From Lacrimispora xylanolytica (GTDB lineage: Bacteria > Bacillota > Clostridia > Lachnospirales > Lachnospiraceae), in the NCBI RefSeq assembly GCF_026723765.1, contig NZ_CP113524.1, forward strand, positions 1,411,001 to 1,475,000: a DNA stretch of 64,000 nucleotides, written 5' to 3'. This document shows positions 1 through 64,000 of the stretch, piece after piece (position 1 is the first letter of the stretch; the number at the start of each line of letters is the position of its first letter). The notes below the pieces were generated by a model. The model searched no databases. It had not been told where the DNA came from and worked only from the letters and a program-made list of their open reading frames with translations. The position numbers and the translations under genes were made by a program.

Positions 1-168
1 ACCATTTTAGTAGCCCAGAGAATCAGCACCATCATGAATGCGGATCAGATTATTGTTTTGGATCAGGGCAAAATTGCCGGAAGAGGGACTCACCAGGAAC
101 TGATGAAAGCCTGTGAAATATACCGGGAAATCGCGCTGTCACAGCTGAGTGAGGAGGAACTGAAATGA
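1..168 (+). CDS. ABC exporter subunit, C-terminal end only (partial)
   Basis: The window opens inside this gene, and 55 codons plus the stop are visible. The residues right at the edge ([10 protein letters not shown]) match the switch/H-loop region of an ABC ATPase, although the usual His of the AHRLST motif is Gln here. A loss of that His is common in the non-canonical half of heterodimeric exporters. The stop overlaps the ATG of the next exporter subunit (ATGA), so the two are translationally coupled and probably form a heterodimer. The substrate cannot be told. Confidence 0.85.
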
Positions 169-2006
169 GTGAAGAAAAATCCTCAGGCGGACCGATCGGT
201 CGGGGCGGCGGACTTGGACAGAAGTCTGAAAAAGCTAAGAATTTTAAAGGCACCATGCTCCACCTTGCCGGTTATTTAAAGCATTATAAAATTTCTGTCA
301 TTGTTGTAATCTTGTTTGCATGCTGTTCCTCTGTATTTTCCATTGTTGGACCGAAGGTATTAGGAAAAGCCACCACCAAGCTTTTTGAAGGCTTGATGGC
401 ATGGGCCATGGGAACTGGATTGCTAACGGATTTTCGCTATATTAGAAACCGGCTTCTGCTTTTAGTTGTCCTGTATCTTGTATCGGCTATCTTTTCCTAT
501 CTGCAAAGTTACATTATGTCAGGGGTGAGTATGAAGATCACCTATGAACTGAGAAAAAACATATCGGAGAAGATGAACCGCCTTCCGTTAAATTATTATG
601 ATACCAGAACTCACGGGGAGATACTTTCAAGAATTACCAACGATGTGGATACGGTAAGTCAGACATTAAATCAGAGTCTGACCCAGATGATTACATCGGT
701 GACCACCTTAATCGGTATTATAGCTATGATGCTTTCCATCAGCATACGAATGACTCTGGTGGCAGTTTTCGTTCTGCTTGTTTCCATGGGCTTAATCGCC
801 ACAGTAGTGAAAAAGTCACAGAAATATTTCACCCAGCAGCAGAAAAGTCTGGGGAACTTAAACGGTCACATTGAAGAAATATATGCAGGTCACAACGTCG
901 TGCAGATTTTTAACGGTGAGAAAGAAGCCATTGAAAAATTCCAGCTGATCAACGATAAACTCTATGGATCTGCGTGGAAATCCCAGTTTTTATCCGGAAT
1001 GATGATGCCAATTATGTCTTTCGTGGGCAACCTCGGATTTGTATGTGTTTGTCTGTTAGGAGGATATTTAACGGTGAAAAAGGCGATTGAGATCGGTGAC
1101 GTTCAGGCATTTATCCAGTACATGAGATCATTCATGCAGCCAATTTCTCAGATCGCCAACGTTTCCAATACCCTGCAGTCAACAGCTGCGGCAGCAGAGC
1201 GTGTATTTGAATTCTTAGATGAAGAGGATGAAGTCAGGGAGACAGAAAGTCCCATTGTATTGACTGAGGTTCATGGAAATGTGGAATTTAAAAATGTCTG
1301 TTTTGGTTATCAGCCAGATACCATGATTATCAATCATTTTTCTTCCAACGTGGAGGCAGGACAGATGGTTGCGATTGTAGGTCCTACAGGAGCTGGAAAA
1401 ACTACCATAGTCAAGCTTCTGATGCGTTTTTATGAGCTTAATTCCGGACAGATTCTGATTGATGGGCATGATAGTCTTACATTTACAAGAAGGGATTTAC
1501 GTGCTATGTTCGGCATGGTGCTTCAGGATACCTGGCTTTATAACGCCACGGTTATGGATAACATCCGCTACGGTAATTTTGATAAGACGGATGAAGAGGT
1601 GATAGCGGCGGCAAAAGCGGCTCATTGCGATGAATTTATACGAACTCTGCCGGGAGGTTACCATATGGTGATTAATGAAGAATCCAGTAATTTATCCCAG
1701 GGACAGAAACAGCTGTTAACAATTGCAAGAACCATTCTGGCAGATCCCAAAATCCTGATTCTTGATGAAGCAACCAGTTCCATTGATACAAGGACCGAGG
1801 TCTTTATACAAAAAGCCATGGATAAGTTAATGAAAAACAGAACCAGCTTTGTCATCGCCCATCGTCTTTCTACTATCCGGGACGCGGATATGATTCTGGT
1901 CATGAAGGATGGCGATATCATTGAACAGGGTAATCACGAAACATTGCTTGAAAAGAAAGGATTCTATTCCGATCTCTATCACAGCCAGTTTGCAGAACAA
2001 TCATAG
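165..2006 (+). CDS. ABC exporter, permease/ATPase fusion (heterodimeric type)
   Basis: This 613-residue protein has the ABC exporter layout: a cytoplasmic Gly-rich N-terminus, a six-helix transmembrane domain over about residues 35-330, then an ATPase domain. Walker A (GPTGAGKTT) lies near residue 406. The signature reads LSQGQ near residue 509 in place of LSGGQ, and Walker B (ILILDEA) lies near 530. The H-loop AHRLST is intact here, unlike in the partial partner upstream. The start overlaps that partner's stop. Two membrane-fusion-type adaptors follow directly, so the operon probably exports a peptide, lipid or drug across a thick envelope. The substrate is unknown. Confidence 0.93.
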
Positions 2007-2020
2007 CGGAGGATAATGAT

Positions 2021-2701
2021 ATGCAGGAAAACGAACACATCAATATTGAAGATCAGGAGATCAGCAAGGGAACGGGGAAACTGAAAAAAGTACTCATTCC
2101 CCTTTTGCTGGCAGTTATTTTTTTGGGAGCAGCCACCGCAGGATATTTCTATTATGTGAGCACGAACTATTTTAAAACGGACAATGCCAGAGTAACAGCA
2201 AAGCTGTATTCGGTAAAAGCCGTAGCAAATGGAAAGCTTTTATCCTGGGAAGTAGAAAATGGAGATCTGGTGGAACAGGACCAGGTGCTAGGACGTCAGG
2301 AAACCCTTCCTTATATTACATCACCAATAACCGGAACCGTAGTGAAAAATGAGGGAGCTGCCAATCAGGCAGTTGCCATGGGTACAGAACTGGCAGTTGT
2401 GGCGGATACCTCCGATCTTTATATCGGGGTAAACGTGGAAGAGACAGATATCATGAAAATAAAGCTGGGACAGAAAGTGGATATTAAACTGGATGCCTAT
2501 CCAGGAAAACTGTTTAAGGGGCAGGTAATTGAGATCGATCCCGCAACCCAGACCTATTTTTCAGGAGGAACCAGTTTTACCACCAGTGGAGACTATACAA
2601 AGGTAACACAGCTGATACCGATTAAGGTAGCGATTGAAAATCAGCAGAATCTTCCTCTTGTTTTTGGAATGAATGCTTCTGTGAAAGTTCATTTAAAATA
2701 A
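2021..2701 (+). CDS. HlyD/EmrA-like membrane-fusion protein
   Basis: This 226-residue protein has a charged cytoplasmic N-terminus and one membrane helix at about residues 24-46. It is followed by a short lipoyl/barrel-sandwich domain (ITSPITGTVVKNEG) and a beta-barrel region (DIKLDAYPGKLFKGQV). It lacks the long coiled coil of full-length EmrA, so it is a compact adaptor. It begins 14 bases after the exporter gene, with GGAGGATAATGAT upstream of ATG, and so sits in the same operon. It probably helps the ABC pair release substrate outside the membrane. Confidence 0.85.
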   Translation: MQENEHINIEDQEISKGTGKLKKVLIPLLLAVIFLGAATAGYFYYVSTNYFKTDNARVTAKLYSVKAVANGKLLSWEVENGDLVEQDQVLGRQETLPYITSPITGTVVKNEGAANQAVAMGTELAVVADTSDLYIGVNVEETDIMKIKLGQKVDIKLDAYPGKLFKGQVIEIDPATQTYFSGGTSFTTSGDYTKVTQLIPIKVAIENQQNLPLVFGMNASVKVHLK

Positions 2702-2723
2702 TAGTCTGAGAAGGAGAAAACGG

Positions 2724-3905
2724 ATGAAGAAGATAGCAGCAGTTTTAATGGTAACAACAATACTTTCGTCGGCTCTTTTTGGCTGTGCGGGAGCTGGAAA
2801 ACAGACAGAAGTAACGGTTGCTGCAGCGAAAGAAGGAAAAGATTTATCCGCCATGGTATGGCAGGGAACGGTAGAGGCATTAAGCAGCGTTGATATTATT
2901 CCCGTTGCAAGCGGTAAGGTGACCAATATCTTAGCCAAGGAAGGCGATCATGTAGAAGCAGGTGCTCCCTTATTTCAGATAGACAATCAGGATGCCAGCC
3001 TGCAGTTAGAGCAGGCAAAGGCAGGCCGCCAGGCAGCCCAGGCTACTTATGACAGTGCACAAAAGGCAAATCAGTTAAACACAGTGGTAAAGCCTGCCCA
3101 GATCAGCTTCACCACGGCAAGTGACAATTTTAACCGGATTAAAGTGCTTTATGAAAGCGGTGATGTATCCCAGGCAGATTATGAGGCGGCTAAGGCCCAG
3201 ATGGATGTGGCCCAGGTTCAGCTGCAGGCAGCTCAGAACAGTCAGACCACAAGCTGTGAGGTGGCAAAGGCTCAGCTTGAAAGTGCTGTAGCAGCTCTTA
3301 ATATTGCCCAGAAAAGATACGATGACTGTATGGTAGTATCCCCTATCAAAGGTCTGGTGACAAAAATAAGTGTGGAAGCAGGTCAGACGGTTTCTCCCCA
3401 GATAAAAGCGGCCACTGTTATTGATGACAGCGGTAAAAAAGTTAAGATCAAGGTGGCTGACATGGATATAGACCAGATTAAAATCGGAACAGAAGTAGAA
3501 GTAAATCTTCAGACGCTTGGGGAAAATTTAAAGGGCAGTATAAACGATATTTCTGCAGTCAGTGATTCCAGTACCGGAATGTTTCTTGTGACGGTCTCTC
3601 TGGGAGAGGAAAGTACAAACAACGCAATCGGACTCATGGCGGATATCAGACTTGTTGGCAATAAGGGGGAGAATTCAGTCTATATTCCGGCAAAGTCCGT
3701 TCAGTCCGATGATTCAGGGGAATATGTTTATCGGGTATCTGAGAGCAGCGTTGTGAAAACACCTGTCACACTGGGAAAGAAAAAGAATGCTTATATTGAA
3801 GTGGCAAATGGACTTTCAACTGGTGACCTGGTTGTTTTGCAAAGCAGTAAACCATTGACAGATGGAGAAAAAGTCAGTATATTGACTGTGAAACAGCAGG
3901 GTTAA
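2724..3905 (+). CDS. RND/MacA-type efflux adaptor, lipoprotein
   Basis: This 393-residue protein starts with a lipoprotein signal peptide whose lipobox (LFGC) puts the acylated Cys at residue 21. It continues with a barrel-sandwich half (DIIPVASGKVTNILAKEGD) and an Ala/Gln-rich coiled-coil hairpin at about residues 90-200. The second lipoyl half (VVSPIKGLVTKISVEAG), a beta-barrel and a membrane-proximal domain follow. The layout is that of MacA/HlyD adaptors. It is the last gene of the exporter operon, 22 bases after the previous stop, and is followed by a hairpin. No MacB-type permease follows, so its partner is presumably the ABC pair. Confidence 0.88.
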   Translation: MKKIAAVLMVTTILSSALFGCAGAGKQTEVTVAAAKEGKDLSAMVWQGTVEALSSVDIIPVASGKVTNILAKEGDHVEAGAPLFQIDNQDASLQLEQAKAGRQAAQATYDSAQKANQLNTVVKPAQISFTTASDNFNRIKVLYESGDVSQADYEAAKAQMDVAQVQLQAAQNSQTTSCEVAKAQLESAVAALNIAQKRYDDCMVVSPIKGLVTKISVEAGQTVSPQIKAATVIDDSGKKVKIKVADMDIDQIKIGTEVEVNLQTLGENLKGSINDISAVSDSSTGMFLVTVSLGEESTNNAIGLMADIRLVGNKGENSVYIPAKSVQSDDSGEYVYRVSESSVVKTPVTLGKKKNAYIEVANGLSTGDLVVLQSSKPLTDGEKVSILTVKQQG

Positions 3906-3943
3906 ATAGAAAAAGGTTTATTAAATATATGAAGGAAGTAATG

Positions 3944-3990
3944 AACGCAGTCACTGCCGATATTTACCGGCGGAAACTGCGTTTATTTGT
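3944..3990 (+). terminator. Terminator-like hairpin after exporter operon
   Basis: AACGCAG (3944-3950) pairs with CTGCGTT (3978-3984). An inner GCCG/CGGC pair (3956-3959 with 3968-3971) extends the stem, and a TTTATTTG run follows. It sits 39 bases after the adaptor stop. Confidence 0.6.
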
Positions 3991-4081
3991 CGTATAAGAT
4001 TTTTGATTTTTCTTTCCAAAGTCGTATGAATCTTTGGATTTGGCGTTTGCTCTCGTTTTCAGGACTTTTTGCTACAGGGTT

Positions 4082-4165
4082 TTATAAGCTATGCTCTTTT
4101 ATCCACTCAATCACATCACTTTGTTCCTCTCTTGAGATGCGGTGTTCAATCGGATAGGTATGGAA
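4082..4165 (-). pseudogene. C-terminal remnant of an alpha/beta hydrolase-like gene
   Basis: On the minus strand 27 codons read without a stop and end at TAA. They include YPIEHRISREEQSDVIEWI, which resembles the last strand-His-helix of the phospholipase/carboxylesterase family (a YP-x-x-H motif followed by a helix ending in W-I/L). There is a stop just upstream in frame and no start codon, so only the tail of a gene survives. The match is from memory of the family, not a search. Confidence 0.45.
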
Positions 4166-4228
4166 TTAAGACCGCAGACAAACCCAGCATGTCGCTCCGA
4201 CCAATTGCTGGAATACAAAAGGCTGGAG

Positions 4229-5158
4229 TCAATTCGTAATCAAGCTTTCTACTTCGCTAAGCCGTGGTGTTTTTATTCCGTACTTTCTGGCATCTGTAAT
4301 AACTTCCTGTACGGCATAGCCAACTTTAAAATGGTTATGCGCAACAAGTGAATAGGATATGCCTTTTGGAGAGAACACAACGTGACTCATAAGAAGTCCA
4401 ACAATTCTCGGCGGCAGACCACTCAACACCTTTGCCATAACATCAAGTTTTGAGCCCCTTGCTTTTAAAACAGGAATCATTTCTTTCATGTTCCGGCCTA
4501 TTCCTTCGAGTGCTTCGCGCGAAGAAATCACCTCCTTAAAACTTCCGCTTTTTAATACTTCGGTTTCCATTGCAGCGTTTAATGCGAAGTGATTCCAGAG
4601 CCAGCTTTTTACATCTTTTTGAACCATCACCTTAAAGCCTGTCTGAGCAAAAAGCTTGCGAACCTCTAAATCCCTATTGGTAGGCTCGGATTCCAATGTT
4701 CCAAATTGAACCGTCTTGTAAAGCCCCCCGTAAAGAGTGTTTCCTTCAAAACCGCCGCCTGCACCGGGAAAGCCATAAACGATTTGACCGGGCGGAAGCG
4801 GCTGAACAGCCAATTTAGGGTCTTGCCAGAAGTTGCTGAAAAAAAGAACTGTTGCGTTTCCTGTGCGTGGTGCCAGGTACTTCACCGCACTGGATATCTG
4901 TTCGGGGTTGACACTCATAAAAATGAGGTCGTAGTCGTGATTTTCCTTTATCTCTTCCAGCATGACAATCGGCCATTTTTCTTTGACCATCCGGTCTTTT
5001 TTACTTTGCCTTGCATCCCATAGTTCTAGATTTACATAAGAACCGTATTGTGCCTTCCTGCCTTCACGAACATAGAACTCAACGGTGTGGCCAGCTTTTT
5101 CAAACGCCCAGGCATATTGGGTTCCAATGACACCGCGCCCAAAGAATAGTATTTTCAT
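4229..5158 (-). CDS. Ketopantoate reductase-family oxidoreductase
   Basis: This 309-residue protein opens with an NAD(P)-binding Rossmann motif (FFGRGVIGTQYA, near residues 5-16) and a charged second strand (EFYVREGRK). It has an all-helical C-terminal half, as in the ApbA/PanE family. The start follows GGAGG with a 7-base spacer. It stands alone and diverges from a TetR gene 158 bases away, which suggests a regulated accessory reductase. The pantothenate-pathway enzyme itself is less likely, since many paralogues of this family act on unknown substrates. Confidence 0.8.
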   Translation of the reverse strand: MKILFFGRGVIGTQYAWAFEKAGHTVEFYVREGRKAQYGSYVNLELWDARQSKKDRMVKEKWPIVMLEEIKENHDYDLIFMSVNPEQISSAVKYLAPRTGNATVLFFSNFWQDPKLAVQPLPPGQIVYGFPGAGGGFEGNTLYGGLYKTVQFGTLESEPTNRDLEVRKLFAQTGFKVMVQKDVKSWLWNHFALNAAMETEVLKSGSFKEVISSREALEGIGRNMKEMIPVLKARGSKLDVMAKVLSGLPPRIVGLLMSHVVFSPKGISYSLVAHNHFKVGYAVQEVITDARKYGIKTPRLSEVESLITN

Positions 5159-5180
5159 AAAAATCCCTCCATAATAATCA

Positions 5181-5280
5181 TGTGTTGACTTTTCGACATC
5201 TGTTTGATATTCTGAGTATACTGATTGGTGGTGAGAATTTCAATAGTTACAATTGTTCCAACTGTTGATAACTCAACACA
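5181..5280. promoter_or_regulatory. Divergent intergenic region with candidate TetR operators
   Basis: Between the divergent reductase and TetR genes there is a palindrome GTTGA-TAAC-TCAAC (5264-5277). In addition TGTGTTGA (5181-5188) is repeated in inverted form as TCAACACA (5273-5280), so similar half-sites lie near each gene start. This fits a TetR protein controlling itself and its divergent neighbour. It is inferred from symmetry and position only. Confidence 0.45.
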
Positions 5281-5316
5281 TTACGCTAATTTGTTGATTA
5301 TAGGGAGGAGAACCAT

Positions 5317-5883
5317 GTGGATAGAAGAATAAAGAAAACAAGGCAGTTAATTATGGATACCTTCATCGACTTGTTGGCCGAAAAGGGATTTGAGAAAATA
5401 ACCATTAATGATATAGCAGAACGCGCAGATATAAACCGTGGGACTGTTTATCTGCATTACGTAGATAAATTCGACTTACTGGACAAGTGCATTGAAAAAT
5501 ATGTTGAGTTGCTGCTAAATCATTGTGCCAATAGTACGGATTCCACTCTAAGTGCAAGTGCATTGCAAAGTATATTTGAATATATAGAAGAAAATTTCAC
5601 AATTTACAAGTTGCTTCTTAATAATGAGAAATTTGGATTTTTCCGTAGCCGCTTATATTCCTTAATTGAGCAAACCGTAACCCAGGTTATGGGGGGAAAG
5701 TCAGAAAATAAAGCATTCTCCAATGGTGTCGCCTCTCATTTTTTGGCTTCCGGGTTCATTGGAGTATTGGAATGGTGGATTAATCATTCCATGCCTTGCA
5801 ATGTACAGGAAATTACAGAGCAACTTATGTCTATGCTTGAACCATATACCAAGCATCTTGTATCAACTGATGAAAGCACTTGA
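5317..5883 (+). CDS. TetR-family transcriptional regulator
   Basis: This 188-residue protein has an N-terminal TetR helix-turn-helix (ITINDIAERADINRGTVYLHY, about residues 25-45) and a divergent helical ligand domain. The start is a GTG at 5317 with GGAGGAG seven bases upstream. The overlapping ATG at 5315 is out of frame and meets a stop after five codons. It lies back to back with the ketopantoate-reductase-like gene and probably represses it. The inducer is unknown. Confidence 0.9.
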   Translation: MDRRIKKTRQLIMDTFIDLLAEKGFEKITINDIAERADINRGTVYLHYVDKFDLLDKCIEKYVELLLNHCANSTDSTLSASALQSIFEYIEENFTIYKLLLNNEKFGFFRSRLYSLIEQTVTQVMGGKSENKAFSNGVASHFLASGFIGVLEWWINHSMPCNVQEITEQLMSMLEPYTKHLVSTDEST

Positions 5884-5897
5884 TCAGTATATACGCG

Positions 5898-6072
5898 TAT
5901 CCCAATGATTATCAAGTCATAAGAATCAAAGCAATCGATACTTTCTGTTTAAATCAGATGGCCGAATTATTTCATAGAGATAAGTCTACTATCTCTCTTC
6001 ATATAAAAAATGTTTATAATGAGGGTGAATTTACTTGAGATGAAGTTGTTGCAAAATATTGCGACAGCTTCG
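5898..6072 (+). pseudogene. RhuM-family DNA-binding protein remnant
   Basis: Frame 3 reads YPNDYQVIRIKAIDTFCLNQ and continues through MAELFHRDKSTISLHIKNVY to a TGA at 6036. It then goes on in frame with DEVVAKYCD before losing similarity. The string is typical of the N-terminal helix-turn-helix of RhuM/virulence-type proteins found near restriction and toxin loci. There is no start codon, one internal stop, and no C-terminal part. It is a decayed fragment wedged between TetR and the GH9 gene. Confidence 0.6.
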
Positions 6073-6079
6073 TTTTTTT
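6042..6079 (+). terminator. Intrinsic terminator
   Basis: GAAGTTGTTGC (6042-6052) pairs with GCGACAGCTTC (6061-6071) using two G-U pairs. The loop is 8 bases and seven T follow (6073-6079). It overlaps the end of the RhuM remnant and can end transcription from the TetR gene. The rest of the gap to the GH9 gene (6080-6253) shows only AT-rich DNA and the GH9 ribosome site. Confidence 0.75.
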
Positions 6080-6253
6080 GATTGTTTCATTCGGTGAAAA
6101 AATAAAGGTATTTAATAATGACTATAAATTGGTTTACAAAATAACTTTTTATTTCTTTATATAGTTTATAACTGGAACAAATATAAATCGCCGGCAACAT
6201 ATTAATTCAGTTATATCCTAACTAAATGTTAAAATCTAAAGGAGGAAATAAAA

Positions 6254-8212
6254 ATGAATGTTAATTCTTCAGGAAAAACTTTTACTAAGGAACATGAAAA
6301 TATGGGTGGAAATCCCGACTTAACAGGGCTTGAATCAGCAAATTCTGTAAAAGCGCAGTCGAATTATAATTACGGAGAAGCTTTACAAAAGGCAATCATG
6401 TTTTATGAATTCCAGCGCTCAGGGAAACTTCCAAAAACCATCCGGAATAACTGGAGAGGGGATTCCGGTCTGACTGACGGAGCAGACGCCGGAATCGATC
6501 TGACCGGCGGTTGGTACGATGCAGGTGATCATCCGAAATTCAATCTGCCGCTGGCCTACACGGCTGCTATGTTAGCATGGAGTGTCTATGAATCAAGGGA
6601 CGCCTTAAAACAGAGCGGTCAGCTTGATTATCTACTGGAGGAAATTAAGTGGGCAACCGACTATCTGATAAAATGCCATCCATCAGCCAATGTATTCTAC
6701 TACCAGGTAGGTGATGGCAATATTGACCATTCCTGGTGGGGACCTGCCGAGGTTATGCAGATGGTACGCCCATCCTTTAAGGTAGATTTATCAAGGCCAG
6801 GTTCTTCCGTAGTCGCTGGGTCAGCCGCAGCTTTAGCAGCCGCAGGTGCTGTATTTGCAGAGAGTAACCCGGCTTATGCCGCAGAATGTATCCGTCATGC
6901 CAAAGAGCTCTTTGCTTTTGCAGACAGCACAAAGAGTGATGCAGGTTATACTGCAGCCAATGGTTTTTATACTTCCTTCAGCGGCTTTTATGATGAGCTT
7001 AGCTGGGCAGGTACCTGGCTGTATCTTGCAACAGGTGAAGCTACTTATCTGAATAAAGCTGAATCTTATGTGGGAAACTGGGGAACGCAGGGACAGTCGA
7101 ATGCCATTGCATACAAATGGGCTCATAACTGGGATGATGTACATTATGGTACAGCTATCCTTCTTGCCAGAATAACAAACAAAGCAATCTATAAGACAGC
7201 AACAGAAATGCATTTGGATTACTGGAGCACCGGCTATAACGGAGACCGCATCTCCTATACACCAAAAGGTCTTGCCTGGCTGGATTCCTGGGGAGCTTTG
7301 CGTTATGCAACCACCACAGCCTTCTTAGCAAGTGTTTATGCAGACTGGTCCGGCTGTACCGCTTCCAAGGTTTCTACTTATAACACCTTTGCAAAGCAGC
7401 AGGTGGATTATGCACTGGGCAGCGCAGGACACAGTTTTGTGGTTGGCTTCGGTGAGAATCCTCCGAAGAGACCTCATCACAGAACGGCTCACAGTTCCTG
7501 GGCTGACAGTCAATCCGTTCCCAATTATCACAGACATACCATCTACGGTGCTTTAGTTGGCGGTCCCGGAAGAGATGACAGCTACACCGATGATATCGGT
7601 AATTATGTAAATAATGAAATTGCCTGCGATTACAATGCAGGATTTGTAGGTGCCCTTGCTAAATTATATGGCAAGTACGGCGGAACGCCCATTGCTGATT
7701 TTAAAGCAATCGAGCCGGTAACCAATGATGAGTTCTTTGTTGAAGCTGGAATCAATGCCTCTGGTAGTAATTTTATTGAAATAAAGGCACTACTAAACAA
7801 CCGTTCCGGCTGGCCTGCTAAAATGGGAGATAAGCTGTCCTTTAAATACTTCATCGATATTTCCGAAGCGGCAAAGTTGGGATATAAAGCTTCTGATTTT
7901 ACGGTAACGACCAATTACAATAACGGAGCTGTGGTATCCAAATTACTGCCCTGGAATGAAGCAGCCAACATCTATTATGTAAGTGCAGATTTTACCGGTA
8001 CCAAGATTTATCCCGGCGGACAATCTGCTTACAGAAAAGAAGTACAGTTTCGGATTGCAGCACCAGGCGCAGTGACCTGGAACAATGCCAATGATTTCTC
8101 CTATAAGGACCTTTCTGGAGTTACTTCCGGAAATACCGTAAAAACCCCATATATTCCGGTATATGATGCAGGAGTAAAGGTATTTGGCTATGAACCCGGC
8201 GGTACCGTATAG
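6254..8212 (+). CDS. GH9 endoglucanase with CBM3c, no visible signal peptide
   Basis: The 652-residue protein has a GH9 catalytic domain at about residues 33-470 and a CBM3c module at about 490-640 (the theme-B layout of processive endoglucanases). The [11 protein letters not shown] motif carries the catalytic base, [18 protein letters not shown] is the family His signature, and [11 protein letters not shown] carries the acid Glu. No dockerin or anchor follows. The start has a good AAAGGAGG site, yet the first 32 residues are polar with no hydrophobic stretch. A cellulase that cannot be secreted is odd. The remains of a cleavage-like site ([14 protein letters not shown]) suggest that the true signal peptide was lost or replaced. 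Confidence 0.95.
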
Positions 8213-8289
8213 TTCCCTATAAAAATCGGGCATACGAATTAGAAATAGCAGCCGATAGACATTCTTGGCGTTCTGTTATTCGACTCATT

Positions 8290-8330
8290 AAATCCCCAAA
8301 CCAGGTATCAGCGGTTTGGGGATTTTTAAT
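8290..8330 (+). terminator. Intrinsic terminator after GH9 gene
   Basis: A perfect 13-bp stem pairs AAATCCCCAAACC (8290-8302) with GGTTTGGGGATTT (8313-8325) around a 10-base loop, followed by a T-rich tail. Confidence 0.9.
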
Positions 8331-8404
8331 ACTCATTTTAGGCAGTACTTTATTTTCAAACATAGATTCAAATCAATAATGAAGTTTTTTTTAATCTTTG
8401 AATG

Positions 8405-8413
8405 TGTTATAAT
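8405..8413 (+). promoter_or_regulatory. Extended -10 promoter for deformylase-like gene
   Basis: TGTTATAAT (8405-8413) is an extended -10 element. The -35 region is only a T tract (8385-8392). It leaves a leader of about 120 bases before the ATG at 8540, containing a small ACTAC/GTAGT hairpin. No riboswitch was recognised in the leader. Confidence 0.5.
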
Positions 8414-8539
8414 TTGTATGTGAGAATGTACTACGGTGTAGTGAAATAATATCTTTTTATGCCAGGAGAAAGTTGGTCGAAGCCGAGTACCGAAGCAAAA
8501 AGTGCATAACTATTTTGAACAAATGAAAGAAGGTCTGTA

Positions 8540-8950
8540 ATGATTAGATCAGTAATGAAGGATGTCATTTTCCTGAATCAGAAGTCAGAACCGGCAACGG
8601 AAGCGGACAAGCAGGTGGTTCAGGATTTGCTTGATACTTTAAAAGCGAATGAAGCAGGCTGTGTAGGAATGGCGGCTAATATGATTGGTGTCAGGAAGAG
8701 GGTCATAGCAGTGAGTATGGGGTTTGCCAATATTGCCATGATTAATCCAGTGATTGTAAAGAAGTCTGGTGCGTACGAGACAGAAGAAGGCTGTCTTTCT
8801 TTAACTGGAGTTCGCAAGACCACCAGATATAAGGATATCGAGGTGGAGTTTCAGGATATAAATTTCAATAAACAGTGCCAGAAGTTTTCCGGATGGATTG
8901 CACAGATCATACAACATGAAGTGGACCACTGCGATGGCATAGTGATATAG
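8540..8950 (+). CDS. Peptide deformylase-like protein with altered motif 1
   Basis: The 136-residue protein has two metal-site motifs of peptide deformylase: EEGCLSL (metal Cys) and QHEVDH (HExxH, two metal His and catalytic Glu) near its end. Motif 1 is GMAANMIG where the family has GLAAxQ(I/V)G, so the Gln that stabilises the transition state is Met. It is also shorter than typical deformylases (about 150-180 residues). It may be a clostridial-type deformylase with changed activity. An essential deformylase elsewhere in the genome would fit. It has its own promoter and is followed 40 bases later by bcp. Confidence 0.85.
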   Translation: MIRSVMKDVIFLNQKSEPATEADKQVVQDLLDTLKANEAGCVGMAANMIGVRKRVIAVSMGFANIAMINPVIVKKSGAYETEEGCLSLTGVRKTTRYKDIEVEFQDINFNKQCQKFSGWIAQIIQHEVDHCDGIVI

Positions 8951-8990
8951 AAGTATTTTATACTTAACATAAGAATCAGGAGGTCAGATT

Positions 8991-9443
8991 ATGATAGAGA
9001 CAGGAACAAAAGCACCAGCATTTTCATTGCCGGATCAGAATGGAGTGATGCGTACGTTAGAGGAGTACAAGGGGAAGAAGGTCATTTTATATTTCTATCC
9101 AAAGGACAATACTCCGGGCTGTACCAAGCAGGCCTGCAGCTTTGGAGAGCTGTATCCTCAGTTTCAGGAAAAGGGAGCTGTGGTTCTTGGGGTGAGCAAA
9201 GACAGCGTAGCATCTCATAAAAGATTTGAGGAAAAGTATGGGCTGCCATTTACATTGCTTTCTGATACGGAGCTTACCTGTATTAAGGCATATGATGTCT
9301 GGCAGGAAAAAATGAACTATGGTAAGGTTAGCATGGGAGTGGTTCGAACCACATATCTCATTGATGAAGATGGGGTAATTGTAAAAGCCTTTGGTAAAGT
9401 GAAGGCAGAGGAGAATCCGGCACAAATGCTGGAGCAGTTATAG
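8991..9443 (+). CDS. bcp: Thioredoxin-dependent thiol peroxidase (Bcp/PrxQ)
   Basis: This 150-residue protein is an atypical two-cysteine peroxiredoxin of the Bcp/PrxQ group. The active-site stretch YPKDNTPGCTKQACSF shows the peroxidatic Cys and a resolving Cys five residues later. It reduces hydroperoxides in the cytoplasm using thioredoxin. It follows an AGGAGG site and lies only 3 bases before yaaA, so the two are co-expressed as a peroxide-defence unit, as expected for an anaerobe that meets oxygen. Confidence 0.95.
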   Translation: MIETGTKAPAFSLPDQNGVMRTLEEYKGKKVILYFYPKDNTPGCTKQACSFGELYPQFQEKGAVVLGVSKDSVASHKRFEEKYGLPFTLLSDTELTCIKAYDVWQEKMNYGKVSMGVVRTTYLIDEDGVIVKAFGKVKAEENPAQMLEQL

Positions 9444-9446
9444 GAT

Positions 9447-10187
9447 ATGAAGATAATAATTTCTCCGGCAAAGAAGATGAATGAGGATACGGATTCCATT
9501 GAGATCACCGGAATGCCCGGATTTATTAATGATGCTAAAATATTGATGCATGAAATGAAGTCCATGTCCTTATCAGAGGGGAAAAAATTGTGGAAATGCA
9601 ATGATAAATTAGCAGAATTAAACCATAAGCGCTACAAAGATATGACTTTGGTTCATAGACTGACACCGGCGGTAATAGCATATGAGGGCTTGCAGTATCA
9701 GCATATGGCTCCGAAGGTGCTTACAAGCAGAGCACTTTCGTACTTATCAGATCATTTGCGGATACTGTCAGGCTTCTATGGAGTACTGAGGCCATTTGAT
9801 GGGGTAACCCCATATCGACTGGAAATGCAGGCAAAGCTTTCCGTGAATGATTGTAAGGATTTGTATGATTTCTGGGGAGACCGGTTGTATCATAGCCTAA
9901 TGGACGATGACAGGATTATCCTTAACTTAGCTTCCAGGGAATACTCACAATGCATCGAGAAATATATCACACCAAAGGATCGGTTTATTACGATTGAGTT
10001 TGGTGAATTGGTGGAGGGAAAAGTAAAGCAGAAGGGAACAATATCGAAGATGGCTCGCGGTGGTATGGTGCGGTTCATGGCAGAGAATAATATTTCTGAC
10101 TTAAATGGTCTTAAGGATTTTAAGGAGCTGGGTTTTACTTATTCCAAGGAGCTTTCCAGCGATTCAAAATACGTATTCCTGGTGTGA
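9447..10187 (+). CDS. yaaA: YaaA family peroxide-stress protein
   Basis: The 246-residue protein matches the YaaA/DUF328 family from end to end. It has the N-terminal MKIIISPAKKM, a central ILSGFYGVLRPFDGVTPYRLEM motif, and the C-terminal ARGGMVRFMAEN. In other bacteria YaaA limits free iron and protects DNA from peroxide damage. It has no separate promoter visible and is coupled to bcp through a 3-base gap, which supports the same role here. Confidence 0.95.
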   Translation: MKIIISPAKKMNEDTDSIEITGMPGFINDAKILMHEMKSMSLSEGKKLWKCNDKLAELNHKRYKDMTLVHRLTPAVIAYEGLQYQHMAPKVLTSRALSYLSDHLRILSGFYGVLRPFDGVTPYRLEMQAKLSVNDCKDLYDFWGDRLYHSLMDDDRIILNLASREYSQCIEKYITPKDRFITIEFGELVEGKVKQKGTISKMARGGMVRFMAENNISDLNGLKDFKELGFTYSKELSSDSKYVFLV

Positions 10188-10320
10188 GATGAGAGTTCTC
10201 CATGAGAATCAGTAAAGAGGTATTGCTTATTGTTTTACATTCAAAGATGAAGCAGATACTTTTCTATCGTAGATAGAAGAGGTAAAAAAATATGATAATC
10301 TTCGAATGGAGGTGCTAGGA

Positions 10321-11301
10321 ATGGAAAGCAAACAAAAAGAAATACCAGATGGCAAAAAGGTTTTATCGGATAATTCTAAGGTTATCAATATTAGATTACG
10401 CAGGAGTATACTAGCAGGAACGATAGTATACTCAGCTTTAATTTTGTACTTCATGTTCTTTGGGTTTCATAGATTGGATCCGAAAAGCAGTTATAATCAA
10501 TATACGTTTCTGTTTATCCCAGAAGGGATCCCCCTAAGGTTTCCGGAACTAACGATGTCATGGCTGTACGATTTTGGAAACATTGCTGCTTTTATTCCTT
10601 TTGGAATTATATTTCCGTTGCTGTATCGAATCCGTTTTAGAACGTTTATCCCATTATTTATATTAGTGATCGCCTTTTTGGAAGTGATGCAGTCTTTAAC
10701 GTTCCTGGGCACATTTGATGTTATGGATATTATATCCAATACTTTGGGGGCGATTATAGGTTGTGTTGCTTATAAAGTAGGGTTTTCCTCAGAGATTACC
10801 TTTAAAAAGCTAGTTGCTTCGGCTATCTCTATTTTTATACTATTTATTGGGATTATGACTGTTTCTGAAACAATTGATTATGGTGTGCATGTGAATGAAA
10901 GAATAGGACGTGTCGAAGCAATAAACGAGATAAGTACAACCGCACCAGAATCCGAAGGTCTTTCAACTTTTACGGTGCAAGGCGAAAAAATAAAGCCTGC
11001 ATTAAATTTATTCAGCAGTAAGGATGGGATAAGTAAGGAGTATCAATTTATTCTGAATAAGAAAAGTTTGTGGTTCTATGCCAATTGTGGTATTCCCGAC
11101 GGAGAAGAATATAAAGGGTCGGTCATGATTATGGTTAATGGAGAAGAACTGATCCAATTTAGTGATAAAGACGAAGATAAAAATGTGTGGAGAGTGAAGA
11201 CGTTTATTGACACAGATATAGAAGATTTTAAAATTATTGTAACGGGAAACGCTAAAGTATGGGACGTTGGCATCGCAGAAATAAAGCATTGGTGGGAGTA
11301 A
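10321..11301 (+). CDS. VanZ-like membrane protein with soluble C-terminal domain
   Basis: The ATG at 10321 is preferred over 10306 because GGAGG (10308-10312) sits 8 bases before it. The 326-residue protein has about five membrane helices over residues 30-190. The VanZ-like segment includes NIAAFIPFGIIFPLLYRIRF and the LEVMQSLTFLGTFDVMDIISN motif. It ends in an extracytoplasmic beta-rich domain of about 130 residues. VanZ proteins are linked to glycopeptide tolerance, but most members have no proven function. It stands alone between yaaA and the MarR gene. Confidence 0.8.
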   Translation: MESKQKEIPDGKKVLSDNSKVINIRLRRSILAGTIVYSALILYFMFFGFHRLDPKSSYNQYTFLFIPEGIPLRFPELTMSWLYDFGNIAAFIPFGIIFPLLYRIRFRTFIPLFILVIAFLEVMQSLTFLGTFDVMDIISNTLGAIIGCVAYKVGFSSEITFKKLVASAISIFILFIGIMTVSETIDYGVHVNERIGRVEAINEISTTAPESEGLSTFTVQGEKIKPALNLFSSKDGISKEYQFILNKKSLWFYANCGIPDGEEYKGSVMIMVNGEELIQFSDKDEDKNVWRVKTFIDTDIEDFKIIVTGNAKVWDVGIAEIKHWWE

Positions 11302-11383
11302 TTTTGATTGCGATGAAATCATCTGATCGCTCTTTCGGTGAAGAATTTAAACTTGCATTTGCAAAATATAGCAAAATAGTGAC

Positions 11384-11412
11384 TTGACAAAAGTGTATAG
11401 CAACCATATACT
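11384..11412 (+). promoter_or_regulatory. Consensus promoter with embedded operator, copy 1
   Basis: TTGACA (11384-11389), a 17-base spacer and TATACT (11407-11412) form a near-perfect housekeeping promoter. The spacer holds operator copy 1, GTGTATAGCAACCATATAC (11393-11411). The ATG of the MarR gene is only 7 bases past the -10, so transcription should start at or next to the start codon and give a leaderless mRNA. Confidence 0.85.
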
Positions 11413-11418
11413 GTTGGT

Positions 11419-11892
11419 ATGGAAAAAAGTAAAAATAACAATCATAAAATTGCAAATGAATCATTAGATTTGGCGTTTGCTCTTATGGAGCTAGATAAAA
11501 AGACGCGATATTACGGAACGGATGTTCCGATTTTTCACTCTGAAATTCATGTAATAAAGGCAATCGCCGAGCATTCATCCATTCATGTGGGGGGCCTGGC
11601 TGATATTCTGGGTGTAACAAAGGGAGCTGTTTCCGAAATTCTCAAAAAGCTGGAGAGAAAGGCTCTGGTTAAAAAGGAAGTTGATGAATTGAATTTATCC
11701 AGGTATTTACTGAGTCTAACGGAAAAAGGGGAAAAGGCCCATAAAATTCACATGCATTATCATGATATTATAGACAGCATGGTGGAAGATGAGCTGCAAA
11801 ATGCGACTGAGTCAGAAATACAATTTTTGTCGAATTTTTTGTCAGCCTTGATAGACAGGATAGAAAACTTTGATGAAAATATGATGAAATAA
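11419..11892 (+). CDS. MarR-family regulator, probably leaderless
   Basis: This 157-residue winged-helix protein has the MarR fold: HVGGLADILGVTKGAVSEIL is the recognition region (about residues 53-72), followed by a wing with LSRYLLSLTEKGEKA. No Shine-Dalgarno sequence precedes the ATG, which lies just 7 bases after the -10 box. A palindrome between its -35 and -10 recurs before the next two genes, so it probably autoregulates and controls them, or the DtxR-like protein does. A later in-frame start would cut into the first helix, so the upstream ATG is kept. Confidence 0.9.
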   Translation: MEKSKNNNHKIANESLDLAFALMELDKKTRYYGTDVPIFHSEIHVIKAIAEHSSIHVGGLADILGVTKGAVSEILKKLERKALVKKEVDELNLSRYLLSLTEKGEKAHKIHMHYHDIIDSMVEDELQNATESEIQFLSNFLSALIDRIENFDENMMK

Positions 11893-11905
11893 AAATTTTG
11901 CATAA

Positions 11906-11924
11906 GTGTATGGCAACCATACAC
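11906..11924 (+). promoter_or_regulatory. Shared operator, copy 2 (perfect palindrome)
   Basis: GTGTATGGCAACCATACAC is a perfect inverted repeat, with 8-bp arms around CAA. It lies 13 bases after the MarR stop and before the 73-residue gene. A TTGCAT (11898-11903) just upstream could serve as -35, so the operator again sits between promoter elements. Confidence 0.8.
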
Positions 11925-11955
11925 ATTTTGCGCATTGTAGTTAGGAGGCACTAAC

Positions 11956-12177
11956 ATTAAAAAGAAAATAATTAATCATCATGTCACTGATAATAGTAAG
12001 GCCAGAGAACGGGAGTATCAGCAAAAATTAAAGGGTGAAAAAAGAATGTTTCAATCATTTTTTGGTTCTTTTATTCAATGCTTCCGTGTTCCGTTTTATC
12101 CATATGATTTTATAAAATTTCCAGAAATCGATCCGTTCATCAATCAACAAGAAGATAACGAGAATAAAAAGTATTAA
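11956..12177 (+). CDS. Small 73-residue protein with apparent ATT start
   Basis: An open frame of 73 codons ends at TAA 12175. AGGAGG (11943-11948) lies 7 bases before an ATT codon at 11956, which is followed by KKKIINHHVTDNSKARER. No ATG, GTG or TTG is available at that distance. The only in-frame ATG (12046) lacks a good ribosome site and would leave 43 residues. The product is basic at the front and aromatic/Pro-rich later (FRVPFYPYDFIKFPEID). It has no signal peptide or known domain that I recognise. It lies between two regulators that share its operator. Confidence 0.55.
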   Translation: MKKKIINHHVTDNSKAREREYQQKLKGEKRMFQSFFGSFIQCFRVPFYPYDFIKFPEIDPFINQQEDNENKKY

Positions 12178-12203
12178 AAGTTAAAAATTTTACTTTAATC
12201 AAA

Positions 12204-12222
12204 GCGTATGGCAACTATACAC
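12204..12222 (+). promoter_or_regulatory. Shared operator, copy 3
   Basis: GCGTATGGCAACTATACAC is the same palindrome with one mismatch in each arm relative to copy 2. It lies 33 bases before the GTG start of the DtxR-like gene and overlaps a TATACA that may be its -10. Confidence 0.75.
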
Positions 12223-12254
12223 ATAATGTTGAAATTCAGTATGGAGGGGTAGAT

Positions 12255-12668
12255 GTGAAACAAAATAAGAGTCATCATTTGGAGAAAAAACTTAGTCCTT
12301 CAAGGGAGGATTATTTAAAGGCTATATATAAGCTTTCTAAAAAAAGTAAACTAGTACGCTCCATTGACATTGCGGTATATTTAGGAGTTACGAAACCTAG
12401 CGTTCATAGCGCTGTCACTGAATTGCAAGAAGAAGGACTGGTGATCAAGCCTTTGGGTGGTGAAATCCAGCTTACGGAGGAAGGCCGAAAACAAGGAGAG
12501 ATTATAACAAATAAGTATCAGATTATAAGACAATTTTTAATTACGTGCTGCCATGTGGATGAATTGATTGCAAGCGCAGATGCCTGCAAAATGGAACATG
12601 TTATCAGCAATGATGCTATTTTTGCTATCAAGAAATATTTGAGGATAGAGCAAGGAGAAGCTTTTTGA
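12255..12668 (+). CDS. DtxR/MntR-type metal-dependent regulator
   Basis: The 137-residue protein starts at GTG, five bases after GGAGGGG. It has the DtxR winged helix (SREDYLKAIYKLSK, then VTKPSVHSAVTELQEEGLV) and the start of the dimerisation/metal domain (DACKMEHVISNDAI), where the Cys/Glu/His set of the family is kept. It ends without a C-terminal SH3-like or FeoA domain, so it is the short two-domain form. A role in iron or manganese control is inferred. No transporter gene is adjacent, so its targets beyond this locus are unknown. Confidence 0.88.
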   Translation: MKQNKSHHLEKKLSPSREDYLKAIYKLSKKSKLVRSIDIAVYLGVTKPSVHSAVTELQEEGLVIKPLGGEIQLTEEGRKQGEIITNKYQIIRQFLITCCHVDELIASADACKMEHVISNDAIFAIKKYLRIEQGEAF

Positions 12669-12894
12669 AGAATTACGGATTTGCTGTTTGTTACAAAAAA
12701 CTTGCTGATTAGATACAATTATTCCAATTTGTAATGATTCTTATTCCTATTAATATGTAAACTGATGTAAGCCGATTAAATGATTATGGCTTATATCTAC
12801 GTATTGACCTTAAATCACAACATATCCAGCAGTGAACTTAAATCCATGCGCAGAAGCCGTATTTGAAAATAGAATTCATTTCGGAGGAAAAATT
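12669..12894. other. Intergenic gap with no recognised feature
   Basis: AT-rich DNA lies between the DtxR-like gene and the beta-helix gene. I see only the GGAGG at 12883 that serves the GTG start, with no clear terminator or promoter. Confidence 0.5.
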
Positions 12895-15135
12895 GTGAAC
12901 AAGAAAAAAGGCGGCATGTATTTAGTTGTAATTCTGTTGATTCATTTATTTGTTTTTAATTGGTATGGGGAAACTGCAAAGGCGGCTTCCGTATATTATG
13001 TTTCTACCACGGGAAATGACAAAACTGGAACCGGTACAGTATCAAATCCGTGGAAGACCATACAAAAGGCAGCTGATATCATGGAAGCCGGAGATACCTG
13101 TATCATACGAGGTGGTACATACCGGGAAACAGTAACACTTGATACCTCCGGAACTTCTGCAAATCCCATAGCCTTTAAGGCTTATACAGGAGAGACGGTA
13201 ACAGTATCTGGTGCAGATCCAGTCACTGACTGGGTAAAACACTCCGGATCCATCTATTATGCAACCATGACTGATTCCCTTGGAACAAAAAATCAGATAT
13301 TTGTTAATAAGCAAATGCAATTAGAAGCCAGATGGCCCAATTCAGCAACGCTTGATCCCTTAAATTCAACGCTTGCAGCAGTTGATTCAGGTTCTGCCAC
13401 AACCATCAATGATGGAGATTTAATTCAGGCAGCAGGCTACTGGGTTGGCAAAACGGTTTGGTGTGTTCCGGGAACAGGCTACAAATCCTATAAAAGTACC
13501 ATCACAAGCTCAAATGCCGGCTCGATTACCTTTGATAAAATGGATATTGCAGCTAAAGCTGGTAACAGCTATTATATTATCGGCGATCTGAAAGATCTTG
13601 ACAGCTCAGGAGAATGGTATTATGACAATGGTACCAGCAGGCTTTATTTATGGGCACCTGGTGGAGTTAATCCGAACACTTTGACAGTGGAAGCAAAAAA
13701 GCGGACTTATGCTTTTGATTTAAGCTCCTGCTCCTACATAAATATTACCGGAATTAATATCTTTGCTTCCAGTATTAAAATGTCTGCTTCTAATTACTGT
13801 AAAGTTTCTGATATGACTGCGGAATACATCAGCCATGATTCCGATGTTTCAAACCAATACAGTACAGGGATATTTATGTCTGGTACCAATAATGAGCTTA
13901 GAAACAGTACTCTGACCTACAGCTCCGGTAATTTAATCAGTATTCAGGGAACGGGAAATAAGGTAATTAATAATCTTATGCACGAAGCAGATTATTCGGC
14001 AGCAGAAATGCCGGCAATCTATCTACTGGGGGCTAACCATCTAATCAGTCATAATACGGTATATAACGCCGGGCGTCATCTTATATTTATGCCTACCCAA
14101 AATAGTCGTATACAGTATAACAATCTATACAATGCAGGTAAGCTGACAAACGACTGCGGAATCATCTATGAGTTTGGCTGGGATGGGAATGGGACAGTGA
14201 TTGACCATAATTTCGTACATGATAATCTGGCAAAGAATTATTCCGGCACTGGCATCTATCTGGATAATGGGAGTAAGGGGTATATTGTACATCACAATGT
14301 TGTATGGGGAAACTATACTGGGATAAGGTTGAATACGCCCAGTAATTTTAACATGATCTATAACAATACGACTTACGGTAACGGAAATATAGGATATTGG
14401 GGAAGTGATTTTCAAACAGATATGTACGGTGACAGAATTTTCAATAATATTTTTACAACGGCCTTTACATTGCCTGGTACTCATATAGAGAAAAATAATA
14501 TTACCTCAGGAACCAACCCGTTATTTGTGAATCCCACAGCACATAATTTCAGGCTGCAGGCTGCTTCTCCGGCTATAAATGCAGGGGCTTTAATACCTGG
14601 AATCACCAATGGTTATGTTGGTTCGGCACCGGATATTGGAGCCTATGAGTATGGCGGACCGGATTGGACTGCCGGGCATAATTTTGCTTCACCTCCAGCC
14701 CCGGTTTTTGAGAATGTCAGCGTACTTTATGATAATAAAGTACGGCAATCTGATTTTGAAAAAGGGATTATCTCACCCTGGATAACAACACATTCACGTA
14801 CTGCTGCAAGTGTATCTATATCAAGGAGCTGTTCTAAGAGTGTTAGACTGGGCACTGGAGAAGATGGTATCAAGCAGGTACTTACGGGTCTAAATCCTGA
14901 TACCAGCTATATATGTACTGCCTGGGTTAAGGCAGACCCAGGGGAGCAGATTCAGATTGGTGTCAGTGGTTTTGGTGGAACGGATGTATCCGCTACATCT
15001 GCCAGTACAACCTGGACAATGGTAAGCATTCCTTTTAAGACCGGAACAGGTGCCACCAGTGCAACGGTGTATGCTTACAAGATGCCTGGTACATCATATG
15101 TCTATGTGGATGATTTTGGGGTAGTAGAACATTAA
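12895..15135 (+). CDS. Secreted right-handed beta-helix protein with C-terminal binding module
   Basis: The start is GTG 12895, with GGAGG 7 bases upstream, and gives 746 residues. An ATG 21 codons earlier would bury the signal peptide. The signal peptide spans about residues 1-27 and ends at AKA. The YYVSTTGNDKTGTGTVSNPW motif opens a pectate-lyase-like parallel beta-helix (about 30-600). It carries the LEARWPN signature seen in secreted polysaccharide-active helix proteins and many Asn-ladder repeats. A jelly-roll module of the CBM4/9 type fills the last 135 residues. It probably binds or cleaves plant or host polysaccharide. Lyase versus hydrolase activity cannot be decided. Confidence 0.85.
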   Translation: MNKKKGGMYLVVILLIHLFVFNWYGETAKAASVYYVSTTGNDKTGTGTVSNPWKTIQKAADIMEAGDTCIIRGGTYRETVTLDTSGTSANPIAFKAYTGETVTVSGADPVTDWVKHSGSIYYATMTDSLGTKNQIFVNKQMQLEARWPNSATLDPLNSTLAAVDSGSATTINDGDLIQAAGYWVGKTVWCVPGTGYKSYKSTITSSNAGSITFDKMDIAAKAGNSYYIIGDLKDLDSSGEWYYDNGTSRLYLWAPGGVNPNTLTVEAKKRTYAFDLSSCSYINITGINIFASSIKMSASNYCKVSDMTAEYISHDSDVSNQYSTGIFMSGTNNELRNSTLTYSSGNLISIQGTGNKVINNLMHEADYSAAEMPAIYLLGANHLISHNTVYNAGRHLIFMPTQNSRIQYNNLYNAGKLTNDCGIIYEFGWDGNGTVIDHNFVHDNLAKNYSGTGIYLDNGSKGYIVHHNVVWGNYTGIRLNTPSNFNMIYNNTTYGNGNIGYWGSDFQTDMYGDRIFNNIFTTAFTLPGTHIEKNNITSGTNPLFVNPTAHNFRLQAASPAINAGALIPGITNGYVGSAPDIGAYEYGGPDWTAGHNFASPPAPVFENVSVLYDNKVRQSDFEKGIISPWITTHSRTAASVSISRSCSKSVRLGTGEDGIKQVLTGLNPDTSYICTAWVKADPGEQIQIGVSGFGGTDVSATSASTTWTMVSIPFKTGTGATSATVYAYKMPGTSYVYVDDFGVVEH

Positions 15136-15164
15136 AATATGATACTCAAACTTCATTCAATCAC

Positions 15165-15193
15165 TTGACACACTGCTGTCATGTTCTTATTCT
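15165..15193 (+). promoter_or_regulatory. Promoter with WYL-type operator
   Basis: TTGACA (15165-15170) and TATTCT (15188-15193) are 17 bases apart. TGACACACTGCTGTCA (15166-15181) is an inverted repeat TGACA-N6-TGTCA starting in the -35. The same site, with two central changes, recurs at 20271-20286. Confidence 0.75.
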
Positions 15194-15221
15194 ATAATAG
15201 AATAAGATTGGAGAAGAAATC

Positions 15222-16166
15222 ATGCAGATAAACAGACTTTTTGAAATTATATATCTTTTGCTGAACAAAAAGCTTACGACTGCCAGTGAGCTGGCAGAAT
15301 ATTTTGAGGTATCTGTCAGAACCATTTATCGCGATATTGATACACTGTCTTCGGCAGGAATCCCAATTTACGCCCTCCAGGGAAAGGGTGGCGGAATTTC
15401 ATTGCTGGATAATTACGTTCTGGATAAATCAGTTCTATCGGAACGAGAGCAAAATGAGATATTATTTGCGCTGCAAAGCCTGTCAATAACACAAGCCCCA
15501 GAGTCGGATAAAGTTCTTGCTAAACTAAGTAATCTTTTTAATAAGAATAGAACCAATTGGATTGAGGTGGATTTAAGCCCCTGGGGCAGTGATGATAAAG
15601 GGATAAGTCAATTTAAGCTAATAAAGGATGCAATTCTAAGTCATAGATTGATTGAATTCAATTATTTTGGCTCATCTGGTGAGAAAACGATACGAAGAGT
15701 TGAACCAATGAAGCTGATTTTTAAAATAAATGCCTGGTATTTGCAAGCCTTCTGCCTGACTCGAAATGCAATAAGAATGTTTAAAATAGTAAGAATGTCA
15801 GACGTCCAAATGACACAGGAAGTTTTCATCGAAAAAATGCTGGAATCATTACCAAGTGGCAGTCAAACACTAAATGACCCCAAATGGATAGAAATATGCT
15901 TAAAAATATGTGCTGATGGTGCCTACCGGGTATATGATGAATTCGAAGAGAAAGATATAACTAAAAATAAGGATGGCTCCTTTACAATCATTACCCGTCT
16001 GCCTGAAAATGAATGGCTGATACGCTATCTCCTTTCTTTTGGAGCCGATGCCGAAGTGGTAAGTCCACAACATATACGTGATACGATTGAAAATGAGTTA
16101 AATAAAATTATCTTGAAATATAGGGAGACAACTAAAATAATAAAAGCGGGGCGTAGAATATTGTAA
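15222..16166 (+). CDS. WYL-domain transcriptional regulator (YafY type)
   Basis: The 314-residue protein has an N-terminal HTH_11-type domain (TASELAEYFEVSVRTIYRDID, residues about 20-40). A WYL domain follows at about residues 140-220, where the name motif reads AWYLQAF, and then a WCX-like C-terminal extension. It probably represses itself through the TGACA-N6-TGTCA site in its promoter. A broken copy of the end of a close paralogue lies at 20070-20262, next to the same operator. It converges on the AraC gene with only an 8-base gap. Confidence 0.92.
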   Translation: MQINRLFEIIYLLLNKKLTTASELAEYFEVSVRTIYRDIDTLSSAGIPIYALQGKGGGISLLDNYVLDKSVLSEREQNEILFALQSLSITQAPESDKVLAKLSNLFNKNRTNWIEVDLSPWGSDDKGISQFKLIKDAILSHRLIEFNYFGSSGEKTIRRVEPMKLIFKINAWYLQAFCLTRNAIRMFKIVRMSDVQMTQEVFIEKMLESLPSGSQTLNDPKWIEICLKICADGAYRVYDEFEEKDITKNKDGSFTIITRLPENEWLIRYLLSFGADAEVVSPQHIRDTIENELNKIILKYRETTKIIKAGRRIL

Positions 16167-16174
16167 TTGATATG

Positions 16175-17086
16175 TTACAGCATGGTGCAATGGATCGCCC
16201 TGAATTCTGAAGGAGAGTAGCCGAAGTTCTTTTTGAACATCCGCCCAAAGTGTGTAATATCAGAAAAGCCCACCCTCTCAATGATCTCAGAAATAGGTAA
16301 TAGAGTTTCTTTGAGCATTTTCGACGCTAAATACAGTCTTAGTCTAATAAGATAATCCATGACTGGATAACCTGTGATTTCACGAAATCGTTCTGTTAAG
16401 GAAGTTCTATTCATATGGAATTTATCCGTAAGCTCCTGTATGGTTATTTTATTCATATAATTTGTGTACAAATACAGAATGATCTCTTTGATTTCGCCAG
16501 GGTCTTTATGAAGTTCCATGCTTACAATGGTCTCCTCAATAATTAGCAGTCTTGGCAACAAAAAAAGCATTTCAATTAGATAGGTTCTGCTTCGACAGGG
16601 CCAATCTTTATCCATCTGAATGTCTAAGGCATTTTTAATGTTTTCTATAATGTTACGGATCCTTTGTGCATTGCTGAGACCAAGGTGCAACAGACCTGTA
16701 AATTCATTTGTTTTTCTTAAAAACGGATTTAACCAATATAGGTCTTGTATTTCATTAACAGATAGCTGATTATTGGTTGCTTTAAGTACAGGAAAATCGA
16801 AATGTTGATTAATGATTTGTGGATGAAAAATAATAACGTTACACTGAAGGGATACTTCTGATTCCAAAGAAAATGTATCTGTTTCATTCAGACAAAGGGC
16901 CGATGGAGCTACAAGGATTTGCGTATGACTATTAAGAGTAAGTAATCCAGTACCAGAGATAACAAAAATCATTTTATAATACTCTCGCTTAATTGCGCCA
17001 TCTGAGAAACAATTTTCACTTGTATGACAGATTGGAAACTGAAAGCCTGGATAAAAGTTCCTTCCTAATGTAAAATACGTACTCAT
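16175..17086 (-). CDS. AraC-family transcriptional regulator
   Basis: The protein has 303 residues from the ATG at 17086, which has AGGAGG six bases upstream. A TTG six codons earlier is not needed. The N-terminal half is a cupin-like ligand domain. The last 100 residues hold two helix-turn-helix units (ITIQELTDKFHMNRTSLTER, and ISEIIERVGFSDITHFGRMF) ending in GYSPSEFR. It lies 68 bases downstream of, and on the same strand as, the tandem DJ-1 gene, so the two may share a transcript and it may regulate that gene. Confidence 0.93.
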   Translation of the reverse strand: MSTYFTLGRNFYPGFQFPICHTSENCFSDGAIKREYYKMIFVISGTGLLTLNSHTQILVAPSALCLNETDTFSLESEVSLQCNVIIFHPQIINQHFDFPVLKATNNQLSVNEIQDLYWLNPFLRKTNEFTGLLHLGLSNAQRIRNIIENIKNALDIQMDKDWPCRSRTYLIEMLFLLPRLLIIEETIVSMELHKDPGEIKEIILYLYTNYMNKITIQELTDKFHMNRTSLTERFREITGYPVMDYLIRLRLYLASKMLKETLLPISEIIERVGFSDITHFGRMFKKNFGYSPSEFRAIHCTML

Positions 17087-17154
17087 ACGGCACCTCCTGA
17101 GCAATGATATTCTTAATTATATCACTGCTCAGGAAAAAAATATAGAATTCTGTA

Positions 17155-18315
17155 TTAATGACCAAGTATTTTTAACTCTTCACAGAGCTTTAATCCGAAA
17201 GCCACAGAAGCATCTGGATTTCTTCCTGTTACAATATTACCGGATACAACAACCTCTTGATCAACGTATGTAGCATCATGGTTGGTTAATTCCTTAATAC
17301 CATTACTCCAGGGGAACATGGTTGCTTTTTTATTTTTGAGAAGACCGGCTCTTGCCAGAATTGGCGGTGCCGCACATATTGCTGCTATCATCTTGTTTTC
17401 CTTATCTGCATCCTTTAGTAGGTTTCTGAGATCTGTATCATTCCACAGGCTATTGATTACTCCTGTACCGCCAACGATAACGATTCCATCATAATCCTTT
17501 GCTTTTGCATCGGATATTAAAATATCAGTGTTACAAGTAGATCCATTTAACCCAATTGCTGTTGAATTAGTACTTGCTACCGTCACATTAGCTCCGTTTA
17601 TCTCAAGCAGCGTTTTAGGAGTGTAGTACTCTACATCTTCAAAATCTTTTGGAGCTACCACAATAAGTATGTTTTTAGAAAACTTTCTAATGTTCAAAGC
17701 GTTACAGATGGCAAGACCAAAACTTTTCGATGCAGCTGGATTTTTGCCTGTTACGATATTTCCGTCAGTAACAGTCTCTTCATTCACATATGTAGCCCCT
17801 CTTGTGGTAAGCTCCTTTATTCCATCGTCCCAAGGGAACATGGTAACTGTTTTATCCTTTAATATTCCCGCTTTAGCGAGAGCAGGGGGGGCTGCACACA
17901 TAGCTGCTACTATTTTGTTTTGAGAATTAAATTGCTGAAGCAGTGTTCTCAATTCTTCGTTATCCCATATATGACTGATAACACCCGTTCCTCCTGGTAA
18001 AACGATGGCATCGTAGTCATCAGCGTTAGCATCACTAATTTTGATATCTGGTGTTACCCTAAATCTATTAATACCAATCGCTGGATCCATGGTTGTACTT
18101 GCTATTGTTACCTCTGCTCCGTTAGCCTTTAAAATAGCCGTAGGTTCAACCACTTCACAATCTTCAAAGTCCTTAGGTGCAATCACCATAAGAATTTTCT
18201 TCTTTGGAGATGTTTCCATTGCGCTAACGGTTTTGATTGGACCACATACAAATGCTCCTATTACCATAAATAGACTCACTGCAAAACAAATCACTTTTAT
18301 GAATACTCTCTTCAT
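17155..18315 (-). CDS. Exported protein with two DJ-1/PfpI domains
   Basis: The 386-residue protein has a signal peptide (about residues 1-32, ending VSA). It then carries two tandem DJ-1/PfpI domains at about 40-205 and 212-385, which are clear duplicates. Each starts (I/V)VAPKDFED and has a nucleophile elbow (AAMCAAPPALA, AAICAAPPILA) with the family Cys, then MFPW and NIVTG-NP motifs. DJ-1 proteins are mostly cytosolic proteases, chaperones or glyoxalases, so a secreted double form is unusual. It lies in the same direction as the AraC gene. Function is not known. Confidence 0.9.
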   Translation of the reverse strand: MKRVFIKVICFAVSLFMVIGAFVCGPIKTVSAMETSPKKKILMVIAPKDFEDCEVVEPTAILKANGAEVTIASTTMDPAIGINRFRVTPDIKISDANADDYDAIVLPGGTGVISHIWDNEELRTLLQQFNSQNKIVAAMCAAPPALAKAGILKDKTVTMFPWDDGIKELTTRGATYVNEETVTDGNIVTGKNPAASKSFGLAICNALNIRKFSKNILIVVAPKDFEDVEYYTPKTLLEINGANVTVASTNSTAIGLNGSTCNTDILISDAKAKDYDGIVIVGGTGVINSLWNDTDLRNLLKDADKENKMIAAICAAPPILARAGLLKNKKATMFPWSNGIKELTNHDATYVDQEVVVSGNIVTGRNPDASVAFGLKLCEELKILGH

Positions 18316-18606
18316 CTCAATTACCTCCTTCTAATATTCATAGTTTATCAAATGTGTATTTGCTCTGTAATAGCGGATTATCAGCGCTTTTCGGCGTATT
18401 AACAGGAGTATACTTTAAATTTGTGACAGGCAAGCTCATGATACCTGGTTTGAGCGTATTAATTTCCCAACGCCTATTGAGATGATTGCCAAATTGTGGT
18501 TAATAGGGTTATAATGAAATTAATGGTTAGAAACAGATAAGAGAAGCAGTGAGGTCTGACTTAGACTACGTGAAAAACTGTTTATAAACTTTAAAGGAGT
18601 ATATTT

Positions 18607-19473
18607 ATGCCCTTAGATATCAGAACGTATTGGAATATTCAAGGAGAGCCGGTTGCAACTACACCAACAACATGGGAAATCGCAGGAAAATATATCTTAA
18701 AGTTAGTGAAAGCAGATGTCAATGCACAGCGTAATGTAAGGTTTTCCTCAGCATTGCGCGCAGAGGGAGTCCCTGTATCTCAAATCCTATTGCTAAAGGA
18801 TGGTAGAAATTATCTAACTGCTCAAGAGGGCTGTTATCTTTTAATGGAGAAACTAGGCGGTTTTCATATAGGTGAGGTATTTTAGCAAAACTATATAGAT
18901 ATTGCTTATCAAACAGGAATTATTATTGCAAAAATACACTGTGCACTTATAAAAATAACCGATGTGCAGGCAGACAAGAATTTTTTAGATAAGGAACTAA
19001 GAGGCTGGATTAGTGATGGACTCTCCGCAAGCACTCTCTTGACAAAAGAAGAATGGATGAAGCCTATAGATGCACTATGCAGCATTTACCCCCAACTGCC
19101 GAAACAGCAGATTCATCGTGATTTGCATTATGGTAATTTGCTATTTGAAGGAGCAACATTGACAGGAGTACTGGATTTTGATCTGGGCAAGCAAGATGCT
19201 CGTTTATTTGACATAGCATATATTCTGGTGGGACAATTATTAGGTCAGAAAGACCTTACTTCAGTTGAGAATGAGTGGCTTATATTTGTTAGTCAGTTCC
19301 TTAATGGATACGAAAGCATTACTGTGTTAGAAAGAGATGAAAAGGAAGCACTACTGCTTATGATGCAGTGTATTGAACTTTTGTTTGTGGCTTTTTGGCA
19401 GCAACAAAAGAATCAAAAGGCGACAGAAGAAACAATTGAAATATTTAAATTTTTACAAAATACAAAAAAGTGA
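18607..19473 (+). pseudogene. Aminoglycoside phosphotransferase-like gene with in-frame TAG
   Basis: One reading frame of 288 codons has a single TAG at 18883-18885 after residue 92. Both halves belong to one APH/choline-kinase-like protein. The first holds the nucleotide lobe (YILKLVKADVNAQRNVRF, YLLMEKLGGFHIGEVF). The second holds the catalytic loop IHRDLHYGNLLFEG and the LDFDLG metal motif. Similarity runs straight through the stop (HIGEVF-stop-QNYIDIAYQTG), which points to a recent nonsense change, perhaps CAG or AAG to TAG. It may also be a sequencing error. No shift in frame is needed. Confidence 0.8.
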
Positions 19474-19528
19474 ATGGATGAAAAGCAGTAATAAGAAAGA
19501 AAATAAGATGAATGTGTGGGGGGTATAT

Positions 19529-20047
19529 ATGGCAAGCAAAATTTCCTTTGAAGCAGTAAAATTTCATGCAGTAAGATTTATAGGGAAAGAAGTAATCGTC
19601 GGAAAGAAAAATCCTGTTCCAGATCTATGGAAAAAGATGTTAAACGATGGAACAAACGATTTTCTTCAATCTTTGCAAGAACGAGTATCTCCATTGGGAG
19701 ATACCATTGGGTGGATGGGTGAGTATAATCAGCAGACAAAAGAGTTTGTTTATATTGCTGGTATATTTGCGACCCCTAATGCTACAGTTCCAGATGGATT
19801 TTCTTATCGTGATATCCCTGATTGTCTGATGGGAGTAGGTTGGATACAAGGTAATACATCCAATCTGGAAAAAGGAGCTCATATTAAAACAGAGAAGATA
19901 ATGAGAGCAAATGGGTATGTTCCAGATTACTCCATTGTAGGAATTTCAATGGAATATTATTCGTTTGACAGATATGCAAATGTTAAGGAAGATGGTAATA
20001 ACACCTTTACGTTTGGATACTATTTACCCTGCAAAAGAATGATATAA
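19529..20047 (+). CDS. GyrI/effector-binding-domain protein
   Basis: The ATG at 19529 has a run of G (19517-19523) upstream and gives 172 residues. The protein resembles the stand-alone effector-binding (GyrI-like, AraC_E_bind) fold, with an N-terminal strand (AVKFHAVRFIGKEV), a central GDTIGWMGEY segment and a late IVGISMEYYSFDRY. It has no DNA-binding domain. Such proteins bind small hydrophobic cations or act on them. The gene follows the broken phosphotransferase by 55 bases. Family membership is fairly sure, the role is not. Confidence 0.7.
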   Translation: MASKISFEAVKFHAVRFIGKEVIVGKKNPVPDLWKKMLNDGTNDFLQSLQERVSPLGDTIGWMGEYNQQTKEFVYIAGIFATPNATVPDGFSYRDIPDCLMGVGWIQGNTSNLEKGAHIKTEKIMRANGYVPDYSIVGISMEYYSFDRYANVKEDGNNTFTFGYYLPCKRMI

Positions 20048-20069
20048 AATGGAGTAGTGATTAACTTAT

Positions 20070-20262
20070 CGGATATATGAAGAGTCCGAATAAAAAAATA
20101 TTACTAAAAATCCAGATGGCTCGTTTACAGTTATAACCTGGCTGCCTGAGCATGATGGTTGATTCGCTATGTCCTTTCCTTTGGTGCCGATGCAGAAGTG
20201 GTAAGCCCACATCATATAAGTGATACGCTTCTGAATGAATTAAAATTACTTTACATTATAAA
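20070..20262 (+). pseudogene. C-terminal remnant of a second WYL regulator
   Basis: The frame reads ITKNPDGSFTVITWLPEHD and then, after a one-base loss near 20158, LIRYVLSFGADAEVVSPHHI. Both pieces align to the C-terminal end of the intact WYL protein at 15222-16166 (KDGSFTIITRLPENE, LIRYLLSFGADAEVVSPQHI). There is no start, and an extra stop precedes the segment. It marks a former regulator for the SDR gene that follows. Confidence 0.8.
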
Positions 20263-20296
20263 ATATAACCTGACACGATGCTGTCAGGTTATATTT
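20261..20296 (+). promoter_or_regulatory. Perfect 15-bp inverted repeat containing WYL-type operator
   Basis: AAATATAACCTGACA (20261-20275) and its exact reverse complement (20282-20296) flank CGATGC. The core TGACA-N6-TGTCA differs at only two central bases from the site in the promoter of the intact WYL regulator. It lies 55 bases before the SDR remnant. It could also act as a terminator hairpin, but no T run follows. Confidence 0.7.
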
Positions 20297-20350
20297 TATA
20301 TAATGGAAGAGTGTAAAGGCATCTATAAACTGCAAGAAGGAGGACTATTA

Positions 20351-20609
20351 ATGAAACAGTTCAACCCTATATGGATGGATCCCAAGGAATTTCAGGGAAA
20401 GCGTGTTCTTGTAACCAGTGGTACGAAGGGCGGAATGGGGGAGGCCATTGTGAACCGTCTTACGAAAGCTGGGGCCACAGTGATTACAACAGCGCACCGC
20501 ACGTCCGGAGGAAATCGCAGAACTGGTTGCTTTTCTTGTTTCAGACCGCGCCTCTTACATAGTGGGAGCGGAGCATACCATTGATGGCGGAATTGTTCGA
20601 ACCATATAA
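20351..20609 (+). pseudogene. Short-chain dehydrogenase with large internal deletion
   Basis: An ATG with AGGAGG upstream opens an SDR N-terminus (KRVLVTSGTKGGMGEAIVNR, a Rossmann glycine motif) that runs about 55 codons. A different frame then reads [20 protein letters not shown] and IDGGIVRTI to the TAA at 20607, which is the normal C-terminus of the family. The catalytic middle (about 150 residues, with YxxxK) is missing, so a deletion joined the two ends out of frame. It is inactive. Confidence 0.85.
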
Positions 20610-20618
20610 AGGAGAAAG

Positions 20619-21323
20619 ATGAATATGACAAACTATAAAAATAAATTACCTAAAGCTGTTGAGATGCATTTTCAGGCAACAAACACGGACGACCCTGAGA
20701 CCTTTCTTTCCATATTTGCAGAGCATGCTGTCGTAATGGATGCGGGAAATGAATATCATGGGAAACCAGCCATTAAAGAGTGGTGTGAACGGGAATATTT
20801 TGGTGTACATCTAAGGCTGGAAGTTATTAATGCCGTTCAAGTTGCAAAAGAGATTGTTGTAACTGCTAAATGTGATGGTGATTACAATAAGGCTGGTCTG
20901 CCGGACCCATTGTTTCTTGATTTTCATTTTTCCATGGATGGGGATAAAATTGCCCGGCTTTGCAATGTTATTTCCTCTAACAGCAGGGCAATTCCGTTGC
21001 CGCAGCCGGTAGCAGCCTTTTATTATGCTTCGGATATTTTTGATGAGGGTCTTCTTTCAGGCTGTTTTGCGGAGGATGTAATTATGATTGATGAGGGAAA
21101 AACATACTATGGACCCAAAGCAGTCAGTAAATATATTCTTGAAGCAAACAGGTCGGCGAATGTTATGACTGAAATCATAAATTGTATAGAGAAAAGTGGT
21201 GAAACAGTTGTGACTGCTATTATTTCTGGTGATTTTGATGGTAGTCCCGTTCCGCTGGACTTTCATTTCACTCTCAATGAGGACAAAATTAAGAAATTAG
21301 ATATTATGGTGGCGGGAGAATAA
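20619..21323 (+). CDS. Tandem SnoaL-like (NTF2-fold) protein
   Basis: The 234-residue protein consists of two NTF2/SnoaL-like halves (about residues 8-125 and 130-234). Each has a helical start, a VVMDAGNEYHGKPAIKEW or VIMIDEGKTYYGPKAVSKY segment, and a final DFHFxxxxDKI strand. The halves are internal duplicates. The family includes isomerases, hydrolases and many proteins of unknown role. It lies 9 bases after the deleted SDR and likely belonged to its operon. The ATG at 20619 has AAGGAG five bases upstream. Confidence 0.8.
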   Translation: MNMTNYKNKLPKAVEMHFQATNTDDPETFLSIFAEHAVVMDAGNEYHGKPAIKEWCEREYFGVHLRLEVINAVQVAKEIVVTAKCDGDYNKAGLPDPLFLDFHFSMDGDKIARLCNVISSNSRAIPLPQPVAAFYYASDIFDEGLLSGCFAEDVIMIDEGKTYYGPKAVSKYILEANRSANVMTEIINCIEKSGETVVTAIISGDFDGSPVPLDFHFTLNEDKIKKLDIMVAGE

Positions 21324-21862
21324 GATGACTGTAGAAATTATAAAGTGAGTGCGTTGGGTGAATGTACGCAGAGGAGGCTCGTTTTTTAGCTTTTTAACGA
21401 AGAATATGGGGTAGTCAGAGCGTATAAATTGGTATTTATGGCGTCAAGTAACAAAGATGAGCATTAATAATTCGGTTAAAAAAAAGCCTTGTTCAAAATC
21501 TATATTTATTATATAAAAAAAGCGGCTTCTAGCTATTATTTTTGTAGTTTAGAGGTGTAGAACTCGTAAAGCTCACAGAGTGTTTCAGGTATAAGCCATC
21601 CATTAAGTGGGTGGCTAAATCTTAATAAAAATACATCTCTCCAATATAATGATGTTTATTAAATCAATTATATCGGATAAGTGTTTTAATAACCAATAAG
21701 ACAAACTGTTACTTGCACACCAAATAGATGTATAAGTATCATATAATGTTCACACCAAGGTGCAGGAGATAAATGATTTATTACCAGTTCAGCGGAATGA
21801 TCAGATATATTCTGAAAAAGCTAAGGGATCAAGATTATATGAATTATATAAAAGAAATTTAT
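21324..21862. other. Gene-poor stretch with one short remnant
   Basis: Apart from the minus-strand remnant at 21536-21655, I see only AT-rich DNA. The sequence from 21656 to 21862 has stops in all frames and no clear hairpin or promoter. Confidence 0.5.
21536..21655 (-). pseudogene. C-terminal remnant of an unknown gene
   Basis: A minus-strand frame reads SLYWRDVFLLRFSHPLNG and then WLIPETLCELYEFYTSKLQK before a TAA, with stops just upstream and no start. The composition is protein-like. I do not recognise the family. Confidence 0.3.
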
Positions 21863-22096
21863 TTAGGGAATTAACTGCCAGTTTCCTATCCAGCGATCTT
21901 TGGTACAATTATATTGTCTCTTGTATAGTTTTCCATTGATGGTTTTGTATCGCCATTCTATTATATCAGAAAGTGGTGAATAATTTTCAGTTTTTATCTC
22001 ATATGCTGGGGCATATGCAAATGCATCTATACCTATGGTTGATGATATCGTAACACATATAAACAATATAAAATAAAATGTAACTATTTTTTTCAT
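21863..22096 (-). CDS. Small secreted protein of the BlaI/M56 unit
   Basis: This 77-residue protein has a signal peptide (residues 1 to about 27, ending DAFA). A mature part of about 50 residues follows, with DIIEWRYKTINGKLYKRQYN and a final WIGNWQLIP. The W-x-Y-K...G-K-x-Y-K-R-x-Y-N pattern recurs in small exported proteins of Lachnospiraceae, usually in one or a few copies. AAAGGAGGT precedes the ATG. It is encoded 61 bases after the M56 peptidase gene on the same strand, so it may be a partner or substrate of that protease system. Function is unknown. Confidence 0.7.
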   Translation of the reverse strand: MKKIVTFYFILFICVTISSTIGIDAFAYAPAYEIKTENYSPLSDIIEWRYKTINGKLYKRQYNCTKDRWIGNWQLIP

Positions 22097-22157
22097 ATAA
22101 GCATACCTCCTTTCTTAGATTATATTTAAGTAATTCTTACAACTAAAGCACACAGTT

Positions 22158-23267
22158 TTATTTATGTATGTTAATGTTTCTTAAATCTTCTGGAATACTA
22201 GTAATTGTAGCAACGTACTTTCCATTTAAGTATAGGTCATATAATTTATCTTGTCGTAATACAAAGTAATCATTATCAGGTTGAATCGTAAATGTGCCTG
22301 AAATTTTTCTGGCACTTACATTATATGGCTCAAAAGTGAATGAAAAAGAAATTATGAGAAAACATAATGATATAACAAGTGGTATAAGATAGTAAAATGA
22401 AATTCTTTTTTCTTTATTAGTATATTTGTATTTTAATGCCATGTTTATACGGTACTCTATCATATTGTCTTTTAAAGAAAATGGAAGGACTAAATTAGTG
22501 CTTTCATTTTTATGCATTCTTTTTGATACATTTAGTAGAGTTTCTAAATAGCATAAGCTTGATTTTAAATTTAGATTTCGTAATACATTAGTATCAGCGT
22601 GTGTCTCTAAGGCCCTAATTATTGCTCTATGTAGTAACCAAACTATTGGATTCCACCAGTAAATGATGGTTACTAATTCTGTAAAAGCTTTTATTAAGTT
22701 GTGATGTTGCTTGCAATGTTCCAGCTCATGTAGAAGAATAAAATTTGTTTCATTTTCGGTTAATTTTGTTGGTAATACAATCGTAAGATTACATAACCCA
22801 GCAACGAATGGTCCATTGTTAATATCTAACTGAATGACCTTAGGTTTATGCTTTATTTGCTTTTGATTACAAATGTTTAGAAGTTTGTAAAGAATTTCTT
22901 TATTATCTGTATCAGGTATCATAGATAATAAATGAATTAATTTGAAATCTTTAATAATAATGAATATAAATAGTAGTGCTGAAATGGATATCCAAATATA
23001 TACTAGGATACTACCGACACGAATACTTTTTATCAAGTCTATACTACCTATCATGTTGATAGTAGGCAGTATATTTTTTGAGGCTAGTGTATATGTGAAA
23101 GGGAATTCAAAAGGTATGAGCATCTTTCCAATAATTAAAAGTGTAATCGTCCAGATTGGAATTCCTTTTTTAAAATATAAGATTTCTGGCCGCTTTAGAA
23201 GAGGCAATATTAGTAGAGATGCAAGACTACAAAACATACTATTTGTTAAAATCAGAGAGAATGACAT
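22158..23267 (-). CDS. BlaR1/MecR1-type M56 membrane metallopeptidase
   Basis: The 369-residue protein has several membrane helices in its first 120 residues and the zinc motif LLHELEHCKQH (HExxH) at about residues 185-195. A further helix pair follows, then a short external tail (YDLYLNGKYVATITS). It lacks the penicillin-binding sensor domain of BlaR1, so it senses something other than a beta-lactam, or works with a separate partner. It starts 1 base after the BlaI stop and should act by removing that repressor from DNA. Confidence 0.88.
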   Translation of the reverse strand: MSFSLILTNSMFCSLASLLILPLLKRPEILYFKKGIPIWTITLLIIGKMLIPFEFPFTYTLASKNILPTINMIGSIDLIKSIRVGSILVYIWISISALLFIFIIIKDFKLIHLLSMIPDTDNKEILYKLLNICNQKQIKHKPKVIQLDINNGPFVAGLCNLTIVLPTKLTENETNFILLHELEHCKQHHNLIKAFTELVTIIYWWNPIVWLLHRAIIRALETHADTNVLRNLNLKSSLCYLETLLNVSKRMHKNESTNLVLPFSLKDNMIEYRINMALKYKYTNKEKRISFYYLIPLVISLCFLIISFSFTFEPYNVSARKISGTFTIQPDNDYFVLRQDKLYDLYLNGKYVATITSIPEDLRNINIHK

Positions 23268-23268
23268 A

Positions 23269-23670
23269 TTAATCGTCCTCCAGTTCCTTTTTGCGTTTAA
23301 TAATATCCTCTAATTCATCTAATATGGTAGTATCATCATTTTTTACAATATGATCTATAAAATTTAACGTTGAAAAGTTAAGAGTATTTGCACGCATAGT
23401 TTGCAATTGGTATGCGGCATATTGTTCAGCACTTATTATAGGGATATAGCTTCTTGTAAGAACAGTTCCGCTATATACAATATCATCAACCTTTATATAC
23501 CCCTTTTTTAATAAGTTTCTCATAGCTGCTTGAACTGTATTAATACTTAATCCGTTACCGCTTTCAGCAATAGCGGAAGAAGTCATAGATTTGCCAGTAT
23601 GCCAAAAAATAGACATTATTTCTTTCTCTTTTTCACTTATTTTTGGTAACTTGGTTTCCATAATTTTCAA
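23269..23670 (-). CDS. BlaI/MecI-family repressor
   Basis: The 133-residue protein begins KLPKISEKEKEIMSIFW and has the winged helix of BlaI (SINTVQAAMRNLLKKGYI), followed by a dimerisation tail rich in charged residues. Translation begins at TTG 23670 (behind GGGAG) or at ATG 23661. It is the first gene of a unit with the M56 peptidase and the small secreted protein. Candidate TGTA/TACA-type operators lie just upstream. Confidence 0.9.
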   Translation of the reverse strand: MKIMETKLPKISEKEKEIMSIFWHTGKSMTSSAIAESGNGLSINTVQAAMRNLLKKGYIKVDDIVYSGTVLTRSYIPIISAEQYAAYQLQTMRANTLNFSTLNFIDHIVKNDDTTILDELEDIIKRKKELEDD

Positions 23671-23686
23671 ATAACTCCCGTCTGCT

Positions 23687-23728
23687 ACATATAAGTAATA
23701 TGTTTTTGTATTGTTAGTGTAACTTACA
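23687..23728 (-). promoter_or_regulatory. Candidate BlaI operators
   Basis: Two palindromes precede blaI: ACATAT-AAGTA-ATATGT (23687-23703) and TGTAACTTACA (23718-23728). TACA/TGTA half-sites are typical of BlaI/MecI binding sites. Both lie within 60 bases of the start, where a repressor would act. Confidence 0.5.
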
Positions 23729-23816
23729 TTATATTGGTATTTCGATACTGTGTCAATATATTATTCTTTACTATATCTCGAATTATTAAAAAAGTATTAT
23801 CTTGCAGTTATAGAGG

Positions 23817-23845
23817 TTGACAACGAGAGATAAAGATGATATTAT
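23817..23845 (+). promoter_or_regulatory. Promoter of the RiPP locus
   Basis: TTGACA (23817-23822) and TATTAT (23840-23845) are 17 bases apart, with TATAAT overlapping three bases later. Transcription would leave a leader of about 150 bases before the DUF6765-like gene. The region between blaI and this promoter is otherwise plain AT-rich DNA. Confidence 0.7.
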
Positions 23846-24001
23846 AATGCAAAGACAGTAAAAAAATACGGTATAAATAAAAAAATACAATAGAGTTATT
23901 ACAATGAGGATAACTTAATGTACTGACAAGAATGCGCCATTAGTTTAAAAGACTTTTGGATAGCTATAACATAACCTAATATTATGGAGGTCAGAAAATC
24001 A

Positions 24002-25042
24002 ATGAATATAAATTTTCATTATTTTGCAGTTAAAGTTCTTGCAGTAAAAGCTGGTTTTAATACCGATGACGCCCAAACAATTGCTAAATATTCACAATTT
24101 GTTGATGATTTTGTACTAGACGGCGTAAGAAACTATCAATATGTTCCCGAATTCGCCAGGTACCTTGCAACACAATCGGGAGAATACTGGCGTTTTAACA
24201 ATGTGAGAACAGGCTTTGACACATTACAATCCGTAGATTTGTCAGGCAATGCAAGGTTGCAAAAGAGCATGTTGATTCCGTTTCACTTTATTACGGAAAA
24301 ACCGCTAACAAATATTGATAAAAGTAACAGGAAAAATTACCGTACTAGACCTGTAAAGATGGATACTCCATCATTATTACAGGACTTATTAAAGAATGCC
24401 CGGAAAGAATATCTCCTATTACCTGCTCACAGTACTTTAATAAAAATATCTATTTTAATACATACTTTCGCCGATTCATACGCACATCAACTTTTTTCTG
24501 GTTTTAATGGGTGGGAAAATACCTCGTACATAATACAGTGTTTAGATAATAACGACAATTCTGATAAAACAACTTCTTATAAACCACAGGTTAGTGCCTC
24601 ATTGCCCCATATTGGACACGCCAATTTATTGACTGCTGCAGATGACAGTAATATCACCTTTAGTATGCTACTAAAAAACTCAGAAACTGAAAGTTATCCG
24701 TACTCCTATCGTTATACAAGAAGTAATACGGAGGAATATTTAATTGCTGCAAGAGAAATATTAAATTATCTTCTTAGTATAAGAGGAAAGGATCAAATAG
24801 ATGATGCAGATTGGAATACCTTTTCACCACTTTTGAAAAGGGGTCTGCTAGCAACGGAGAAAACCAATGTTGAGGTATTAAAATCCCATTGGAGAAATAT
24901 TTTCCCCGATATCACCTTCTATTATGTAAAGGATGAATTATATTATATTGAATCAGGCTCACAACGGCAGAATGAAGATTTCTTTTATTATAACGTGTTT
25001 GCCGATGAAATAAGACGGCAGGTTGATTCTTCAATCACTTAA
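24002..25042 (+). CDS. DUF6765-like protein in RiPP locus
   Basis: The protein has 346 residues from ATG 24002, with GGAGGT 12 bases upstream. The opening MNINFHYFAVKVLAVKAGF and the QFVDDF motif, with a later HTFADSYAHQLFSGF stretch, match DUF6765, a family I know only as uncharacterised. The helical, His/Asp-rich make-up recalls zinc-dependent phospholipase C folds, so a metal hydrolase role is possible. It has no signal peptide. It precedes the Cys-rich precursor by 99 bases on the same strand and may process, release or protect against the product, but this is inference. Confidence 0.6.
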   Translation: MNINFHYFAVKVLAVKAGFNTDDAQTIAKYSQFVDDFVLDGVRNYQYVPEFARYLATQSGEYWRFNNVRTGFDTLQSVDLSGNARLQKSMLIPFHFITEKPLTNIDKSNRKNYRTRPVKMDTPSLLQDLLKNARKEYLLLPAHSTLIKISILIHTFADSYAHQLFSGFNGWENTSYIIQCLDNNDNSDKTTSYKPQVSASLPHIGHANLLTAADDSNITFSMLLKNSETESYPYSYRYTRSNTEEYLIAAREILNYLLSIRGKDQIDDADWNTFSPLLKRGLLATEKTNVEVLKSHWRNIFPDITFYYVKDELYYIESGSQRQNEDFFYYNVFADEIRRQVDSSIT

Positions 25043-25141
25043 ATCTGGCTCTATTAGCTAATTTCATGCATAAGTATTCCTGATTTATATCAGATTCTAT
25101 ACGATGCATTTAATTAAGATTTTAGGAAAGGAAGTGATTAC

Positions 25142-25300
25142 ATGATGAAACAGGAACATAGTACTGATTTGGTACAGGAAGTAAAAGATCTTCTTGTATG
25201 CAACAAAGTTGATTCAAACCTTATGGCAGATAATGACAGTGATTCATTTTCAGCATCCTGCCCTACATGCATTGCCTGCACTTGCATGATTTGTGTGTAA
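25142..25300 (+). CDS. Cys-rich RiPP precursor peptide, 52 residues
   Basis: This small gene, with AAAGGAAG seven bases before tandem ATGs, encodes an acidic leader with a predicted helix (DLVQEVKDLLV). A spacer follows, then a C-terminal core ASCPTCIACTCMICV. The core has five Cys at residues 40, 43, 46, 48 and 51, and there is one more Cys in the leader (residue 20). The split between acidic leader and Cys-dense tail, and two radical SAM/SPASM genes directly downstream, mark it as the substrate of thioether-type modification (sactipeptide or ranthipeptide). There is no GG cleavage site. I cannot match it to a named precursor family. Confidence 0.8.
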   Translation: MMKQEHSTDLVQEVKDLLVCNKVDSNLMADNDSDSFSASCPTCIACTCMICV

Positions 25301-25316
25301 TAGTACTTACAGCAAG

Positions 25317-25349
25317 GAAAACGACTTATTCTTACAATAAGTCGTTTTC
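25317..25349 (+). terminator. Strong hairpin between precursor and maturases
   Basis: GAAAACGACTTATT (25317-25330) pairs perfectly with AATAAGTCGTTTTC (25336-25349) around CTTAC. It begins 16 bases after the precursor stop. Such a hairpin would stabilise the short precursor mRNA and partly stop transcription before the enzymes. Confidence 0.75.
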
Positions 25350-25472
25350 TGCTTATGGCTACTTCATTGATGTATGAGCTAGTAGAGCCACATGTTAATA
25401 TAATTAAATGCAATGAAATGTCCGCATGATGATGAAAAATCAATGCTTAATAAATATCCTTAGGAGGAAATT

Positions 25473-26972
25473 ATGGTACAGGAAACATCACCGATCCGTT
25501 TTAAAGAATATGTTGCAATAAGAAATGATTTTATTTTAAAAAAAGACGAGGATCAAATTATTCTCTATCCCTTGGATTTTATAGAATCAAAATTCATTAC
25601 GATCAACCCTTTTTATGGTTTTGTTCTTTCCTTGTTAGATGGAACCCGTAAATTTTCAGATGTTAAAGCAGATTTTAATCAATATTTCCCCAATTGTGAG
25701 CAGGATCTAGAAGACCTTTTAACGAGTCTGGATACTACCATTCGGAAATATCCGACACAATCAGGTATTGGAAAAGATGGACTTTATCTTATGTCCGATG
25801 AACCAATTACTCAATCATGTAGTTATGATCCAAGAGAATTTATTGTTTCCGCAGATAAATTTCGAGATCGTTCTTCGGATATTAGAAATAAAAAACGTCT
25901 TAAGACGCCTATCTGCCTCATGGCTTTTTTTACGGACCAATGTCAGACTAACTGTATTTATTGTTATGCTCACAGAAAAAGAGAACCAGAAATGTCCCTG
26001 GAGAATTGGAAAAAGATTATACAGCAAATGAAGGCATTGGATATTAAGCTTATTTCCCTTGATGGAGGGGATGTGATAGCCAGAAAAGACGGCATTGATT
26101 TCTTAGAGGAATTAGTAAAAAATGACATTCTATTTTTGTTATCCACTAAAGGCCATTTTACAAAAGAGCATGTTAGACGTTTAATGGATGCTGGTTTTAA
26201 GAATAAAGTCAGGTACGTGGGTGAGCGGAAAGTTCAGCTAAGCGTAGATGCATGGGATGATGAAAAAGTGAAGGTAATTACAGGAAATCCCAATTTCAAA
26301 AAAAATATAACGGAAACCTTTGATAATTTTATGGAAGTAGGCATTTCACCCAAGGTTAAGGGGGTCCTTATGCCTTATAATGTTGACCAAATGTATAAAA
26401 TAGTTGAATTTTTCTATGCAAGAGGTGCAAGGCGATTTCAATTTGTAAAGTATGCCCGATCCTTCTTTAGGCATAAGGATGAATATTTTATGAATGAAGA
26501 AGCAATTAATGAGGCTAAAATCCAACTTGAGAAAATTCATTCCCAGTTCCCTGATATCGATATCAGTGATGATCTAAATCAAATGGATTTAGGCGGTAAC
26601 TGGTCACTGGATCTTAAAAAGCAGGTGTGGACAAACCGTTCCGGCTGTGGGGGTGGTTGGACTATGCTTGGTATAGCTCCCAATGGGCGAGCCATTCTTT
26701 GTGAGCAAATGAAACAGGAAGAATCCTATTACGTAGGAGACTTAAACCGCCAAACTATCATGGAAGTATGGAACGGAAAAGAAATGCTTGATTTTATTTA
26801 TCCCCCAAGAGATAAATTTAAGAATACCATCTGTGAGACCTGTGACGAATTTGAACCCTGTCACTGGGAAAAGGGGTATTGTTATCGTAATGCATTCTTT
26901 TCGTATGGCACTGTATATGACGCTCCTCCAAACTGCTACAAACAAATGAAACTTGGGTTAAGGTTAAATTAA
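25473..26972 (+). CDS. Radical SAM/SPASM peptide maturase 1
   Basis: The 499-residue enzyme has an N-terminal PqqD-like recognition region (about residues 10-100) and a radical SAM core whose CQTNCIYC motif (Cys 157, 161, 164) binds the SAM iron-sulfur cluster. A C-terminal SPASM domain follows, with SGCGGGW (Cys 392), APNGRAILC (Cys 410) and ICETCDEFEPC, and more Cys at the end for auxiliary clusters. The family cross-links or epimerises RiPP precursors. It starts after AGGAGG, downstream of the hairpin, and is followed 19 bases later by the second maturase. Confidence 0.92.
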   Translation: MVQETSPIRFKEYVAIRNDFILKKDEDQIILYPLDFIESKFITINPFYGFVLSLLDGTRKFSDVKADFNQYFPNCEQDLEDLLTSLDTTIRKYPTQSGIGKDGLYLMSDEPITQSCSYDPREFIVSADKFRDRSSDIRNKKRLKTPICLMAFFTDQCQTNCIYCYAHRKREPEMSLENWKKIIQQMKALDIKLISLDGGDVIARKDGIDFLEELVKNDILFLLSTKGHFTKEHVRRLMDAGFKNKVRYVGERKVQLSVDAWDDEKVKVITGNPNFKKNITETFDNFMEVGISPKVKGVLMPYNVDQMYKIVEFFYARGARRFQFVKYARSFFRHKDEYFMNEEAINEAKIQLEKIHSQFPDIDISDDLNQMDLGGNWSLDLKKQVWTNRSGCGGGWTMLGIAPNGRAILCEQMKQEESYYVGDLNRQTIMEVWNGKEMLDFIYPPRDKFKNTICETCDEFEPCHWEKGYCYRNAFFSYGTVYDAPPNCYKQMKLGLRLN

Positions 26973-26991
26973 CAAAAGGGGGGTATGTAAA

Positions 26992-28305
26992 ATGACAATC
27001 AGTGACCAGATAACATGGAAATGCTCTGCCTTTACCAGTATTTATAAGGTAAAGGATAATGTACTTCTATTTTCAAGCATTAACGGAAAATTATTAAAAT
27101 TCACACCAAAACAATTTACTGTAATACAGGAAATTTTTGATTCGGTGAAAGAAACAGGGACTGCCAGTCAGAAAGAATTGATAGAGCTTCTTGCGTCACA
27201 AGCATTTCTAGTACCTGCAGATTTTGATGAAATAGAAGCGGAGCATCAGAAATACTTAGAAAATATCCATAATAATAAACGTCTGGTCTTGGTACTATCA
27301 CCGACTATGAGATGTAATTTTTCCTGCTCTTACTGTTTTGAGAAAAACGCTGTAAAAGGCAATGACATGTCTGCTGGCACTCAGGAAAAGTTAATAGGAC
27401 TTGTCAAAGATAAATTAGTGAAAGGGGGACTATTGGAGGTTCAATGGTTTGGCGGAGAGCCTTATATGGCTTTTCAGACGATAGAAAATTTAACAAAGCA
27501 TTTTCAGCAAATATGTAATGAAAAAAATGCTATGTATGATGCAGGTATCATTACTAACGGCTCTTTGCTTAATCTTGATAATATCAGCCGATTAAAGCAC
27601 TTACATATTACGAATATGCAGATAACATTAGATGGAACTCCAGAAACCTTTGCAAGGCATAAAGGAATTTCCCTTGAAAAAGGAATTCAATTTTATGACA
27701 GAATTTATACTCAAATTCCATATCTGATAAAGCAGTTAAAACATCTTTGTGTTAGAATTAATATTGACCGGGATAACTATAAAGAGGCTTATTATGTCGT
27801 TGATGAGTTGAAAAAACATGATTTAGTTGATGATCGGATCGATTTAAGGTTGGGACTTTTAGAGGGTAAAAACGGCATTGTAGATTGTATTCCTCACTCT
27901 TGTTTAACTACCGAAGAATACCTGGAATTTGATCTGGATTTTAAAGAATATATATTTAAACAGGGATTTACCGTCTACAGCTATCCGATGCCACAGCTAT
28001 ACCCCTGCGCTACTGTTACGGAAAACAGCTACTCGATTGACCCATCCGGTAATATCTACCATTGTGTGCCAGAGACTGGGCAAGGTCCGGATGTAAAAGC
28101 AACACTGGATCACATGGATGAATATCAGCCAAATGAATACCAGGGATTTGATCCATGGAATATTACGGACTGTAAGACTTGTTCCTTGCTGCCGATTTGT
28201 CTGGGGCGCTGTCCAAGACGGCAGATATACGAGAAACCATATAAATGCCTGACTAAATTTAAATTTGATGAGAGACTTCTGCTTTACTCCAATTGTCAGA
28301 GGTAA
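26992..28305 (+). CDS. Radical SAM/SPASM peptide maturase 2
   Basis: The 437-residue enzyme has a PqqD-like N-terminal region (about residues 5-90) and a radical SAM motif CNFSCSYC (Cys 108, 112, 115), followed by FGGEPYMAF. Its SPASM tail includes IDPSGNIYHC and CKTCSLLPICLGRCP, the layout of anSME/CcpM-type peptide maturases. It differs strongly from its upstream neighbour (no long alignable core), so the two are not recent duplicates and may make different modifications on one precursor. GGGGGG-TATGTAAA precedes the ATG. Confidence 0.92.
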   Translation: MTISDQITWKCSAFTSIYKVKDNVLLFSSINGKLLKFTPKQFTVIQEIFDSVKETGTASQKELIELLASQAFLVPADFDEIEAEHQKYLENIHNNKRLVLVLSPTMRCNFSCSYCFEKNAVKGNDMSAGTQEKLIGLVKDKLVKGGLLEVQWFGGEPYMAFQTIENLTKHFQQICNEKNAMYDAGIITNGSLLNLDNISRLKHLHITNMQITLDGTPETFARHKGISLEKGIQFYDRIYTQIPYLIKQLKHLCVRINIDRDNYKEAYYVVDELKKHDLVDDRIDLRLGLLEGKNGIVDCIPHSCLTTEEYLEFDLDFKEYIFKQGFTVYSYPMPQLYPCATVTENSYSIDPSGNIYHCVPETGQGPDVKATLDHMDEYQPNEYQGFDPWNITDCKTCSLLPICLGRCPRRQIYEKPYKCLTKFKFDERLLLYSNCQR

Positions 28306-28347
28306 TAGTAAAATGGCATCATTAATAAATTGAATAATATTTTATAT

Positions 28348-28385
28348 TGGACTTGTGTCTACGTTATTGACACAAGTCCATTGTA
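28348..28385 (+). terminator. Hairpin ending the RiPP operon
   Basis: TGGACTTGTGTC (28348-28359) pairs with GACACAAGTCCA (28369-28380), followed by TTGTATAATA. It lies 43 bases after the second maturase. The rest of the gap to the cupin gene (to 28541) shows nothing recognisable. Confidence 0.7.
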
Positions 28386-28541
28386 TAATAAAGGAAAGAT
28401 ATATGTATTTTGTTAAGTTATTTATACATTCCTATATGAATATCGTCATTCAACATTTATTAATAGAAAAAGCCGAGAACGCCCCGTGATGTGTGAATAA
28501 TATTAAACCTAACTCAGATATAATTTGTGAAATGTTTTTAT

Positions 28542-28571
28542 TTGCATGAAGTAAGTTATTTATTGTATACT
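28542..28571 (+). promoter_or_regulatory. Promoter for cupin gene
   Basis: TTGCAT (28542-28547) and TATACT (28566-28571) are 18 bases apart, about 45 bases before the AAAGGAGG ribosome site of the cupin gene. Confidence 0.6.
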
Positions 28572-28621
28572 ATAGTTGGAATACTCTAAAAAATAAACTT
28601 AAGTTAAAGGAGGATTTACCT

Positions 28622-28969
28622 ATGAACAAATATGTTTTTAATGATTATTTTCATGAGCCAGAAGGAAAAATAGCAAAAAGAATGCTATACAAAAGCAATG
28701 ATGTGATTGCCTTTGTTCTAAACATAGCAAAAGGAGAAATACTACCAGGACACACCCATATGGAATCAACTCTATTCTTACAGGTCATGGAGGGCAATGC
28801 TAAGGTTGTCACGGACGGTAAAGAGACCTCTTTACAGGTAGGTGAATTAATGCAGGTTGATGGTCAGGAAAGCTTGCAGGTCATAAATATAGGCGACGAT
28901 GTGCTGCGCCTTTATGTCACTATTTCTCCGATGGGCTCAGAAGCTTTTGCTACAGATGCTAATGTTTAG
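28622..28969 (+). CDS. Small single-domain cupin
   Basis: This 115-residue protein is one beta-barrel cupin. Motif 1 reads PGHTHMESTLFLQVMEG, with two His for metal, and motif 2 is weak. It lacks a DNA-binding domain, so it is probably a metal-binding enzyme or a ligand sensor. Its own promoter and the upstream hairpin separate it from the RiPP operon. Specific function is unknown. Confidence 0.8.
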   Translation: MNKYVFNDYFHEPEGKIAKRMLYKSNDVIAFVLNIAKGEILPGHTHMESTLFLQVMEGNAKVVTDGKETSLQVGELMQVDGQESLQVINIGDDVLRLYVTISPMGSEAFATDANV

Positions 28970-29051
28970 TGATATCCCTGCAATCATTAGAATAACCTAT
29001 ACGTAAAAAAGCCGGCTCTTTATCGGCTTCATGTATCATTAAAATTTATGA

Positions 29052-29089
29052 AAGGCCAGATGAGAAGAGGATTCTTTTCATCTGGCCTT
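29052..29089. terminator. Bidirectional terminator
   Basis: AAGGCCAGATGA (29052-29063) pairs with TCATCTGGCCTT (29078-29089), and the stem extends inward with GAAGA/TTCTT-type pairs. It lies between the convergent cupin and cell-wall-binding genes. Confidence 0.75.
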
Positions 29090-29108
29090 AGTTATTTGTT
29101 GAGTTAAA

Positions 29109-29834
29109 TTATCTTACCTTATTATAGATTACCAAACTACCGCTGTTGTTATCATCTGGAAGTAATACAGGCTTTCCATCTCTTTTACCTAATTCAAAGG
29201 TAGCAGTATAGGTACTTTTTCTATCATTATTAGTATGATCTATTAAATTGACAGTTATTGTAAATATATTATTTGTGATAGCAACGCCATTACTAAAGTC
29301 ACCATTTATAGTGTAAAAATTGGAAAGAGGATTATAGTTTCCATATATCTTTCCATTTTCAATTTTAGTAATTGTAAGTTCCTCGAACCATTCAAATTTT
29401 CCTGTTTCATCATAAGAACCATCACTAAATGTACCAATAAATTCACTGTATTCGGAATTGGTGCTATTATTATTTATAATCAATCCGGTTTGATCCACTT
29501 TTTTTCCGTCAGGAGTTGTAGTATTTACATACATTGCTCCATCTGAACCTACATAGTATTTTCCATCGATCCATACGTCACGAGCCATTTCCCCATTTGC
29601 ATTACAATAATACCATTTTCCACTTATAGAAACCCAACCAGTACTCATATAACCGTCTTGATTGAAATGATACCATTTGTTATCTACTTTCTGCCAATTA
29701 TTGATAGTATAACTTCCGTTGCCGTTATCATACCACCAACCGTGTCCTGTTTGTTTCCATTCCCCTGCGAGTGAAACAATTGTGCTGCTTAGAGCAAATG
29801 TAGCTGTCATTAATACAACCAAAAACTTTTTCAT
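29109..29834 (-). CDS. Secreted protein with choline-binding-type repeats
   Basis: The 241-residue protein has a signal peptide (about residues 1-23). It then has several cell-wall-binding repeats (GHGWWYDNGNGSYTINNWQK, KWYHFNQDGYMSTGWV, KWYYCNANGEMARDVW), and after about residue 120 a beta-rich domain with no family I recognise. Repeats of this WYY/G-W type bind choline or glucan on Gram-positive surfaces and are common in Lachnospiraceae exoproteins. It is monocistronic. Confidence 0.8.
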   Translation of the reverse strand: MKKFLVVLMTATFALSSTIVSLAGEWKQTGHGWWYDNGNGSYTINNWQKVDNKWYHFNQDGYMSTGWVSISGKWYYCNANGEMARDVWIDGKYYVGSDGAMYVNTTTPDGKKVDQTGLIINNNSTNSEYSEFIGTFSDGSYDETGKFEWFEELTITKIENGKIYGNYNPLSNFYTINGDFSNGVAITNNIFTITVNLIDHTNNDRKSTYTATFELGKRDGKPVLLPDDNNSGSLVIYNKVR

Positions 29835-29994
29835 GCATTTTCTCCTTTAGTAAAAATTTAGTAATATTATAACATACTTTTAAAAAAAATGCCATAAATA
29901 TAGCGAATACAAATCTTAATAAAAAGAAGTTGGAAAACTATAGATAAAGTACATAAAAAATGAATATTTCAAAAGATTGAAATAAAATAATTGA
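29835..29994. other. Upstream region of the repeat protein
   Basis: AT-rich DNA with the reverse-strand ribosome site AAAGGAGAAA for the repeat protein. No further feature is seen. Confidence 0.4.
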
Positions 29995-30126
29995 CAATTA
30001 ATCCAAGTGATTGCATTCCCCTACGAATATACGGAGTGGTTGACAAAAATTGGATTTGTAGATATAAGAAGTGTGGAGCTTCCTTCTACGGCAAGTAATG
30101 GGATTCTTATTAGACGTAAGCCATAG
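29995..30126 (+). pseudogene. C-terminal remnant of a methyltransferase-like gene
   Basis: The frame reads QVIAFPYEYTEWLTKIGFVD and then IRSVELPSTASNGILIRRKP to TAG 30124, preceded by a stop and with no start. The pattern, Y-x-x-W-L-x-x-x-G-F-x-D-I-R followed by a G-L/I-x-I-x-R strand, is the usual end of small-molecule O-methyltransferases of class I. Only the tail is left. Confidence 0.55.
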
Positions 30127-30162
30127 ATTATATCAAAATTTAAGTTTGAGCATTAAGATAAG

Positions 30163-30202
30163 GCAGCCCGGTCACATGACATTATGTCCAGGCTGCTATT
30201 TC
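30163..30202. terminator. Hairpin between methyltransferase remnant and LysR gene
   Basis: GCAGCC (30163-30168) pairs with GGCTGC (30191-30196), with GG/CC pairs inside. It is short and imperfect, and lies 12 bases from the LysR stop. Confidence 0.45.
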
Positions 30203-30213
30203 TTATATAACAA

Positions 30214-31104
30214 TTATTTTGCCGTACAAAGATCTATAAAAGCCTGCATCAGTGGACTGATCCATTTGTTTTTATGATAACCGCAGACAGCAGAAACCTG
30301 TACATTGAATAAATCTGTGGGTATCTCCACCAGTTCTCCGCGGTCAAGTTCCTCCTGTACGGAAAATTTGGGCAGAAACGAGATACCGACAGAGCTCTTA
30401 ACCAGATTTTTAATCGTAGGGATACTCCATAATTCTATGGTGTGATCTAAAAGAATAGATTTTTCACGTATGTATCGTTCGAAAAGTTGTCTGAAAATGC
30501 TATTAGGTTCATTAATTATAAATGAAATTGGAATTTTCTGATCGGGTGTTATAAAATCCGGATAACGATTTTTTGTTTCAGGGGAAGCCACTAATATGAT
30601 TGGAAAGGTCCCCATTGGGATAGTGATCAAATTGGATCCATATCCACTTACATTTTCGTAAAATACCCCAATATCCAGAGTTCCATTGATAAGCTCATCA
30701 CGAATATCGTAGCAATTCATGGAACGCAGAAATAAACGGGCATTGGGAGCCTGCTGATGAAATTCCTTGAGAATTGGCGGCATTTTATAGCATAACTGGG
30801 TTTCTGCAATACCTATCTGCAAATCTCCCTGACATTCTGCAAGATCATTTTCAAAGTAACGCATTTTATTGACGGATGTAAGAACATCATTTACATATGG
30901 TACGAGCTGCTTTCCAGCTTTTGTAAGCATCATGCGCCTGCCGATTTTTTCAAACAATTTCGTTGATAATTCCTGCTCCATCTGTCCCATCTGAAATGTA
31001 ATAGTAGATTGGGTATAATTAAGTTTTGCTGCGGCCTTTATGAAACTGCCTTCTTCTACAATTGTTTTAAAGGTATAAAGATATTTAAAGTCCAAAGTAG
31101 TCAC
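30214..31104 (-). CDS. LysR-family transcriptional regulator
   Basis: The 296-residue protein has the LysR N-terminal winged helix (FKTIVEEGSFIKAAAKLNYT, then QSTITFQMGQME) and the two-lobed periplasmic-binding-like ligand domain after residue 90. It is divergent from the QueG-like gene, 192 bases away, which is the usual arrangement for a LysR protein and its target. The inducer cannot be told. Confidence 0.92.
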   Translation of the reverse strand: MTTLDFKYLYTFKTIVEEGSFIKAAAKLNYTQSTITFQMGQMEQELSTKLFEKIGRRMMLTKAGKQLVPYVNDVLTSVNKMRYFENDLAECQGDLQIGIAETQLCYKMPPILKEFHQQAPNARLFLRSMNCYDIRDELINGTLDIGVFYENVSGYGSNLITIPMGTFPIILVASPETKNRYPDFITPDQKIPISFIINEPNSIFRQLFERYIREKSILLDHTIELWSIPTIKNLVKSSVGISFLPKFSVQEELDRGELVEIPTDLFNVQVSAVCGYHKNKWISPLMQAFIDLCTAK

Positions 31105-31296
31105 CTCACTAATAGTTCAATTATATTGAATTATAAATACAAATATATCAATTTGAATGAATCATATATGAATGATATCATATCACTAAGAAAGAATAAA
31201 TGCAATTAAGCATTTCTTATAGAAGCTGGAAACTATGATGATTACAAATGAAGTTTGATATGGGTAAAATAGAATAGGGGAGGATATAAATCTAAA

Positions 31297-32328
31297 ATGG
31301 ATAAAAAAGCACAGTTAATACATAAAAAGGCTCTTGAGCTTGGTTATGAAAAATGCGGTATCATCCCGGTGGAAATGATGTCTGGATACGAAGAAAAGTT
31401 TCATGAACGGACACAAAAGATACCAGGGTCCCAACCCTTTTATCAAGGTCAGGAGCGCCTTTTAAAATTCAAAGAGGAGTATCCTTGGGCAAAATCAATC
31501 GTGATTCTGGTAAAACCATATTCTAAATACGAGGTGCCAGAATCATTGAACGGACACATTGCAAAACATTATTTAATGGATACCCGTGTGAATGAAAGTA
31601 CAACGGAATTTCAAAACAGCATTCTGCTGGAACAATATATGCAGGAGTTGGGAATGCGTACAGCGGTCAACCGAAAGTTTGGAATCGTTGGGGTGCGTTG
31701 GGCTGCTTTACAGGCTGGGTTAGGAATCATTCGACGTAATAACTTTTTCTATACAGAATCAGGCTCATGGATTGGTTTGGAAGCATTTCTAGTGGATTGT
31801 GAAATGGAGCTGATTGAAGAGACGAAGCTGAAACCTTGTCCTCCAAACTGTGACCGCTGCATGAAAGCCTGTCCGACCCAATCGCTTTGCGAAGCGTATG
31901 CCATGAATCCTTTAAAATGTGTCTCTTTTCTAACAACATTTGGGGGAAGAGATCTATTAAATGAGCCTTTGGCTGCAGAGTTTGGGGATTGGATTTACGG
32001 CTGTGATATTTGTCAGGATGTTTGTCCCATGAATCATGGAACATGGGGAGGCACCGAAAAATTCCCTAAGTTAGAAGAACTAGCAGACGTAGTAACGATA
32101 GAAAACATATTAAACATAGATGAGGAGATCTATAAGGAGAAAATTCAACCTAAATTCTTTTACCTTGCCCCTGATGAGCTATGGAAATGGCAAGTAAACG
32201 TACTAAATTACATGAATAATCATTTTGATCAAACATATATTTCAGCTATTTCAGAGGCACGCAATAGTAAATATCCAAAAGTGAAGGAAATGGCAGCTGC
32301 CATATGTTTGAAAAGAGAAATTTCTTAA
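31297..32328 (+). CDS. QueG-like double-cluster iron-sulfur protein
   Basis: The 343-residue protein resembles epoxyqueuosine reductase, with an N-terminal corrinoid-binding-type domain and the GVRWAALQAGLGIIRRNNFF motif. Two [4Fe-4S] motifs follow (CPPNCDRCMKACP near residue 185 and CDICQDVCP near 235). The first has an extra Cys spacing relative to standard CxxCxxCxxxCP. It differs enough from true QueG, and sits alone next to LysR, that a different reductive reaction is possible. AGGGGAGG precedes the ATG. Confidence 0.75.
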   Translation: MDKKAQLIHKKALELGYEKCGIIPVEMMSGYEEKFHERTQKIPGSQPFYQGQERLLKFKEEYPWAKSIVILVKPYSKYEVPESLNGHIAKHYLMDTRVNESTTEFQNSILLEQYMQELGMRTAVNRKFGIVGVRWAALQAGLGIIRRNNFFYTESGSWIGLEAFLVDCEMELIEETKLKPCPPNCDRCMKACPTQSLCEAYAMNPLKCVSFLTTFGGRDLLNEPLAAEFGDWIYGCDICQDVCPMNHGTWGGTEKFPKLEELADVVTIENILNIDEEIYKEKIQPKFFYLAPDELWKWQVNVLNYMNNHFDQTYISAISEARNSKYPKVKEMAAAICLKREIS

Positions 32329-32357
32329 AAAAGATTTATTACAATTCTTCTCAAGCC

Positions 32358-32406
32358 AGCACCTCAAATGTCTGCTTTCGTTCAGTCCACATTTGAGGTG
32401 CTTTTT
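32358..32406. terminator. Intrinsic terminator
   Basis: A perfect 14-bp stem joins AGCACCTCAAATGT (32358-32371) and ACATTTGAGGTGCT (32389-32402), followed by TTTTT. It ends the QueG-like gene and may also serve the convergent HAD gene. Confidence 0.9.
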
Positions 32407-32443
32407 GCCGCAGCGGGTCCTTTCTATCGAGCAATCTGGTCTC

Positions 32444-33277
32444 TTAAATCAATTTCAACTTGATAAATGCCTGATACAGTCCATCCTGATCTACATCATC
32501 CGTAATATAATCAGCCATTTCTTTAATTTCATTTCCTCCGCTGCCCATTGCAACGCCATAAGAGCAGTATTGTAGCATTGGTATATCTATCTTTGCGTCG
32601 CCAAAAGCTATCGTGTCTGAAAGATCAGCCTGTAAAAAGGTTAGTAAATGCTTGATTGCATTGGCTTTACTGATCCCTTTTGTGCTCAAATCTCCAAACA
32701 GAGCTTCTTCCCCCTTCCCGCCCCATGTGCCTGATTCCAAGTCAGGAAAATGTTCTTTCGTATCCAGGAAATCTTGATAGGAGTCCAAAACGTAACTGAC
32801 TTTATTAACATCACTGCGATAAAGTTCTCCGCCGAATATCATATCAGGGAAGACATCCCGAACGGTCAAGTGATTTGTGTCTTCTTTTCCTTTTCTTTTG
32901 GAATATTCCTGAATCGTCACCTCTGCTCTGGTTTCAAATGCTTCACTAGCAAAAAGTCCATTGTTACTTTCTAAATAGAATTCAAGTCCCCGAAGATGTA
33001 ACCAATCCACAATATTTTTGCATTGTTCCTTTGTAATCATCTGATGCATTATGACATGACCATGATCTTCCACATAGCTTCCATTTCCGCCGATCATACC
33101 ATCCAGGCCTATATCCCAGATATCCTGATATACTTCTGCTTTGCTGCGGCCTGTACTTATATAAACCTTATGACCATTTTCTCTGGCTCTTCGGATCGCT
33201 TCTACAGCTGACTGAGGTAGATTGTTTTCGTAATCCACCAATGTTCCGTCTACATCTATGAATATTATTTTTCCCAT
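32444..33277 (-). CDS. HAD-superfamily Cof-type phosphatase
   Basis: The 277-residue protein has HAD motif 1 (FIDVDGTLV, with nucleophile Asp), motif 2 (ISTGRS), a conserved Lys in GISKANAIKHLL, and motif 4 (FGDAKIDIPML). An intervening type IIB cap gives Cof/YidA-like sugar-phosphate or flavin-phosphate phosphatase architecture. It is a single gene on the minus strand. The natural substrate of these enzymes is rarely known from sequence. Confidence 0.92.
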   Translation of the reverse strand: MGKIIFIDVDGTLVDYENNLPQSAVEAIRRARENGHKVYISTGRSKAEVYQDIWDIGLDGMIGGNGSYVEDHGHVIMHQMITKEQCKNIVDWLHLRGLEFYLESNNGLFASEAFETRAEVTIQEYSKRKGKEDTNHLTVRDVFPDMIFGGELYRSDVNKVSYVLDSYQDFLDTKEHFPDLESGTWGGKGEEALFGDLSTKGISKANAIKHLLTFLQADLSDTIAFGDAKIDIPMLQYCSYGVAMGSGGNEIKEMADYITDDVDQDGLYQAFIKLKLI

Positions 33278-33502
33278 TATTAATCTCCTTTATCGTAATT
33301 AGTATTGCGTCTCCTGAAAATACTCCACATCGGTTTAAAATAACCGATTTTACGAGAAATGGCAAGTGGTATCATATATAATGTTGATCGTACTTGATTT
33401 AATATCACAAATTATTTTTAAAGAAAGGCAGTGATATATGATACAATGTGTGAAAGGAATAAGTAAAATTTGTATTGGAATTTGTTTAAGGGGGATATGA
33501 TA

Positions 33503-34462
33503 ATGAAATACAGGTTTGATTTTTATAAGAAAGAATATTTTGACGATATTGAGGAGTTGATTTTAAATTCATATCAATGGGAGAATCCCACTTTTGGTCT
33601 GAGCCGACTGGAATTTACCAATGGATTGCACCCATCTTTTTTACGTTATTCAAATGTGTGGGAGCGAACCGTTGGCGTGTATTTTCTTGATAATACCATC
33701 TTTGCCTGTGCAATGAATGAAGGCAATGATGATGGAACCGTCTTTTTTCTATTTAGAGAGAAGAAGTTTGCCCAGGATAAAGAACTGCTAAATGATATGA
33801 TTCATTTTGCCAAAACAACCATGTCATGTGTGGAAGATAAGAATAAAATCAAACGTTTTGTTCGTATCCTGATTCCAGAGTGGAACGTTACTCTGTCAAA
33901 GCTGATTTTAGAGGAAGGTTTTGTAAAAGAAGAGTGGGGAGAGCGGATACGCATTCGTACATTTGATCCGTATCCATATCCTGTTAAGCTTCCAGAGGGA
34001 TATCGATTTGCTGATGGAAACGAAACACCTGCATTTTATTTAGCAAATGTACATATGGCATCATTTAACTATAGCATTCGTGAGGTGCCGGATTGTGCAA
34101 AAGCATTTTTTGAAATGCGCAAAGAAAAGCATTATGATCCATACCTGGATCTTTGCATTTTAGATCCTCAAAACAGACCTGTAGCTATGGCAATCATATG
34201 GTATGATAAGAGAATGCCCTATAGTGAATTAGAACCACTGGGAGTTGCTTTTTGGGAACGGAGAAAAGGATTGGCGACTGCGTTATTAAATGAGGCTTCC
34301 AATCGTGTTATGGAAAAATATCCGGATTGCAAAGGCATGACTGGTGGAGATCAGCCATTTTACGAGGAAACAGGTTATTATGTGACGGACCATGTACCTG
34401 CATATCGCTATGATATGGAAATATATCCATCCTGGGATGAGAGATCAAGGAAGAAGATATGA
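33503..34462 (+). CDS. GNAT-family acetyltransferase, two-domain
   Basis: ATG 33503 (GGGGG eight bases upstream) gives 319 residues. The C-terminal half has a GNAT acetyl-CoA site (LGVAFWERRKGLATALLNEA) and a final YEETGYY strand. The N-terminal half is a degenerate GNAT-like domain. Tandem GNATs of this kind acetylate amines, drugs or aminoacyl groups. No operon partner is seen. Confidence 0.82.
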   Translation: MKYRFDFYKKEYFDDIEELILNSYQWENPTFGLSRLEFTNGLHPSFLRYSNVWERTVGVYFLDNTIFACAMNEGNDDGTVFFLFREKKFAQDKELLNDMIHFAKTTMSCVEDKNKIKRFVRILIPEWNVTLSKLILEEGFVKEEWGERIRIRTFDPYPYPVKLPEGYRFADGNETPAFYLANVHMASFNYSIREVPDCAKAFFEMRKEKHYDPYLDLCILDPQNRPVAMAIIWYDKRMPYSELEPLGVAFWERRKGLATALLNEASNRVMEKYPDCKGMTGGDQPFYEETGYYVTDHVPAYRYDMEIYPSWDERSRKKI

Positions 34463-34565
34463 AATGACATAAATGTCCCCGCCATCGCATAAAATGATAA
34501 GGTGAGTTATTGAAAGATTGTCCAAATTAAATATCTTACAGTATTAAAATGTGGAGGTTGGTTCA

Positions 34566-35408
34566 ATGATAAGGAAAACCAAAAGCTTTAAAGTATTAAC
34601 TACAGTTGCTATGGTCAGCTGTATGCTATGGGTAAGTGGTTTCACTGCGAAAGCACAAACTGTAAATGAAACAGAGCCGAATGATAGTATGGAAACGGCA
34701 CAACTTATCCAGGCGAATTATGAGACAGCTGCCCAGGTTGCCAGCGGCAGCAGACCGAACCAATATGTAGTAAAGGGAAATACAAGTAAAACAGATGAAG
34801 ACTGGTATAAGGTTTATTTAAATGCTGGGATACAATACGTTACCTGTAACGATAATCCATTTGATTATGAAATATATAATTCTGATGGTAATTTAGTAAC
34901 TTCAGGTACATATATTAAGAGTCGGTTATTTCCAATCGGATATCCTTTTAACGTATCCTCAAACGGATTTTATTATGTTAAAGTCAAAGGTATGACATCT
35001 GCATCTTCAAGCTATATATTATTGGTTGGCGGACCTACTTATTCAGTCGCAAGCTGTACTGTCTCATTAGGAAGTATCAATATGAGTGGCAGGGATGTTA
35101 CAGTGCCCTTTGATTTGCGGTCAAAGGATACGATACCGGAAGGTTCCGTCGTATACACCATATCAATGAGTGGGGTAAAAAGCACTTCTGTCAATGGAAT
35201 TACAGTAAAAAATCTATCGAAAAGCAGTACGGTTTCTTTGAACAACTATTCATGGGATAAGAACGGCCTTGTTTCATTGAATATGCCGCTAAAAAGCAGC
35301 TGGCAAGTAATTTATAAATATAATAAAAATACAACTTTTACACCAAAGATTAATTTGTTTTTTGCATATCCGGTAACATCAATGTATGTAAATGATATAC
35401 AATTTTAG
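34566..35408 (+). CDS. Secreted protein with pre-peptidase C-terminal (PPC)-like domain
   Basis: ATG 34566, with GGAGG nine bases upstream, gives 280 residues. A signal peptide covers about residues 1-29 and ends AKA. The next 110 residues form a PPC-like beta-sandwich (ETEPNDSMETAQLI, then DEDWYKVYL and YYVKVKG), a module usually attached to secreted peptidases. No peptidase follows. The last 110 residues are an unassigned beta-rich domain. It may bind surfaces. Confidence 0.75.
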   Translation: MIRKTKSFKVLTTVAMVSCMLWVSGFTAKAQTVNETEPNDSMETAQLIQANYETAAQVASGSRPNQYVVKGNTSKTDEDWYKVYLNAGIQYVTCNDNPFDYEIYNSDGNLVTSGTYIKSRLFPIGYPFNVSSNGFYYVKVKGMTSASSSYILLVGGPTYSVASCTVSLGSINMSGRDVTVPFDLRSKDTIPEGSVVYTISMSGVKSTSVNGITVKNLSKSSTVSLNNYSWDKNGLVSLNMPLKSSWQVIYKYNKNTTFTPKINLFFAYPVTSMYVNDIQF

Positions 35409-35481
35409 AGGGATGAATAGTTAGGCCCCCCAGAAAGGTTATTTGATATAGGGTGTCTTAGAGGATTAAATGTTTGTGAAG

Positions 35482-35530
35482 ACCTTCAAACTGATGTATA
35501 ATAATATAACTCAGTTTGAAGGTTTTATTT
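35482..35530 (+). terminator. Intrinsic terminator
   Basis: ACCTTCAAACTGA (35482-35494) pairs with TCAGTTTGAAGGT (35511-35523), followed by TTTATTT. It ends the PPC-domain gene. The remaining gap to 35712 shows only the AGAGAGG ribosome site of the next gene. Confidence 0.85.
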
Positions 35531-35712
35531 ATGACGAAAATAACAGATAAGCATTAAAACATCCCATATTTGTTAATATAAAACAGTTGTAAATCAATCA
35601 TGACAGGAATGATTGCTTACAGCTAAACCAAGTGATATGAAAATGAAATTAACGAAAGGTCAAATAACAGAAGGCAATCATGTACAGAATATAAGAAGAG
35701 AGGTATGATAAA

Positions 35713-36462
35713 ATGAAGATCCAATTTGATCCAAGCAATAACATTGTTAAATTATGTATGATAGGAATGGGTATGGAAGACAACGGTAAACTCAAAGAAG
35801 CAGGTGAATCCTTTCGTAAAGCATGGAGTGAAGCAACCAATGACTTTGAACGATTTATTTCAGCGTATTATGTAGCCAGGCACCAATTGGATAATTTAGA
35901 GAAATTGAAATGGTTTGAAACATCTTTGCAGTTCGCCTTAAAATGGAAGGATGAAAGCGCTAAAAGTGCCTTCCCGGCATTATATCAAAACATTGCAAAA
36001 TGCTATGAGGATATGGGCGATTTAGATAAGGCAAAAATGAATGAGCAGCTATCAAAAGTGCATGAGGCTCCCCCCACTGATAAAGGTCCCTTTTATCATG
36101 GAACAAAAGCAGATTTACAGGTCGGTGATTTATTGACACCAGGAGGAGAATCCAATTATAAACCCGAATTAAAGATGAACCATATCTATTTTACTGCTCT
36201 TTTAAATGGAGCAGGGCTTGCAGCTTCCTTAGCAAAAGGAGAGGGAAGAGAACGAATTTATATCGTGGAACCAACCGGGGAATTTGAAAATGACCCTAAT
36301 GTTACAGATAAGAAATTCCCTGGCAATTTGACACGTTCTTACCGCTCATCAGAGCCTCTTAGGATTGTAGGAGAAGAAACAGAATGGTTAAAGCAGACCC
36401 CGGAGCAAGTGCGTCAATGGCGTGAAAAGCTGGCTAATAGCAAAGGGGAAATCATTAATTAA
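35713..36462 (+). CDS. arr: Rifampin ADP-ribosyltransferase (Arr) with N-terminal helical domain
   Basis: The 249-residue protein ends in a complete Arr domain (about residues 125-245). It has FYHGTKADLQVGDLLTPGG, NHIYFTALLNGAGLAASLA, ERIYIVEPTGEFENDPN and DKKFPGNLTRSYRSSEP, with the His, Tyr and Asp of the NAD site. The first 115 residues are helical and TPR-like (KEAGESFRKAWSEATNDFE, AKCYEDMGDLDKAKMNEQ). Stand-alone Arr is about 140 residues, so this is the longer clostridial form. It should inactivate rifamycins by ADP-ribosylation. It is followed 38 bases later by DUF2200. Confidence 0.92.
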   Translation: MKIQFDPSNNIVKLCMIGMGMEDNGKLKEAGESFRKAWSEATNDFERFISAYYVARHQLDNLEKLKWFETSLQFALKWKDESAKSAFPALYQNIAKCYEDMGDLDKAKMNEQLSKVHEAPPTDKGPFYHGTKADLQVGDLLTPGGESNYKPELKMNHIYFTALLNGAGLAASLAKGEGRERIYIVEPTGEFENDPNVTDKKFPGNLTRSYRSSEPLRIVGEETEWLKQTPEQVRQWREKLANSKGEIIN

Positions 36463-36500
36463 GGATATGTTAAGCAGAAAGAGAAAGGGAGAGTAACATC

Positions 36501-36851
36501 ATGACAAATGAGCGTGTATATCAAATGGCGTTTTCCTCTGTCTATCCGTTGCTTGTTAAAAAGGCAGAGCGAAAAGGGCGTACCAAATCAGAAGTTGATG
36601 CCGTGATTTGCTGGCTGACGGGCTATGAGATTTCCAGCTTGCAGGCACAAATTGAAAAGGATATTAGTTACGAAACCTTCTTTTTGGAAGCCCCTCAGAT
36701 AAACCCCAATGCAGTCAAAATCACAGGTGTGATTTGTGGTCATCGTGTTGAGGAGATTAAAGACCCGCTCATGCAGAAAATCAGGTGGCTTGACAAACTG
36801 GTGGACGAGCTGGCAAAAGGGAAATCAATAGAAAAGATTCTTAGAAATTAA
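36501..36851 (+). CDS. DUF2200 family protein
   Basis: The 116-residue protein opens [20 protein letters not shown] and continues [18 protein letters not shown], the hallmark of DUF2200. That family is of unknown role and often carried with accessory genes. It has GGGAGAG before the ATG and shares a transcript with arr. Confidence 0.85.
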
Positions 36852-36865
36852 ATCACAATGCATGG

Positions 36866-36951
36866 ACCGCAGTTTTTCATTGAAACCATCGTTTATATAT
36901 AAGCCCTTTTTATCTTTGAACGAAAATCAATAATGAAAATACTGCGGTTTT
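36866..36951. terminator. Long-stem hairpin after DUF2200
   Basis: ACCGCAGT-TTTTCATT (36866-36881) pairs with AATGAAAA-T-ACTGCGGT (36932-36948), a 16-bp stem with one bulge and a loop of about 50 bases. It separates the arr/DUF2200 unit from the convergent glycosyltransferase. Confidence 0.55.
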
Positions 36952-36984
36952 GGCATTTAACTAATAAGCTTGCTTAAAAGTGTA

Positions 36985-38142
36985 TCAACCTAAATATTCC
37001 AGGATTTCTTCTGCGATCTGATTGTTGCCACCGGCATGAAGCATGCTTTTTTGATAGATTTGAATGCTTTTTTGATAGGAATCATCATTTAATATACGCA
37101 ATGCATTATCTGCCAGGATTTCAGGAGTCAGATGTTTTTTTGACAGTGTTTTCCCCATGTGCAGGGTCTCTATTTGTTTTGCCACTGCAGGCTGGTCGTT
37201 TCCCACTGGGATTACAAGCATAGGAACTCCATAATAAATCGATTCGTTGACACTATTCATTCCGCCATGTGTGATAAATACACTTGTTTGTTTTAAAATT
37301 TCTAACTGGGGTACAAAGGGATAGATAAAAATGTTATCAGGGATGGAACCTAGCTTTTCTGCTTTCACAAGCGATCCGATTGATATAATTACAGTCACAG
37401 GTTTATCCTTGAATGCCTGAATACATTTTTTAAAAAAGGATGTGGAATTATTTAAAAGTGTGCCTAGAGAGATATAAATTAAGGGAGAGCGCAGCTCGGG
37501 GAAATGAAAGGATGGATCAATCGGCCTGTCACTGATTGCTGCTCCTATGTATTTATAATGAAATGGATCAAATTCTTCAGAAAAAATTTGAAATTCTTTG
37601 ATTGTGTAGGTGAAGTTTAAAGGGGGAGCATTGTCGACCATTTCTTTTGCAATGCTGTTATAGCGCAGATGAAACTTTTTTTGAAGTCTCCTAGAAAGCA
37701 GGCTGCATAAAAAAGGATGCCGGAAAATACAGGTCATATACCATCCCCCTGTTTGACCAAAATAATGGAGAACGTGCTCATTTAAGGAGAAGGTGGAAAA
37801 CAGCCGGAATGCCGGGATTCCCAGTTCATCAGCCAGAGACTTGCCAGGTAAAAATAACATTTCATAAATAAGACAATCATAATCACGGCCAATTCGTTTC
37901 ACTGTTTGATAAGCAGAGCCCCAGCTTTTCAGCTCTTTTTGAGAGGGGGATAATGTTTCAGGATAATCATCATAGGGGATAAAGTGAGCCCCTGTTTTTT
38001 CCACCTTTGTCTTCCAGTCAGGAGCCTGTACATAGGTGACTTCATGCCCTAAGCTGATTATGACTTTTGCGAGTCCAAGGGTGGGGTTGGTATGACCGGA
38101 AAAGGGCAGGTTGACCATTAGGATTTTCTTTTTACTGTTCAT
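36985..38142 (-). CDS. GT1-type glycosyltransferase (macrolide/MGT-like)
   Basis: The 385-residue protein has the GT-B fold of UDP-glycosyltransferases. Its N-terminus MVNLPFSGHTNPTLGLAK carries the catalytic His in SGHTNP, and the C-terminal donor site reads FITHGGMNSVNESIYYG and VIPVGNDQPAVA. The closest memory match is the macrolide glycosyltransferase/MGT group, which adds sugars to polyketides for resistance or maturation. It is the second gene of a unit with TetR (11-base overlap) and is divergent from the synthase operon. It may therefore glycosylate that product. Confidence 0.88.
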   Translation of the reverse strand: MNSKKKILMVNLPFSGHTNPTLGLAKVIISLGHEVTYVQAPDWKTKVEKTGAHFIPYDDYPETLSPSQKELKSWGSAYQTVKRIGRDYDCLIYEMLFLPGKSLADELGIPAFRLFSTFSLNEHVLHYFGQTGGWYMTCIFRHPFLCSLLSRRLQKKFHLRYNSIAKEMVDNAPPLNFTYTIKEFQIFSEEFDPFHYKYIGAAISDRPIDPSFHFPELRSPLIYISLGTLLNNSTSFFKKCIQAFKDKPVTVIISIGSLVKAEKLGSIPDNIFIYPFVPQLEILKQTSVFITHGGMNSVNESIYYGVPMLVIPVGNDQPAVAKQIETLHMGKTLSKKHLTPEILADNALRILNDDSYQKSIQIYQKSMLHAGGNNQIAEEILEYLG

Positions 38143-38773
38143 AATATTCTTTTAACCTTTCTTTTATTATTTTTTCACTGGTCTCACTAATGAGAGGTGT
38201 CTCGAATTTTTGCAGCATTGTCACAATAAACTGGATTCTATGATATACTTCAATATATGTGCTGTTGACGATGATAGGATCCAGCCAAATATCAAATAGA
38301 AGTATAAATATTTCTGCCACCTCTTTGGGATACCTGCAGTTAAATTCCGAGGACGCGTTTCCCTGACGAATTATCTCTTCCACGTATTTACTTAAAACAT
38401 TGATGGAATTTCTTAAGGTATCCAATAAAGCATAAGGAACCTTTTCCGCCCAATGATTTTGGGTTAGATTAAAAAGAGTGTCATCCCTCTGTAATTCTCT
38501 TACAAGCAGGTCAATTTTTTCTACGGAATTCAAATCCCTGTTCTCAACTAATCTCTCAAACAAAATTTTTATAGCCTCTTTTCTTTGAGCAATGATATAT
38601 TCCATAATTTCCTGCTTGCTGTTAAAGTGATGGTATAAAGCGCCCTTAGATAATCCGGTAGATTTCATAATATCCATCATGGTCGTGTTTTCAAATCCCT
38701 TTTGGGAAAACAGGACGGTGGCTGTTGTTGTGATCTTCTGTTTTGTAATGCTGGCTTTGACTATTCTTGACAT
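38132..38773 (-). CDS. TetR-family regulator of the glycosyltransferase
   Basis: The 213-residue protein has a TetR helix-turn-helix (TTMMDIMKSTGLSKGALYHH at about residues 30-49) and a helical ligand domain. It leads the glycosyltransferase transcript. A GACC-GCT-GGTC palindrome lies between its -10 and its start codon, so it autoregulates. If its ligand is the product of the adjacent synthase, it would switch the transferase on as product appears (inference). Confidence 0.92.
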   Translation of the reverse strand: MSRIVKASITKQKITTTATVLFSQKGFENTTMMDIMKSTGLSKGALYHHFNSKQEIMEYIIAQRKEAIKILFERLVENRDLNSVEKIDLLVRELQRDDTLFNLTQNHWAEKVPYALLDTLRNSINVLSKYVEEIIRQGNASSEFNCRYPKEVAEIFILLFDIWLDPIIVNSTYIEVYHRIQFIVTMLQKFETPLISETSEKIIKERLKEYYEQ

Positions 38774-38793
38774 CTATTTTTACCTCTAAAAAA

Positions 38794-38843
38794 GACCGCT
38801 GGTCGGTTTTTGTAATTGTATCAAAACGAATAATATTTGTCAA
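38794..38843 (-). promoter_or_regulatory. TetR/glycosyltransferase promoter and operator
   Basis: On the minus strand TTGACA (38843-38838) and TACAAT (38820-38815) are exactly 17 bases apart. The palindrome GACCGCTGGTC (38794-38804), extended by flanking A and T runs, covers the region just after the expected start of transcription. This is the typical position for repression. Confidence 0.85.
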
Positions 38844-38918
38844 CTAAAACATGCAATAATGATAAAAAAACAATGAAGACTTAATATAAATAAAAATAAC
38901 AAATATTTATGTGTAATT

Positions 38919-38977
38919 AAAGTGGACAAAAAACGACAGAAAGTGGACATTTTTTTAAATTTGTTCATTTTTATGCT
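38919..38977 (+). promoter_or_regulatory. Direct-repeat activator site and promoter of the synthase operon
   Basis: AAAGTGGACA occurs twice (38919-38928 and 38940-38949), exactly 21 bases apart, so on the same face of the helix. LytTR proteins bind such pairs, and each half fits 7 of 9 positions of the general LytTR consensus as I recall it. The second copy abuts a weak -35 (ATTTTT), with TATGCT (38972-38977) as -10. A hairpin AGTATTC/GAATACT (39028-39047) lies in the leader. The operon's own LytTR gene is at 51367. Confidence 0.65.
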
Positions 38978-39075
38978 TTAATCCATAACAGATAAAATAA
39001 TCTATCAAATAAAAGAACAGGATTTGAAGTATTCGGTAAGGAATACTCTGTGAGAGAGAAAGGAGGATATGGATC

Positions 39076-40017
39076 ATGAAGTTTGCAATGTTATTTCCGG
39101 GACAGGGTGCTCAATATGTTTCTATGGGAAAAGGACTCTATGAAAAGTTCGATTGGGTAAAAAAGATTTACCAGGATATCAGTAATCGCTTTGCATTGGA
39201 CCTTTACAAGTTGAGCTGCGAAAGCGATTTGGAATATCTGACGAGAACGGATCATGCTCAGATAGCCATATTTGTGGTCAGTTACATAAACTATCTTGCT
39301 TTTTTAAATGAATTTAATATCAGGCCTGCATACATGGCTGGTCACAGCCTTGGCGAATTTACTGCGCTTGCAGCATCAGGGGCATTATCTTTTGAAGAAT
39401 CCCTGGAATTAGTACTTGAAAGAGGAAGACTCATGCAGGTAGAGGCAGATAAATCCCAGGGCGGAATGCTTGCAGTAAAAGCAAGCTATGATAATGTAAA
39501 TCTTATATGCAACGAATTTATGGAACAGCATCATTCTAAAATCAGTATATCTAATTACAATTCAGCAAATCAAATCGTATTGTCTGGTGACTCGGATACC
39601 TTAAATATAATAGAAAAGACATTGGAATCGAATGGTATATTAACGACCAGATTGAATGTTGGTGCTGCATTTCACAGCAGTTATATGGATATGGCATCTA
39701 GCGAGTTCTCATCCTTATTATCAAACATAAACTTTTCAACTCCCAATTGTGAAGTGATTTCAAATGTCAGCAGTCTTCCGTATCGAGGAGATATTTATAG
39801 TCTGTTGTCAAAACAGATGGTTTCCACTGTCCGGTGGCATGAAACCATAAAATATCTGGAAGGGGAGGGAGTAGATGTTTACATAGACTTAGGCCCAAAG
39901 AGCATTTTAAAAGGCATGATGAAAAGAAGCCTGGGTAAGGGGAAAGTTTATTCCTATGAAGATGAGGAAGACAAAGTCTTACTAAATCAAATTTTAAACA
40001 AGCAGGAGCAATCATAG
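39076..40017 (+). CDS. FabD-like malonyl-CoA:ACP acyltransferase
   Basis: The 313-residue protein has the AT/FabD fold: FPGQGAQYVSMGKGLY at the start, GHSLGE with nucleophile Ser 91, an Arg after RGRLMQ, and AFHSS with catalytic His 200. It should load extender units onto the ACP encoded two genes later. AAAGGAGG precedes the ATG. It is the first gene of the synthase operon. A dedicated acyltransferase suggests the pathway is independent of housekeeping fatty-acid synthesis. Confidence 0.95.
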   Translation: MKFAMLFPGQGAQYVSMGKGLYEKFDWVKKIYQDISNRFALDLYKLSCESDLEYLTRTDHAQIAIFVVSYINYLAFLNEFNIRPAYMAGHSLGEFTALAASGALSFEESLELVLERGRLMQVEADKSQGGMLAVKASYDNVNLICNEFMEQHHSKISISNYNSANQIVLSGDSDTLNIIEKTLESNGILTTRLNVGAAFHSSYMDMASSEFSSLLSNINFSTPNCEVISNVSSLPYRGDIYSLLSKQMVSTVRWHETIKYLEGEGVDVYIDLGPKSILKGMMKRSLGKGKVYSYEDEEDKVLLNQILNKQEQS

Positions 40018-40031
40018 GGAAGAGGTGAATT

Positions 40032-40772
40032 ATGAATAAGGCAGCAGTCGTAATTGGAGGTTCCGGTGCCATTGGAAGTGAAATATGTAAGCGGCTTGTA
40101 GGAGAAGACTATCAAACCTATTTTACTTACCTGAAAAATAAGGATACTGCCATTGCATTAGAGCAGGCATTTCCCGGTTATCTTCATGGCATTCCCTGTA
40201 ATATCCGCAATCATGAAGAGGTGGAATTGTTAATAGACAGGGTGAAAAAGGAATGTGGCAGAGTTGATGTTTTAATTAATTGTGCAGGAATTTCAGGAGA
40301 AAGTCTTTTTGTGAACAAAAGTATCGATGAATGGACAACTGTTTTGGAAACGAATCTGTTCAGCATATTTTATTCCTGCAGAGCAGTGGTCCCAATTATG
40401 CTGGAGCAGTATGAGGGAGTGATAATCAATGTATCTTCTATCCTGGGTACCTTTGGCATTCCCGGAATGGAAGACTATTGTGCCTCTAAAAGCGCTATGA
40501 TCGGATTTACACAATCACTTGCTTCAGAGGTGGCACGCTTTGGAATACGGGTCAATTGTATAAGTCCAGGAATGATTGATACCCAGATGTCAAAAGGGGC
40601 TCAAAAACAAATTGGGAAAAGTGTTAAAAAATTAATTCCCTGCAAGGAATTTGGCTCTGCTGAAAATGTTGCAGATTTAATGGGATTTTTAATTTCTGAG
40701 AAAGCAAGTTACATTACTGGTGAAAATATACTGGTTGGCGGTGGTCTGGGAAGAACACTTCCAGTCAGTTAA
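40032..40772 (+). CDS. FabG-like 3-oxoacyl-ACP reductase
   Basis: The 246-residue short-chain dehydrogenase has the cofactor motif GGSGAIG, an NCAG motif, a Ser in NVSSIL, and the catalytic YCASK (Tyr 149, Lys 153), ending in VGGG. All catalytic residues of a ketoreductase are in place. It follows the acyltransferase by 14 bases and should reduce beta-keto groups on the ACP. Confidence 0.93.
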   Translation: MNKAAVVIGGSGAIGSEICKRLVGEDYQTYFTYLKNKDTAIALEQAFPGYLHGIPCNIRNHEEVELLIDRVKKECGRVDVLINCAGISGESLFVNKSIDEWTTVLETNLFSIFYSCRAVVPIMLEQYEGVIINVSSILGTFGIPGMEDYCASKSAMIGFTQSLASEVARFGIRVNCISPGMIDTQMSKGAQKQIGKSVKKLIPCKEFGSAENVADLMGFLISEKASYITGENILVGGGLGRTLPVS

Positions 40773-40792
40773 TAAGAAAGGTGGATAAAGCG

Positions 40793-41185
40793 ATGGAGAA
40801 CAAGGAATTATTTGACATGGTACAGGAGACGGTTGCAGAGGTACTTGATGTTGAGAAGGAGGAAATCAGTGAAATAACAAGACCTGTTGTTGATCTGGAT
40901 GCAGAGTCTTTGGATTTGCTGGATATTTTGTTTAAGTTAAGCCGTCAGACTGGTAAAAAGGTAACGATGCAGGTGATTCAAAAAGATGTAAGAGGTGGCC
41001 TGACAGAAGATGAATTTATAGATGAGGCAGGATATATTACCAGGGAGGGAGTAGAAAAAATAAAGGCTGCGATTGGAGATGACAATATTCAGGCTGAAAA
41101 TATTACGTCAAAAGAAGTATTAAGGCTGATTGATATTAAATATATTATGAAAATTTTTAATGAAACCCCGGCTGGAGAAGTGTAA
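40793..41185 (+). CDS. Acyl carrier protein with C-terminal extension
   Basis: ATG 40793 (AAAGGTGG about eight bases upstream) gives 130 residues. The ACP helix bundle is at about residues 1-85, with VDLDAESLDLLDI, where Ser 39 is the phosphopantetheine site. Normal ACPs have about 80 residues. The extra 45 (EGVEKIKAAIGDD, then IKYIMKIFNE) look like further helices. A GTG four codons earlier lies inside the ribosome site. It is the only carrier protein in the operon, and the operon has its own transferase for it. Confidence 0.9.
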   Translation: MENKELFDMVQETVAEVLDVEKEEISEITRPVVDLDAESLDLLDILFKLSRQTGKKVTMQVIQKDVRGGLTEDEFIDEAGYITREGVEKIKAAIGDDNIQAENITSKEVLRLIDIKYIMKIFNETPAGEV

Positions 41186-41186
41186 C

Positions 41187-41639
41187 ATGCGGTTTCATCT
41201 GATTGATAAATTAATCTCCTTTACGGAGTGGAAAGAAGCTTCAGCATTAAAAAATGTCACTTATGGAAACCCGGAATTTATAAATGAGAATCATTACATG
41301 GATGATACCCTTTTGCTGGAGAGTATGTTCCAGTGTGCCGCATGGCTGATTGTTATATCATCCGGTCAAAAATTAAGACCAACCATAGTAACGGCAGAAG
41401 GATACCAGATATACGAGCATGCCTCTCCGGGCGAACAGTTGATCATTACCATCACCATTGAGGATTATAATGCAGAGTACGCTACCATTCGTGGAGAAGT
41501 TTATAAAAAAGATAAGTTATGTGTGACTTTAAAGAATGCCATATTAAAGCTGGTTGATACCTGGGAGTTAGAGGATCCGGAAATAACCAAAAAGTATATA
41601 AAGTACTTAACTCAAAAAAGAGGGGATGTTGGAATATGA
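41187..41639 (+). CDS. Hotdog-fold protein, FabZ/ApeI-like, altered loop
   Basis: ATG 41187 follows GGAGAAG and begins one base after the ACP stop, giving 150 residues. The sequence NENHYMDDTLLLESMFQCAA echoes the FabZ motif, with His 36 and Glu 45. These are only 9 residues apart where FabZ has 14, and the P-x-x-PG turn is missing. It is therefore a relative of thioester dehydratases with a trimmed active-site loop. It may be inactive, act as partner to the second hotdog protein at 42912, or catalyse another thioester step. Confidence 0.7.
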   Translation: MRFHLIDKLISFTEWKEASALKNVTYGNPEFINENHYMDDTLLLESMFQCAAWLIVISSGQKLRPTIVTAEGYQIYEHASPGEQLIITITIEDYNAEYATIRGEVYKKDKLCVTLKNAILKLVDTWELEDPEITKKYIKYLTQKRGDVGI

Positions 41640-41665
41640 CATCCCTTTTTTAGAAAGGCGAAACT

Positions 41666-42922
41666 ATGATAGCAAAGGAAGATAGAAAAGTAGTCGTTAC
41701 GGGAATGGGTATGATTACACCGATTGGCAATAATGTGGAGCAATCCTGGAGGAATTTATTAGAGGAACAGTCGGGGATAGAGCGAATCACATTATTTGAT
41801 ACGAAAGGATTCTCCTGTAAAATTGCTGGACAGGTAAAGGATGAGACTTATCATACTGATTTGCCATATAGCAGAGGCACATATTTTGGACTGGCTGCAT
41901 CAAAAGAAGCGCTTGAGGATGGGAATGTGATCAATGATGCAGATATACTTGATGAGATGGCTGTTTTTCTTGGCAATTCAGGAGCAAGAACCGGGCTTGA
42001 TGAGTTTTCAGGAGAGTTTAAGGCCCGAAATTTAAAAGAGTTAACTTTAAGAAACTTAAACAGTGACCGCCAGTTTGATAAAAGCAGATATTCAGCTGCC
42101 GCAGAAACAATAGCCAAGGAATTTAAACTATACGGCGGCTGTTACTCCATTACTACAGCATGTGCATCAGGCACTCAGGCAATTGGCATGGCTTATGAAA
42201 GCATCAAAGCGGGAGAAAATACGGTTGTGCTGGCAGGAGGGTGCGATGCCATGATAACGGAGATTGATTTAATGGGGTTTTGTATGTTGGGAGCTGTAAC
42301 AAGCGAATACAATGAAAAACCATCAAAGGGAAGCAGACCCTTTAATAAAGACAGAAGCGGTTTTGTTCTGGGAGAAGGTGCAGGCATGTTGATTCTTGAA
42401 GAAAAGAAACATGCTTTGGATAGGAAAGCTAAAATCTATGCTGAAGTTGTGGGGTTTGGTAATGCCATTTCCGGCTATAGTATTCTGGATACGCCTCCCA
42501 ATGGCGAGAATCTTGCACAAGCTATGGAAATTGCCTTGGCTGAGGCTGGAATCAACAAAAAACAGATTGGGTATATCAATGCTCATGGAACCTCAACACG
42601 TGACAATGATTCCTCAGAATCCGCAGCTGTAACCAGAGTGTTTGGTGAAGATACCATGAATATTCCTATAAGTTCTACAAAGGCCTCCACCGGTCATTTA
42701 ATCTCTGGTGCTGGAGCCATAGAAGCTATCTTTTCCATTATGGCTTTGAAGGATCAATGTCTTCCACCAACCCTGAATCTTGAGGATATAGACGGAAAAT
42801 GTTCCCTATTACATATTCATAAACCATTAAAAAGCACCATTGATTACGCCATGTCAAACTCTTTGGGGTTTGGAGGGTCCAATGCAAGTGTCATTTTCAG
42901 GAGGGCGGAGAATGAGCTTTAA
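41666..42922 (+). CDS. Ketosynthase (FabF-like), full active site
   Basis: The 418-residue protein has the thiolase fold of KASII. The nucleophile is Cys 166 (TTACASGTQAI), with His 307 (NAHGTST) and His 344 (STGHLISGAG), plus the late SLGFGGSNASV. It is the first of two complete ketosynthases in the operon and is likely to pair with one of the two degenerate ones, as KS and chain-length factor do in type II polyketide synthases. It is preceded by AGAAAGGCG. Confidence 0.95.
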   Translation: MIAKEDRKVVVTGMGMITPIGNNVEQSWRNLLEEQSGIERITLFDTKGFSCKIAGQVKDETYHTDLPYSRGTYFGLAASKEALEDGNVINDADILDEMAVFLGNSGARTGLDEFSGEFKARNLKELTLRNLNSDRQFDKSRYSAAAETIAKEFKLYGGCYSITTACASGTQAIGMAYESIKAGENTVVLAGGCDAMITEIDLMGFCMLGAVTSEYNEKPSKGSRPFNKDRSGFVLGEGAGMLILEEKKHALDRKAKIYAEVVGFGNAISGYSILDTPPNGENLAQAMEIALAEAGINKKQIGYINAHGTSTRDNDSSESAAVTRVFGEDTMNIPISSTKASTGHLISGAGAIEAIFSIMALKDQCLPPTLNLEDIDGKCSLLHIHKPLKSTIDYAMSNSLGFGGSNASVIFRRAENEL

Positions 42923-43328
42923 AATGGTTGATAAAATCTGCGAAGTCAGCTATTCCAGCATAAAGACTATAAAGCTGCTGTCAATCGCCGAGCCTGTATA
43001 TGAAATACATTTTCCTTTTTTTCCAGTACTTCCTGCTGTGCTCTTATTAGAAAATGTCAAACAGAGTATTGATTTATTTATAAGAAATAATGAAGAAGAA
43101 AAGATATGTTTATTTCAGGGAGTCAAAAAGTTGAAGGTATATAAAGCCCTGTACCCTGGAGATGGAATTTTCACGGAAGTATTCTTAATCAGTAAAGCTG
43201 AGGATTGCTATGTGTTTGATGCAACTATTTATCATAATGAAACGATAGCAGCTAAATTAAAAGAAGTTAAAGTTGTTGTGGAAAAGGAGAAAACTGCATG
43301 GGAAAAAGAGTTGCAATCACAGGTCTAG
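42912..43328 (+). CDS. Hotdog-fold 3-hydroxyacyl-ACP dehydratase, FabZ-like
   Basis: ATG 42912 (GGAGGGCGGAG upstream, overlapping the previous stop by 11 bases) gives 138 residues. HFPFFPVLPAVLLLE has the FabZ spacing, with His 33 and Glu 47 fourteen residues apart, although the PG of the family is PA. It should dehydrate beta-hydroxyacyl chains. It overlaps the next gene by 31 bases. Confidence 0.8.
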   Translation: MSFKMVDKICEVSYSSIKTIKLLSIAEPVYEIHFPFFPVLPAVLLLENVKQSIDLFIRNNEEEKICLFQGVKKLKVYKALYPGDGIFTEVFLISKAEDCYVFDATIYHNETIAAKLKEVKVVVEKEKTAWEKELQSQV

Positions 43329-44347
43329 GAGTCAGCCTTAAACCAGCCCCTTCTGAAAATGAAAAAGCCTTTAAAAACAGAAAAATAAAAAAATTATTAT
43401 CTAGAGGAGAAAAAATCTTTTGCCGTTCAGCCGTGGATGCCGTTCTTGATTCCGGAATTCTGGAAACGGATACTGCAAATGAAAAAAGAGGAATATTTCT
43501 TGGTACAACAAAAGAGTCATCCTCCAGAACGGAGCTGTTAAATGTTTTAAAGAGCATTTATGATGGAGAAATCAGACATAAAGAGTTTGCAGAAGCCGTG
43601 GCAGAAAATATGTCTCCTCTTTTTGTAATTAAATCTCTGCCCAATGCCTGTCTTCATTATGCCGCAGAGGAATTTGGCATAAGAGGAAGTAATTCTTTAT
43701 TTATAACAAATGGAGCAGCAGGTTCTCAGGCAATCGCAGCCGCATATCACACGATACTTAGGGGTGACTGCATCTGGTGCCTGGCTGGTGGATTCGATTC
43801 GCACCTGGATGATGAAGAAGCTTATAATTTTAAACAATATGGATTTAAAGTGGATACCATAGGCGAAGAAAAAAGCAGTGAGGGATTAGGAGAAGGAGCA
43901 GGTACCTTTATTTTGGAAGATTATGACCATGCTGTTTCAAGAATGGCAAAGATATATGGTGAGATTATCGGACATGGTGAGACTTTTTTGGATCTCGATC
44001 AGGAAGAGACAGAGAATATCAGAGTTTTAAAAAAGGGGATATGTAAAAGCCTGGCATCTGCTCATGAAGATGTTACTAACGTTGCATTTATTCATGCCGA
44101 TGGCCTGACCTATAAAAATTATAATGTGATTGAGGAAGCAGCCATAAAAGATATCTTTCACGACATACCGCAGATAAATTCAAAAAATCAGATTGGAAAT
44201 CTGCTGGGGGCAGCACCTATGGTAGAGATTGCCGAGGATCTGAGTGGAAAGGAAATAGATCAAAACAGATCACAGGTATTTATGAAACTATCTGCTGGTT
44301 TTGGGGGAGAAGTATCAATCATTGTGTTAAGGAGGAATGGGCTATGA
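43298..44347 (+). CDS. Degenerate ketosynthase 1 (chain-length-factor-like)
   Basis: The 349-residue protein keeps the ketosynthase fold (KRVAITGLGVSLKP at the start, GLGEGAGTFILED, then the final AGFGGEVSIIVL), but the active site is gone. The nucleophile position reads NGAAGSQAI, with Gly 139 (or Ala) for Cys. The HGT motif is HADGLT, and the second His (TGH) is lost in NQIGNLLGAAP. It is also about 70 residues shorter than KASII. This is what chain-length factors look like, so it probably forms a heterodimer with an active ketosynthase. Confidence 0.85.
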   Translation: MGKRVAITGLGVSLKPAPSENEKAFKNRKIKKLLSRGEKIFCRSAVDAVLDSGILETDTANEKRGIFLGTTKESSSRTELLNVLKSIYDGEIRHKEFAEAVAENMSPLFVIKSLPNACLHYAAEEFGIRGSNSLFITNGAAGSQAIAAAYHTILRGDCIWCLAGGFDSHLDDEEAYNFKQYGFKVDTIGEEKSSEGLGEGAGTFILEDYDHAVSRMAKIYGEIIGHGETFLDLDQEETENIRVLKKGICKSLASAHEDVTNVAFIHADGLTYKNYNVIEEAAIKDIFHDIPQINSKNQIGNLLGAAPMVEIAEDLSGKEIDQNRSQVFMKLSAGFGGEVSIIVLRRNGL

Positions 44348-45384
44348 ATTCAAAAATATCAGGAGTAGGTTCTTATTTTCCAGGTACTGCTATATCAAAT
44401 GAGTTATTGACCAAAAGGTATGAAATAGATCCCTGGCTTTTAAAAGAATTAGGAGTGGAGAACCGGTTTTGGGCCTCTGATCCTGAGAGTCTTATTTTAA
44501 ATGAGACACAAAGTGAGATGATGGCAAAGGCGGTAGAAGAGGCAATTGCTGATTCACAGATTCAAAAGGAAGATATTGATCTGCTGATTACCACATCCAC
44601 GGTTCCGGATTATACCCTGCCAACAACTGCCACTCTGGTACAGGAGCTGTTAGAAATCAAGAAGTGTAATGCCCTGGAGATTCATTGCGGCTGTGTTGGA
44701 GCCCTTCAGGCAATTGATATTGCAAATTGTTATATTAAATGCGGGAAAGCCAAAACAGTGGTTATTGCAGCAGGGAATCTAATGAGCACCTATTGGCTTC
44801 GGGAATGGAAAAATAAAGAAATAGAGGGGATGGCAGATCAACTGAATATGGCGATGTTTTCAGACAGTGCCAGCGCCATTGTAATCCAAGAATCCAAAGA
44901 AGAAGGAATTTTATATAGTTTTTCAGAAAGCGTTGGCAGTGGAATTGAGAAGGGGATTTTTCTGGATATGGGCGGAGCAGTATATCCAGGAGACCAAGTG
45001 GATTTTTCCGAGAACCGGCATAAATGGAGTCAAAGGCCTAAACTGATTAAAAAACATGGCAGTGCTTTATCAAAGAGTGCAATGGAAGAGCTGGCAGAAG
45101 GGACGGGCCTGGCAATAAAAGATTTAAAGTGGATTATTTTTCCTCAGGCGAATCCTTCCTTACTGTTAAATGATATAGAAGCATTGAAATCCAGCGGATT
45201 TCCAGTAGAAAAAATCAGATATAACGTAAATAAAGTAGGAAATAGTGCAACTGCATCACTGTTTCATGTTCTATATGAGATCGATCAAAACGGGGAGCTG
45301 GCATACGGAGACAAAATAGCCATAATTGGAGGGGAAGCTTCCAAATGGATGTATGGGGGCGTGTTGATCGAATGGAAAAAATAG
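44344..45384 (+). CDS. KASIII-like enzyme with altered triad
   Basis: The 346-residue protein has the FabH fold. The nucleophile is Cys 117 (HCGCVGALQAI) and Asn 300 is kept (VGNSATAS), but the catalytic His of PHQAN is Pro 267 (IIFPQANPSLL). FabH relatives with changed triads serve as starter-unit selectors or acyltransferases in polyketide pathways. It overlaps the previous gene by four bases (ATGA) and the next by 13. It probably primes the chain with an unusual acyl-CoA, or transfers a finished chain. Confidence 0.88.
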   Translation: MNSKISGVGSYFPGTAISNELLTKRYEIDPWLLKELGVENRFWASDPESLILNETQSEMMAKAVEEAIADSQIQKEDIDLLITTSTVPDYTLPTTATLVQELLEIKKCNALEIHCGCVGALQAIDIANCYIKCGKAKTVVIAAGNLMSTYWLREWKNKEIEGMADQLNMAMFSDSASAIVIQESKEEGILYSFSESVGSGIEKGIFLDMGGAVYPGDQVDFSENRHKWSQRPKLIKKHGSALSKSAMEELAEGTGLAIKDLKWIIFPQANPSLLLNDIEALKSSGFPVEKIRYNVNKVGNSATASLFHVLYEIDQNGELAYGDKIAIIGGEASKWMYGGVLIEWKK

Positions 45385-46121
45385 CACTTGTTACGGGAAG
45401 CTCCAGAGGAATCGGGAAAGTAATTGCTGAAAAACTACTGTTAGAAGGCTACACGGTGTATCTTCATTATTGCATGAATGAGGAAATAGCAAAGAATACG
45501 TATATGGATTTTTTGAAACGGGATCTGAAAGCAAAGCTGATTTGTTCTGATATATCAAATGAAGAAGAAATAAAACAGATGTTTCAAACAATTCAGGAAG
45601 AATCGGGATATTTAGATGTACTCATAAACAATGCAGCAACTGGAGTCCATAAGAACATTACAGATATCAGAAAGAGAGATTGGGATTTTACATTTGAGGT
45701 AAATGCAAGAGGAACATTTCTCTGCAGTAAATATGCAGTTCCTTTGATGAAAGCAGGTACTAAAGGTTATAAAGCAATTGTGAATATCACCAGTACGGGA
45801 AGCCAAAGATTTATTCCAGGATATTCTCTTATAGGAGGAACCAAAGCCTACATAGAAAATCTTACGAAGTATCTGGCATGTGAATTATCCGGCTATGGAA
45901 TTAACGTAAATGCGGTTTCAGGAGGCTTGGTTGAAACAGACTCTTTAAACTATTTTCAGGACAAAAAGCTGGTAATGGAAGAATTTATAAAGAGAGTTCC
46001 AGCTGGACGCATGGTTTTACCGGAGGACATTGCAAATTTGGTATTAGTTCTATGCGATTCAAAGTCTGAGATGATAAGAGGGCAGACGATTATCGTAGAC
46101 GGAGGGGCATCTTTGGTTTGA
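45372..46121 (+). CDS. FabL-like enoyl-ACP reductase
   Basis: ATG 45372 gives 249 residues. The Rossmann start is LVTGSSRGIGKVIAEKLL. The active-site Tyr and Lys (Tyr 151, Lys 158) are seven apart in YSLIGGTK, the Y-x6-K spacing of enoyl reductases, not the Y-x3-K of ketoreductases. The tail NVNAVSGGLVETDSL and SEMIRGQTIIVDGG resembles Bacillus FabL closely. It should saturate enoyl groups with NADPH, so the operon can run full reductive cycles. It overlaps the KASIII gene. Confidence 0.88.
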   Translation: MEKIALVTGSSRGIGKVIAEKLLLEGYTVYLHYCMNEEIAKNTYMDFLKRDLKAKLICSDISNEEEIKQMFQTIQEESGYLDVLINNAATGVHKNITDIRKRDWDFTFEVNARGTFLCSKYAVPLMKAGTKGYKAIVNITSTGSQRFIPGYSLIGGTKAYIENLTKYLACELSGYGINVNAVSGGLVETDSLNYFQDKKLVMEEFIKRVPAGRMVLPEDIANLVLVLCDSKSEMIRGQTIIVDGGASLV

Positions 46122-46146
46122 AACTAAAACCCAGGAGGAGATGAAT

Positions 46147-47796
46147 ATGAAATACAATGGCAAAAACAAAAATGAATTATACACGGGAGGCAAAAGCTAT
46201 CCCGGAAAAAAGTCTCCATTTGATGTCTGGACAAGGGGAAATGTAGCGGAAGCATTTCCCGATATCATGACACCCCTAAGCTGGTCGCTGTGGGGAGAGA
46301 CTATGAATGAATTGTTAAGAAATGCTTTTCGGTATTATTCGTTTTCATCAGAGGTGAAAGAAAAATGCTTTATTATGCTGAAAAATGGGAAGCTTTACTA
46401 CAATATCGGATTGGTCAATCTTTATATGAAACGAATAGGCCTCTTCTCTATGGATGAGATTGTTGGTGGAGAAACCGCATATAAAGAGAAGAAGCAAAAG
46501 AGACGAATTCATTGGCTTAAGTTTATGGTTCATTTACCCGGCAGTATAAAAGCGGAAAAAAACAACGGGAAACTGGAAGCAGAATCCCGTCTAAAATGGA
46601 GAGAGTTTTATCGCTATCATAAGAAATGGGCTGAATTGGATTATAATTCTATGAATTTAGATGAGCTTTTTCATTTATTCAATGAAAGAATTGTCTATGG
46701 AAAAGCAAACATGCATTTACATACGGATGCGACAACCGCAGCATTTTCTAAAATGGCAATGCTCCAATGGAAGCTTAAGAAAAATGGCTATGATGATTCA
46801 AGCTTATTAAAGCTGGTAAATGATATTGAAGGGATTGAGATGGCAGAGATCAACCAGCATATGGAGCTTTTAAAAAATATGATTGAGCCATTGGAACAAA
46901 AGCAGCAGATATTGGAATGTCTAAAAGGTGAAAACTGGAAACAATCCTTGATGGATTCAGGCTTTACACAGGTCTGCATTTTTATAGAGGAAAATCTTAT
47001 CGGCAATTATGGTCACCGGGGAAAGAATGAGCTTGAAATAAAAGAACCATACTGGGCTGAAAATCCGCGTATGCTTTTAAATATGATAATTGAAAGATGT
47101 GAAAATAAAGAAGCAGGCAGGACAAGAGAACAGGAAAAAATAAATGTAGAGGATAAGAAGTTCGGGAAATTAATCGAGCAGTCCAGAACCTTTACCATGC
47201 TGAGAGAAAATAATAAACATTACTTGTATTTTATCATTGCAGAGATTAAAAGAATCATAAGAGTCATAAATACAAAATTATGCAGCACCATACCCCAAAT
47301 GGAGCAGGACGACATTTATTTTATGGAATATGAGGAGCTGGGCCGGCTGATTGGGGATATTTCTGAATTTGAGAAAATAAAGGCAAATGTTATCGTAAGA
47401 AAGAAGATATACTCTGAGTTTCTGGTAAAATGTGACGAGCCTGAAACAAAAACACCAGGAAAGAAAGTTCTTCGAGGAATACCGGCCTGCTATGGACGGG
47501 TAACGGGAAGGGTTAAGGTAATAAATCATAATTATGCCGGGGATATAAAAAAGGGAGATATTATTGTGATAAAATCCCTTGATATTAGCTGGACTCCTTT
47601 GTTTTCCGTTGCAGGAGGCCTGGTTACTGAACTGGGAGGAATCTTGTCACATGCAGCTATTATAGCAAGAGAATACAATATACCTACTATCGTTAATGTA
47701 GAGAATGCTACTTCAATCCTAAAGAATGGAGACCAGATCGTATTAGACGGAGAAACTGGAGTAATCCATTATGATAAAACTATTTCTACTTCATAA
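46147..47796 (+). CDS. PEP-synthase/Rph-like protein: middle domain plus phosphohistidine domain
   Basis: ATG 46147 is preferred, since AGGAGGAG sits directly against the ATG at 46141. The 549-residue protein ends in the swivelling phosphohistidine domain of PEP synthase, pyruvate phosphate dikinase and rifampin phosphotransferase (GGLVTELGGILSHAAIIARE, with the phospho-His 502). Before it lies a long helical middle domain like the substrate-binding part of rifampin phosphotransferase. The ATP-grasp domain that normally precedes these in one chain is absent here and is encoded at 50334-51275. The two should act together to move phosphate from ATP to a substrate. Confidence 0.82.
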   Translation: MKYNGKNKNELYTGGKSYPGKKSPFDVWTRGNVAEAFPDIMTPLSWSLWGETMNELLRNAFRYYSFSSEVKEKCFIMLKNGKLYYNIGLVNLYMKRIGLFSMDEIVGGETAYKEKKQKRRIHWLKFMVHLPGSIKAEKNNGKLEAESRLKWREFYRYHKKWAELDYNSMNLDELFHLFNERIVYGKANMHLHTDATTAAFSKMAMLQWKLKKNGYDDSSLLKLVNDIEGIEMAEINQHMELLKNMIEPLEQKQQILECLKGENWKQSLMDSGFTQVCIFIEENLIGNYGHRGKNELEIKEPYWAENPRMLLNMIIERCENKEAGRTREQEKINVEDKKFGKLIEQSRTFTMLRENNKHYLYFIIAEIKRIIRVINTKLCSTIPQMEQDDIYFMEYEELGRLIGDISEFEKIKANVIVRKKIYSEFLVKCDEPETKTPGKKVLRGIPACYGRVTGRVKVINHNYAGDIKKGDIIVIKSLDISWTPLFSVAGGLVTELGGILSHAAIIAREYNIPTIVNVENATSILKNGDQIVLDGETGVIHYDKTISTS

Positions 47797-48271
47797 AAAT
47801 GTGTATTCCCATCAGACGGTCCTCTGTATTGTTCAGTCTATCAATGCCAGGGGAATGGTGATTTATAATAAGAAAGGACAGGCTGTCATTAAACAGGCAG
47901 ATCTTTTTCTTAGTATTTCTCATTCCGGCGAATGGGCGGTAATCGGTGTAGGAGCAGAGAAGATTGGAATTGATATCCAGCATTATAAAGCCAAGAGCAG
48001 AGATTTTATAGAATATGTAACTGGTGAAACGGACATATCAGTGCCGCTGTTTAGTAAAATATGGTCCATTAAGGAAAGCTTTGTTAAATGGCTGGGCACT
48101 GGCTGGATTGGAATAGAGCCCAATGAGATTTACATAGACTTTAATTTGCAAAAGGTATACAGCAAAACAGAGACAGCCTATTTTATTACCTCTGAGATAT
48201 TTGAATCTTATGTTGTTTGTATATGCAGTGAATTATCATCTATTCTGAAAGAAAGGATCATGTTTGAATGA
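47771..48271 (+). CDS. Sfp-type 4'-phosphopantetheinyl transferase
   Basis: The 166-residue protein has the two hallmark motifs: IGIDIQ with metal Asp 68, and WSIKESFVKWLG with Glu 102, Lys 101 and Lys 106. An earlier SISHSGEWAV strand binds coenzyme A. It is shorter than Sfp (about 225) at the N-terminus. It overlaps the previous gene by 26 bases and should convert the operon's ACP to its holo form at Ser 39. Confidence 0.9.
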   Translation: MIKLFLLHKNVYSHQTVLCIVQSINARGMVIYNKKGQAVIKQADLFLSISHSGEWAVIGVGAEKIGIDIQHYKAKSRDFIEYVTGETDISVPLFSKIWSIKESFVKWLGTGWIGIEPNEIYIDFNLQKVYSKTETAYFITSEIFESYVVCICSELSSILKERIMFE

Positions 48272-49440
48272 GTAATCGTGTCTTTATAACGGGAATGGGT
48301 ATGATATCACCCCTTGGTGATGATGTGGAAGAGAACTGGAAGAACCTGATACAAAGAACAAACCACTTTATGCCCTATCAGCTGTTTAAAGGAAAGGGCA
48401 AAAAGATGGAAGAATTCTATGTTGGAAGGGTTTCGTGCAGTTTCGAACAGGAAAAATACAGTAAATTAGCGGAAGACGCTTTGGTTCAGGCAATTAAGGA
48501 TTCAGGAATCAACCCGGAGAAAAATCCTGGGAGATGCGCATTGATTATAGGCAGCAGCATAGGAAACAGCGAATACATATCTCAAAACACATCTGATCGG
48601 TACGGCAGGCTTAATTTAGACGAAGTATTACCTGAAGTTCTTGCTCATAAATTGGCTGATAAATATTTTGTGAATTCCATTGTAATGGTGATAAACAGTG
48701 CCTGTTCCTCCGCTTCAAATGCAATAGGGAAAGCATACCGGCTGATTAAAAACAATAGGATTGACTGCGCTTATGTCATCGGTATTGATGCGGTGCTTTC
48801 AGATATAGGTCTGGCCAGCTTTTCTGCATTAGGGGTACTTAGCACTGATGAATCAATGAGACCGTTTGATGTACATCATAACGGATTTATCCTAAGTGAA
48901 GGATCCGGAGCTTTAATATTGCAGCGAGAAGATCACATGAAAGAAGAGCATTTAAACACTTGTACAGAAATTATCGGGTATGGTTCCAGTTGTGATGCAT
49001 ATCACATCGTTGCTCCTGATATAAAAGGAGAGGGAGCTGCATTGTCTATGAAGAAGGCACTAAAGGATGCAGGTATAAAATCCGTAGAAGTAGACTATAT
49101 CAATTGCCATGGGACCGGAACGAAGTTAAATGATGAATCGGAATACAATGCAATGGAATTGGTTTTCAATCATTCGGTCTATGCAAGCTCAACCAAAGGA
49201 ATGACAGGTCATTTACTGGGCGCTTGCGGAATCATTGAAACAATTTTTTCCTGTCTGTCAATAAAACATAGCTTGATTCCGGGAACCGTGAATTTAAGAG
49301 ATCCCATAAAAAACAATTACATTCGATTGGTATCTGAAAATCTGCAGACAAAGTTAAATGTTGTAATGAATAACACCTTTGCCTTTGGAGGACAGAATGC
49401 GTCTCTGATATTAAAGAAGTGGGAAGGAGAATCTATTTGA
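48268..49440 (+). CDS. Ketosynthase (FabF-like) 2, full active site
   Basis: The 390-residue protein has a complete KASII triad: Cys 146 (NSACSSASNAI), His 281 (NCHGTGT), His 315 (MTGHLLGACG), and the closing FAFGGQNASLIL. It overlaps the transferase gene by four bases, and its stop overlaps the TTG of the next, degenerate ketosynthase. That makes a coupled KS/partner pair. Two different KS pairs in one operon suggest separate elongation stages or two chains. Confidence 0.94.
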   Translation: MSNRVFITGMGMISPLGDDVEENWKNLIQRTNHFMPYQLFKGKGKKMEEFYVGRVSCSFEQEKYSKLAEDALVQAIKDSGINPEKNPGRCALIIGSSIGNSEYISQNTSDRYGRLNLDEVLPEVLAHKLADKYFVNSIVMVINSACSSASNAIGKAYRLIKNNRIDCAYVIGIDAVLSDIGLASFSALGVLSTDESMRPFDVHHNGFILSEGSGALILQREDHMKEEHLNTCTEIIGYGSSCDAYHIVAPDIKGEGAALSMKKALKDAGIKSVEVDYINCHGTGTKLNDESEYNAMELVFNHSVYASSTKGMTGHLLGACGIIETIFSCLSIKHSLIPGTVNLRDPIKNNYIRLVSENLQTKLNVVMNNTFAFGGQNASLILKKWEGESI

Positions 49441-50300
49441 ATCGTATATTTATTAAAGATATCGTCTGCCTTTATCCGGACGCGGTCAGTGATTGCATAG
49501 ATACAGATTTGTATCTGCTTCCCAGGGAGAAAAGAAAGCTTGACCGGTATTCTCAAATATCCTTAGCAATCTCCAAAAAGATACATGAATGTAACCCGGA
49601 TTTTTTTGAACATGGTGAAGATATTTCTGTTTTATCAGCAACCTGTTTTGGGGCAATGAATACAATCACCGATGAAGTCGCAAGATACCATGATACAGGA
49701 CTGGTATCACCTGTTTTTATCACGAAAATACTTTCCAATATGCAAGCTGCCGTTATTGCAATTGCATTGCAGCTGAAAGGTGCTAATTATACGGTATCAA
49801 CAGGAGTAAACTCATCCTGCGATGCTGTGATAGACGGATATGAGCTAATCATGGAAAACAGAGAAGGCCGCGTAATGGTTGTTAGCAGTGATTCCTGTGA
49901 TAGCGAATTTGGAGAAGCGGTACATAGAAATTACTCCCAGGATGATGTGAAAGGCTTTGGCGAGTGCGGGGCTGCATTACTGCTGGACACACAGTCTGGA
50001 GATGGGGCCTTAGGGGAAATCACAGATATACAGAGAGGTATTCTTCATCAGAACGAAAACATTTTTAAAAGGTTAGATATAGAGGTTGAGAAGAAGGAGA
50101 AAGGAAGTCATGGTATCTACCTTAGAGAATCCAGGAAGCAGATTACTGATCTCCCGTTTTCCTCTGGTTCCCAAACAATTTTTGATATAAAAAAAGGAAT
50201 TGAGTATTGCAGAGATAACAAGGAGAAGGAGTTTATTGTATATACCATTTCTAAGAAAATGATATATAGTGCAATTACCATTCAATGCGTCCCCAATTAA
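49437..50300 (+). CDS. Degenerate, truncated ketosynthase 2 (chain-length-factor-like)
   Basis: TTG 49437, with GGAAGGAG seven bases upstream and overlapping the previous stop (TTGA), gives 287 residues. It aligns with the N-terminal half of ketosynthases, but the nucleophile position in STGVNSSCDAVIDG is Val 124. The C-terminal half with both His motifs is absent. The family comparison is with short beta-ketoacyl-synthase-like proteins of aryl-polyene loci. It is probably a structural partner for the active ketosynthase just upstream. Confidence 0.75.
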   Translation: MNRIFIKDIVCLYPDAVSDCIDTDLYLLPREKRKLDRYSQISLAISKKIHECNPDFFEHGEDISVLSATCFGAMNTITDEVARYHDTGLVSPVFITKILSNMQAAVIAIALQLKGANYTVSTGVNSSCDAVIDGYELIMENREGRVMVVSSDSCDSEFGEAVHRNYSQDDVKGFGECGAALLLDTQSGDGALGEITDIQRGILHQNENIFKRLDIEVEKKEKGSHGIYLRESRKQITDLPFSSGSQTIFDIKKGIEYCRDNKEKEFIVYTISKKMIYSAITIQCVPN

Positions 50301-50333
50301 TTACTTTTAGGATAATGAGGAGATTTATGACGT

Positions 50334-51275
50334 ATGTATGTTAGGAACTTAAAAGAGTTAAATATTCGTGACAATATAAATGTTGGTGGCAAGGCTGCAA
50401 ACCTGGGAGAATTATATTCGTTAAAAATAAATATTCCAATGGGATTTTGCATTACCTACAATGCATATGAAGACTTTATCAAGGAAAACGGAATTAATGA
50501 ATCAATAAAGCATTATCTAAGTGAAAATTTGAATGGAAAGATGTCTCTGGAAGAGTGCAGCAATTACATCTTAGAAAGTTTTTTACATGGAAACATCCCC
50601 ATTCATATAAAAATAGAGATTATCAGGGAATACAGAGCTCTGGGAAAAAAGGCATGTGTAGCAGTCAGATCCTCGGCTAATGTGGAAGATAGGAAGGAGG
50701 CAAGTTTTGCAGGGCAGCAGGATACATTTTTAAATATCTCCGGAGATTTTAATGTGTTTCAACATATAAAAAAATGCTGGGCATCCCTCTGGTCACCGAG
50801 AGCAATCGATTACAGAAGGAAAAATAATTTTGATGATCATCATATTCAAATGGCGGTTCTTATACAGAAGATGATTTCTCCTGATGCAGCAGGCGTTGTC
50901 TTTACCTGTAATCCAATGAATGATCAGAAAGGAGAAGTGCTGGTCAATTCAACATACGGCTTGGGCGAGGCAGTTGCTTCCGGTACAGTTTCTCCAGATA
51001 CATATGTTTATGATATGAACAAAAAAAGAATTATTTACAGACAAAAAGGAGGAAAAGAATATAGGTTTATTAACTCTGATAATGGTATAAAAAAGGTACT
51101 TAACAACAGGAAATTTAAGCAAACATATTCTTTAAATTATCTGAATGTTTTAAGACTCGTTAAGGTATGCAAAAAGATCGAGGGGAGATTTGGCTGTCCT
51201 CAGGACATCGAATGGGGAATTGTAAATGGAAAAATATATATTGTACAATCAAGACCGATAACGAATATAAGATAA
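50334..51275 (+). CDS. Split PEP-synthase/Rph-like ATP-grasp protein
   Basis: The 313-residue protein is just the PPDK_N-type ATP-binding domain. It has VGGKAANLGEL at the start, CVAVRSSANVEDRKEASFAG, GVVFTCNPMNDQ with VNSTYGLGEAVASGTVSPD, and it ends at IEWGIVNGKIYIVQSRPIT. In rifampin phosphotransferase and PEP synthase this domain is fused to the phosphohistidine domain, and the chain here stops exactly at that boundary. It should charge the His of the protein at 46147. GAGGAG precedes the ATG. Confidence 0.9.
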   Translation: MYVRNLKELNIRDNINVGGKAANLGELYSLKINIPMGFCITYNAYEDFIKENGINESIKHYLSENLNGKMSLEECSNYILESFLHGNIPIHIKIEIIREYRALGKKACVAVRSSANVEDRKEASFAGQQDTFLNISGDFNVFQHIKKCWASLWSPRAIDYRRKNNFDDHHIQMAVLIQKMISPDAAGVVFTCNPMNDQKGEVLVNSTYGLGEAVASGTVSPDTYVYDMNKKRIIYRQKGGKEYRFINSDNGIKKVLNNRKFKQTYSLNYLNVLRLVKVCKKIEGRFGCPQDIEWGIVNGKIYIVQSRPITNIR

Positions 51276-51366
51276 ATGAGAAAATTACAATAAGATAAGG
51301 AATTTTTACATGCTGCTAATTATGAAGATAAAACAGGATAACCTATAACCTACGGAGGTGAATAGG

Positions 51367-52083
51367 ATGAATATTGGGTTTTATACAAAAGATGTTAGTT
51401 TCATGAGCTCGATCAATAAAGTGATACATTCCCTAATCAAATCTAAATATTCCCCGTTGGAACTAAATGTCTGGGAGGATATTAAGAGCGCACTTTTCCT
51501 GATCGACGAGGAGTATTGTGATGGCTTTATCATAGATATTACCAATAATACCAAGGAAGAGTCATGTGGATTTATATCAAAGCTCATGCATCAGTATCCT
51601 CATACAAAGATAATTGTTTTAATTGATAATCTGGATTGTATCGACTGGTTCTTAAAATATAAAATATTTAAATATATGTCCAAAAAGAACATAATAAAGG
51701 AATTGGAAACCATACTTTCCATTTTGCATCATAGTGTTGCTGGTAGAAAAAACAGAACACTTGAATTAGTTACGAAAAAAAGATATGATAAAATTTATTT
51801 CAATGATATTTTATATATCAACCGGGAAGGTAAAAATGTAAACATATTTACTGCGGACAATCGCTGCGTGACTTATCGTATGAGTTTACTGCACATTTAT
51901 GAAAAATTAGACGAAAAGACCTTTATCTATGTTGATAAAGGCTGTATCGTGAACAGCTCGTTTGTAAGTGAGTTTACGGCTCAGCAGTTGCAGTTGATCA
52001 ATGGCACTAAATTACCTGTCAGCAGAGATGGGATTAAAAGACTATCAAAGCTGCTTCAATTTGATCATGTTTTAACCAATTAG
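51367..52083 (+). CDS. LytTR-domain regulator of the synthase operon
   Basis: ATG 51367 (GGAGG eight bases upstream) gives 238 residues. The last 110 (KRYDKIYFNDILYINREGKN, then DKGCIVNSSFVSEF and LPVSRDGIKRL) form a LytTR DNA-binding domain. The first 125 look like a receiver but lack the usual acidic pair. A possible phospho-Asp sits in FIIDITN. No sensor kinase is next to it. It ends the operon and probably activates it at the 21-bp-period direct repeat at 38919. Confidence 0.85.
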   Translation: MNIGFYTKDVSFMSSINKVIHSLIKSKYSPLELNVWEDIKSALFLIDEEYCDGFIIDITNNTKEESCGFISKLMHQYPHTKIIVLIDNLDCIDWFLKYKIFKYMSKKNIIKELETILSILHHSVAGRKNRTLELVTKKRYDKIYFNDILYINREGKNVNIFTADNRCVTYRMSLLHIYEKLDEKTFIYVDKGCIVNSSFVSEFTAQQLQLINGTKLPVSRDGIKRLSKLLQFDHVLTN

Positions 52084-52109
52084 ATATCATAAGTCTCATT
52101 CGTCAAGTA

Positions 52110-52709
52110 TTACTTGAATGCGGCATCCATTTTCTGCTTTTTCATAACAAAATATTCCATATTTCTATCGATCTCAGCGATTATCTCTATCACCTGATTC
52201 ATAGGATATGTGAAATTAGATTCTACCCATTTGCTGATGATAGCAAGGCAGCCCTGAACATGATAGCGGACTTTAAATTTCAATTCTTCGCTGATTTCAG
52301 AATGCTGCCATTCCTTACACCAGGTTTCCATGCATTTTTCCTCCAATAAATCATTTAAACGGGTCACAAAGCTTCCTTCCCCGTTTGTACCAAACAACAT
52401 ATGGCATATTTGCTTATTCTCCATAATGTATTCAAATATAATTTTATAAAAATGAACAGGAGGCTGGGAATAGTTTAGCATAATCAAATCATTGAGCTCT
52501 GTAACTACCTCCTCCTCCATTTGTTCGTAGAGATCGTAGATGTCTTTATAATGGGCGTAAAAGGTGGCTCTGTGAATATCCACCTTATCCGTTAATTCCC
52601 GGACTGTTATATTACGAAGGCCTTTATGCACCATTAATTCAGCAAGACCGTTTCTCAATGCTTTCTTTGTTTTTTTTACTCGTCTATCATCTTTCTCAAT
52701 CCCAGGCAT
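52110..52709 (-). CDS. TetR-family regulator (DhaS-like)
   Basis: The 199-residue protein has a TetR helix-turn-helix (ITVRELTDKVDIHRATFYAH, about residues 35-54) and a C-terminal domain of the TetR_C_33/DhaS type with many charged residues. It is convergent with the LytTR gene, so it is probably not part of the synthase operon. A palindrome 122 bases upstream may be its operator. Confidence 0.88.
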   Translation of the reverse strand: MPGIEKDDRRVKKTKKALRNGLAELMVHKGLRNITVRELTDKVDIHRATFYAHYKDIYDLYEQMEEEVVTELNDLIMLNYSQPPVHFYKIIFEYIMENKQICHMLFGTNGEGSFVTRLNDLLEEKCMETWCKEWQHSEISEELKFKVRYHVQGCLAIISKWVESNFTYPMNQVIEIIAEIDRNMEYFVMKKQKMDAAFK

Positions 52710-52830
52710 AACTGAATCCTTCTTTCCATAATTTTTGTTATTATATTGAATCGATGAACCTCATCATAGTGTAATGAAGAAAAACGACTCTAGTATAATT
52801 ATAATACACCCGTATAGCTAAAACAATCCT

Positions 52831-52847
52831 GTTTCCATCATGGAAAC
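52831..52847. promoter_or_regulatory. Perfect 17-bp palindrome GTTTCCAT-C-ATGGAAAC
   Basis: The palindrome lies in the 348-base gap between the minus-strand TetR and plus-strand GNAT genes and is followed by a T-rich stretch. It suits a TetR operator serving both genes, or a small terminator. The rest of the gap shows no clear feature beyond the AGGAGG of the GNAT gene. Confidence 0.45.
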
Positions 52848-53057
52848 GGTATTTTTTATATCCTCAGCTATTACACACCTATTTCCGACACTTTCGTATT
52901 ATTCTGCCGTTTAACAGACATTTAACGATGCAATTGAATATAGAAAAGCGACTATAATTAGAATATCATACATATGTAAAGATAAATAATAAAGCATTTA
53001 TTAGCAGAGGGAATGGTTTGATCAATTTCAGAAAAATAATCGATAGGAGGAAAAAGA

Positions 53058-53708
53058 ATGATACGTTATAGAAGACCGAAATATGAAGAATTAAAAGATA
53101 TCGCAAGAATGTGCGCCTTAACATTTAGTGATTATCCCATTTGTAATGATATAAAAAGTGGGTTCCCCAATTTAGATACCTTTCTAGACTTTATGAATGA
53201 TGTGTATTATGTTTATATCAGGGCTTATTTTAGAAAGAGCGAGTTTTTTGTAGGTGAGGATAATGGGAAAGTGAGGAGCTTTGCTGTTTTGGTACGCCCA
53301 CGCAGTTCTAAGGTGGGGCTGGTGGATTACTTCCGATCCGGTGCACACTTGTTATTAAAAAAAGTCAGCCTGCCAAGACTGTTAAGTTTTTTAAATGTTC
53401 TTGAACAAGGGCACAAACCGTGCAGTGGAATTAAGGAGCACTCCTGGCTCCTGGAGTCATTAGCAGTAGACAGATCCTTAAGAGGCCAGCAATTGGGGTC
53501 TAGAATGCTGAATGAATGTATTATACCATATATAAAAGATCATAGCATTGGTAACAAACCAGAAACATTTCTTACATTTACAAATACGGAAAGAAATAAA
53601 AAGTTTTATATAAAAAATGGGTTCTCCGAATTCGATTACAAAACCATACCGATGAAAGATTCGTCGATTGGTAATTGGAGTTTCCGTATGACCATTAACC
53701 CTGGCTGA
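53058..53708 (+). CDS. GNAT-family acetyltransferase
   Basis: The 216-residue protein has the acetyl-CoA-binding motif A (LAVDRSLRGQQLGSRMLNEC) at about residues 135-155 and the motif B strand FYIKNGFSEFDY. It resembles GNATs that modify small molecules. AGGAGG precedes the ATG. It stands alone, facing away from TetR. Confidence 0.88.
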   Translation: MIRYRRPKYEELKDIARMCALTFSDYPICNDIKSGFPNLDTFLDFMNDVYYVYIRAYFRKSEFFVGEDNGKVRSFAVLVRPRSSKVGLVDYFRSGAHLLLKKVSLPRLLSFLNVLEQGHKPCSGIKEHSWLLESLAVDRSLRGQQLGSRMLNECIIPYIKDHSIGNKPETFLTFTNTERNKKFYIKNGFSEFDYKTIPMKDSSIGNWSFRMTINPG

Positions 53709-53774
53709 TAAATCATATTTCTTTGTCATATATATTACCAAAGCTGATAATGAGTTCTATCTAAAATAGTATTT

Positions 53775-53838
53775 AAATGCTCCTATTAAGGTAATCGAGT
53801 GAATGAATAAAGCTAGTCACTTAATTGGGAGCATTTTT
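53775..53838 (+). terminator. Intrinsic terminator after GNAT gene
   Basis: AAATGCTCC-TATTAAG (53775-53790) pairs with CTTAATTGGGAGCATTT (53820-53836), followed by TT. The remaining sequence to 54114 is plain except for the AGGAGG site of the next gene. Confidence 0.75.
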
Positions 53839-54114
53839 ACGCAAATATTTGGATAAAAATTGAATTTATTCTTGTAAGTATTTAAAAGCTGTAGTACAAT
53901 AGAAACAGAACATACATTCGATGTTGGAAAAACCATTCGATCAATCATAGATACATAATGATTTCCTTTCAATTTAAGTAACGCAAACCACCCATACAAA
54001 ACAGACCCATAAGAAAACTGCTGATAGTAATATAAAATTAATAAGTGGAAAATCGAAAATCTCATTCAGTTAGGGTAGATTTTCAGGTTATATTATTTTA
54101 AGGAGGGTATAAAG

Positions 54115-54606
54115 GTGAGCAAGTATGAAGAAGGATTAAACGTAATTGAGGAGAGGTGTGGCAACGGAAAAGATAATATCATATCACTTTCGACCATTGC
54201 AATGGAGCCAAGCGCAGATGGCGCTCCCCGCCCATATATTCGTGATGTGGATGCTTATTACGAAGATGGTGTATTCTATACTGTTACATGGGCAAAATCA
54301 AAGAAAATGCAGCAGATAGCGAAGAACCAGGAAGTTGCATTTTCTGTTTGCGGCCAATGGTTTTCCGGCAATGGTATTGGTATAAATTTAGGCTGGGTCT
54401 TAGATCCCAATAATGCTGAGATAAGGTCTAAGCTTCGTAAAGCATTTGCCGATTGGTACGACGCTGTAAATAATGAAAAGGATGAAAGCTGCATTATTTT
54501 AGCCATTAAAATTACAAGAGCTATAGCCATTAAAGATCATGGTGCTGTTTGTTACCACATGGACTTTGTGCATAAAGTGGAAACTGCAGAAGGAAAAATT
54601 ATATAA
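54115..54606 (+). CDS. Pyridoxamine 5'-phosphate oxidase-fold protein
   Basis: The 163-residue protein starts at GTG with GGAGGG upstream. It has the split-barrel flavin fold: IISLSTIAMEPSADGAPRPYIR, then TVTWAKSKKMQQIAKNQEVAFSV. This is the general pattern of F420/FMN-binding pyridoxamine-oxidase-like proteins. It heads a run of small accessory enzymes (GNAT and VOC) that are probably co-transcribed. Substrate is unknown. Confidence 0.82.
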   Translation: MSKYEEGLNVIEERCGNGKDNIISLSTIAMEPSADGAPRPYIRDVDAYYEDGVFYTVTWAKSKKMQQIAKNQEVAFSVCGQWFSGNGIGINLGWVLDPNNAEIRSKLRKAFADWYDAVNNEKDESCIILAIKITRAIAIKDHGAVCYHMDFVHKVETAEGKII

Positions 54607-54633
54607 GATAGCAAGAGAGAACGGAGTATTAAG

Positions 54634-55107
54634 ATGTTTATTGAGAATCCAGGCAGAACGGAACAATTAATCAAGGAACTGGTTGTTATATGGGAAGCAT
54701 CTGTAAAAGCAACGCATATCTTCCTGAAGGAAGAAGAACGGATTTCCTTGCGCCCATATGTACAAGAAGCTCTCAAAGAGATAGATCAGTTAATTGTGGT
54801 ATATCAAGGTGAGAAGCCCTTAGGCTTTATGGGAATCGAAAACCAAAAAGTAGAAATGTTATTTTTGGAACCCGCTTGCATTGGACAAGGAATAGGAAAG
54901 AAGCTTATCACAAAAGCCATAGAAGAATATGGAGTATCATATGTAGATGTGAATGAGCAAAATCCTCATGCCGCCGATTTCTATAAGCGTGCTGGTTTTG
55001 TTGTATTTGAGCGCACAGAAAAAGATGAGATGGGGAATCCCTTTCCCATTTTAAAAATGAAGCTTGGATCAATAATGAAAACGATTGGTGTTAAAAGTAA
55101 AAATTAA
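54634..55107 (+). CDS. GNAT-family acetyltransferase (small)
   Basis: The 157-residue protein has a GNAT core, with motif A LFLEPACIGQGIGKKLITKA and motif B VNEQNPHAADFYKRAGFVVF. It lies 27 bases after the flavin-fold gene and 20 before the VOC gene. It resembles YjaB/PhnO-type acetyltransferases. Confidence 0.88.
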   Translation: MFIENPGRTEQLIKELVVIWEASVKATHIFLKEEERISLRPYVQEALKEIDQLIVVYQGEKPLGFMGIENQKVEMLFLEPACIGQGIGKKLITKAIEEYGVSYVDVNEQNPHAADFYKRAGFVVFERTEKDEMGNPFPILKMKLGSIMKTIGVKSKN

Positions 55108-55127
55108 TAATATTGGAGGTTTTTCGT

Positions 55128-55553
55128 ATGGACGATGGATTAAAAATCAAGATGTATTCTTTTACTATGGATTGCAAAGACCCACATGAATTAGCAGCGT
55201 TTTATGGGGCACTGCTCAAGTGGGAGACAATGGCCATTGATGAAGGGTGGGCATGTGTATATGCTCCAGGTACGAATCAGGGAGCATATCCGGGTATACT
55301 GTTTCAAAAAAATCCGGAATACAAACCACCGGTATGGCCAGATGAGCCTGAAGCCCAACAGCAGATGGCACATTTAGACTTTGCCGTGAATGATTTGGAA
55401 AGGGCAGTTCAACACGCGCTCCTGTGTGGAGCATCGGTCGCAAAAGAACAATTTTCCAATGAGTGGACCGTTATGATTGATCCCGCAGGACATCCTTTTT
55501 GCTTATGCCAGATGAAATCAGTTATGGAGAGTTCCCATTTTGCGTTGTTATAA
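55128..55553 (+). CDS. VOC (glyoxalase-like) family protein
   Basis: ATG 55128, with GGAGG eight bases upstream, gives 141 residues. It is built of two beta-alpha-beta-beta-beta modules, with DPHELAAFYGALLKW, HLDFAVNDLERAV and DPAGHPFCLCQ, the Glyoxalase_6 pattern. It probably binds a metal or a drug. A fosfomycin or bleomycin role cannot be shown. Confidence 0.85.
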   Translation: MDDGLKIKMYSFTMDCKDPHELAAFYGALLKWETMAIDEGWACVYAPGTNQGAYPGILFQKNPEYKPPVWPDEPEAQQQMAHLDFAVNDLERAVQHALLCGASVAKEQFSNEWTVMIDPAGHPFCLCQMKSVMESSHFALL

Positions 55554-55619
55554 AAAGTTAAAATCATAGTATTTTTCATTGATTTTAAAATTGTTAGTAA
55601 ATTAATATCGTTGTTCTAG

Positions 55620-55658
55620 AAAAAGGGGTATCCTCTATGGAAGAAGATATCTCTTTTT
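55620..55658 (+). terminator. Intrinsic terminator
   Basis: AAAAGGGGTATC pairs with GATATCTCTTTT (two G-U pairs), with T following. It ends the VOC gene. The following DNA to 55860 is AT-rich, without a recognised feature. Confidence 0.7.
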
Positions 55659-55879
55659 TGTATTGAAAAGAATGAAAGCGGCATTTACAAAAATCATAGT
55701 GAAACATAAATGATTCATAATACGCCAACCATCTGATTTTTCGATTGCATAGATAAAAATAATTGGTTTTACCTATGATTCTTAACATGATATGATGATA
55801 TCAGATGTCAGGAATCATAACCAGTACTTATTATTATTGTTGTTGTAATATAGAAAAACAGAGAATGGGAGGTATAACT

Positions 55880-56383
55880 GTGAAAGAAATATTCAACCGA
55901 AGAAGCATTCGGAAATTTAAAGACTTACCTGTGGAGAAAGATAAAATAGATAAACTGTTACGGGCAGCGATGCAGGCGCCTTCTGCATTAAACCAACAGC
56001 CATGGGAATTTATTGTAGTTGAAGATAAAACAGCTTTACAAAAACTATCCAAAGCTATGCCAGACGCGAAGCCAGTAAGTAACTCCGGATTAACACTTAT
56101 TTTGGCAGCGAATAGCGAAACATTCAGATATGAACCGGATTGGGAGCTGGACATGAGCGCTGCGGCTCAAAATATATTATTGGAAGCCGTCTATTTGGAA
56201 CTGGGAGCAGTGTGGATGAGCATTTCATCAGTGGATACTGCGATAGATTACGTACGAGAGATGTATCAACTACCAGCCCATATAAAACCTTTTTCATTCA
56301 TTGCAATCGGTTATCCAGAGAACCAACAGAATCAATTTATAGATCGATACCGTAAAGAAAAAGTCCATTATGAAACGTGGTAA
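55880..56383 (+). CDS. Nitroreductase-family protein
   Basis: GTG 55880, with GGGAGG seven bases upstream, gives 167 residues. The start EIFNRRSIRKFKDLPVEKDK and the following AAMQAPSALNQQPWEFIVVE are the FMN-binding motifs of nitroreductases. AIGYPE comes near the end. It probably uses NAD(P)H and FMN to reduce nitro groups or quinones. It is monocistronic. Confidence 0.93.
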   Translation: MKEIFNRRSIRKFKDLPVEKDKIDKLLRAAMQAPSALNQQPWEFIVVEDKTALQKLSKAMPDAKPVSNSGLTLILAANSETFRYEPDWELDMSAAAQNILLEAVYLELGAVWMSISSVDTAIDYVREMYQLPAHIKPFSFIAIGYPENQQNQFIDRYRKEKVHYETW

Positions 56384-56432
56384 TATTGTGATTGATGGCG
56401 TTATAATTCATGGACTTAGCGGAGAATACAAA

Positions 56433-56480
56433 AGAGCAAGCATAATAAGTGTGCTGATACTTATTATGCTTGCTCTCTTT
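56433..56480. terminator. Strong bidirectional terminator
   Basis: An 18-bp perfect stem joins AGAGCAAGCATAATAAGT (56433-56450) to its complement (56459-56476), followed by CTTTT. It lies between convergent nitroreductase and rsmH genes. Confidence 0.92.
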
Positions 56481-56507
56481 TATTAAAAACAATAGATTGG
56501 CTTTACA

Positions 56508-57557
56508 TTATGCTTTGATTGCCCAACGTAATTTCGCACATTTTGCACGACTATTGAAACTGCATTCGGCTGCTGATGGGCGAATGGGCTCAGGAGCGAT
56601 TTCTTTATAAAGACCTTCACGATAGAAGCGCTGGAACGATTTTTTGACCAGCCGGTCTTCTCCGGAATGAAACGTAAGAATGGCAACTCGTCCACCCTCA
56701 GCCAAAGCAGAGGGTAACTTTTCCAAAAATTCATACAACACTTCGTATTCTTTGTTAACATCAATTCGAAGTGCCTGAAAGCATCTTTGACATGATTTTT
56801 TGATTGCAAGATCCTTATCTTTTTCAGGAATGAATTTAAGGGCATCCTGTATGATTTGTTGCAGCTGGCTTGTTGTAATAATCTCTTTTCCTTTTTTTAT
56901 TGCAAATACGATGGCACGAGAAATCTCTGCAGAATAAGGCTCGTCTGCATTCTCCAACAACATTCCCTGTAATTCGTCTTGGGAAATGGTTTTCAGCCGA
57001 TCCGCGGCAGAGATGCCTTTGGAAGGGTTTAACCGTAAGTCCAAAGGTCCTTCTGTTTTAAAAGAAAACCCCCGATCGGGATTATCAATCTGCATGGAAG
57101 AGACACCTAAATCGGCCAGCACAAAGTTAAGAGGACCAGATTCGGAAACGATCTGATCGATATTGGAGAAATTCGTATTTCTGATGGTTAATATTTCCGG
57201 GCCATATCCTAATCGTTCCAAACGCTCCTTTGTTCTGGGCAACTCGATAGGATCTTCATCGGTGGCATACAAGTGTCCCTTTGAATCTAAACATTTAAGC
57301 ATTTCTAAGGTATGACCACCATAACCTAAGGTGGCATCCATACCAATTTGTCCCGGAGTTATTTGTAAGAACTCCAGTATCTCATTCACACAAATGGAAC
57401 GATGCATGCCAGCAGGAGTGCTGCCCTTTTGAATTACCTTTGCAATCGTATCCGCATATAGCTCTGGCTGCAGTTCTTTATATTTTTCCTTAAAAGTCTT
57501 CGGGTGAGTGCCTTTATATCTGGGACGGCGCTGATGTTTTTGTTCCTGATTATCCAT
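56508..57557 (-). CDS. rsmH: 16S rRNA (cytosine-1402 N4) methyltransferase, RsmH-like
   Basis: The 349-residue protein has the RsmH sequence: GMDATLGYGGHTLEML for SAM binding, VLADLGVSSMQIDNPDRGFSF, DLRLNPSKGISAA, and the late RVAILTFHSGEDRLVKK. The start is ATG 57557, as a GTG four codons before overlaps the AAAGGTGG site. The standard copy normally heads the cell-division (dcw) cluster, but here it stands alone with a long basic N-terminus. It may be the second RsmH paralogue found in some clostridia. Confidence 0.9.
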   Translation of the reverse strand: MDNQEQKHQRRPRYKGTHPKTFKEKYKELQPELYADTIAKVIQKGSTPAGMHRSICVNEILEFLQITPGQIGMDATLGYGGHTLEMLKCLDSKGHLYATDEDPIELPRTKERLERLGYGPEILTIRNTNFSNIDQIVSESGPLNFVLADLGVSSMQIDNPDRGFSFKTEGPLDLRLNPSKGISAADRLKTISQDELQGMLLENADEPYSAEISRAIVFAIKKGKEIITTSQLQQIIQDALKFIPEKDKDLAIKKSCQRCFQALRIDVNKEYEVLYEFLEKLPSALAEGGRVAILTFHSGEDRLVKKSFQRFYREGLYKEIAPEPIRPSAAECSFNSRAKCAKLRWAIKA

Positions 57558-57834
57558 TCCTTTATCCACCTTTTAACATGTAATGATTATTTATGATCCA
57601 AAGTGCCATTAAAACTGACTGCTTGGAATTATCCTATTACTACATGATATCAAATACAGGTCATAATAGCAAACCTATAATCAAAGAACCAATCCAATCC
57701 TTGTGAAAAATAAAATAAGTACAAAGAATTCCCTGGATTCTTACAAAGAATTATGTTGAATTTTGTCATAATGGATGATATTATATGCCAGGTGCGTATT
57801 CGCATATTTATATAACGAAAGGATATTTCAAATA

Positions 57835-58434
57835 ATGTCAACCAAAACAGCACAATCCATTCAGACAACACCAGCAGCACAATCAGCTACCGCTGCTATA
57901 GCGAATCCAGCTCCTCTTGGACTTTTAGGATTCGGAATGACTACCTGCCTGCTTAATCTTCACAATGCAGGAATCATACCTTTATCCATTGTTATTGTAG
58001 CGATGGGATTTGCATTAGGCGGTGCCGCTCAGATCATAGCTGGCATTATGGAATTTAAGAAAAATAACACCTTTGGCGCAACGGCATTTACAGCCTACGG
58101 TTTCTTCTGGTGGTCTTTGATTATCATCTGGATCAATCCATTTAAAGGAATCGAAGCTGCAGATCCTATGAGTATGGGCTTTTACTTAGGTCTCTGGTGT
58201 GTGTTCACTCTCTTTATGTTCATTGGAACTTTGAAACATAACCGTGCCAGCCAGGTGGTTTTTGGCTCACTTACTGTTTTGTTTTTCCTGCTTTCCATGG
58301 CAAACTTTACTGGTTCTGAATCCATACATACATTAGCTGGATATGTAGGAATTTTCTGCGGTCTTTCCGCTATTTATAATTCCATGGGCCAGGTTTTAAA
58401 CAACGAATTTAAAAAGACAATTTTACCTTTATAA
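57835..58434 (+). CDS. Acetate/succinate transporter (SatP/YaaH family)
   Basis: ATG 57835 gives 199 residues with six membrane helices. The family signature NPAPLGLLGFGMTT comes before the first helix, then GGAAQIIAGIMEFKKNNTFG and AFTAYGFFWWSL. It moves acetate or succinate with protons. AAAGGATATT precedes the ATG. It ends in a strong hairpin. Confidence 0.93.
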   Translation: MSTKTAQSIQTTPAAQSATAAIANPAPLGLLGFGMTTCLLNLHNAGIIPLSIVIVAMGFALGGAAQIIAGIMEFKKNNTFGATAFTAYGFFWWSLIIIWINPFKGIEAADPMSMGFYLGLWCVFTLFMFIGTLKHNRASQVVFGSLTVLFFLLSMANFTGSESIHTLAGYVGIFCGLSAIYNSMGQVLNNEFKKTILPL

Positions 58435-58445
58435 ATTGTGGATAG

Positions 58446-58486
58446 AAAAAAGGATTTGAAACGCTTCGTTTCAAATCCTTTTTTCT
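58446..58486. terminator. Bidirectional terminator
   Basis: AAAAAAGGATTTGAAAC pairs perfectly with GTTTCAAATCCTTTTTT around GCTTC. It separates the transporter from the convergent fdhD gene. Confidence 0.95.
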
Positions 58487-58491
58487 TGGAG

Positions 58492-59298
58492 TTAATATAG
58501 AAGCCTTTGTTCGTTGGAATATAAATTAAGTTTCGCTCCTCTCGCAAAGCCCGCCAGGGTAATATTGTATTTATCCGCCATTTCAATGGCCACATCTGTG
58601 GGAACCGATCGGGCCACCAGGATAGGGATTTTAGCCTTAATGATTTTTAATATCATATCACTGGGTACTCTGCCGCTGGTAATGAGGACGGTCTTTGATA
58701 AGTCAACTCTGTGGCCCATGGCGTAGCCCAGGACTTTATCCACTGCATTATGTCTGCCGATATCCTCCATCAGATAGAGTAAGCCTGTTTCATTATACAA
58801 TGCGCAGGAATGGATTCCACGGGTTGATTTGTAAATTTCACTGCTTTTTTGAAACTCATTCATATATGACAGAACCGTCTCAAATGGGATCCTATAAGAG
58901 TGCTCCAGAGGAGTCAAGTCACTGTCGTTCATGAGATAATAAGCGATGGAGTGCTGTTTCCCGCAGGCGGTGGTAACGGTACGGATTCCTTCGGTTGCCT
59001 CAATCATATCTTTAAACATATCATTGTTCGTTAATGTAACAAACGCTTTTCCCTCATCTTCCAGGATTTCAATGGATTCGATCTCCGATATTTCTCCAAT
59101 GATTCCTTCCGTGTATAAATTTCCCAGAACCAATTCATATAAATTCTTATGGGTACAAATAAGATTTACATAACGTATCCCGTTTACAAAGATAGATAGC
59201 TTGTATTCTATTAGGATGTCCTGATGCTCTTCGGACTGTGAATCAGTGCTGCATACTAAAATCTTATAATTTTTGCTGACGTGGTTTGTATCTGACAT
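58492..59298 (-). CDS. fdhD: FdhD-type sulfurtransferase for molybdo/tungsto-enzymes
   Basis: The 268-residue protein matches FdhD: the loop TACGKQHS, then MEDIGRHNAVDKVLGYA and ITSGRVPSDMILKI, and LAGFARGAKLNLYS near the end. FdhD passes sulfur to the cofactor of formate dehydrogenase. The active loop usually has two Cys (CxxC) and here shows only the first. It is encoded 3 kb from an aldehyde:ferredoxin oxidoreductase, so it may serve that cofactor family, though formate dehydrogenase is not in the window. Confidence 0.9.
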   Translation of the reverse strand: MSDTNHVSKNYKILVCSTDSQSEEHQDILIEYKLSIFVNGIRYVNLICTHKNLYELVLGNLYTEGIIGEISEIESIEILEDEGKAFVTLTNNDMFKDMIEATEGIRTVTTACGKQHSIAYYLMNDSDLTPLEHSYRIPFETVLSYMNEFQKSSEIYKSTRGIHSCALYNETGLLYLMEDIGRHNAVDKVLGYAMGHRVDLSKTVLITSGRVPSDMILKIIKAKIPILVARSVPTDVAIEMADKYNITLAGFARGAKLNLYSNEQRLLY

Positions 59299-59325
59299 GG
59301 ATTCTCCTATTCATCAATCATATAA

Positions 59326-60660
59326 TCAGCAGGCTTCATCAGGTAAATATAGTAAAACATTAGCTGTAAATATATTTTTTTCCCCTCTTTGCTGTTCTCC
59401 GTAATTAAATTCAAGAACTCCGTTATATTTTTTGACGGTATGGCTAACAGAATTCAGCCCAATTCCATGCCAGGTCTTATCCTTTTTGGTTGAGTATGGT
59501 TTTCCGTCTTTGATATTTAGCTGGGAGTAATCATAGGAGTTTACCACCTGTATGGTAAGAACTCCGTGGATGGCAGAGACATGGATTAGAATCTCTCTTT
59601 GCTCTTTTGGAAGCTTGATACAAGCTTCCAGCGCATTGTCCAACAGGTTTCCTAAGATAATGGTGAGATCCATCTTGTCGATGTCAAGAATTTTAGGCAG
59701 TCGGATATGCACTTCCGTTTTTACATAAAAATGCTGGGATAGATAAAGCTTATTGTTAATCAGTGCGTCTATGACCGGGTGCCCACTGTTGACACCAGCT
59801 TCCTGAGCTTTAACATTGACCGTAAGCTTTCTTATATATTCGATCAATTCTTTGTTCTGCCCTTGTTCTGCCAGCCCGGATATGGCTGCCAGATGGTTAT
59901 TTATGTTGTGGCGGTCTTCCCGCAGACTTTTTTGAAACCGTTGGATCAGAACCGATTGCTTTTCATATGCATTGTTCTGTTGAGAGAGAAGGAGGTTTTC
60001 ATACTTTAGATTCTCTTCCAGCAATAGCTTATCATATAAGTAAAACAGCAAAATATTAACGACTAACAAAACAAGAGACGCACTGGTTAATAAAAAAGAA
60101 GATTCGGCTTGATTGGAAATAATCTCTAACGTCATACTGTTTAAGATATAGATACTTCCTGCAGGAATCAAAAACATAGCCAGCCAGCGGGGAGGTCTTA
60201 TATCTGCGTTATAAGTTGCCTGTTTGTAAAAAAAGATTTTACTCCATTTTACCAGACCGAACATCATCATGTTTGATAAGATGATTCCAATGATGACAAA
60301 GAAATCTTGTTGTATGATGGTATTAAAGGAACCTCCAATAAAAAGAACGAGTGCCGCCGCCGTACAATCTTCACTCGCAAGAGAGAGGATATAGATGAAG
60401 GAAGCAGCGAGGAGGCGCTTAAATACAGATGTCTTGTAAAAATAGCATATGAGAAAAAATGCAGCCATATTAAATATGATGTTTAACATGGGATTAAATA
60501 AATAAAAGTACAAATAAGCCCCGGCAAGGTAATAGGCTGTAAAAGCAATTCCGATGGCCCAGACAGGGGTCCTCCTTTTCTTTAAAAAGGTATCAATAAA
60601 ATCATATATTACATAAGTCCGAATGATATTCATAATTAAATATGTAATGACTACGTTCAT
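59326..60660 (-). CDS. AgrC-like sensor histidine kinase (GHKL type)
   Basis: The 444-residue protein has about six membrane helices in its first 200 residues. A dimerisation helix follows with HNINNHLAAISGLAEQG (phospho-His), then an HATPase with NLLDNALEA and GIGLNSV. It lacks a usual HisKA domain, as in AgrC of staphylococci and its clostridial relatives. It overlaps the regulator gene by four bases and is divergent from the peptide and AgrB genes, so it is the receptor of this system. Confidence 0.92.
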   Translation of the reverse strand: MNVVITYLIMNIIRTYVIYDFIDTFLKKRRTPVWAIGIAFTAYYLAGAYLYFYLFNPMLNIIFNMAAFFLICYFYKTSVFKRLLAASFIYILSLASEDCTAAALVLFIGGSFNTIIQQDFFVIIGIILSNMMMFGLVKWSKIFFYKQATYNADIRPPRWLAMFLIPAGSIYILNSMTLEIISNQAESSFLLTSASLVLLVVNILLFYLYDKLLLEENLKYENLLLSQQNNAYEKQSVLIQRFQKSLREDRHNINNHLAAISGLAEQGQNKELIEYIRKLTVNVKAQEAGVNSGHPVIDALINNKLYLSQHFYVKTEVHIRLPKILDIDKMDLTIILGNLLDNALEACIKLPKEQREILIHVSAIHGVLTIQVVNSYDYSQLNIKDGKPYSTKKDKTWHGIGLNSVSHTVKKYNGVLEFNYGEQQRGEKNIFTANVLLYLPDEAC

Positions 60661-61394
60661 TTGTTATCTTCCTTATTCTTCCTAAGCTGCAAATACCTCG
60701 CTCTTATTTCCTTTCTCTTTGGACCGCTGATTGCCAATTCAGCCTGATTGGACATGTGGACTTTATCATAGGACATTTGCCGAATATGGTTGTAATTAAT
60801 TAAGATAGAATGATGAATCAATAAAAATCCTTGTTTTTCTAACCTCTCAGATACTTCCGTCAGCTTTCCATAGAAAATATATCCGTTATTTTTTGTAATT
60901 ACACTAATTTTATGACCTTTGGATATCTCCATATAAATGATATCTTCCATGGGAATATTGCAATGTCCTTTGTCAATGTCCTTAAAACAAAAAAAATCGT
61001 CCTGTGTTTCATTTAACCGTTTGTAAGCACTCAGAAGATCTCTTTTAAAAAGCAGAGGATCTATGGGCTTTGATAAAAAGCGAAAGGTGTCTAAGCAAAA
61101 AACCTCTTTTGCCCGGTTATCGTAGGAAGATATGTAGATAATAATGGTTTTTTTAATTTGAAAATAATCTCTTAGTTTCGTTCCGACTTCAATTCCGTTC
61201 ATGCCATTCATGCTTATATCCAGAAATGCCAAGTCATAAAAAGTACCTCCTTTTAGTTTTTCACACAAACTCTCCCCTGATGTGAAAGAATCGGTGAAGT
61301 AAGAGATATGCGCCTCTGATAATGTGCTATGAATCATGGTTTTAATCTGCTCAATAAATATGGGCTCGTCATCACAGATAGCAATTTTAATCAT
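60657..61394 (-). CDS. AgrA-like response regulator (LytTR)
   Basis: ATG 61394 gives 245 residues. The receiver domain has AICDDEP with the acidic pair, phospho-Asp in LAFLDIS, and a late Lys in RFLSKPID. The LytTR domain follows, with EDIIYMEISKGHKISVITKN and HHSILINYNHI. It should bind the direct repeats at 61486-61516 and switch on the peptide operon. It lies upstream of the kinase in one transcript. Confidence 0.93.
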   Translation of the reverse strand: MIKIAICDDEPIFIEQIKTMIHSTLSEAHISYFTDSFTSGESLCEKLKGGTFYDLAFLDISMNGMNGIEVGTKLRDYFQIKKTIIIYISSYDNRAKEVFCLDTFRFLSKPIDPLLFKRDLLSAYKRLNETQDDFFCFKDIDKGHCNIPMEDIIYMEISKGHKISVITKNNGYIFYGKLTEVSERLEKQGFLLIHHSILINYNHIRQMSYDKVHMSNQAELAISGPKRKEIRARYLQLRKNKEDNK

Positions 61395-61485
61395 AAATGT
61401 CTCTGTCTCCTTCCATTCTTTTACTAAAAAATATTTTATCATAGGTATGTCAAAAAAAGTATTAAAAAAATGTTGAAAAAGGGGA

Positions 61486-61557
61486 TATAAGAGAATTTGC
61501 TTATTTTATAAGAGAAAATGAAAAGATATTTTGCAAAAAAAAAGATTATGCTATACT
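61486..61557 (+). promoter_or_regulatory. LytTR direct repeats and promoter of agrDB-type operon
   Basis: TATAAGAGAA occurs twice (61486-61495, 61507-61516), exactly 21 bases apart. This matches two helical turns, the spacing of AgrA-type sites. The extended -10 TGCTATACT (61549-61557) follows, and TTGCAA (61531-61536) may serve as a weak -35. No other obvious control site lies between the divergent genes. Confidence 0.65.
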
Positions 61558-61611
61558 AGGCAAAATTAAGTATCTATAATTCTATATTTTAAAACAAAGG
61601 AGAGTATTAAA

Positions 61612-61755
61612 ATGAAAAAATTATCTGTTGTAATGGGAAATGTTGTAGTTGCTCTTGCTCTTAAATCAGCTGTTACCACAAGCAATTTGGCGTGCGGATA
61701 TATTTATTATCAGCCTGAGATGCCAAAAGAAGCAAAGAAATTAAGAAAATTCTAA
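61612..61755 (+). CDS. AgrD-like cyclic autoinducer precursor
   Basis: This 47-residue gene (AAGGAG about seven bases before the ATG) encodes an N-terminal amphipathic helix (KKLSVVMGNVVVALALKSA), a core LACGYIYY, and a tail QPEMPKEAKKLRKF. The Cys followed by a short hydrophobic ring, then Q-P-E-M-P-K and a charged tail, is the AgrD pattern. The ring is probably a thiolactone from Cys to a residue four or five later. It starts the operon with AgrB. Confidence 0.85.
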   Translation: MKKLSVVMGNVVVALALKSAVTTSNLACGYIYYQPEMPKEAKKLRKF

Positions 61756-61759
61756 TGTC

Positions 61760-62347
61760 ATGTTTAGAAGATTAAGTATCAGGATAGCCGACCAGCTGAT
61801 CTCAATGGGGAGATTCATGGAAGAGGACAGGGCTATCTACCAGTTTGGTCTTGAGATGCTGTTCCTCAATCTTGTTAATTTGTTATCAGCAGCTTTTATA
61901 GGACTTTTTATGGGACAACTGTTGGAATGCTTTATGTTCCTGGCACTTTTTATTCCACTTCGCTGTCATGCAGGAGGATATCATGCAGAGAATCCACTGT
62001 GCTGTTATTTTTTGTCCAATGCAGTCATTGTTTTCGCTCTTTTACTCCTTCGCACCTCTCCCGTAATGATGGCGAGGGGCGCAGGGGTGGTCTTCTTACT
62101 TTTATCCGCAGTCATGGCAGCAATTCTGGCCCCTGTGGAAAACTTAAATAAGCCACTGGATGAAGCGGAGAAAAGGGTTTATGGATTCCGGACCCGGGTT
62201 GTATTAATTATCCAGGTTCTTATTGGTCTGGTCTGCTATGCATACGCCTATTACCAGGGAGTATGGATTATTTTACTAACCATTGTTCTCGTGGTAATAA
62301 CAGAACTACTGGGGCTTTTACAAAATACCTTTAGCCGCAGCCGATGA
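61760..62347 (+). CDS. AgrB-like peptide protease/transporter
   Basis: The 195-residue membrane protein has the catalytic loop RCHAGGYHAENPLCCYF, with His and Cys of AgrB, and about six membrane helices. It lies 4 bases after the peptide stop and has no strong ribosome site of its own, so it is translated by coupling. AgrB removes the AgrD tail and forms the lactone. Together with the kinase and regulator on the other strand it makes a full quorum-sensing circuit. Confidence 0.92.
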   Translation: MFRRLSIRIADQLISMGRFMEEDRAIYQFGLEMLFLNLVNLLSAAFIGLFMGQLLECFMFLALFIPLRCHAGGYHAENPLCCYFLSNAVIVFALLLLRTSPVMMARGAGVVFLLLSAVMAAILAPVENLNKPLDEAEKRVYGFRTRVVLIIQVLIGLVCYAYAYYQGVWIILLTIVLVVITELLGLLQNTFSRSR

Positions 62348-62462
62348 CCCTCTTTTTTTACAGACCACAATATGCTGCAAAGTACCACCCCACGTTGGAT
62401 GCACATGACGCGACGTGACTTCACCACCGAAAAAAGCGGATACAGCAAGGAGGCTGATAATC

Positions 62463-64000
62463 GTGGAATATATTCATGACAATCAGATTGCTACCATTAA
62501 CTTAACCACTGGTGATGTGAGATTGGAAGAAATCACCAGAGAGCTTAGAACGAATTACATAGGCGGTCCGGGAATCAATACGAAGATTTTATATGACTCT
62601 GATGCTGCTGACCATGATGCTCTTTCAGAAAAGAACTTATTGATCTTTGGCATCGGGCCAAGTGTAGGCACTGGGCTTCCAGCCAGTAACCGTTGTACCA
62701 TTACAGCAAAAAGTCCCATTACCGACGCGTATGGTGATTCTAATCTGGGCGGAGAATTTAACGTCAGACTCCGTACAGTAGGAATCGATCACCTTGTATT
62801 TTCCGGAAGATCCGATCATCCTGTGTATGTTCTTATAAAAAGCAACCGTGAGATTGAGATACTAGATGCCAGCGAGCTTTGGGGAATGTATACGGAGAAA
62901 GTGACCGAGCTTCTTACGGAGCGTCATGGAAAAGGTTCAGAGGTTACCTGCATCGGGCCGGCGGGTGAGAATCTGGTACGGTTTGCAAGTGTCATCATGT
63001 CAAAATGCCATGTGGCAGGAAGAACGGGTATGGGATGTGTCATGGGGGCAAAAAAATTAAAAGCCATTGTAGTAGAAAAAAAGGTTGGAAAACCCCAGGT
63101 ATATCACCAGGAAAAGGTCAAGGAAATCCGGGATCAGTGGATTAAGAAATGCAGGGCATCGGTTATCTTAAAATCCGGAAGCATTCAGGGAACCTTAATG
63201 TTAATCAAACGGTATCACAAGCAGGGAGCACTGCCCATCCGTAATTTTCAGGCGGCTGATGATAAAAAGGTGAAAGAGTTATATGCTGAGAACTTCCTGT
63301 ACAAACATGAGACAAAACGTAAGGCTTGTATTTACTGTCCCGTTGGGTGCGCCAGAGAATATGAGATTAAGGAAGGGCGGTATAAGGGAGAAAAAGGAGA
63401 TCGTCTGGACTATGGTGCAGTAGCGGGCATCGGTCCATTAAATGGGATCTTTGACTGGGCAAGCATTCTTCATCTAAAAAATCTAAGTGATAATCTTGGA
63501 TTTGATGCCATTGAGGGTGGTTCCACCATTGGCTTCATCCTGGAGTGTTATCAAAGAGGTATCATAAAAGATCCAGAAAAGATATATGAATTTGGCAATG
63601 CAGATGATGTGGAGGAATTAATGCACAAAATCTGCCGCAGAGAAGGAATCGGAGACATTGCAGCAGAAGGTGCTTACCGGGCTTCCATTGTGTTACATGC
63701 CGAAGAGTATGCATTTTGTATCCGAAAATCTTCTTCTGGTCTTCATTCTAATTCCCATCTGGCAAAATCTTTAAGCTATCTCACCTCCACCAGAGGGGCA
63801 GATCACTTAAAGGGTTATGTATTTACTGCAGTCTTTGGCGGATTTTTCTCCGAGGTGGTTTCAAAGCATATCTTTAAAACAAAAGCGGAGAAAAACTTTT
63901 CTAAAGTTGAGAAAAAAGGCCGTGTGGTGTGCTGGCATGAAAATTATAAGTATGCGATTGATTGCCTGGGGCTGTGCCTGTTTGCTATCACAGCACTTCC
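62463..64000 (+). CDS. Aldehyde:ferredoxin oxidoreductase, 5' part (partial)
   Basis: GTG 62463 (AAGGAGG nine bases upstream) opens a frame of 512 codons that runs off the window. The early YIGGPGINTKILYD, the loop SPITDAYGDSNLGGEF, and AGRTGMGCVMGAKKLKA are the N-terminal tungstopterin domain of the AOR family. CIYCPVGC gives three of the cluster Cys, and DCLGLCLFAI near the edge holds the fourth. It oxidises aldehydes to acids with ferredoxin in anaerobes. The fdhD gene nearby may support its cofactor. The C-terminal end is not seen. Confidence 0.93.
   Translation, partial: MEYIHDNQIATINLTTGDVRLEEITRELRTNYIGGPGINTKILYDSDAADHDALSEKNLLIFGIGPSVGTGLPASNRCTITAKSPITDAYGDSNLGGEFNVRLRTVGIDHLVFSGRSDHPVYVLIKSNREIEILDASELWGMYTEKVTELLTERHGKGSEVTCIGPAGENLVRFASVIMSKCHVAGRTGMGCVMGAKKLKAIVVEKKVGKPQVYHQEKVKEIRDQWIKKCRASVILKSGSIQGTLMLIKRYHKQGALPIRNFQAADDKKVKELYAENFLYKHETKRKACIYCPVGCAREYEIKEGRYKGEKGDRLDYGAVAGIGPLNGIFDWASILHLKNLSDNLGFDAIEGGSTIGFILECYQRGIIKDPEKIYEFGNADDVEELMHKICRREGIGDIAAEGAYRASIVLHAEEYAFCIRKSSSGLHSNSHLAKSLSYLTSTRGADHLKGYVFTAVFGGFFSEVVSKHIFKTKAEKNFSKVEKKGRVVCWHENYKYAIDCLGLCLFAITAL

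Follow-up and report, generated by a model that had tools for sequence, protein, structure and literature searches.

Within the 64,000-nucleotide stretch of Lacrimispora xylanolytica DNA analysed here (the window), 15 co-directional genes at positions 39076-52083 encode a reducing type II polyketide synthase (PKS)/FAS-like set together with two proteins resembling the halves of a rifampin phosphotransferase (RPH)-like dikinase. We read this locus, with a probability of roughly 0.55, as a type II reducing PKS operon to which a two-component, RPH-type small-molecule dikinase has been added as a tailoring enzyme, one that would most likely phosphorylate the polyketide chain or product. The original prediction of a dissociated operon with active and dead ketosynthases (KSs) in pairs and a split phosphotransferase is borne out, the phosphotransferase keeps its catalytic residues, and every gene named, i.e. 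AT, KR, ACP, hotdog proteins, KSs, KASIII-like enzyme, ER, PPTase, LytTR regulator and the two halves, gave a family match in profile searches. Its total of 14 genes should read 15, as its own list adds up, and the first gene starts at 39076 rather than 38919. In the four species compared the conserved unit also takes in positions 36985-38773, i.e. a divergent TetR-family regulator (38132-38773, minus strand; PF00440; 76-95% identity in three relatives) and an MGT-family (macrolide-type) UDP-glycosyltransferase (36985-38142, minus strand; TIGR01426, 282.7 bits, over the cut-off of 260; 84-96% identity beside the operon in three relatives).

The operon, all on the plus strand, opens with a FabD-like malonyl-CoA:ACP acyltransferase (AT, 39076-40017; PF00698, E 1.3e-34; fabD TIGR00128, E 2.9e-77, 260.0 bits, just under the cut-off of 260.9), a FabG-like SDR ketoreductase (KR, 40032-40772; family profile matches) and a 134-residue ACP (40781-41185; PF00550) whose C-terminal extension resembles that of two aligned Streptomyces relatives. 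Alignment shows Cys-His-His intact in both KS1 (41666-42922; PF00109/PF02801) and KS2 (48268-49440; family match), and each has a degenerate partner. CLF1 (43298-44347; PF00109, E 1e-12) carries Ala at the active Cys and Asn at the second His, while CLF2 (49419-50300, 293 residues; PF00109, E 1e-6) is shortened and lacks the active Cys. The second pair is adjacent, and the first has hotdog protein 2 (HD2) in between. KSs with Cys-less KS-like partners, a discrete ACP and discrete enzymes, as in a type II PKS, are all present.

Two intact and two degenerate KSs had been predicted correctly, but the KASIII-like enzyme and hotdog protein 1 (HD1) are also atypical. The former (44344-45384; family match and alignment) has Pro267 at the position of the FabH catalytic His, and the Cys-His-Asn triad is consequently incomplete, although Cys117 and Asn300 are kept in four species; HQAN is kept, by contrast, in FabH2 and in the genome's own housekeeping FabH. 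HD1 (41160-41639; NCBIfam FabZ NF000582, E 2.2e-9; no Pfam match) keeps the Glu of these FabZ-like proteins, but its His-to-Glu loop is five residues shorter than that of HD2, and its His is aligned with the HD2 His by MAFFT but given a gap by phmmer. HD2 (42912-43328 from an inferred start codon, the listed ORF beginning at 42840; PF07977) has His and Glu at the canonical FabZ spacing of a dehydratase, and HD1 is probably a non-catalytic partner. The FabL-like enoyl-ACP reductase (ER, 45372-46121 from an inferred start codon, the listed ORF beginning at 45345) has the Tyr-X6-Lys motif, both in sequence and when aligned to its closest solved structure, the enoyl-ACP reductase 3oic (E 3.6e-59), and scores 264 bits against the FabL NF005975 cut-off of 328. 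A 4'-phosphopantetheinyl transferase (PPTase, 47771-48271; PF01648) lies between the dikinase halves and is reduced to a remnant in two of the relatives; a LytTR-family regulator (51358-52083; PF04397, E 1.6e-15) ends the unit and follows RphN in three relatives too. The operon does not hold the genome's only FAS genes, as a separate FAS locus is present (G000:C1:4471514-4475517), and matches to KS, KR, AT, KASIII and HD2 were found in the region G000:C1:4464000-4482000.

The two remaining proteins, RphC (46141-47796; PF00391, E 1.3e-24; best PDB matches 5hv2, 5hv1 and 5fbs) and RphN (50334-51275, 313 residues; PF01326, E 1.2e-92; 5hv6, E 6.1e-60), are predicted to tile one RPH-like enzyme, divided at the ATP-grasp domain boundary. 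RphN residues 2-312 align to 4-316 of 5fbs, and RphC residues 27-543 to 326-871 of a single-chain homologue profile (probability 100%, E 1.6e-46), with residues 1-26 unmatched and 27-240 aligned by profile only. RphC would comprise the substrate-binding region and a C-terminal phosphohistidine swivel domain with His504, a domain content known from the sequence profile only, as its AlphaFold model has a mean pLDDT of 38.1. In the single-chain RPH-Lm, Lys22, Arg117, Thr136, Arg666 and Glu667 are required, as judged by mutation, and His825 carries the phosphate (excerpts of PMC4844700). Counted along the alignments, the first three correspond to RphN Lys20, Arg112 and Thr131, and the others to RphC Arg355, Glu356 and His504. 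All six are conserved in the four species, His504 invariantly, and the two proteins share their catalytic residues with the one-chain RPH.

Purifying selection acts on each half (dN/dS 0.10-0.13, compared with 0.02-0.18 for the other operon genes computed). Loss does occur in this operon, as the decayed PPTase of two relatives shows, but the retained catalytic residues, the dN/dS of about 0.1 for both halves, the overlap of the RphC and PPTase reading frames and the presence of both halves inside the unit in all four species make it very unlikely that they are leftovers of another pathway in a decaying or fortuitous gene set. Nor is the split an accident of assembly, since the order C half, KS2, CLF2, N half recurs in assemblies of four species. 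Trees gave RphC no resolved place and placed RphN weakly, and origin of the halves from one gene is not demonstrated by them. RphC was found in five of 25 genomes of the genus; recurrence in other Lachnospiraceae, which had been put forward as a question, was seen only within Lacrimispora among the samples searched.

The solved structures that best match both halves are RPH entries. Against the RPH equivalog NF041857 (cut-off 999) the halves score 107.7 and 278.9 bits, and a single-chain RPH control 1658.1. The highest scores of RphN, 309 and 305 bits, are to models of PEP synthase, as would suit an enzyme providing pathway precursors by PEP/pyruvate interconversion. Such a role is extremely improbable, however, as the C-terminal pyruvate/PEP barrel was matched in neither half (only PF01326 and PF00391 were; Pfam, E 0.001), the swivel domain occupies the C-terminal end, an arrangement shared with RPH, and residues 27-543 of RphC align to RPH-like proteins. 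As to the predicted likeness to PEP synthase and rifampin phosphotransferase, domain content places the split enzyme nearer to RPH and to the two-component dikinases of small molecules, with PEP synthase more distant.

PigC and RedH are PEP-synthase-like enzymes (ligases) of prodiginine pathways. Both are single-chain and, like RphN/RphC, PEP-synthase-like in a biosynthetic setting. By analogy with them, the dikinase might phosphorylate a carbonyl, enol or hydroxyl for elimination or for joining to a second building block, and both halves indeed match their NCBIfam models. These matches are not specific. The equivalog cut-offs, 1300 and 1350, are far above the scores of RphC (119.0 and 111.2 bits) and RphN (235.5 and 219.8), and the two models give 374 and 390 bits to a true RPH as well. 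No other release enzyme was recognised, profile searches of the unit's genes revealing no thioesterase, but neither was a gene for a second building block in the unit, nor pyrrole genes at the locus, and we consider phosphate activation of this kind doubtful. A related and similarly tentative proposal is that the split RPH-type dikinase acts on a PKS-bound or just-released chain, the phosphate acting as leaving group in an elimination, a cyclisation or a coupling to another moiety; phosphorylation would then replace a release or dehydration step for which the operon has no other recognised enzyme. If so, this would be a biosynthetic logic not described in the parts of the literature searched.

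Splitting of such dikinases has precedent in HpeHI, CreHI and PpsAB, two-component enzymes that phosphorylate phenols (available text of PMC12167813). In that text, they share with RphN/RphC a division into an ATP-grasp protein and a substrate-binding/swivel protein with a conserved swivel His; both polypeptides and the His are recognisable here by sequence, and the likeness rests on this architecture and a shared relation to RPH. The described enzymes are catabolic, whereas RphN and RphC lie in a reducing PKS operon with genes between them. The claim that a phosphotransferase in such an operon had not been described agrees with the literature as far as it was covered, in which no split dikinase of this kind inside a PKS operon was found, but its novelty is narrowed by the known split dikinases and by the PEP-synthase-like enzymes already named for prodiginine pathways. 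The locus would join phenol and antibiotic phosphorylation with polyketide assembly. Characterised two-component dikinases act on phenols, yet no aromatase or cyclase was recognised at the locus, an observation that counts against the assignment.

Under the tailoring model that we favour, AT would load malonyl onto the extended ACP, activated by the operon PPTase or, where that gene has decayed, by another PPTase. The chain would be extended by the two KS/CLF pairs and reduced by KR and the hotdog pair (HD2 catalytic, HD1 the probable partner), joined during some rounds by the FabL-like ER; the KASIII-like enzyme without its catalytic His might serve in priming or acyl transfer instead of catalysing the usual FabH condensation. 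RphN would bind ATP and convert it to AMP and Pi, with the beta-phosphate going to His504 in the swivel domain of RphC. With the chain or the released product bound by the remainder of RphC, the phosphate would then pass on to a hydroxyl or enol group of that substrate. The product would probably be glycosylated by the MGT-type enzyme. A phosphorylated or phosphate-activated natural product is hence a testable prediction of the locus.

The dikinase, and with it the MGT-type glycosyltransferase, could instead inactivate a finished product inside the cell, the active form being restored outside, by analogy with RPH on rifampin and OleI-type enzymes on macrolides. The RPH matches of both halves and the co-conserved glycosyltransferase of the macrolide family (over the TIGR01426 cut-off, though far below those of NF033129 and NF000362) are consistent with such self-protection. 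However, profile searches of the unit's genes identified no transporter, phosphatase or glycosidase, and RphC and RphN lie within the biosynthetic operon among core genes, making self-protection possible but unlikely.

Among known clusters, those for aryl polyenes (ApeO-ApeC, ApeR, ApeH-ApeP) and the L. reuteri fun/pks clusters likewise combine type II PKS/FAS-like KS, KR, DH and ACP, and offer precedents for a short CLF, of 211 residues in X. doucetiae, and for a DH designated as a pair (excerpts of PMC8358021, PMC12664062 and PMC6498181). As described there, they differ from the Lacrimispora operon, which has two KS/CLF pairs, ER, a His-less KASIII and the dikinase, and those of L. reuteri R2lc have a dedicated acetyl-CoA carboxylase, for which profile searches of the Lacrimispora operon genes gave no match.

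A closer relative of the core was found on Streptomyces plasmids, 13 records of which match a CLF1 query. In all five loci opened (NZ_CP108801.1, NZ_CP109507.1, NZ_CP108007.1, NZ_CP107820.1 and NZ_CP106799.1) the order is fabD-ACP-KR-HD1-KS1-HD2-CLF-(fused KS-CLF)-KSIII, identical to that of Lacrimispora save for an ACP/KR swap and the location of KSIII after KS2/CLF2. None of the five matched RphN, RphC, the MGT glycosyltransferase, TetR1 or LytTR, and the ER query matched the KR gene only. The phosphotransferase, whose absence from related loci had been named as refuting the original reading, was accordingly not matched in the five opened of 13 in Streptomyces, and at that distance the result goes against that reading; both halves are present in the four Lacrimispora species compared. 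The related core without it suggests that the dikinase is probably a tailoring addition and not part of elongation. Streptomyces KS1 is about 36% identical to its Lacrimispora counterpart, the ACP has 133-141 residues, and a fused KS-KS protein of 784-788 residues stands where Lacrimispora has KS2 and CLF2. KSIII has Pro at the catalytic His in all five, as in Lacrimispora, but unlike there has lost the Asn too, and the HD1 position of His is occupied by His (two loci), Ala (two) or Ser (one). A core of AT, ACP, KR, hotdog pair, KS/CLF pairs and His-less KASIII is thus common to Streptomyces plasmids and one Lachnospiraceae genus, making it possible to test what the His-less KASIII and the atypical hotdog partner do. 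The Streptomyces neighbours differ (AMP-binding, TauD, cupin and aldo/keto reductase genes), and a TetR gene precedes fabD in three of the five loci.

The operon at window 39076-52083 is a real, conserved type II PKS operon of the reducing kind that includes a split dikinase of the RPH (rifampin phosphotransferase) type, and it is restricted to the genus in the genomes sampled. Its source is a single-contig genome of 4.5 Mb, in which the window lies at 1411001-1475000. The genes are co-directional and often overlapping, as the original prediction stated, but they number fifteen rather than fourteen. Eight of the 14 junctions overlap (ACP-HD1 by 26 nt, KS1-HD2 11, HD2-CLF1 31, CLF1-KASIII 4, KASIII-ER 13, RphC-PPTase 26, PPTase-KS2 4 and KS2-CLF2 22, with the HD2 and ER start codons inferred), and the remaining six are gaps of 14, 8, 26, 19, 33 and 82 nt. 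Gene assignments are backed by Pfam and NCBIfam, several scoring under NCBI's equivalog cut-offs, and the hotdog protein HD1 has no Pfam match. The GC content (38.2%, against 38.0% for the window) is that of the surroundings, no Rfam RNA reaches its gathering score within 36000-53500, and a promoter/terminator scan gave counts not above those of shuffles (54 against 55.9; 8 against 10.3). A housekeeping FAS is ruled out as the operon's identity by a separate FAS locus in this genome, and a prodiginine-type cluster by the supporting genes not being recognised. No release enzyme was recognised in the operon.

Alignment shows Cys-His-His intact in KS1 and KS2, while in CLF1 the Cys is replaced by Ala and the second His by Asn, and CLF2 (293 aa) lacks the Cys together with much of its C-terminal half, bearing out the two active and two degenerate ketosynthases that had been predicted. 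The FabH-like KASIII retains Cys117 and Asn300 and has Pro267 at the position of FabH's His; two other FabH-like proteins of this genome keep HQAN. The enoyl reductase ER carries Tyr-X6-Lys, its nearest family being FabL. In the second hotdog protein, HD2, the FabZ His and Glu are normally spaced. HD1 retains the Glu, and in MAFFT a His of HD1 aligns with that of HD2, the intervening loop being five residues shorter in all four species; phmmer puts the HD1 gap on the His itself. At the same position the HD1 counterparts of five Streptomyces plasmid loci have His (two loci), Ala (two) or Ser (one), the HD2 His being kept in 5/5. The shorter loop, the placing of the gap and the variable Streptomyces residue together suggest that HD1 probably acts as a partner and not as the catalyst. 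A short CLF and a DH named as a pair have precedent in aryl polyene systems (PMC8358021, PMC12664062).

The ATP-grasp half of the dikinase is RphN (313 aa); RphC (551 aa) makes up the rest of the enzyme, with the swivel domain C-terminal as in RPH. The best solved-structure matches of both halves are 5hv6, 5fbs, 5hv1 and 5hv2, entries titled phosphoenolpyruvate synthase, of which we take 5hv1 and 5hv2 to be RPH. 5FBS is RPH-Lm (PMC4844700), and both 5HV6 and 5FBS are given as RPH in a second source (PMC12167813). Counted along alignments, Lys22, Arg117, Thr136 and Glu297 of RPH-Lm correspond to RphN Lys20, Arg112, Thr131 and Glu293, and Arg666, Glu667, Lys670 and His825 to RphC Arg355, Glu356, Lys359 and His504, all of them kept in four species (Glu293 as judged from the DIEW motif). 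In RPH-Lm, resistance or rifampin inactivation was lost on substitution of Lys22, Arg117, Thr136, Arg666 or Glu667, and Glu297Ala caused no such loss (PMC4844700). Of the two identities joined in the predicted PEP-synthase/rifampin-phosphotransferase-like halves, the RPH likeness stands, and PEP synthase as such is ruled out by domain content. Against the RPH equivalog model NF041857 a single-chain control, from a Streptomyces nigrescens plasmid, scores 1658 bits versus 108 for RphC and 279 for RphN; a role in rifampin resistance is ruled out, the enzyme being split and far under the RPH cut-off. RphC residues 27-240 rest on alignment to a profile of nineteen single-chain proteins of at least 700 aa from opened family loci (excluding a PPDK in L087 and shorter frames in L070, L084 and L086), and the AlphaFold model of RphC is poor. 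Trees of the halves place RphN weakly and RphC without resolution.

Two-component dikinases of this kind have been described. In HpeHI, the ATP-grasp domain of RPH has its counterpart in HpeI, and the swivel and substrate-binding domains have theirs in HpeH; the homologues CreHI and PpsAB likewise act on phenolic compounds (PMC12167813). The substrates of these enzymes are phenols, whereas no aromatic-forming gene was recognised in the Lacrimispora operon. By annotation only, Rhodococcus plasmid pLW3 (L121) carries an apparent split pair, a PEP-utilizing enzyme upstream (5647-6885) and a 'pyruvate, phosphate dikinase' downstream (10296-11687), separated by acyl-CoA dehydrogenase and AMP-binding genes. 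Given these described enzymes and the apparent Rhodococcus pair, the protein type and its splitting are already known, and the PKS-operon setting is the part for which no description was found. The titles and abstract openings listed for Lacrimispora polyketides, and for PKS clusters that include a dikinase or an enzyme resembling PEP synthase or RPH, give no account of the operon; the original prediction likewise knew of no description of such a phosphotransferase in an operon like this. Nor is the window the sole place where an RPH-like gene lies close to PKS genes: on S. nigrescens plasmid SNP1 (L117), an almost unannotated record, a single-chain RPH gene (8501-11098; NF041857, 1658 bits) starts 3.6 kb past a type I PKS gene (49-4938; AT, DH, ER, KR and ACP domains). 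This RPH is of the full rifamycin-inactivating type, and so may be a resistance gene lying near a PKS by chance.

Gene order is kept from the glycosyltransferase (36985) to the LytTR regulator (52083) in three other species (G691, G633 and G721). Outside this unit, the closest relative alone has matches to the rifampin ADP-ribosyltransferase (left side) and to the stretch from TetR2 to 55553 (right side). The ADP-ribosyltransferase (window 35713-36462; PF12120, E 2.4e-46) lies 0.5 kb from the conserved unit and has no match in the G633 and G721 stretches. Compared with the relatives' loci L067, L068 and L069, 14 operon genes, the PPTase being left out, have dN/dS of 0.02-0.18 (RphC 0.10-0.13, RphN 0.10-0.11), the ratios to L068 and L069 being rough at synonymous distances above 0.9. 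Both the window and L067 have an intact PPTase, and remnants with differing internal deletions persist in L068 (around 13531-13605) and L069 (around 13428-13544); since the operon's own copy has decayed there, the ACP of these two relatives is presumably served by another PPTase. A genome-wide scan with two KASIII peptide patterns, which says little on distant relatives, matched 65 stretches and returned four same-genus loci, the operon being found in Clostridium sp. 12(A), [Clostridium] aerotolerans DSM 5434, Lacrimispora algidixylanolytica SPL73 and the MAG Hungatella sp. UBA7603. The first, second and last of these we take to belong to Lacrimispora. The 20 kb stretches of five operon-less genomes (G716, G717, G719, G720 and G730) held one flanking gene apiece and no clean empty site.

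RphC is matched at E 1e-30 or better in 5/25 genus genomes, counting the window's own and a same-species genome. The order, class, family, phylum and plasmid sets are samples. At E 1e-3 RphC is matched in at least 223 of 397 family genomes, the best match outside the species, among the matches listed, having 36% identity over residues 287-542. KASIII is found at 1e-40 in 4/392 order genomes, all from the window's genus, and at 1e-25 in 166/398 phylum genomes (best other one 32%); KS1 at 1e-112 in 2/341 class genomes, both of the window's species; and CLF1 at 1e-22 in 1/366 phylum genomes, the window's own. Among plasmids, none of the 65 records matched by RphC covers more than 80% of its length, and all KS1 matches are below 60%, 42% being the best among those listed. 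The recurrence of the gene set in other Lachnospiraceae that had been proposed as a check was not seen beyond the genus in the samples searched, and none of 18 opened family loci with RphC matches had a match to an operon PKS gene at E 1e-6. Two RPH-like genes lie close together in several family genomes (L075, L079, L080, L083 and L084), the second match in L084 falling within a short frame with N-like ambiguous residues.

CLF1 matches 13 plasmid records, Streptomyces throughout, and the five opened (NZ_CP108801.1, NZ_CP109507.1, NZ_CP108007.1, NZ_CP107820.1 and NZ_CP106799.1) share the gene order fabD, ACP (133-141 aa), KR, hotdog 1, KS, hotdog 2, CLF, fused KS-KS (784-788 aa) and KSIII. This is the Lacrimispora order with two differences: ACP and KR have changed places, and KSIII follows rather than precedes KS2/CLF2. 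In one stretch (L115) the first half of the fused protein matches KS2 and the second CLF2, KS1 matching both halves better; CLF2 itself is matched in 2/5 loci. All five Streptomyces KSIII proteins carry Pro in place of the His, like the Lacrimispora KASIII, but unlike it have also lost the Asn. Absence of the phosphotransferase genes from related loci was to count against the original prediction; at E 1e-3, RphN, RphC, the glycosyltransferase, TetR1 and LytTR are matched in none of the five stretches (24.8-30.9 kb each). The FabL-like ER query matches the KR gene alone there, other kinds of enoyl reductase being possible, and an annotated TetR gene precedes fabD in three of the loci. This core without an RphN or RphC match suggests that chain building of this kind would not need the dikinase. 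The dikinase, FabL-like ER and glycosyltransferase would be additions in Lacrimispora or losses elsewhere, the comparison being one of distant clusters, mostly at 23-37% identity, that cannot date gain or loss. The simplest reading of the dikinase's role is tailoring or self-protection. The literature search named no product for the Streptomyces clusters, and gave no support to the idea that they are triacsin-like.

A second biosynthetic cluster lies about 11 kb downstream, on the window's own contig from 1474012 to about 1496173 (G000:C1; stretches L098 and L099), that is, from about window 63012. It encodes an aldehyde ferredoxin oxidoreductase, a nucleotidyltransferase, a second UDP-glycosyltransferase-like protein, a FabH2 that keeps HQAN, POR-type subunits, two enoyl-CoA hydratases, a KASIII-superfamily protein of 370 aa with an HMGS-like reading, a B12-radical SAM protein, a 3-hydroxyacyl-CoA dehydrogenase and an NDP-sugar dehydratase, with its own KS and PPTase (Pfam) and an ACP and AT recognised by reading. 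The 370 aa gene is found in 6/25 genus genomes, the five operon carriers and G714, which has no RphC. Because it has its own KS, PPTase, ACP and AT, and its marker occurs in a genome without the operon, this cluster is treated as separate from the operon's pathway. Between the two clusters, reading of translations at window 59326-62347 gave an agr-like set, comprising a histidine kinase (59326-60660, minus strand), a LytTR-type response regulator (60657-61442, minus) and an AgrB-like protein (61760-62347, plus), a set that might connect the LytTR-ended operon with quorum sensing.
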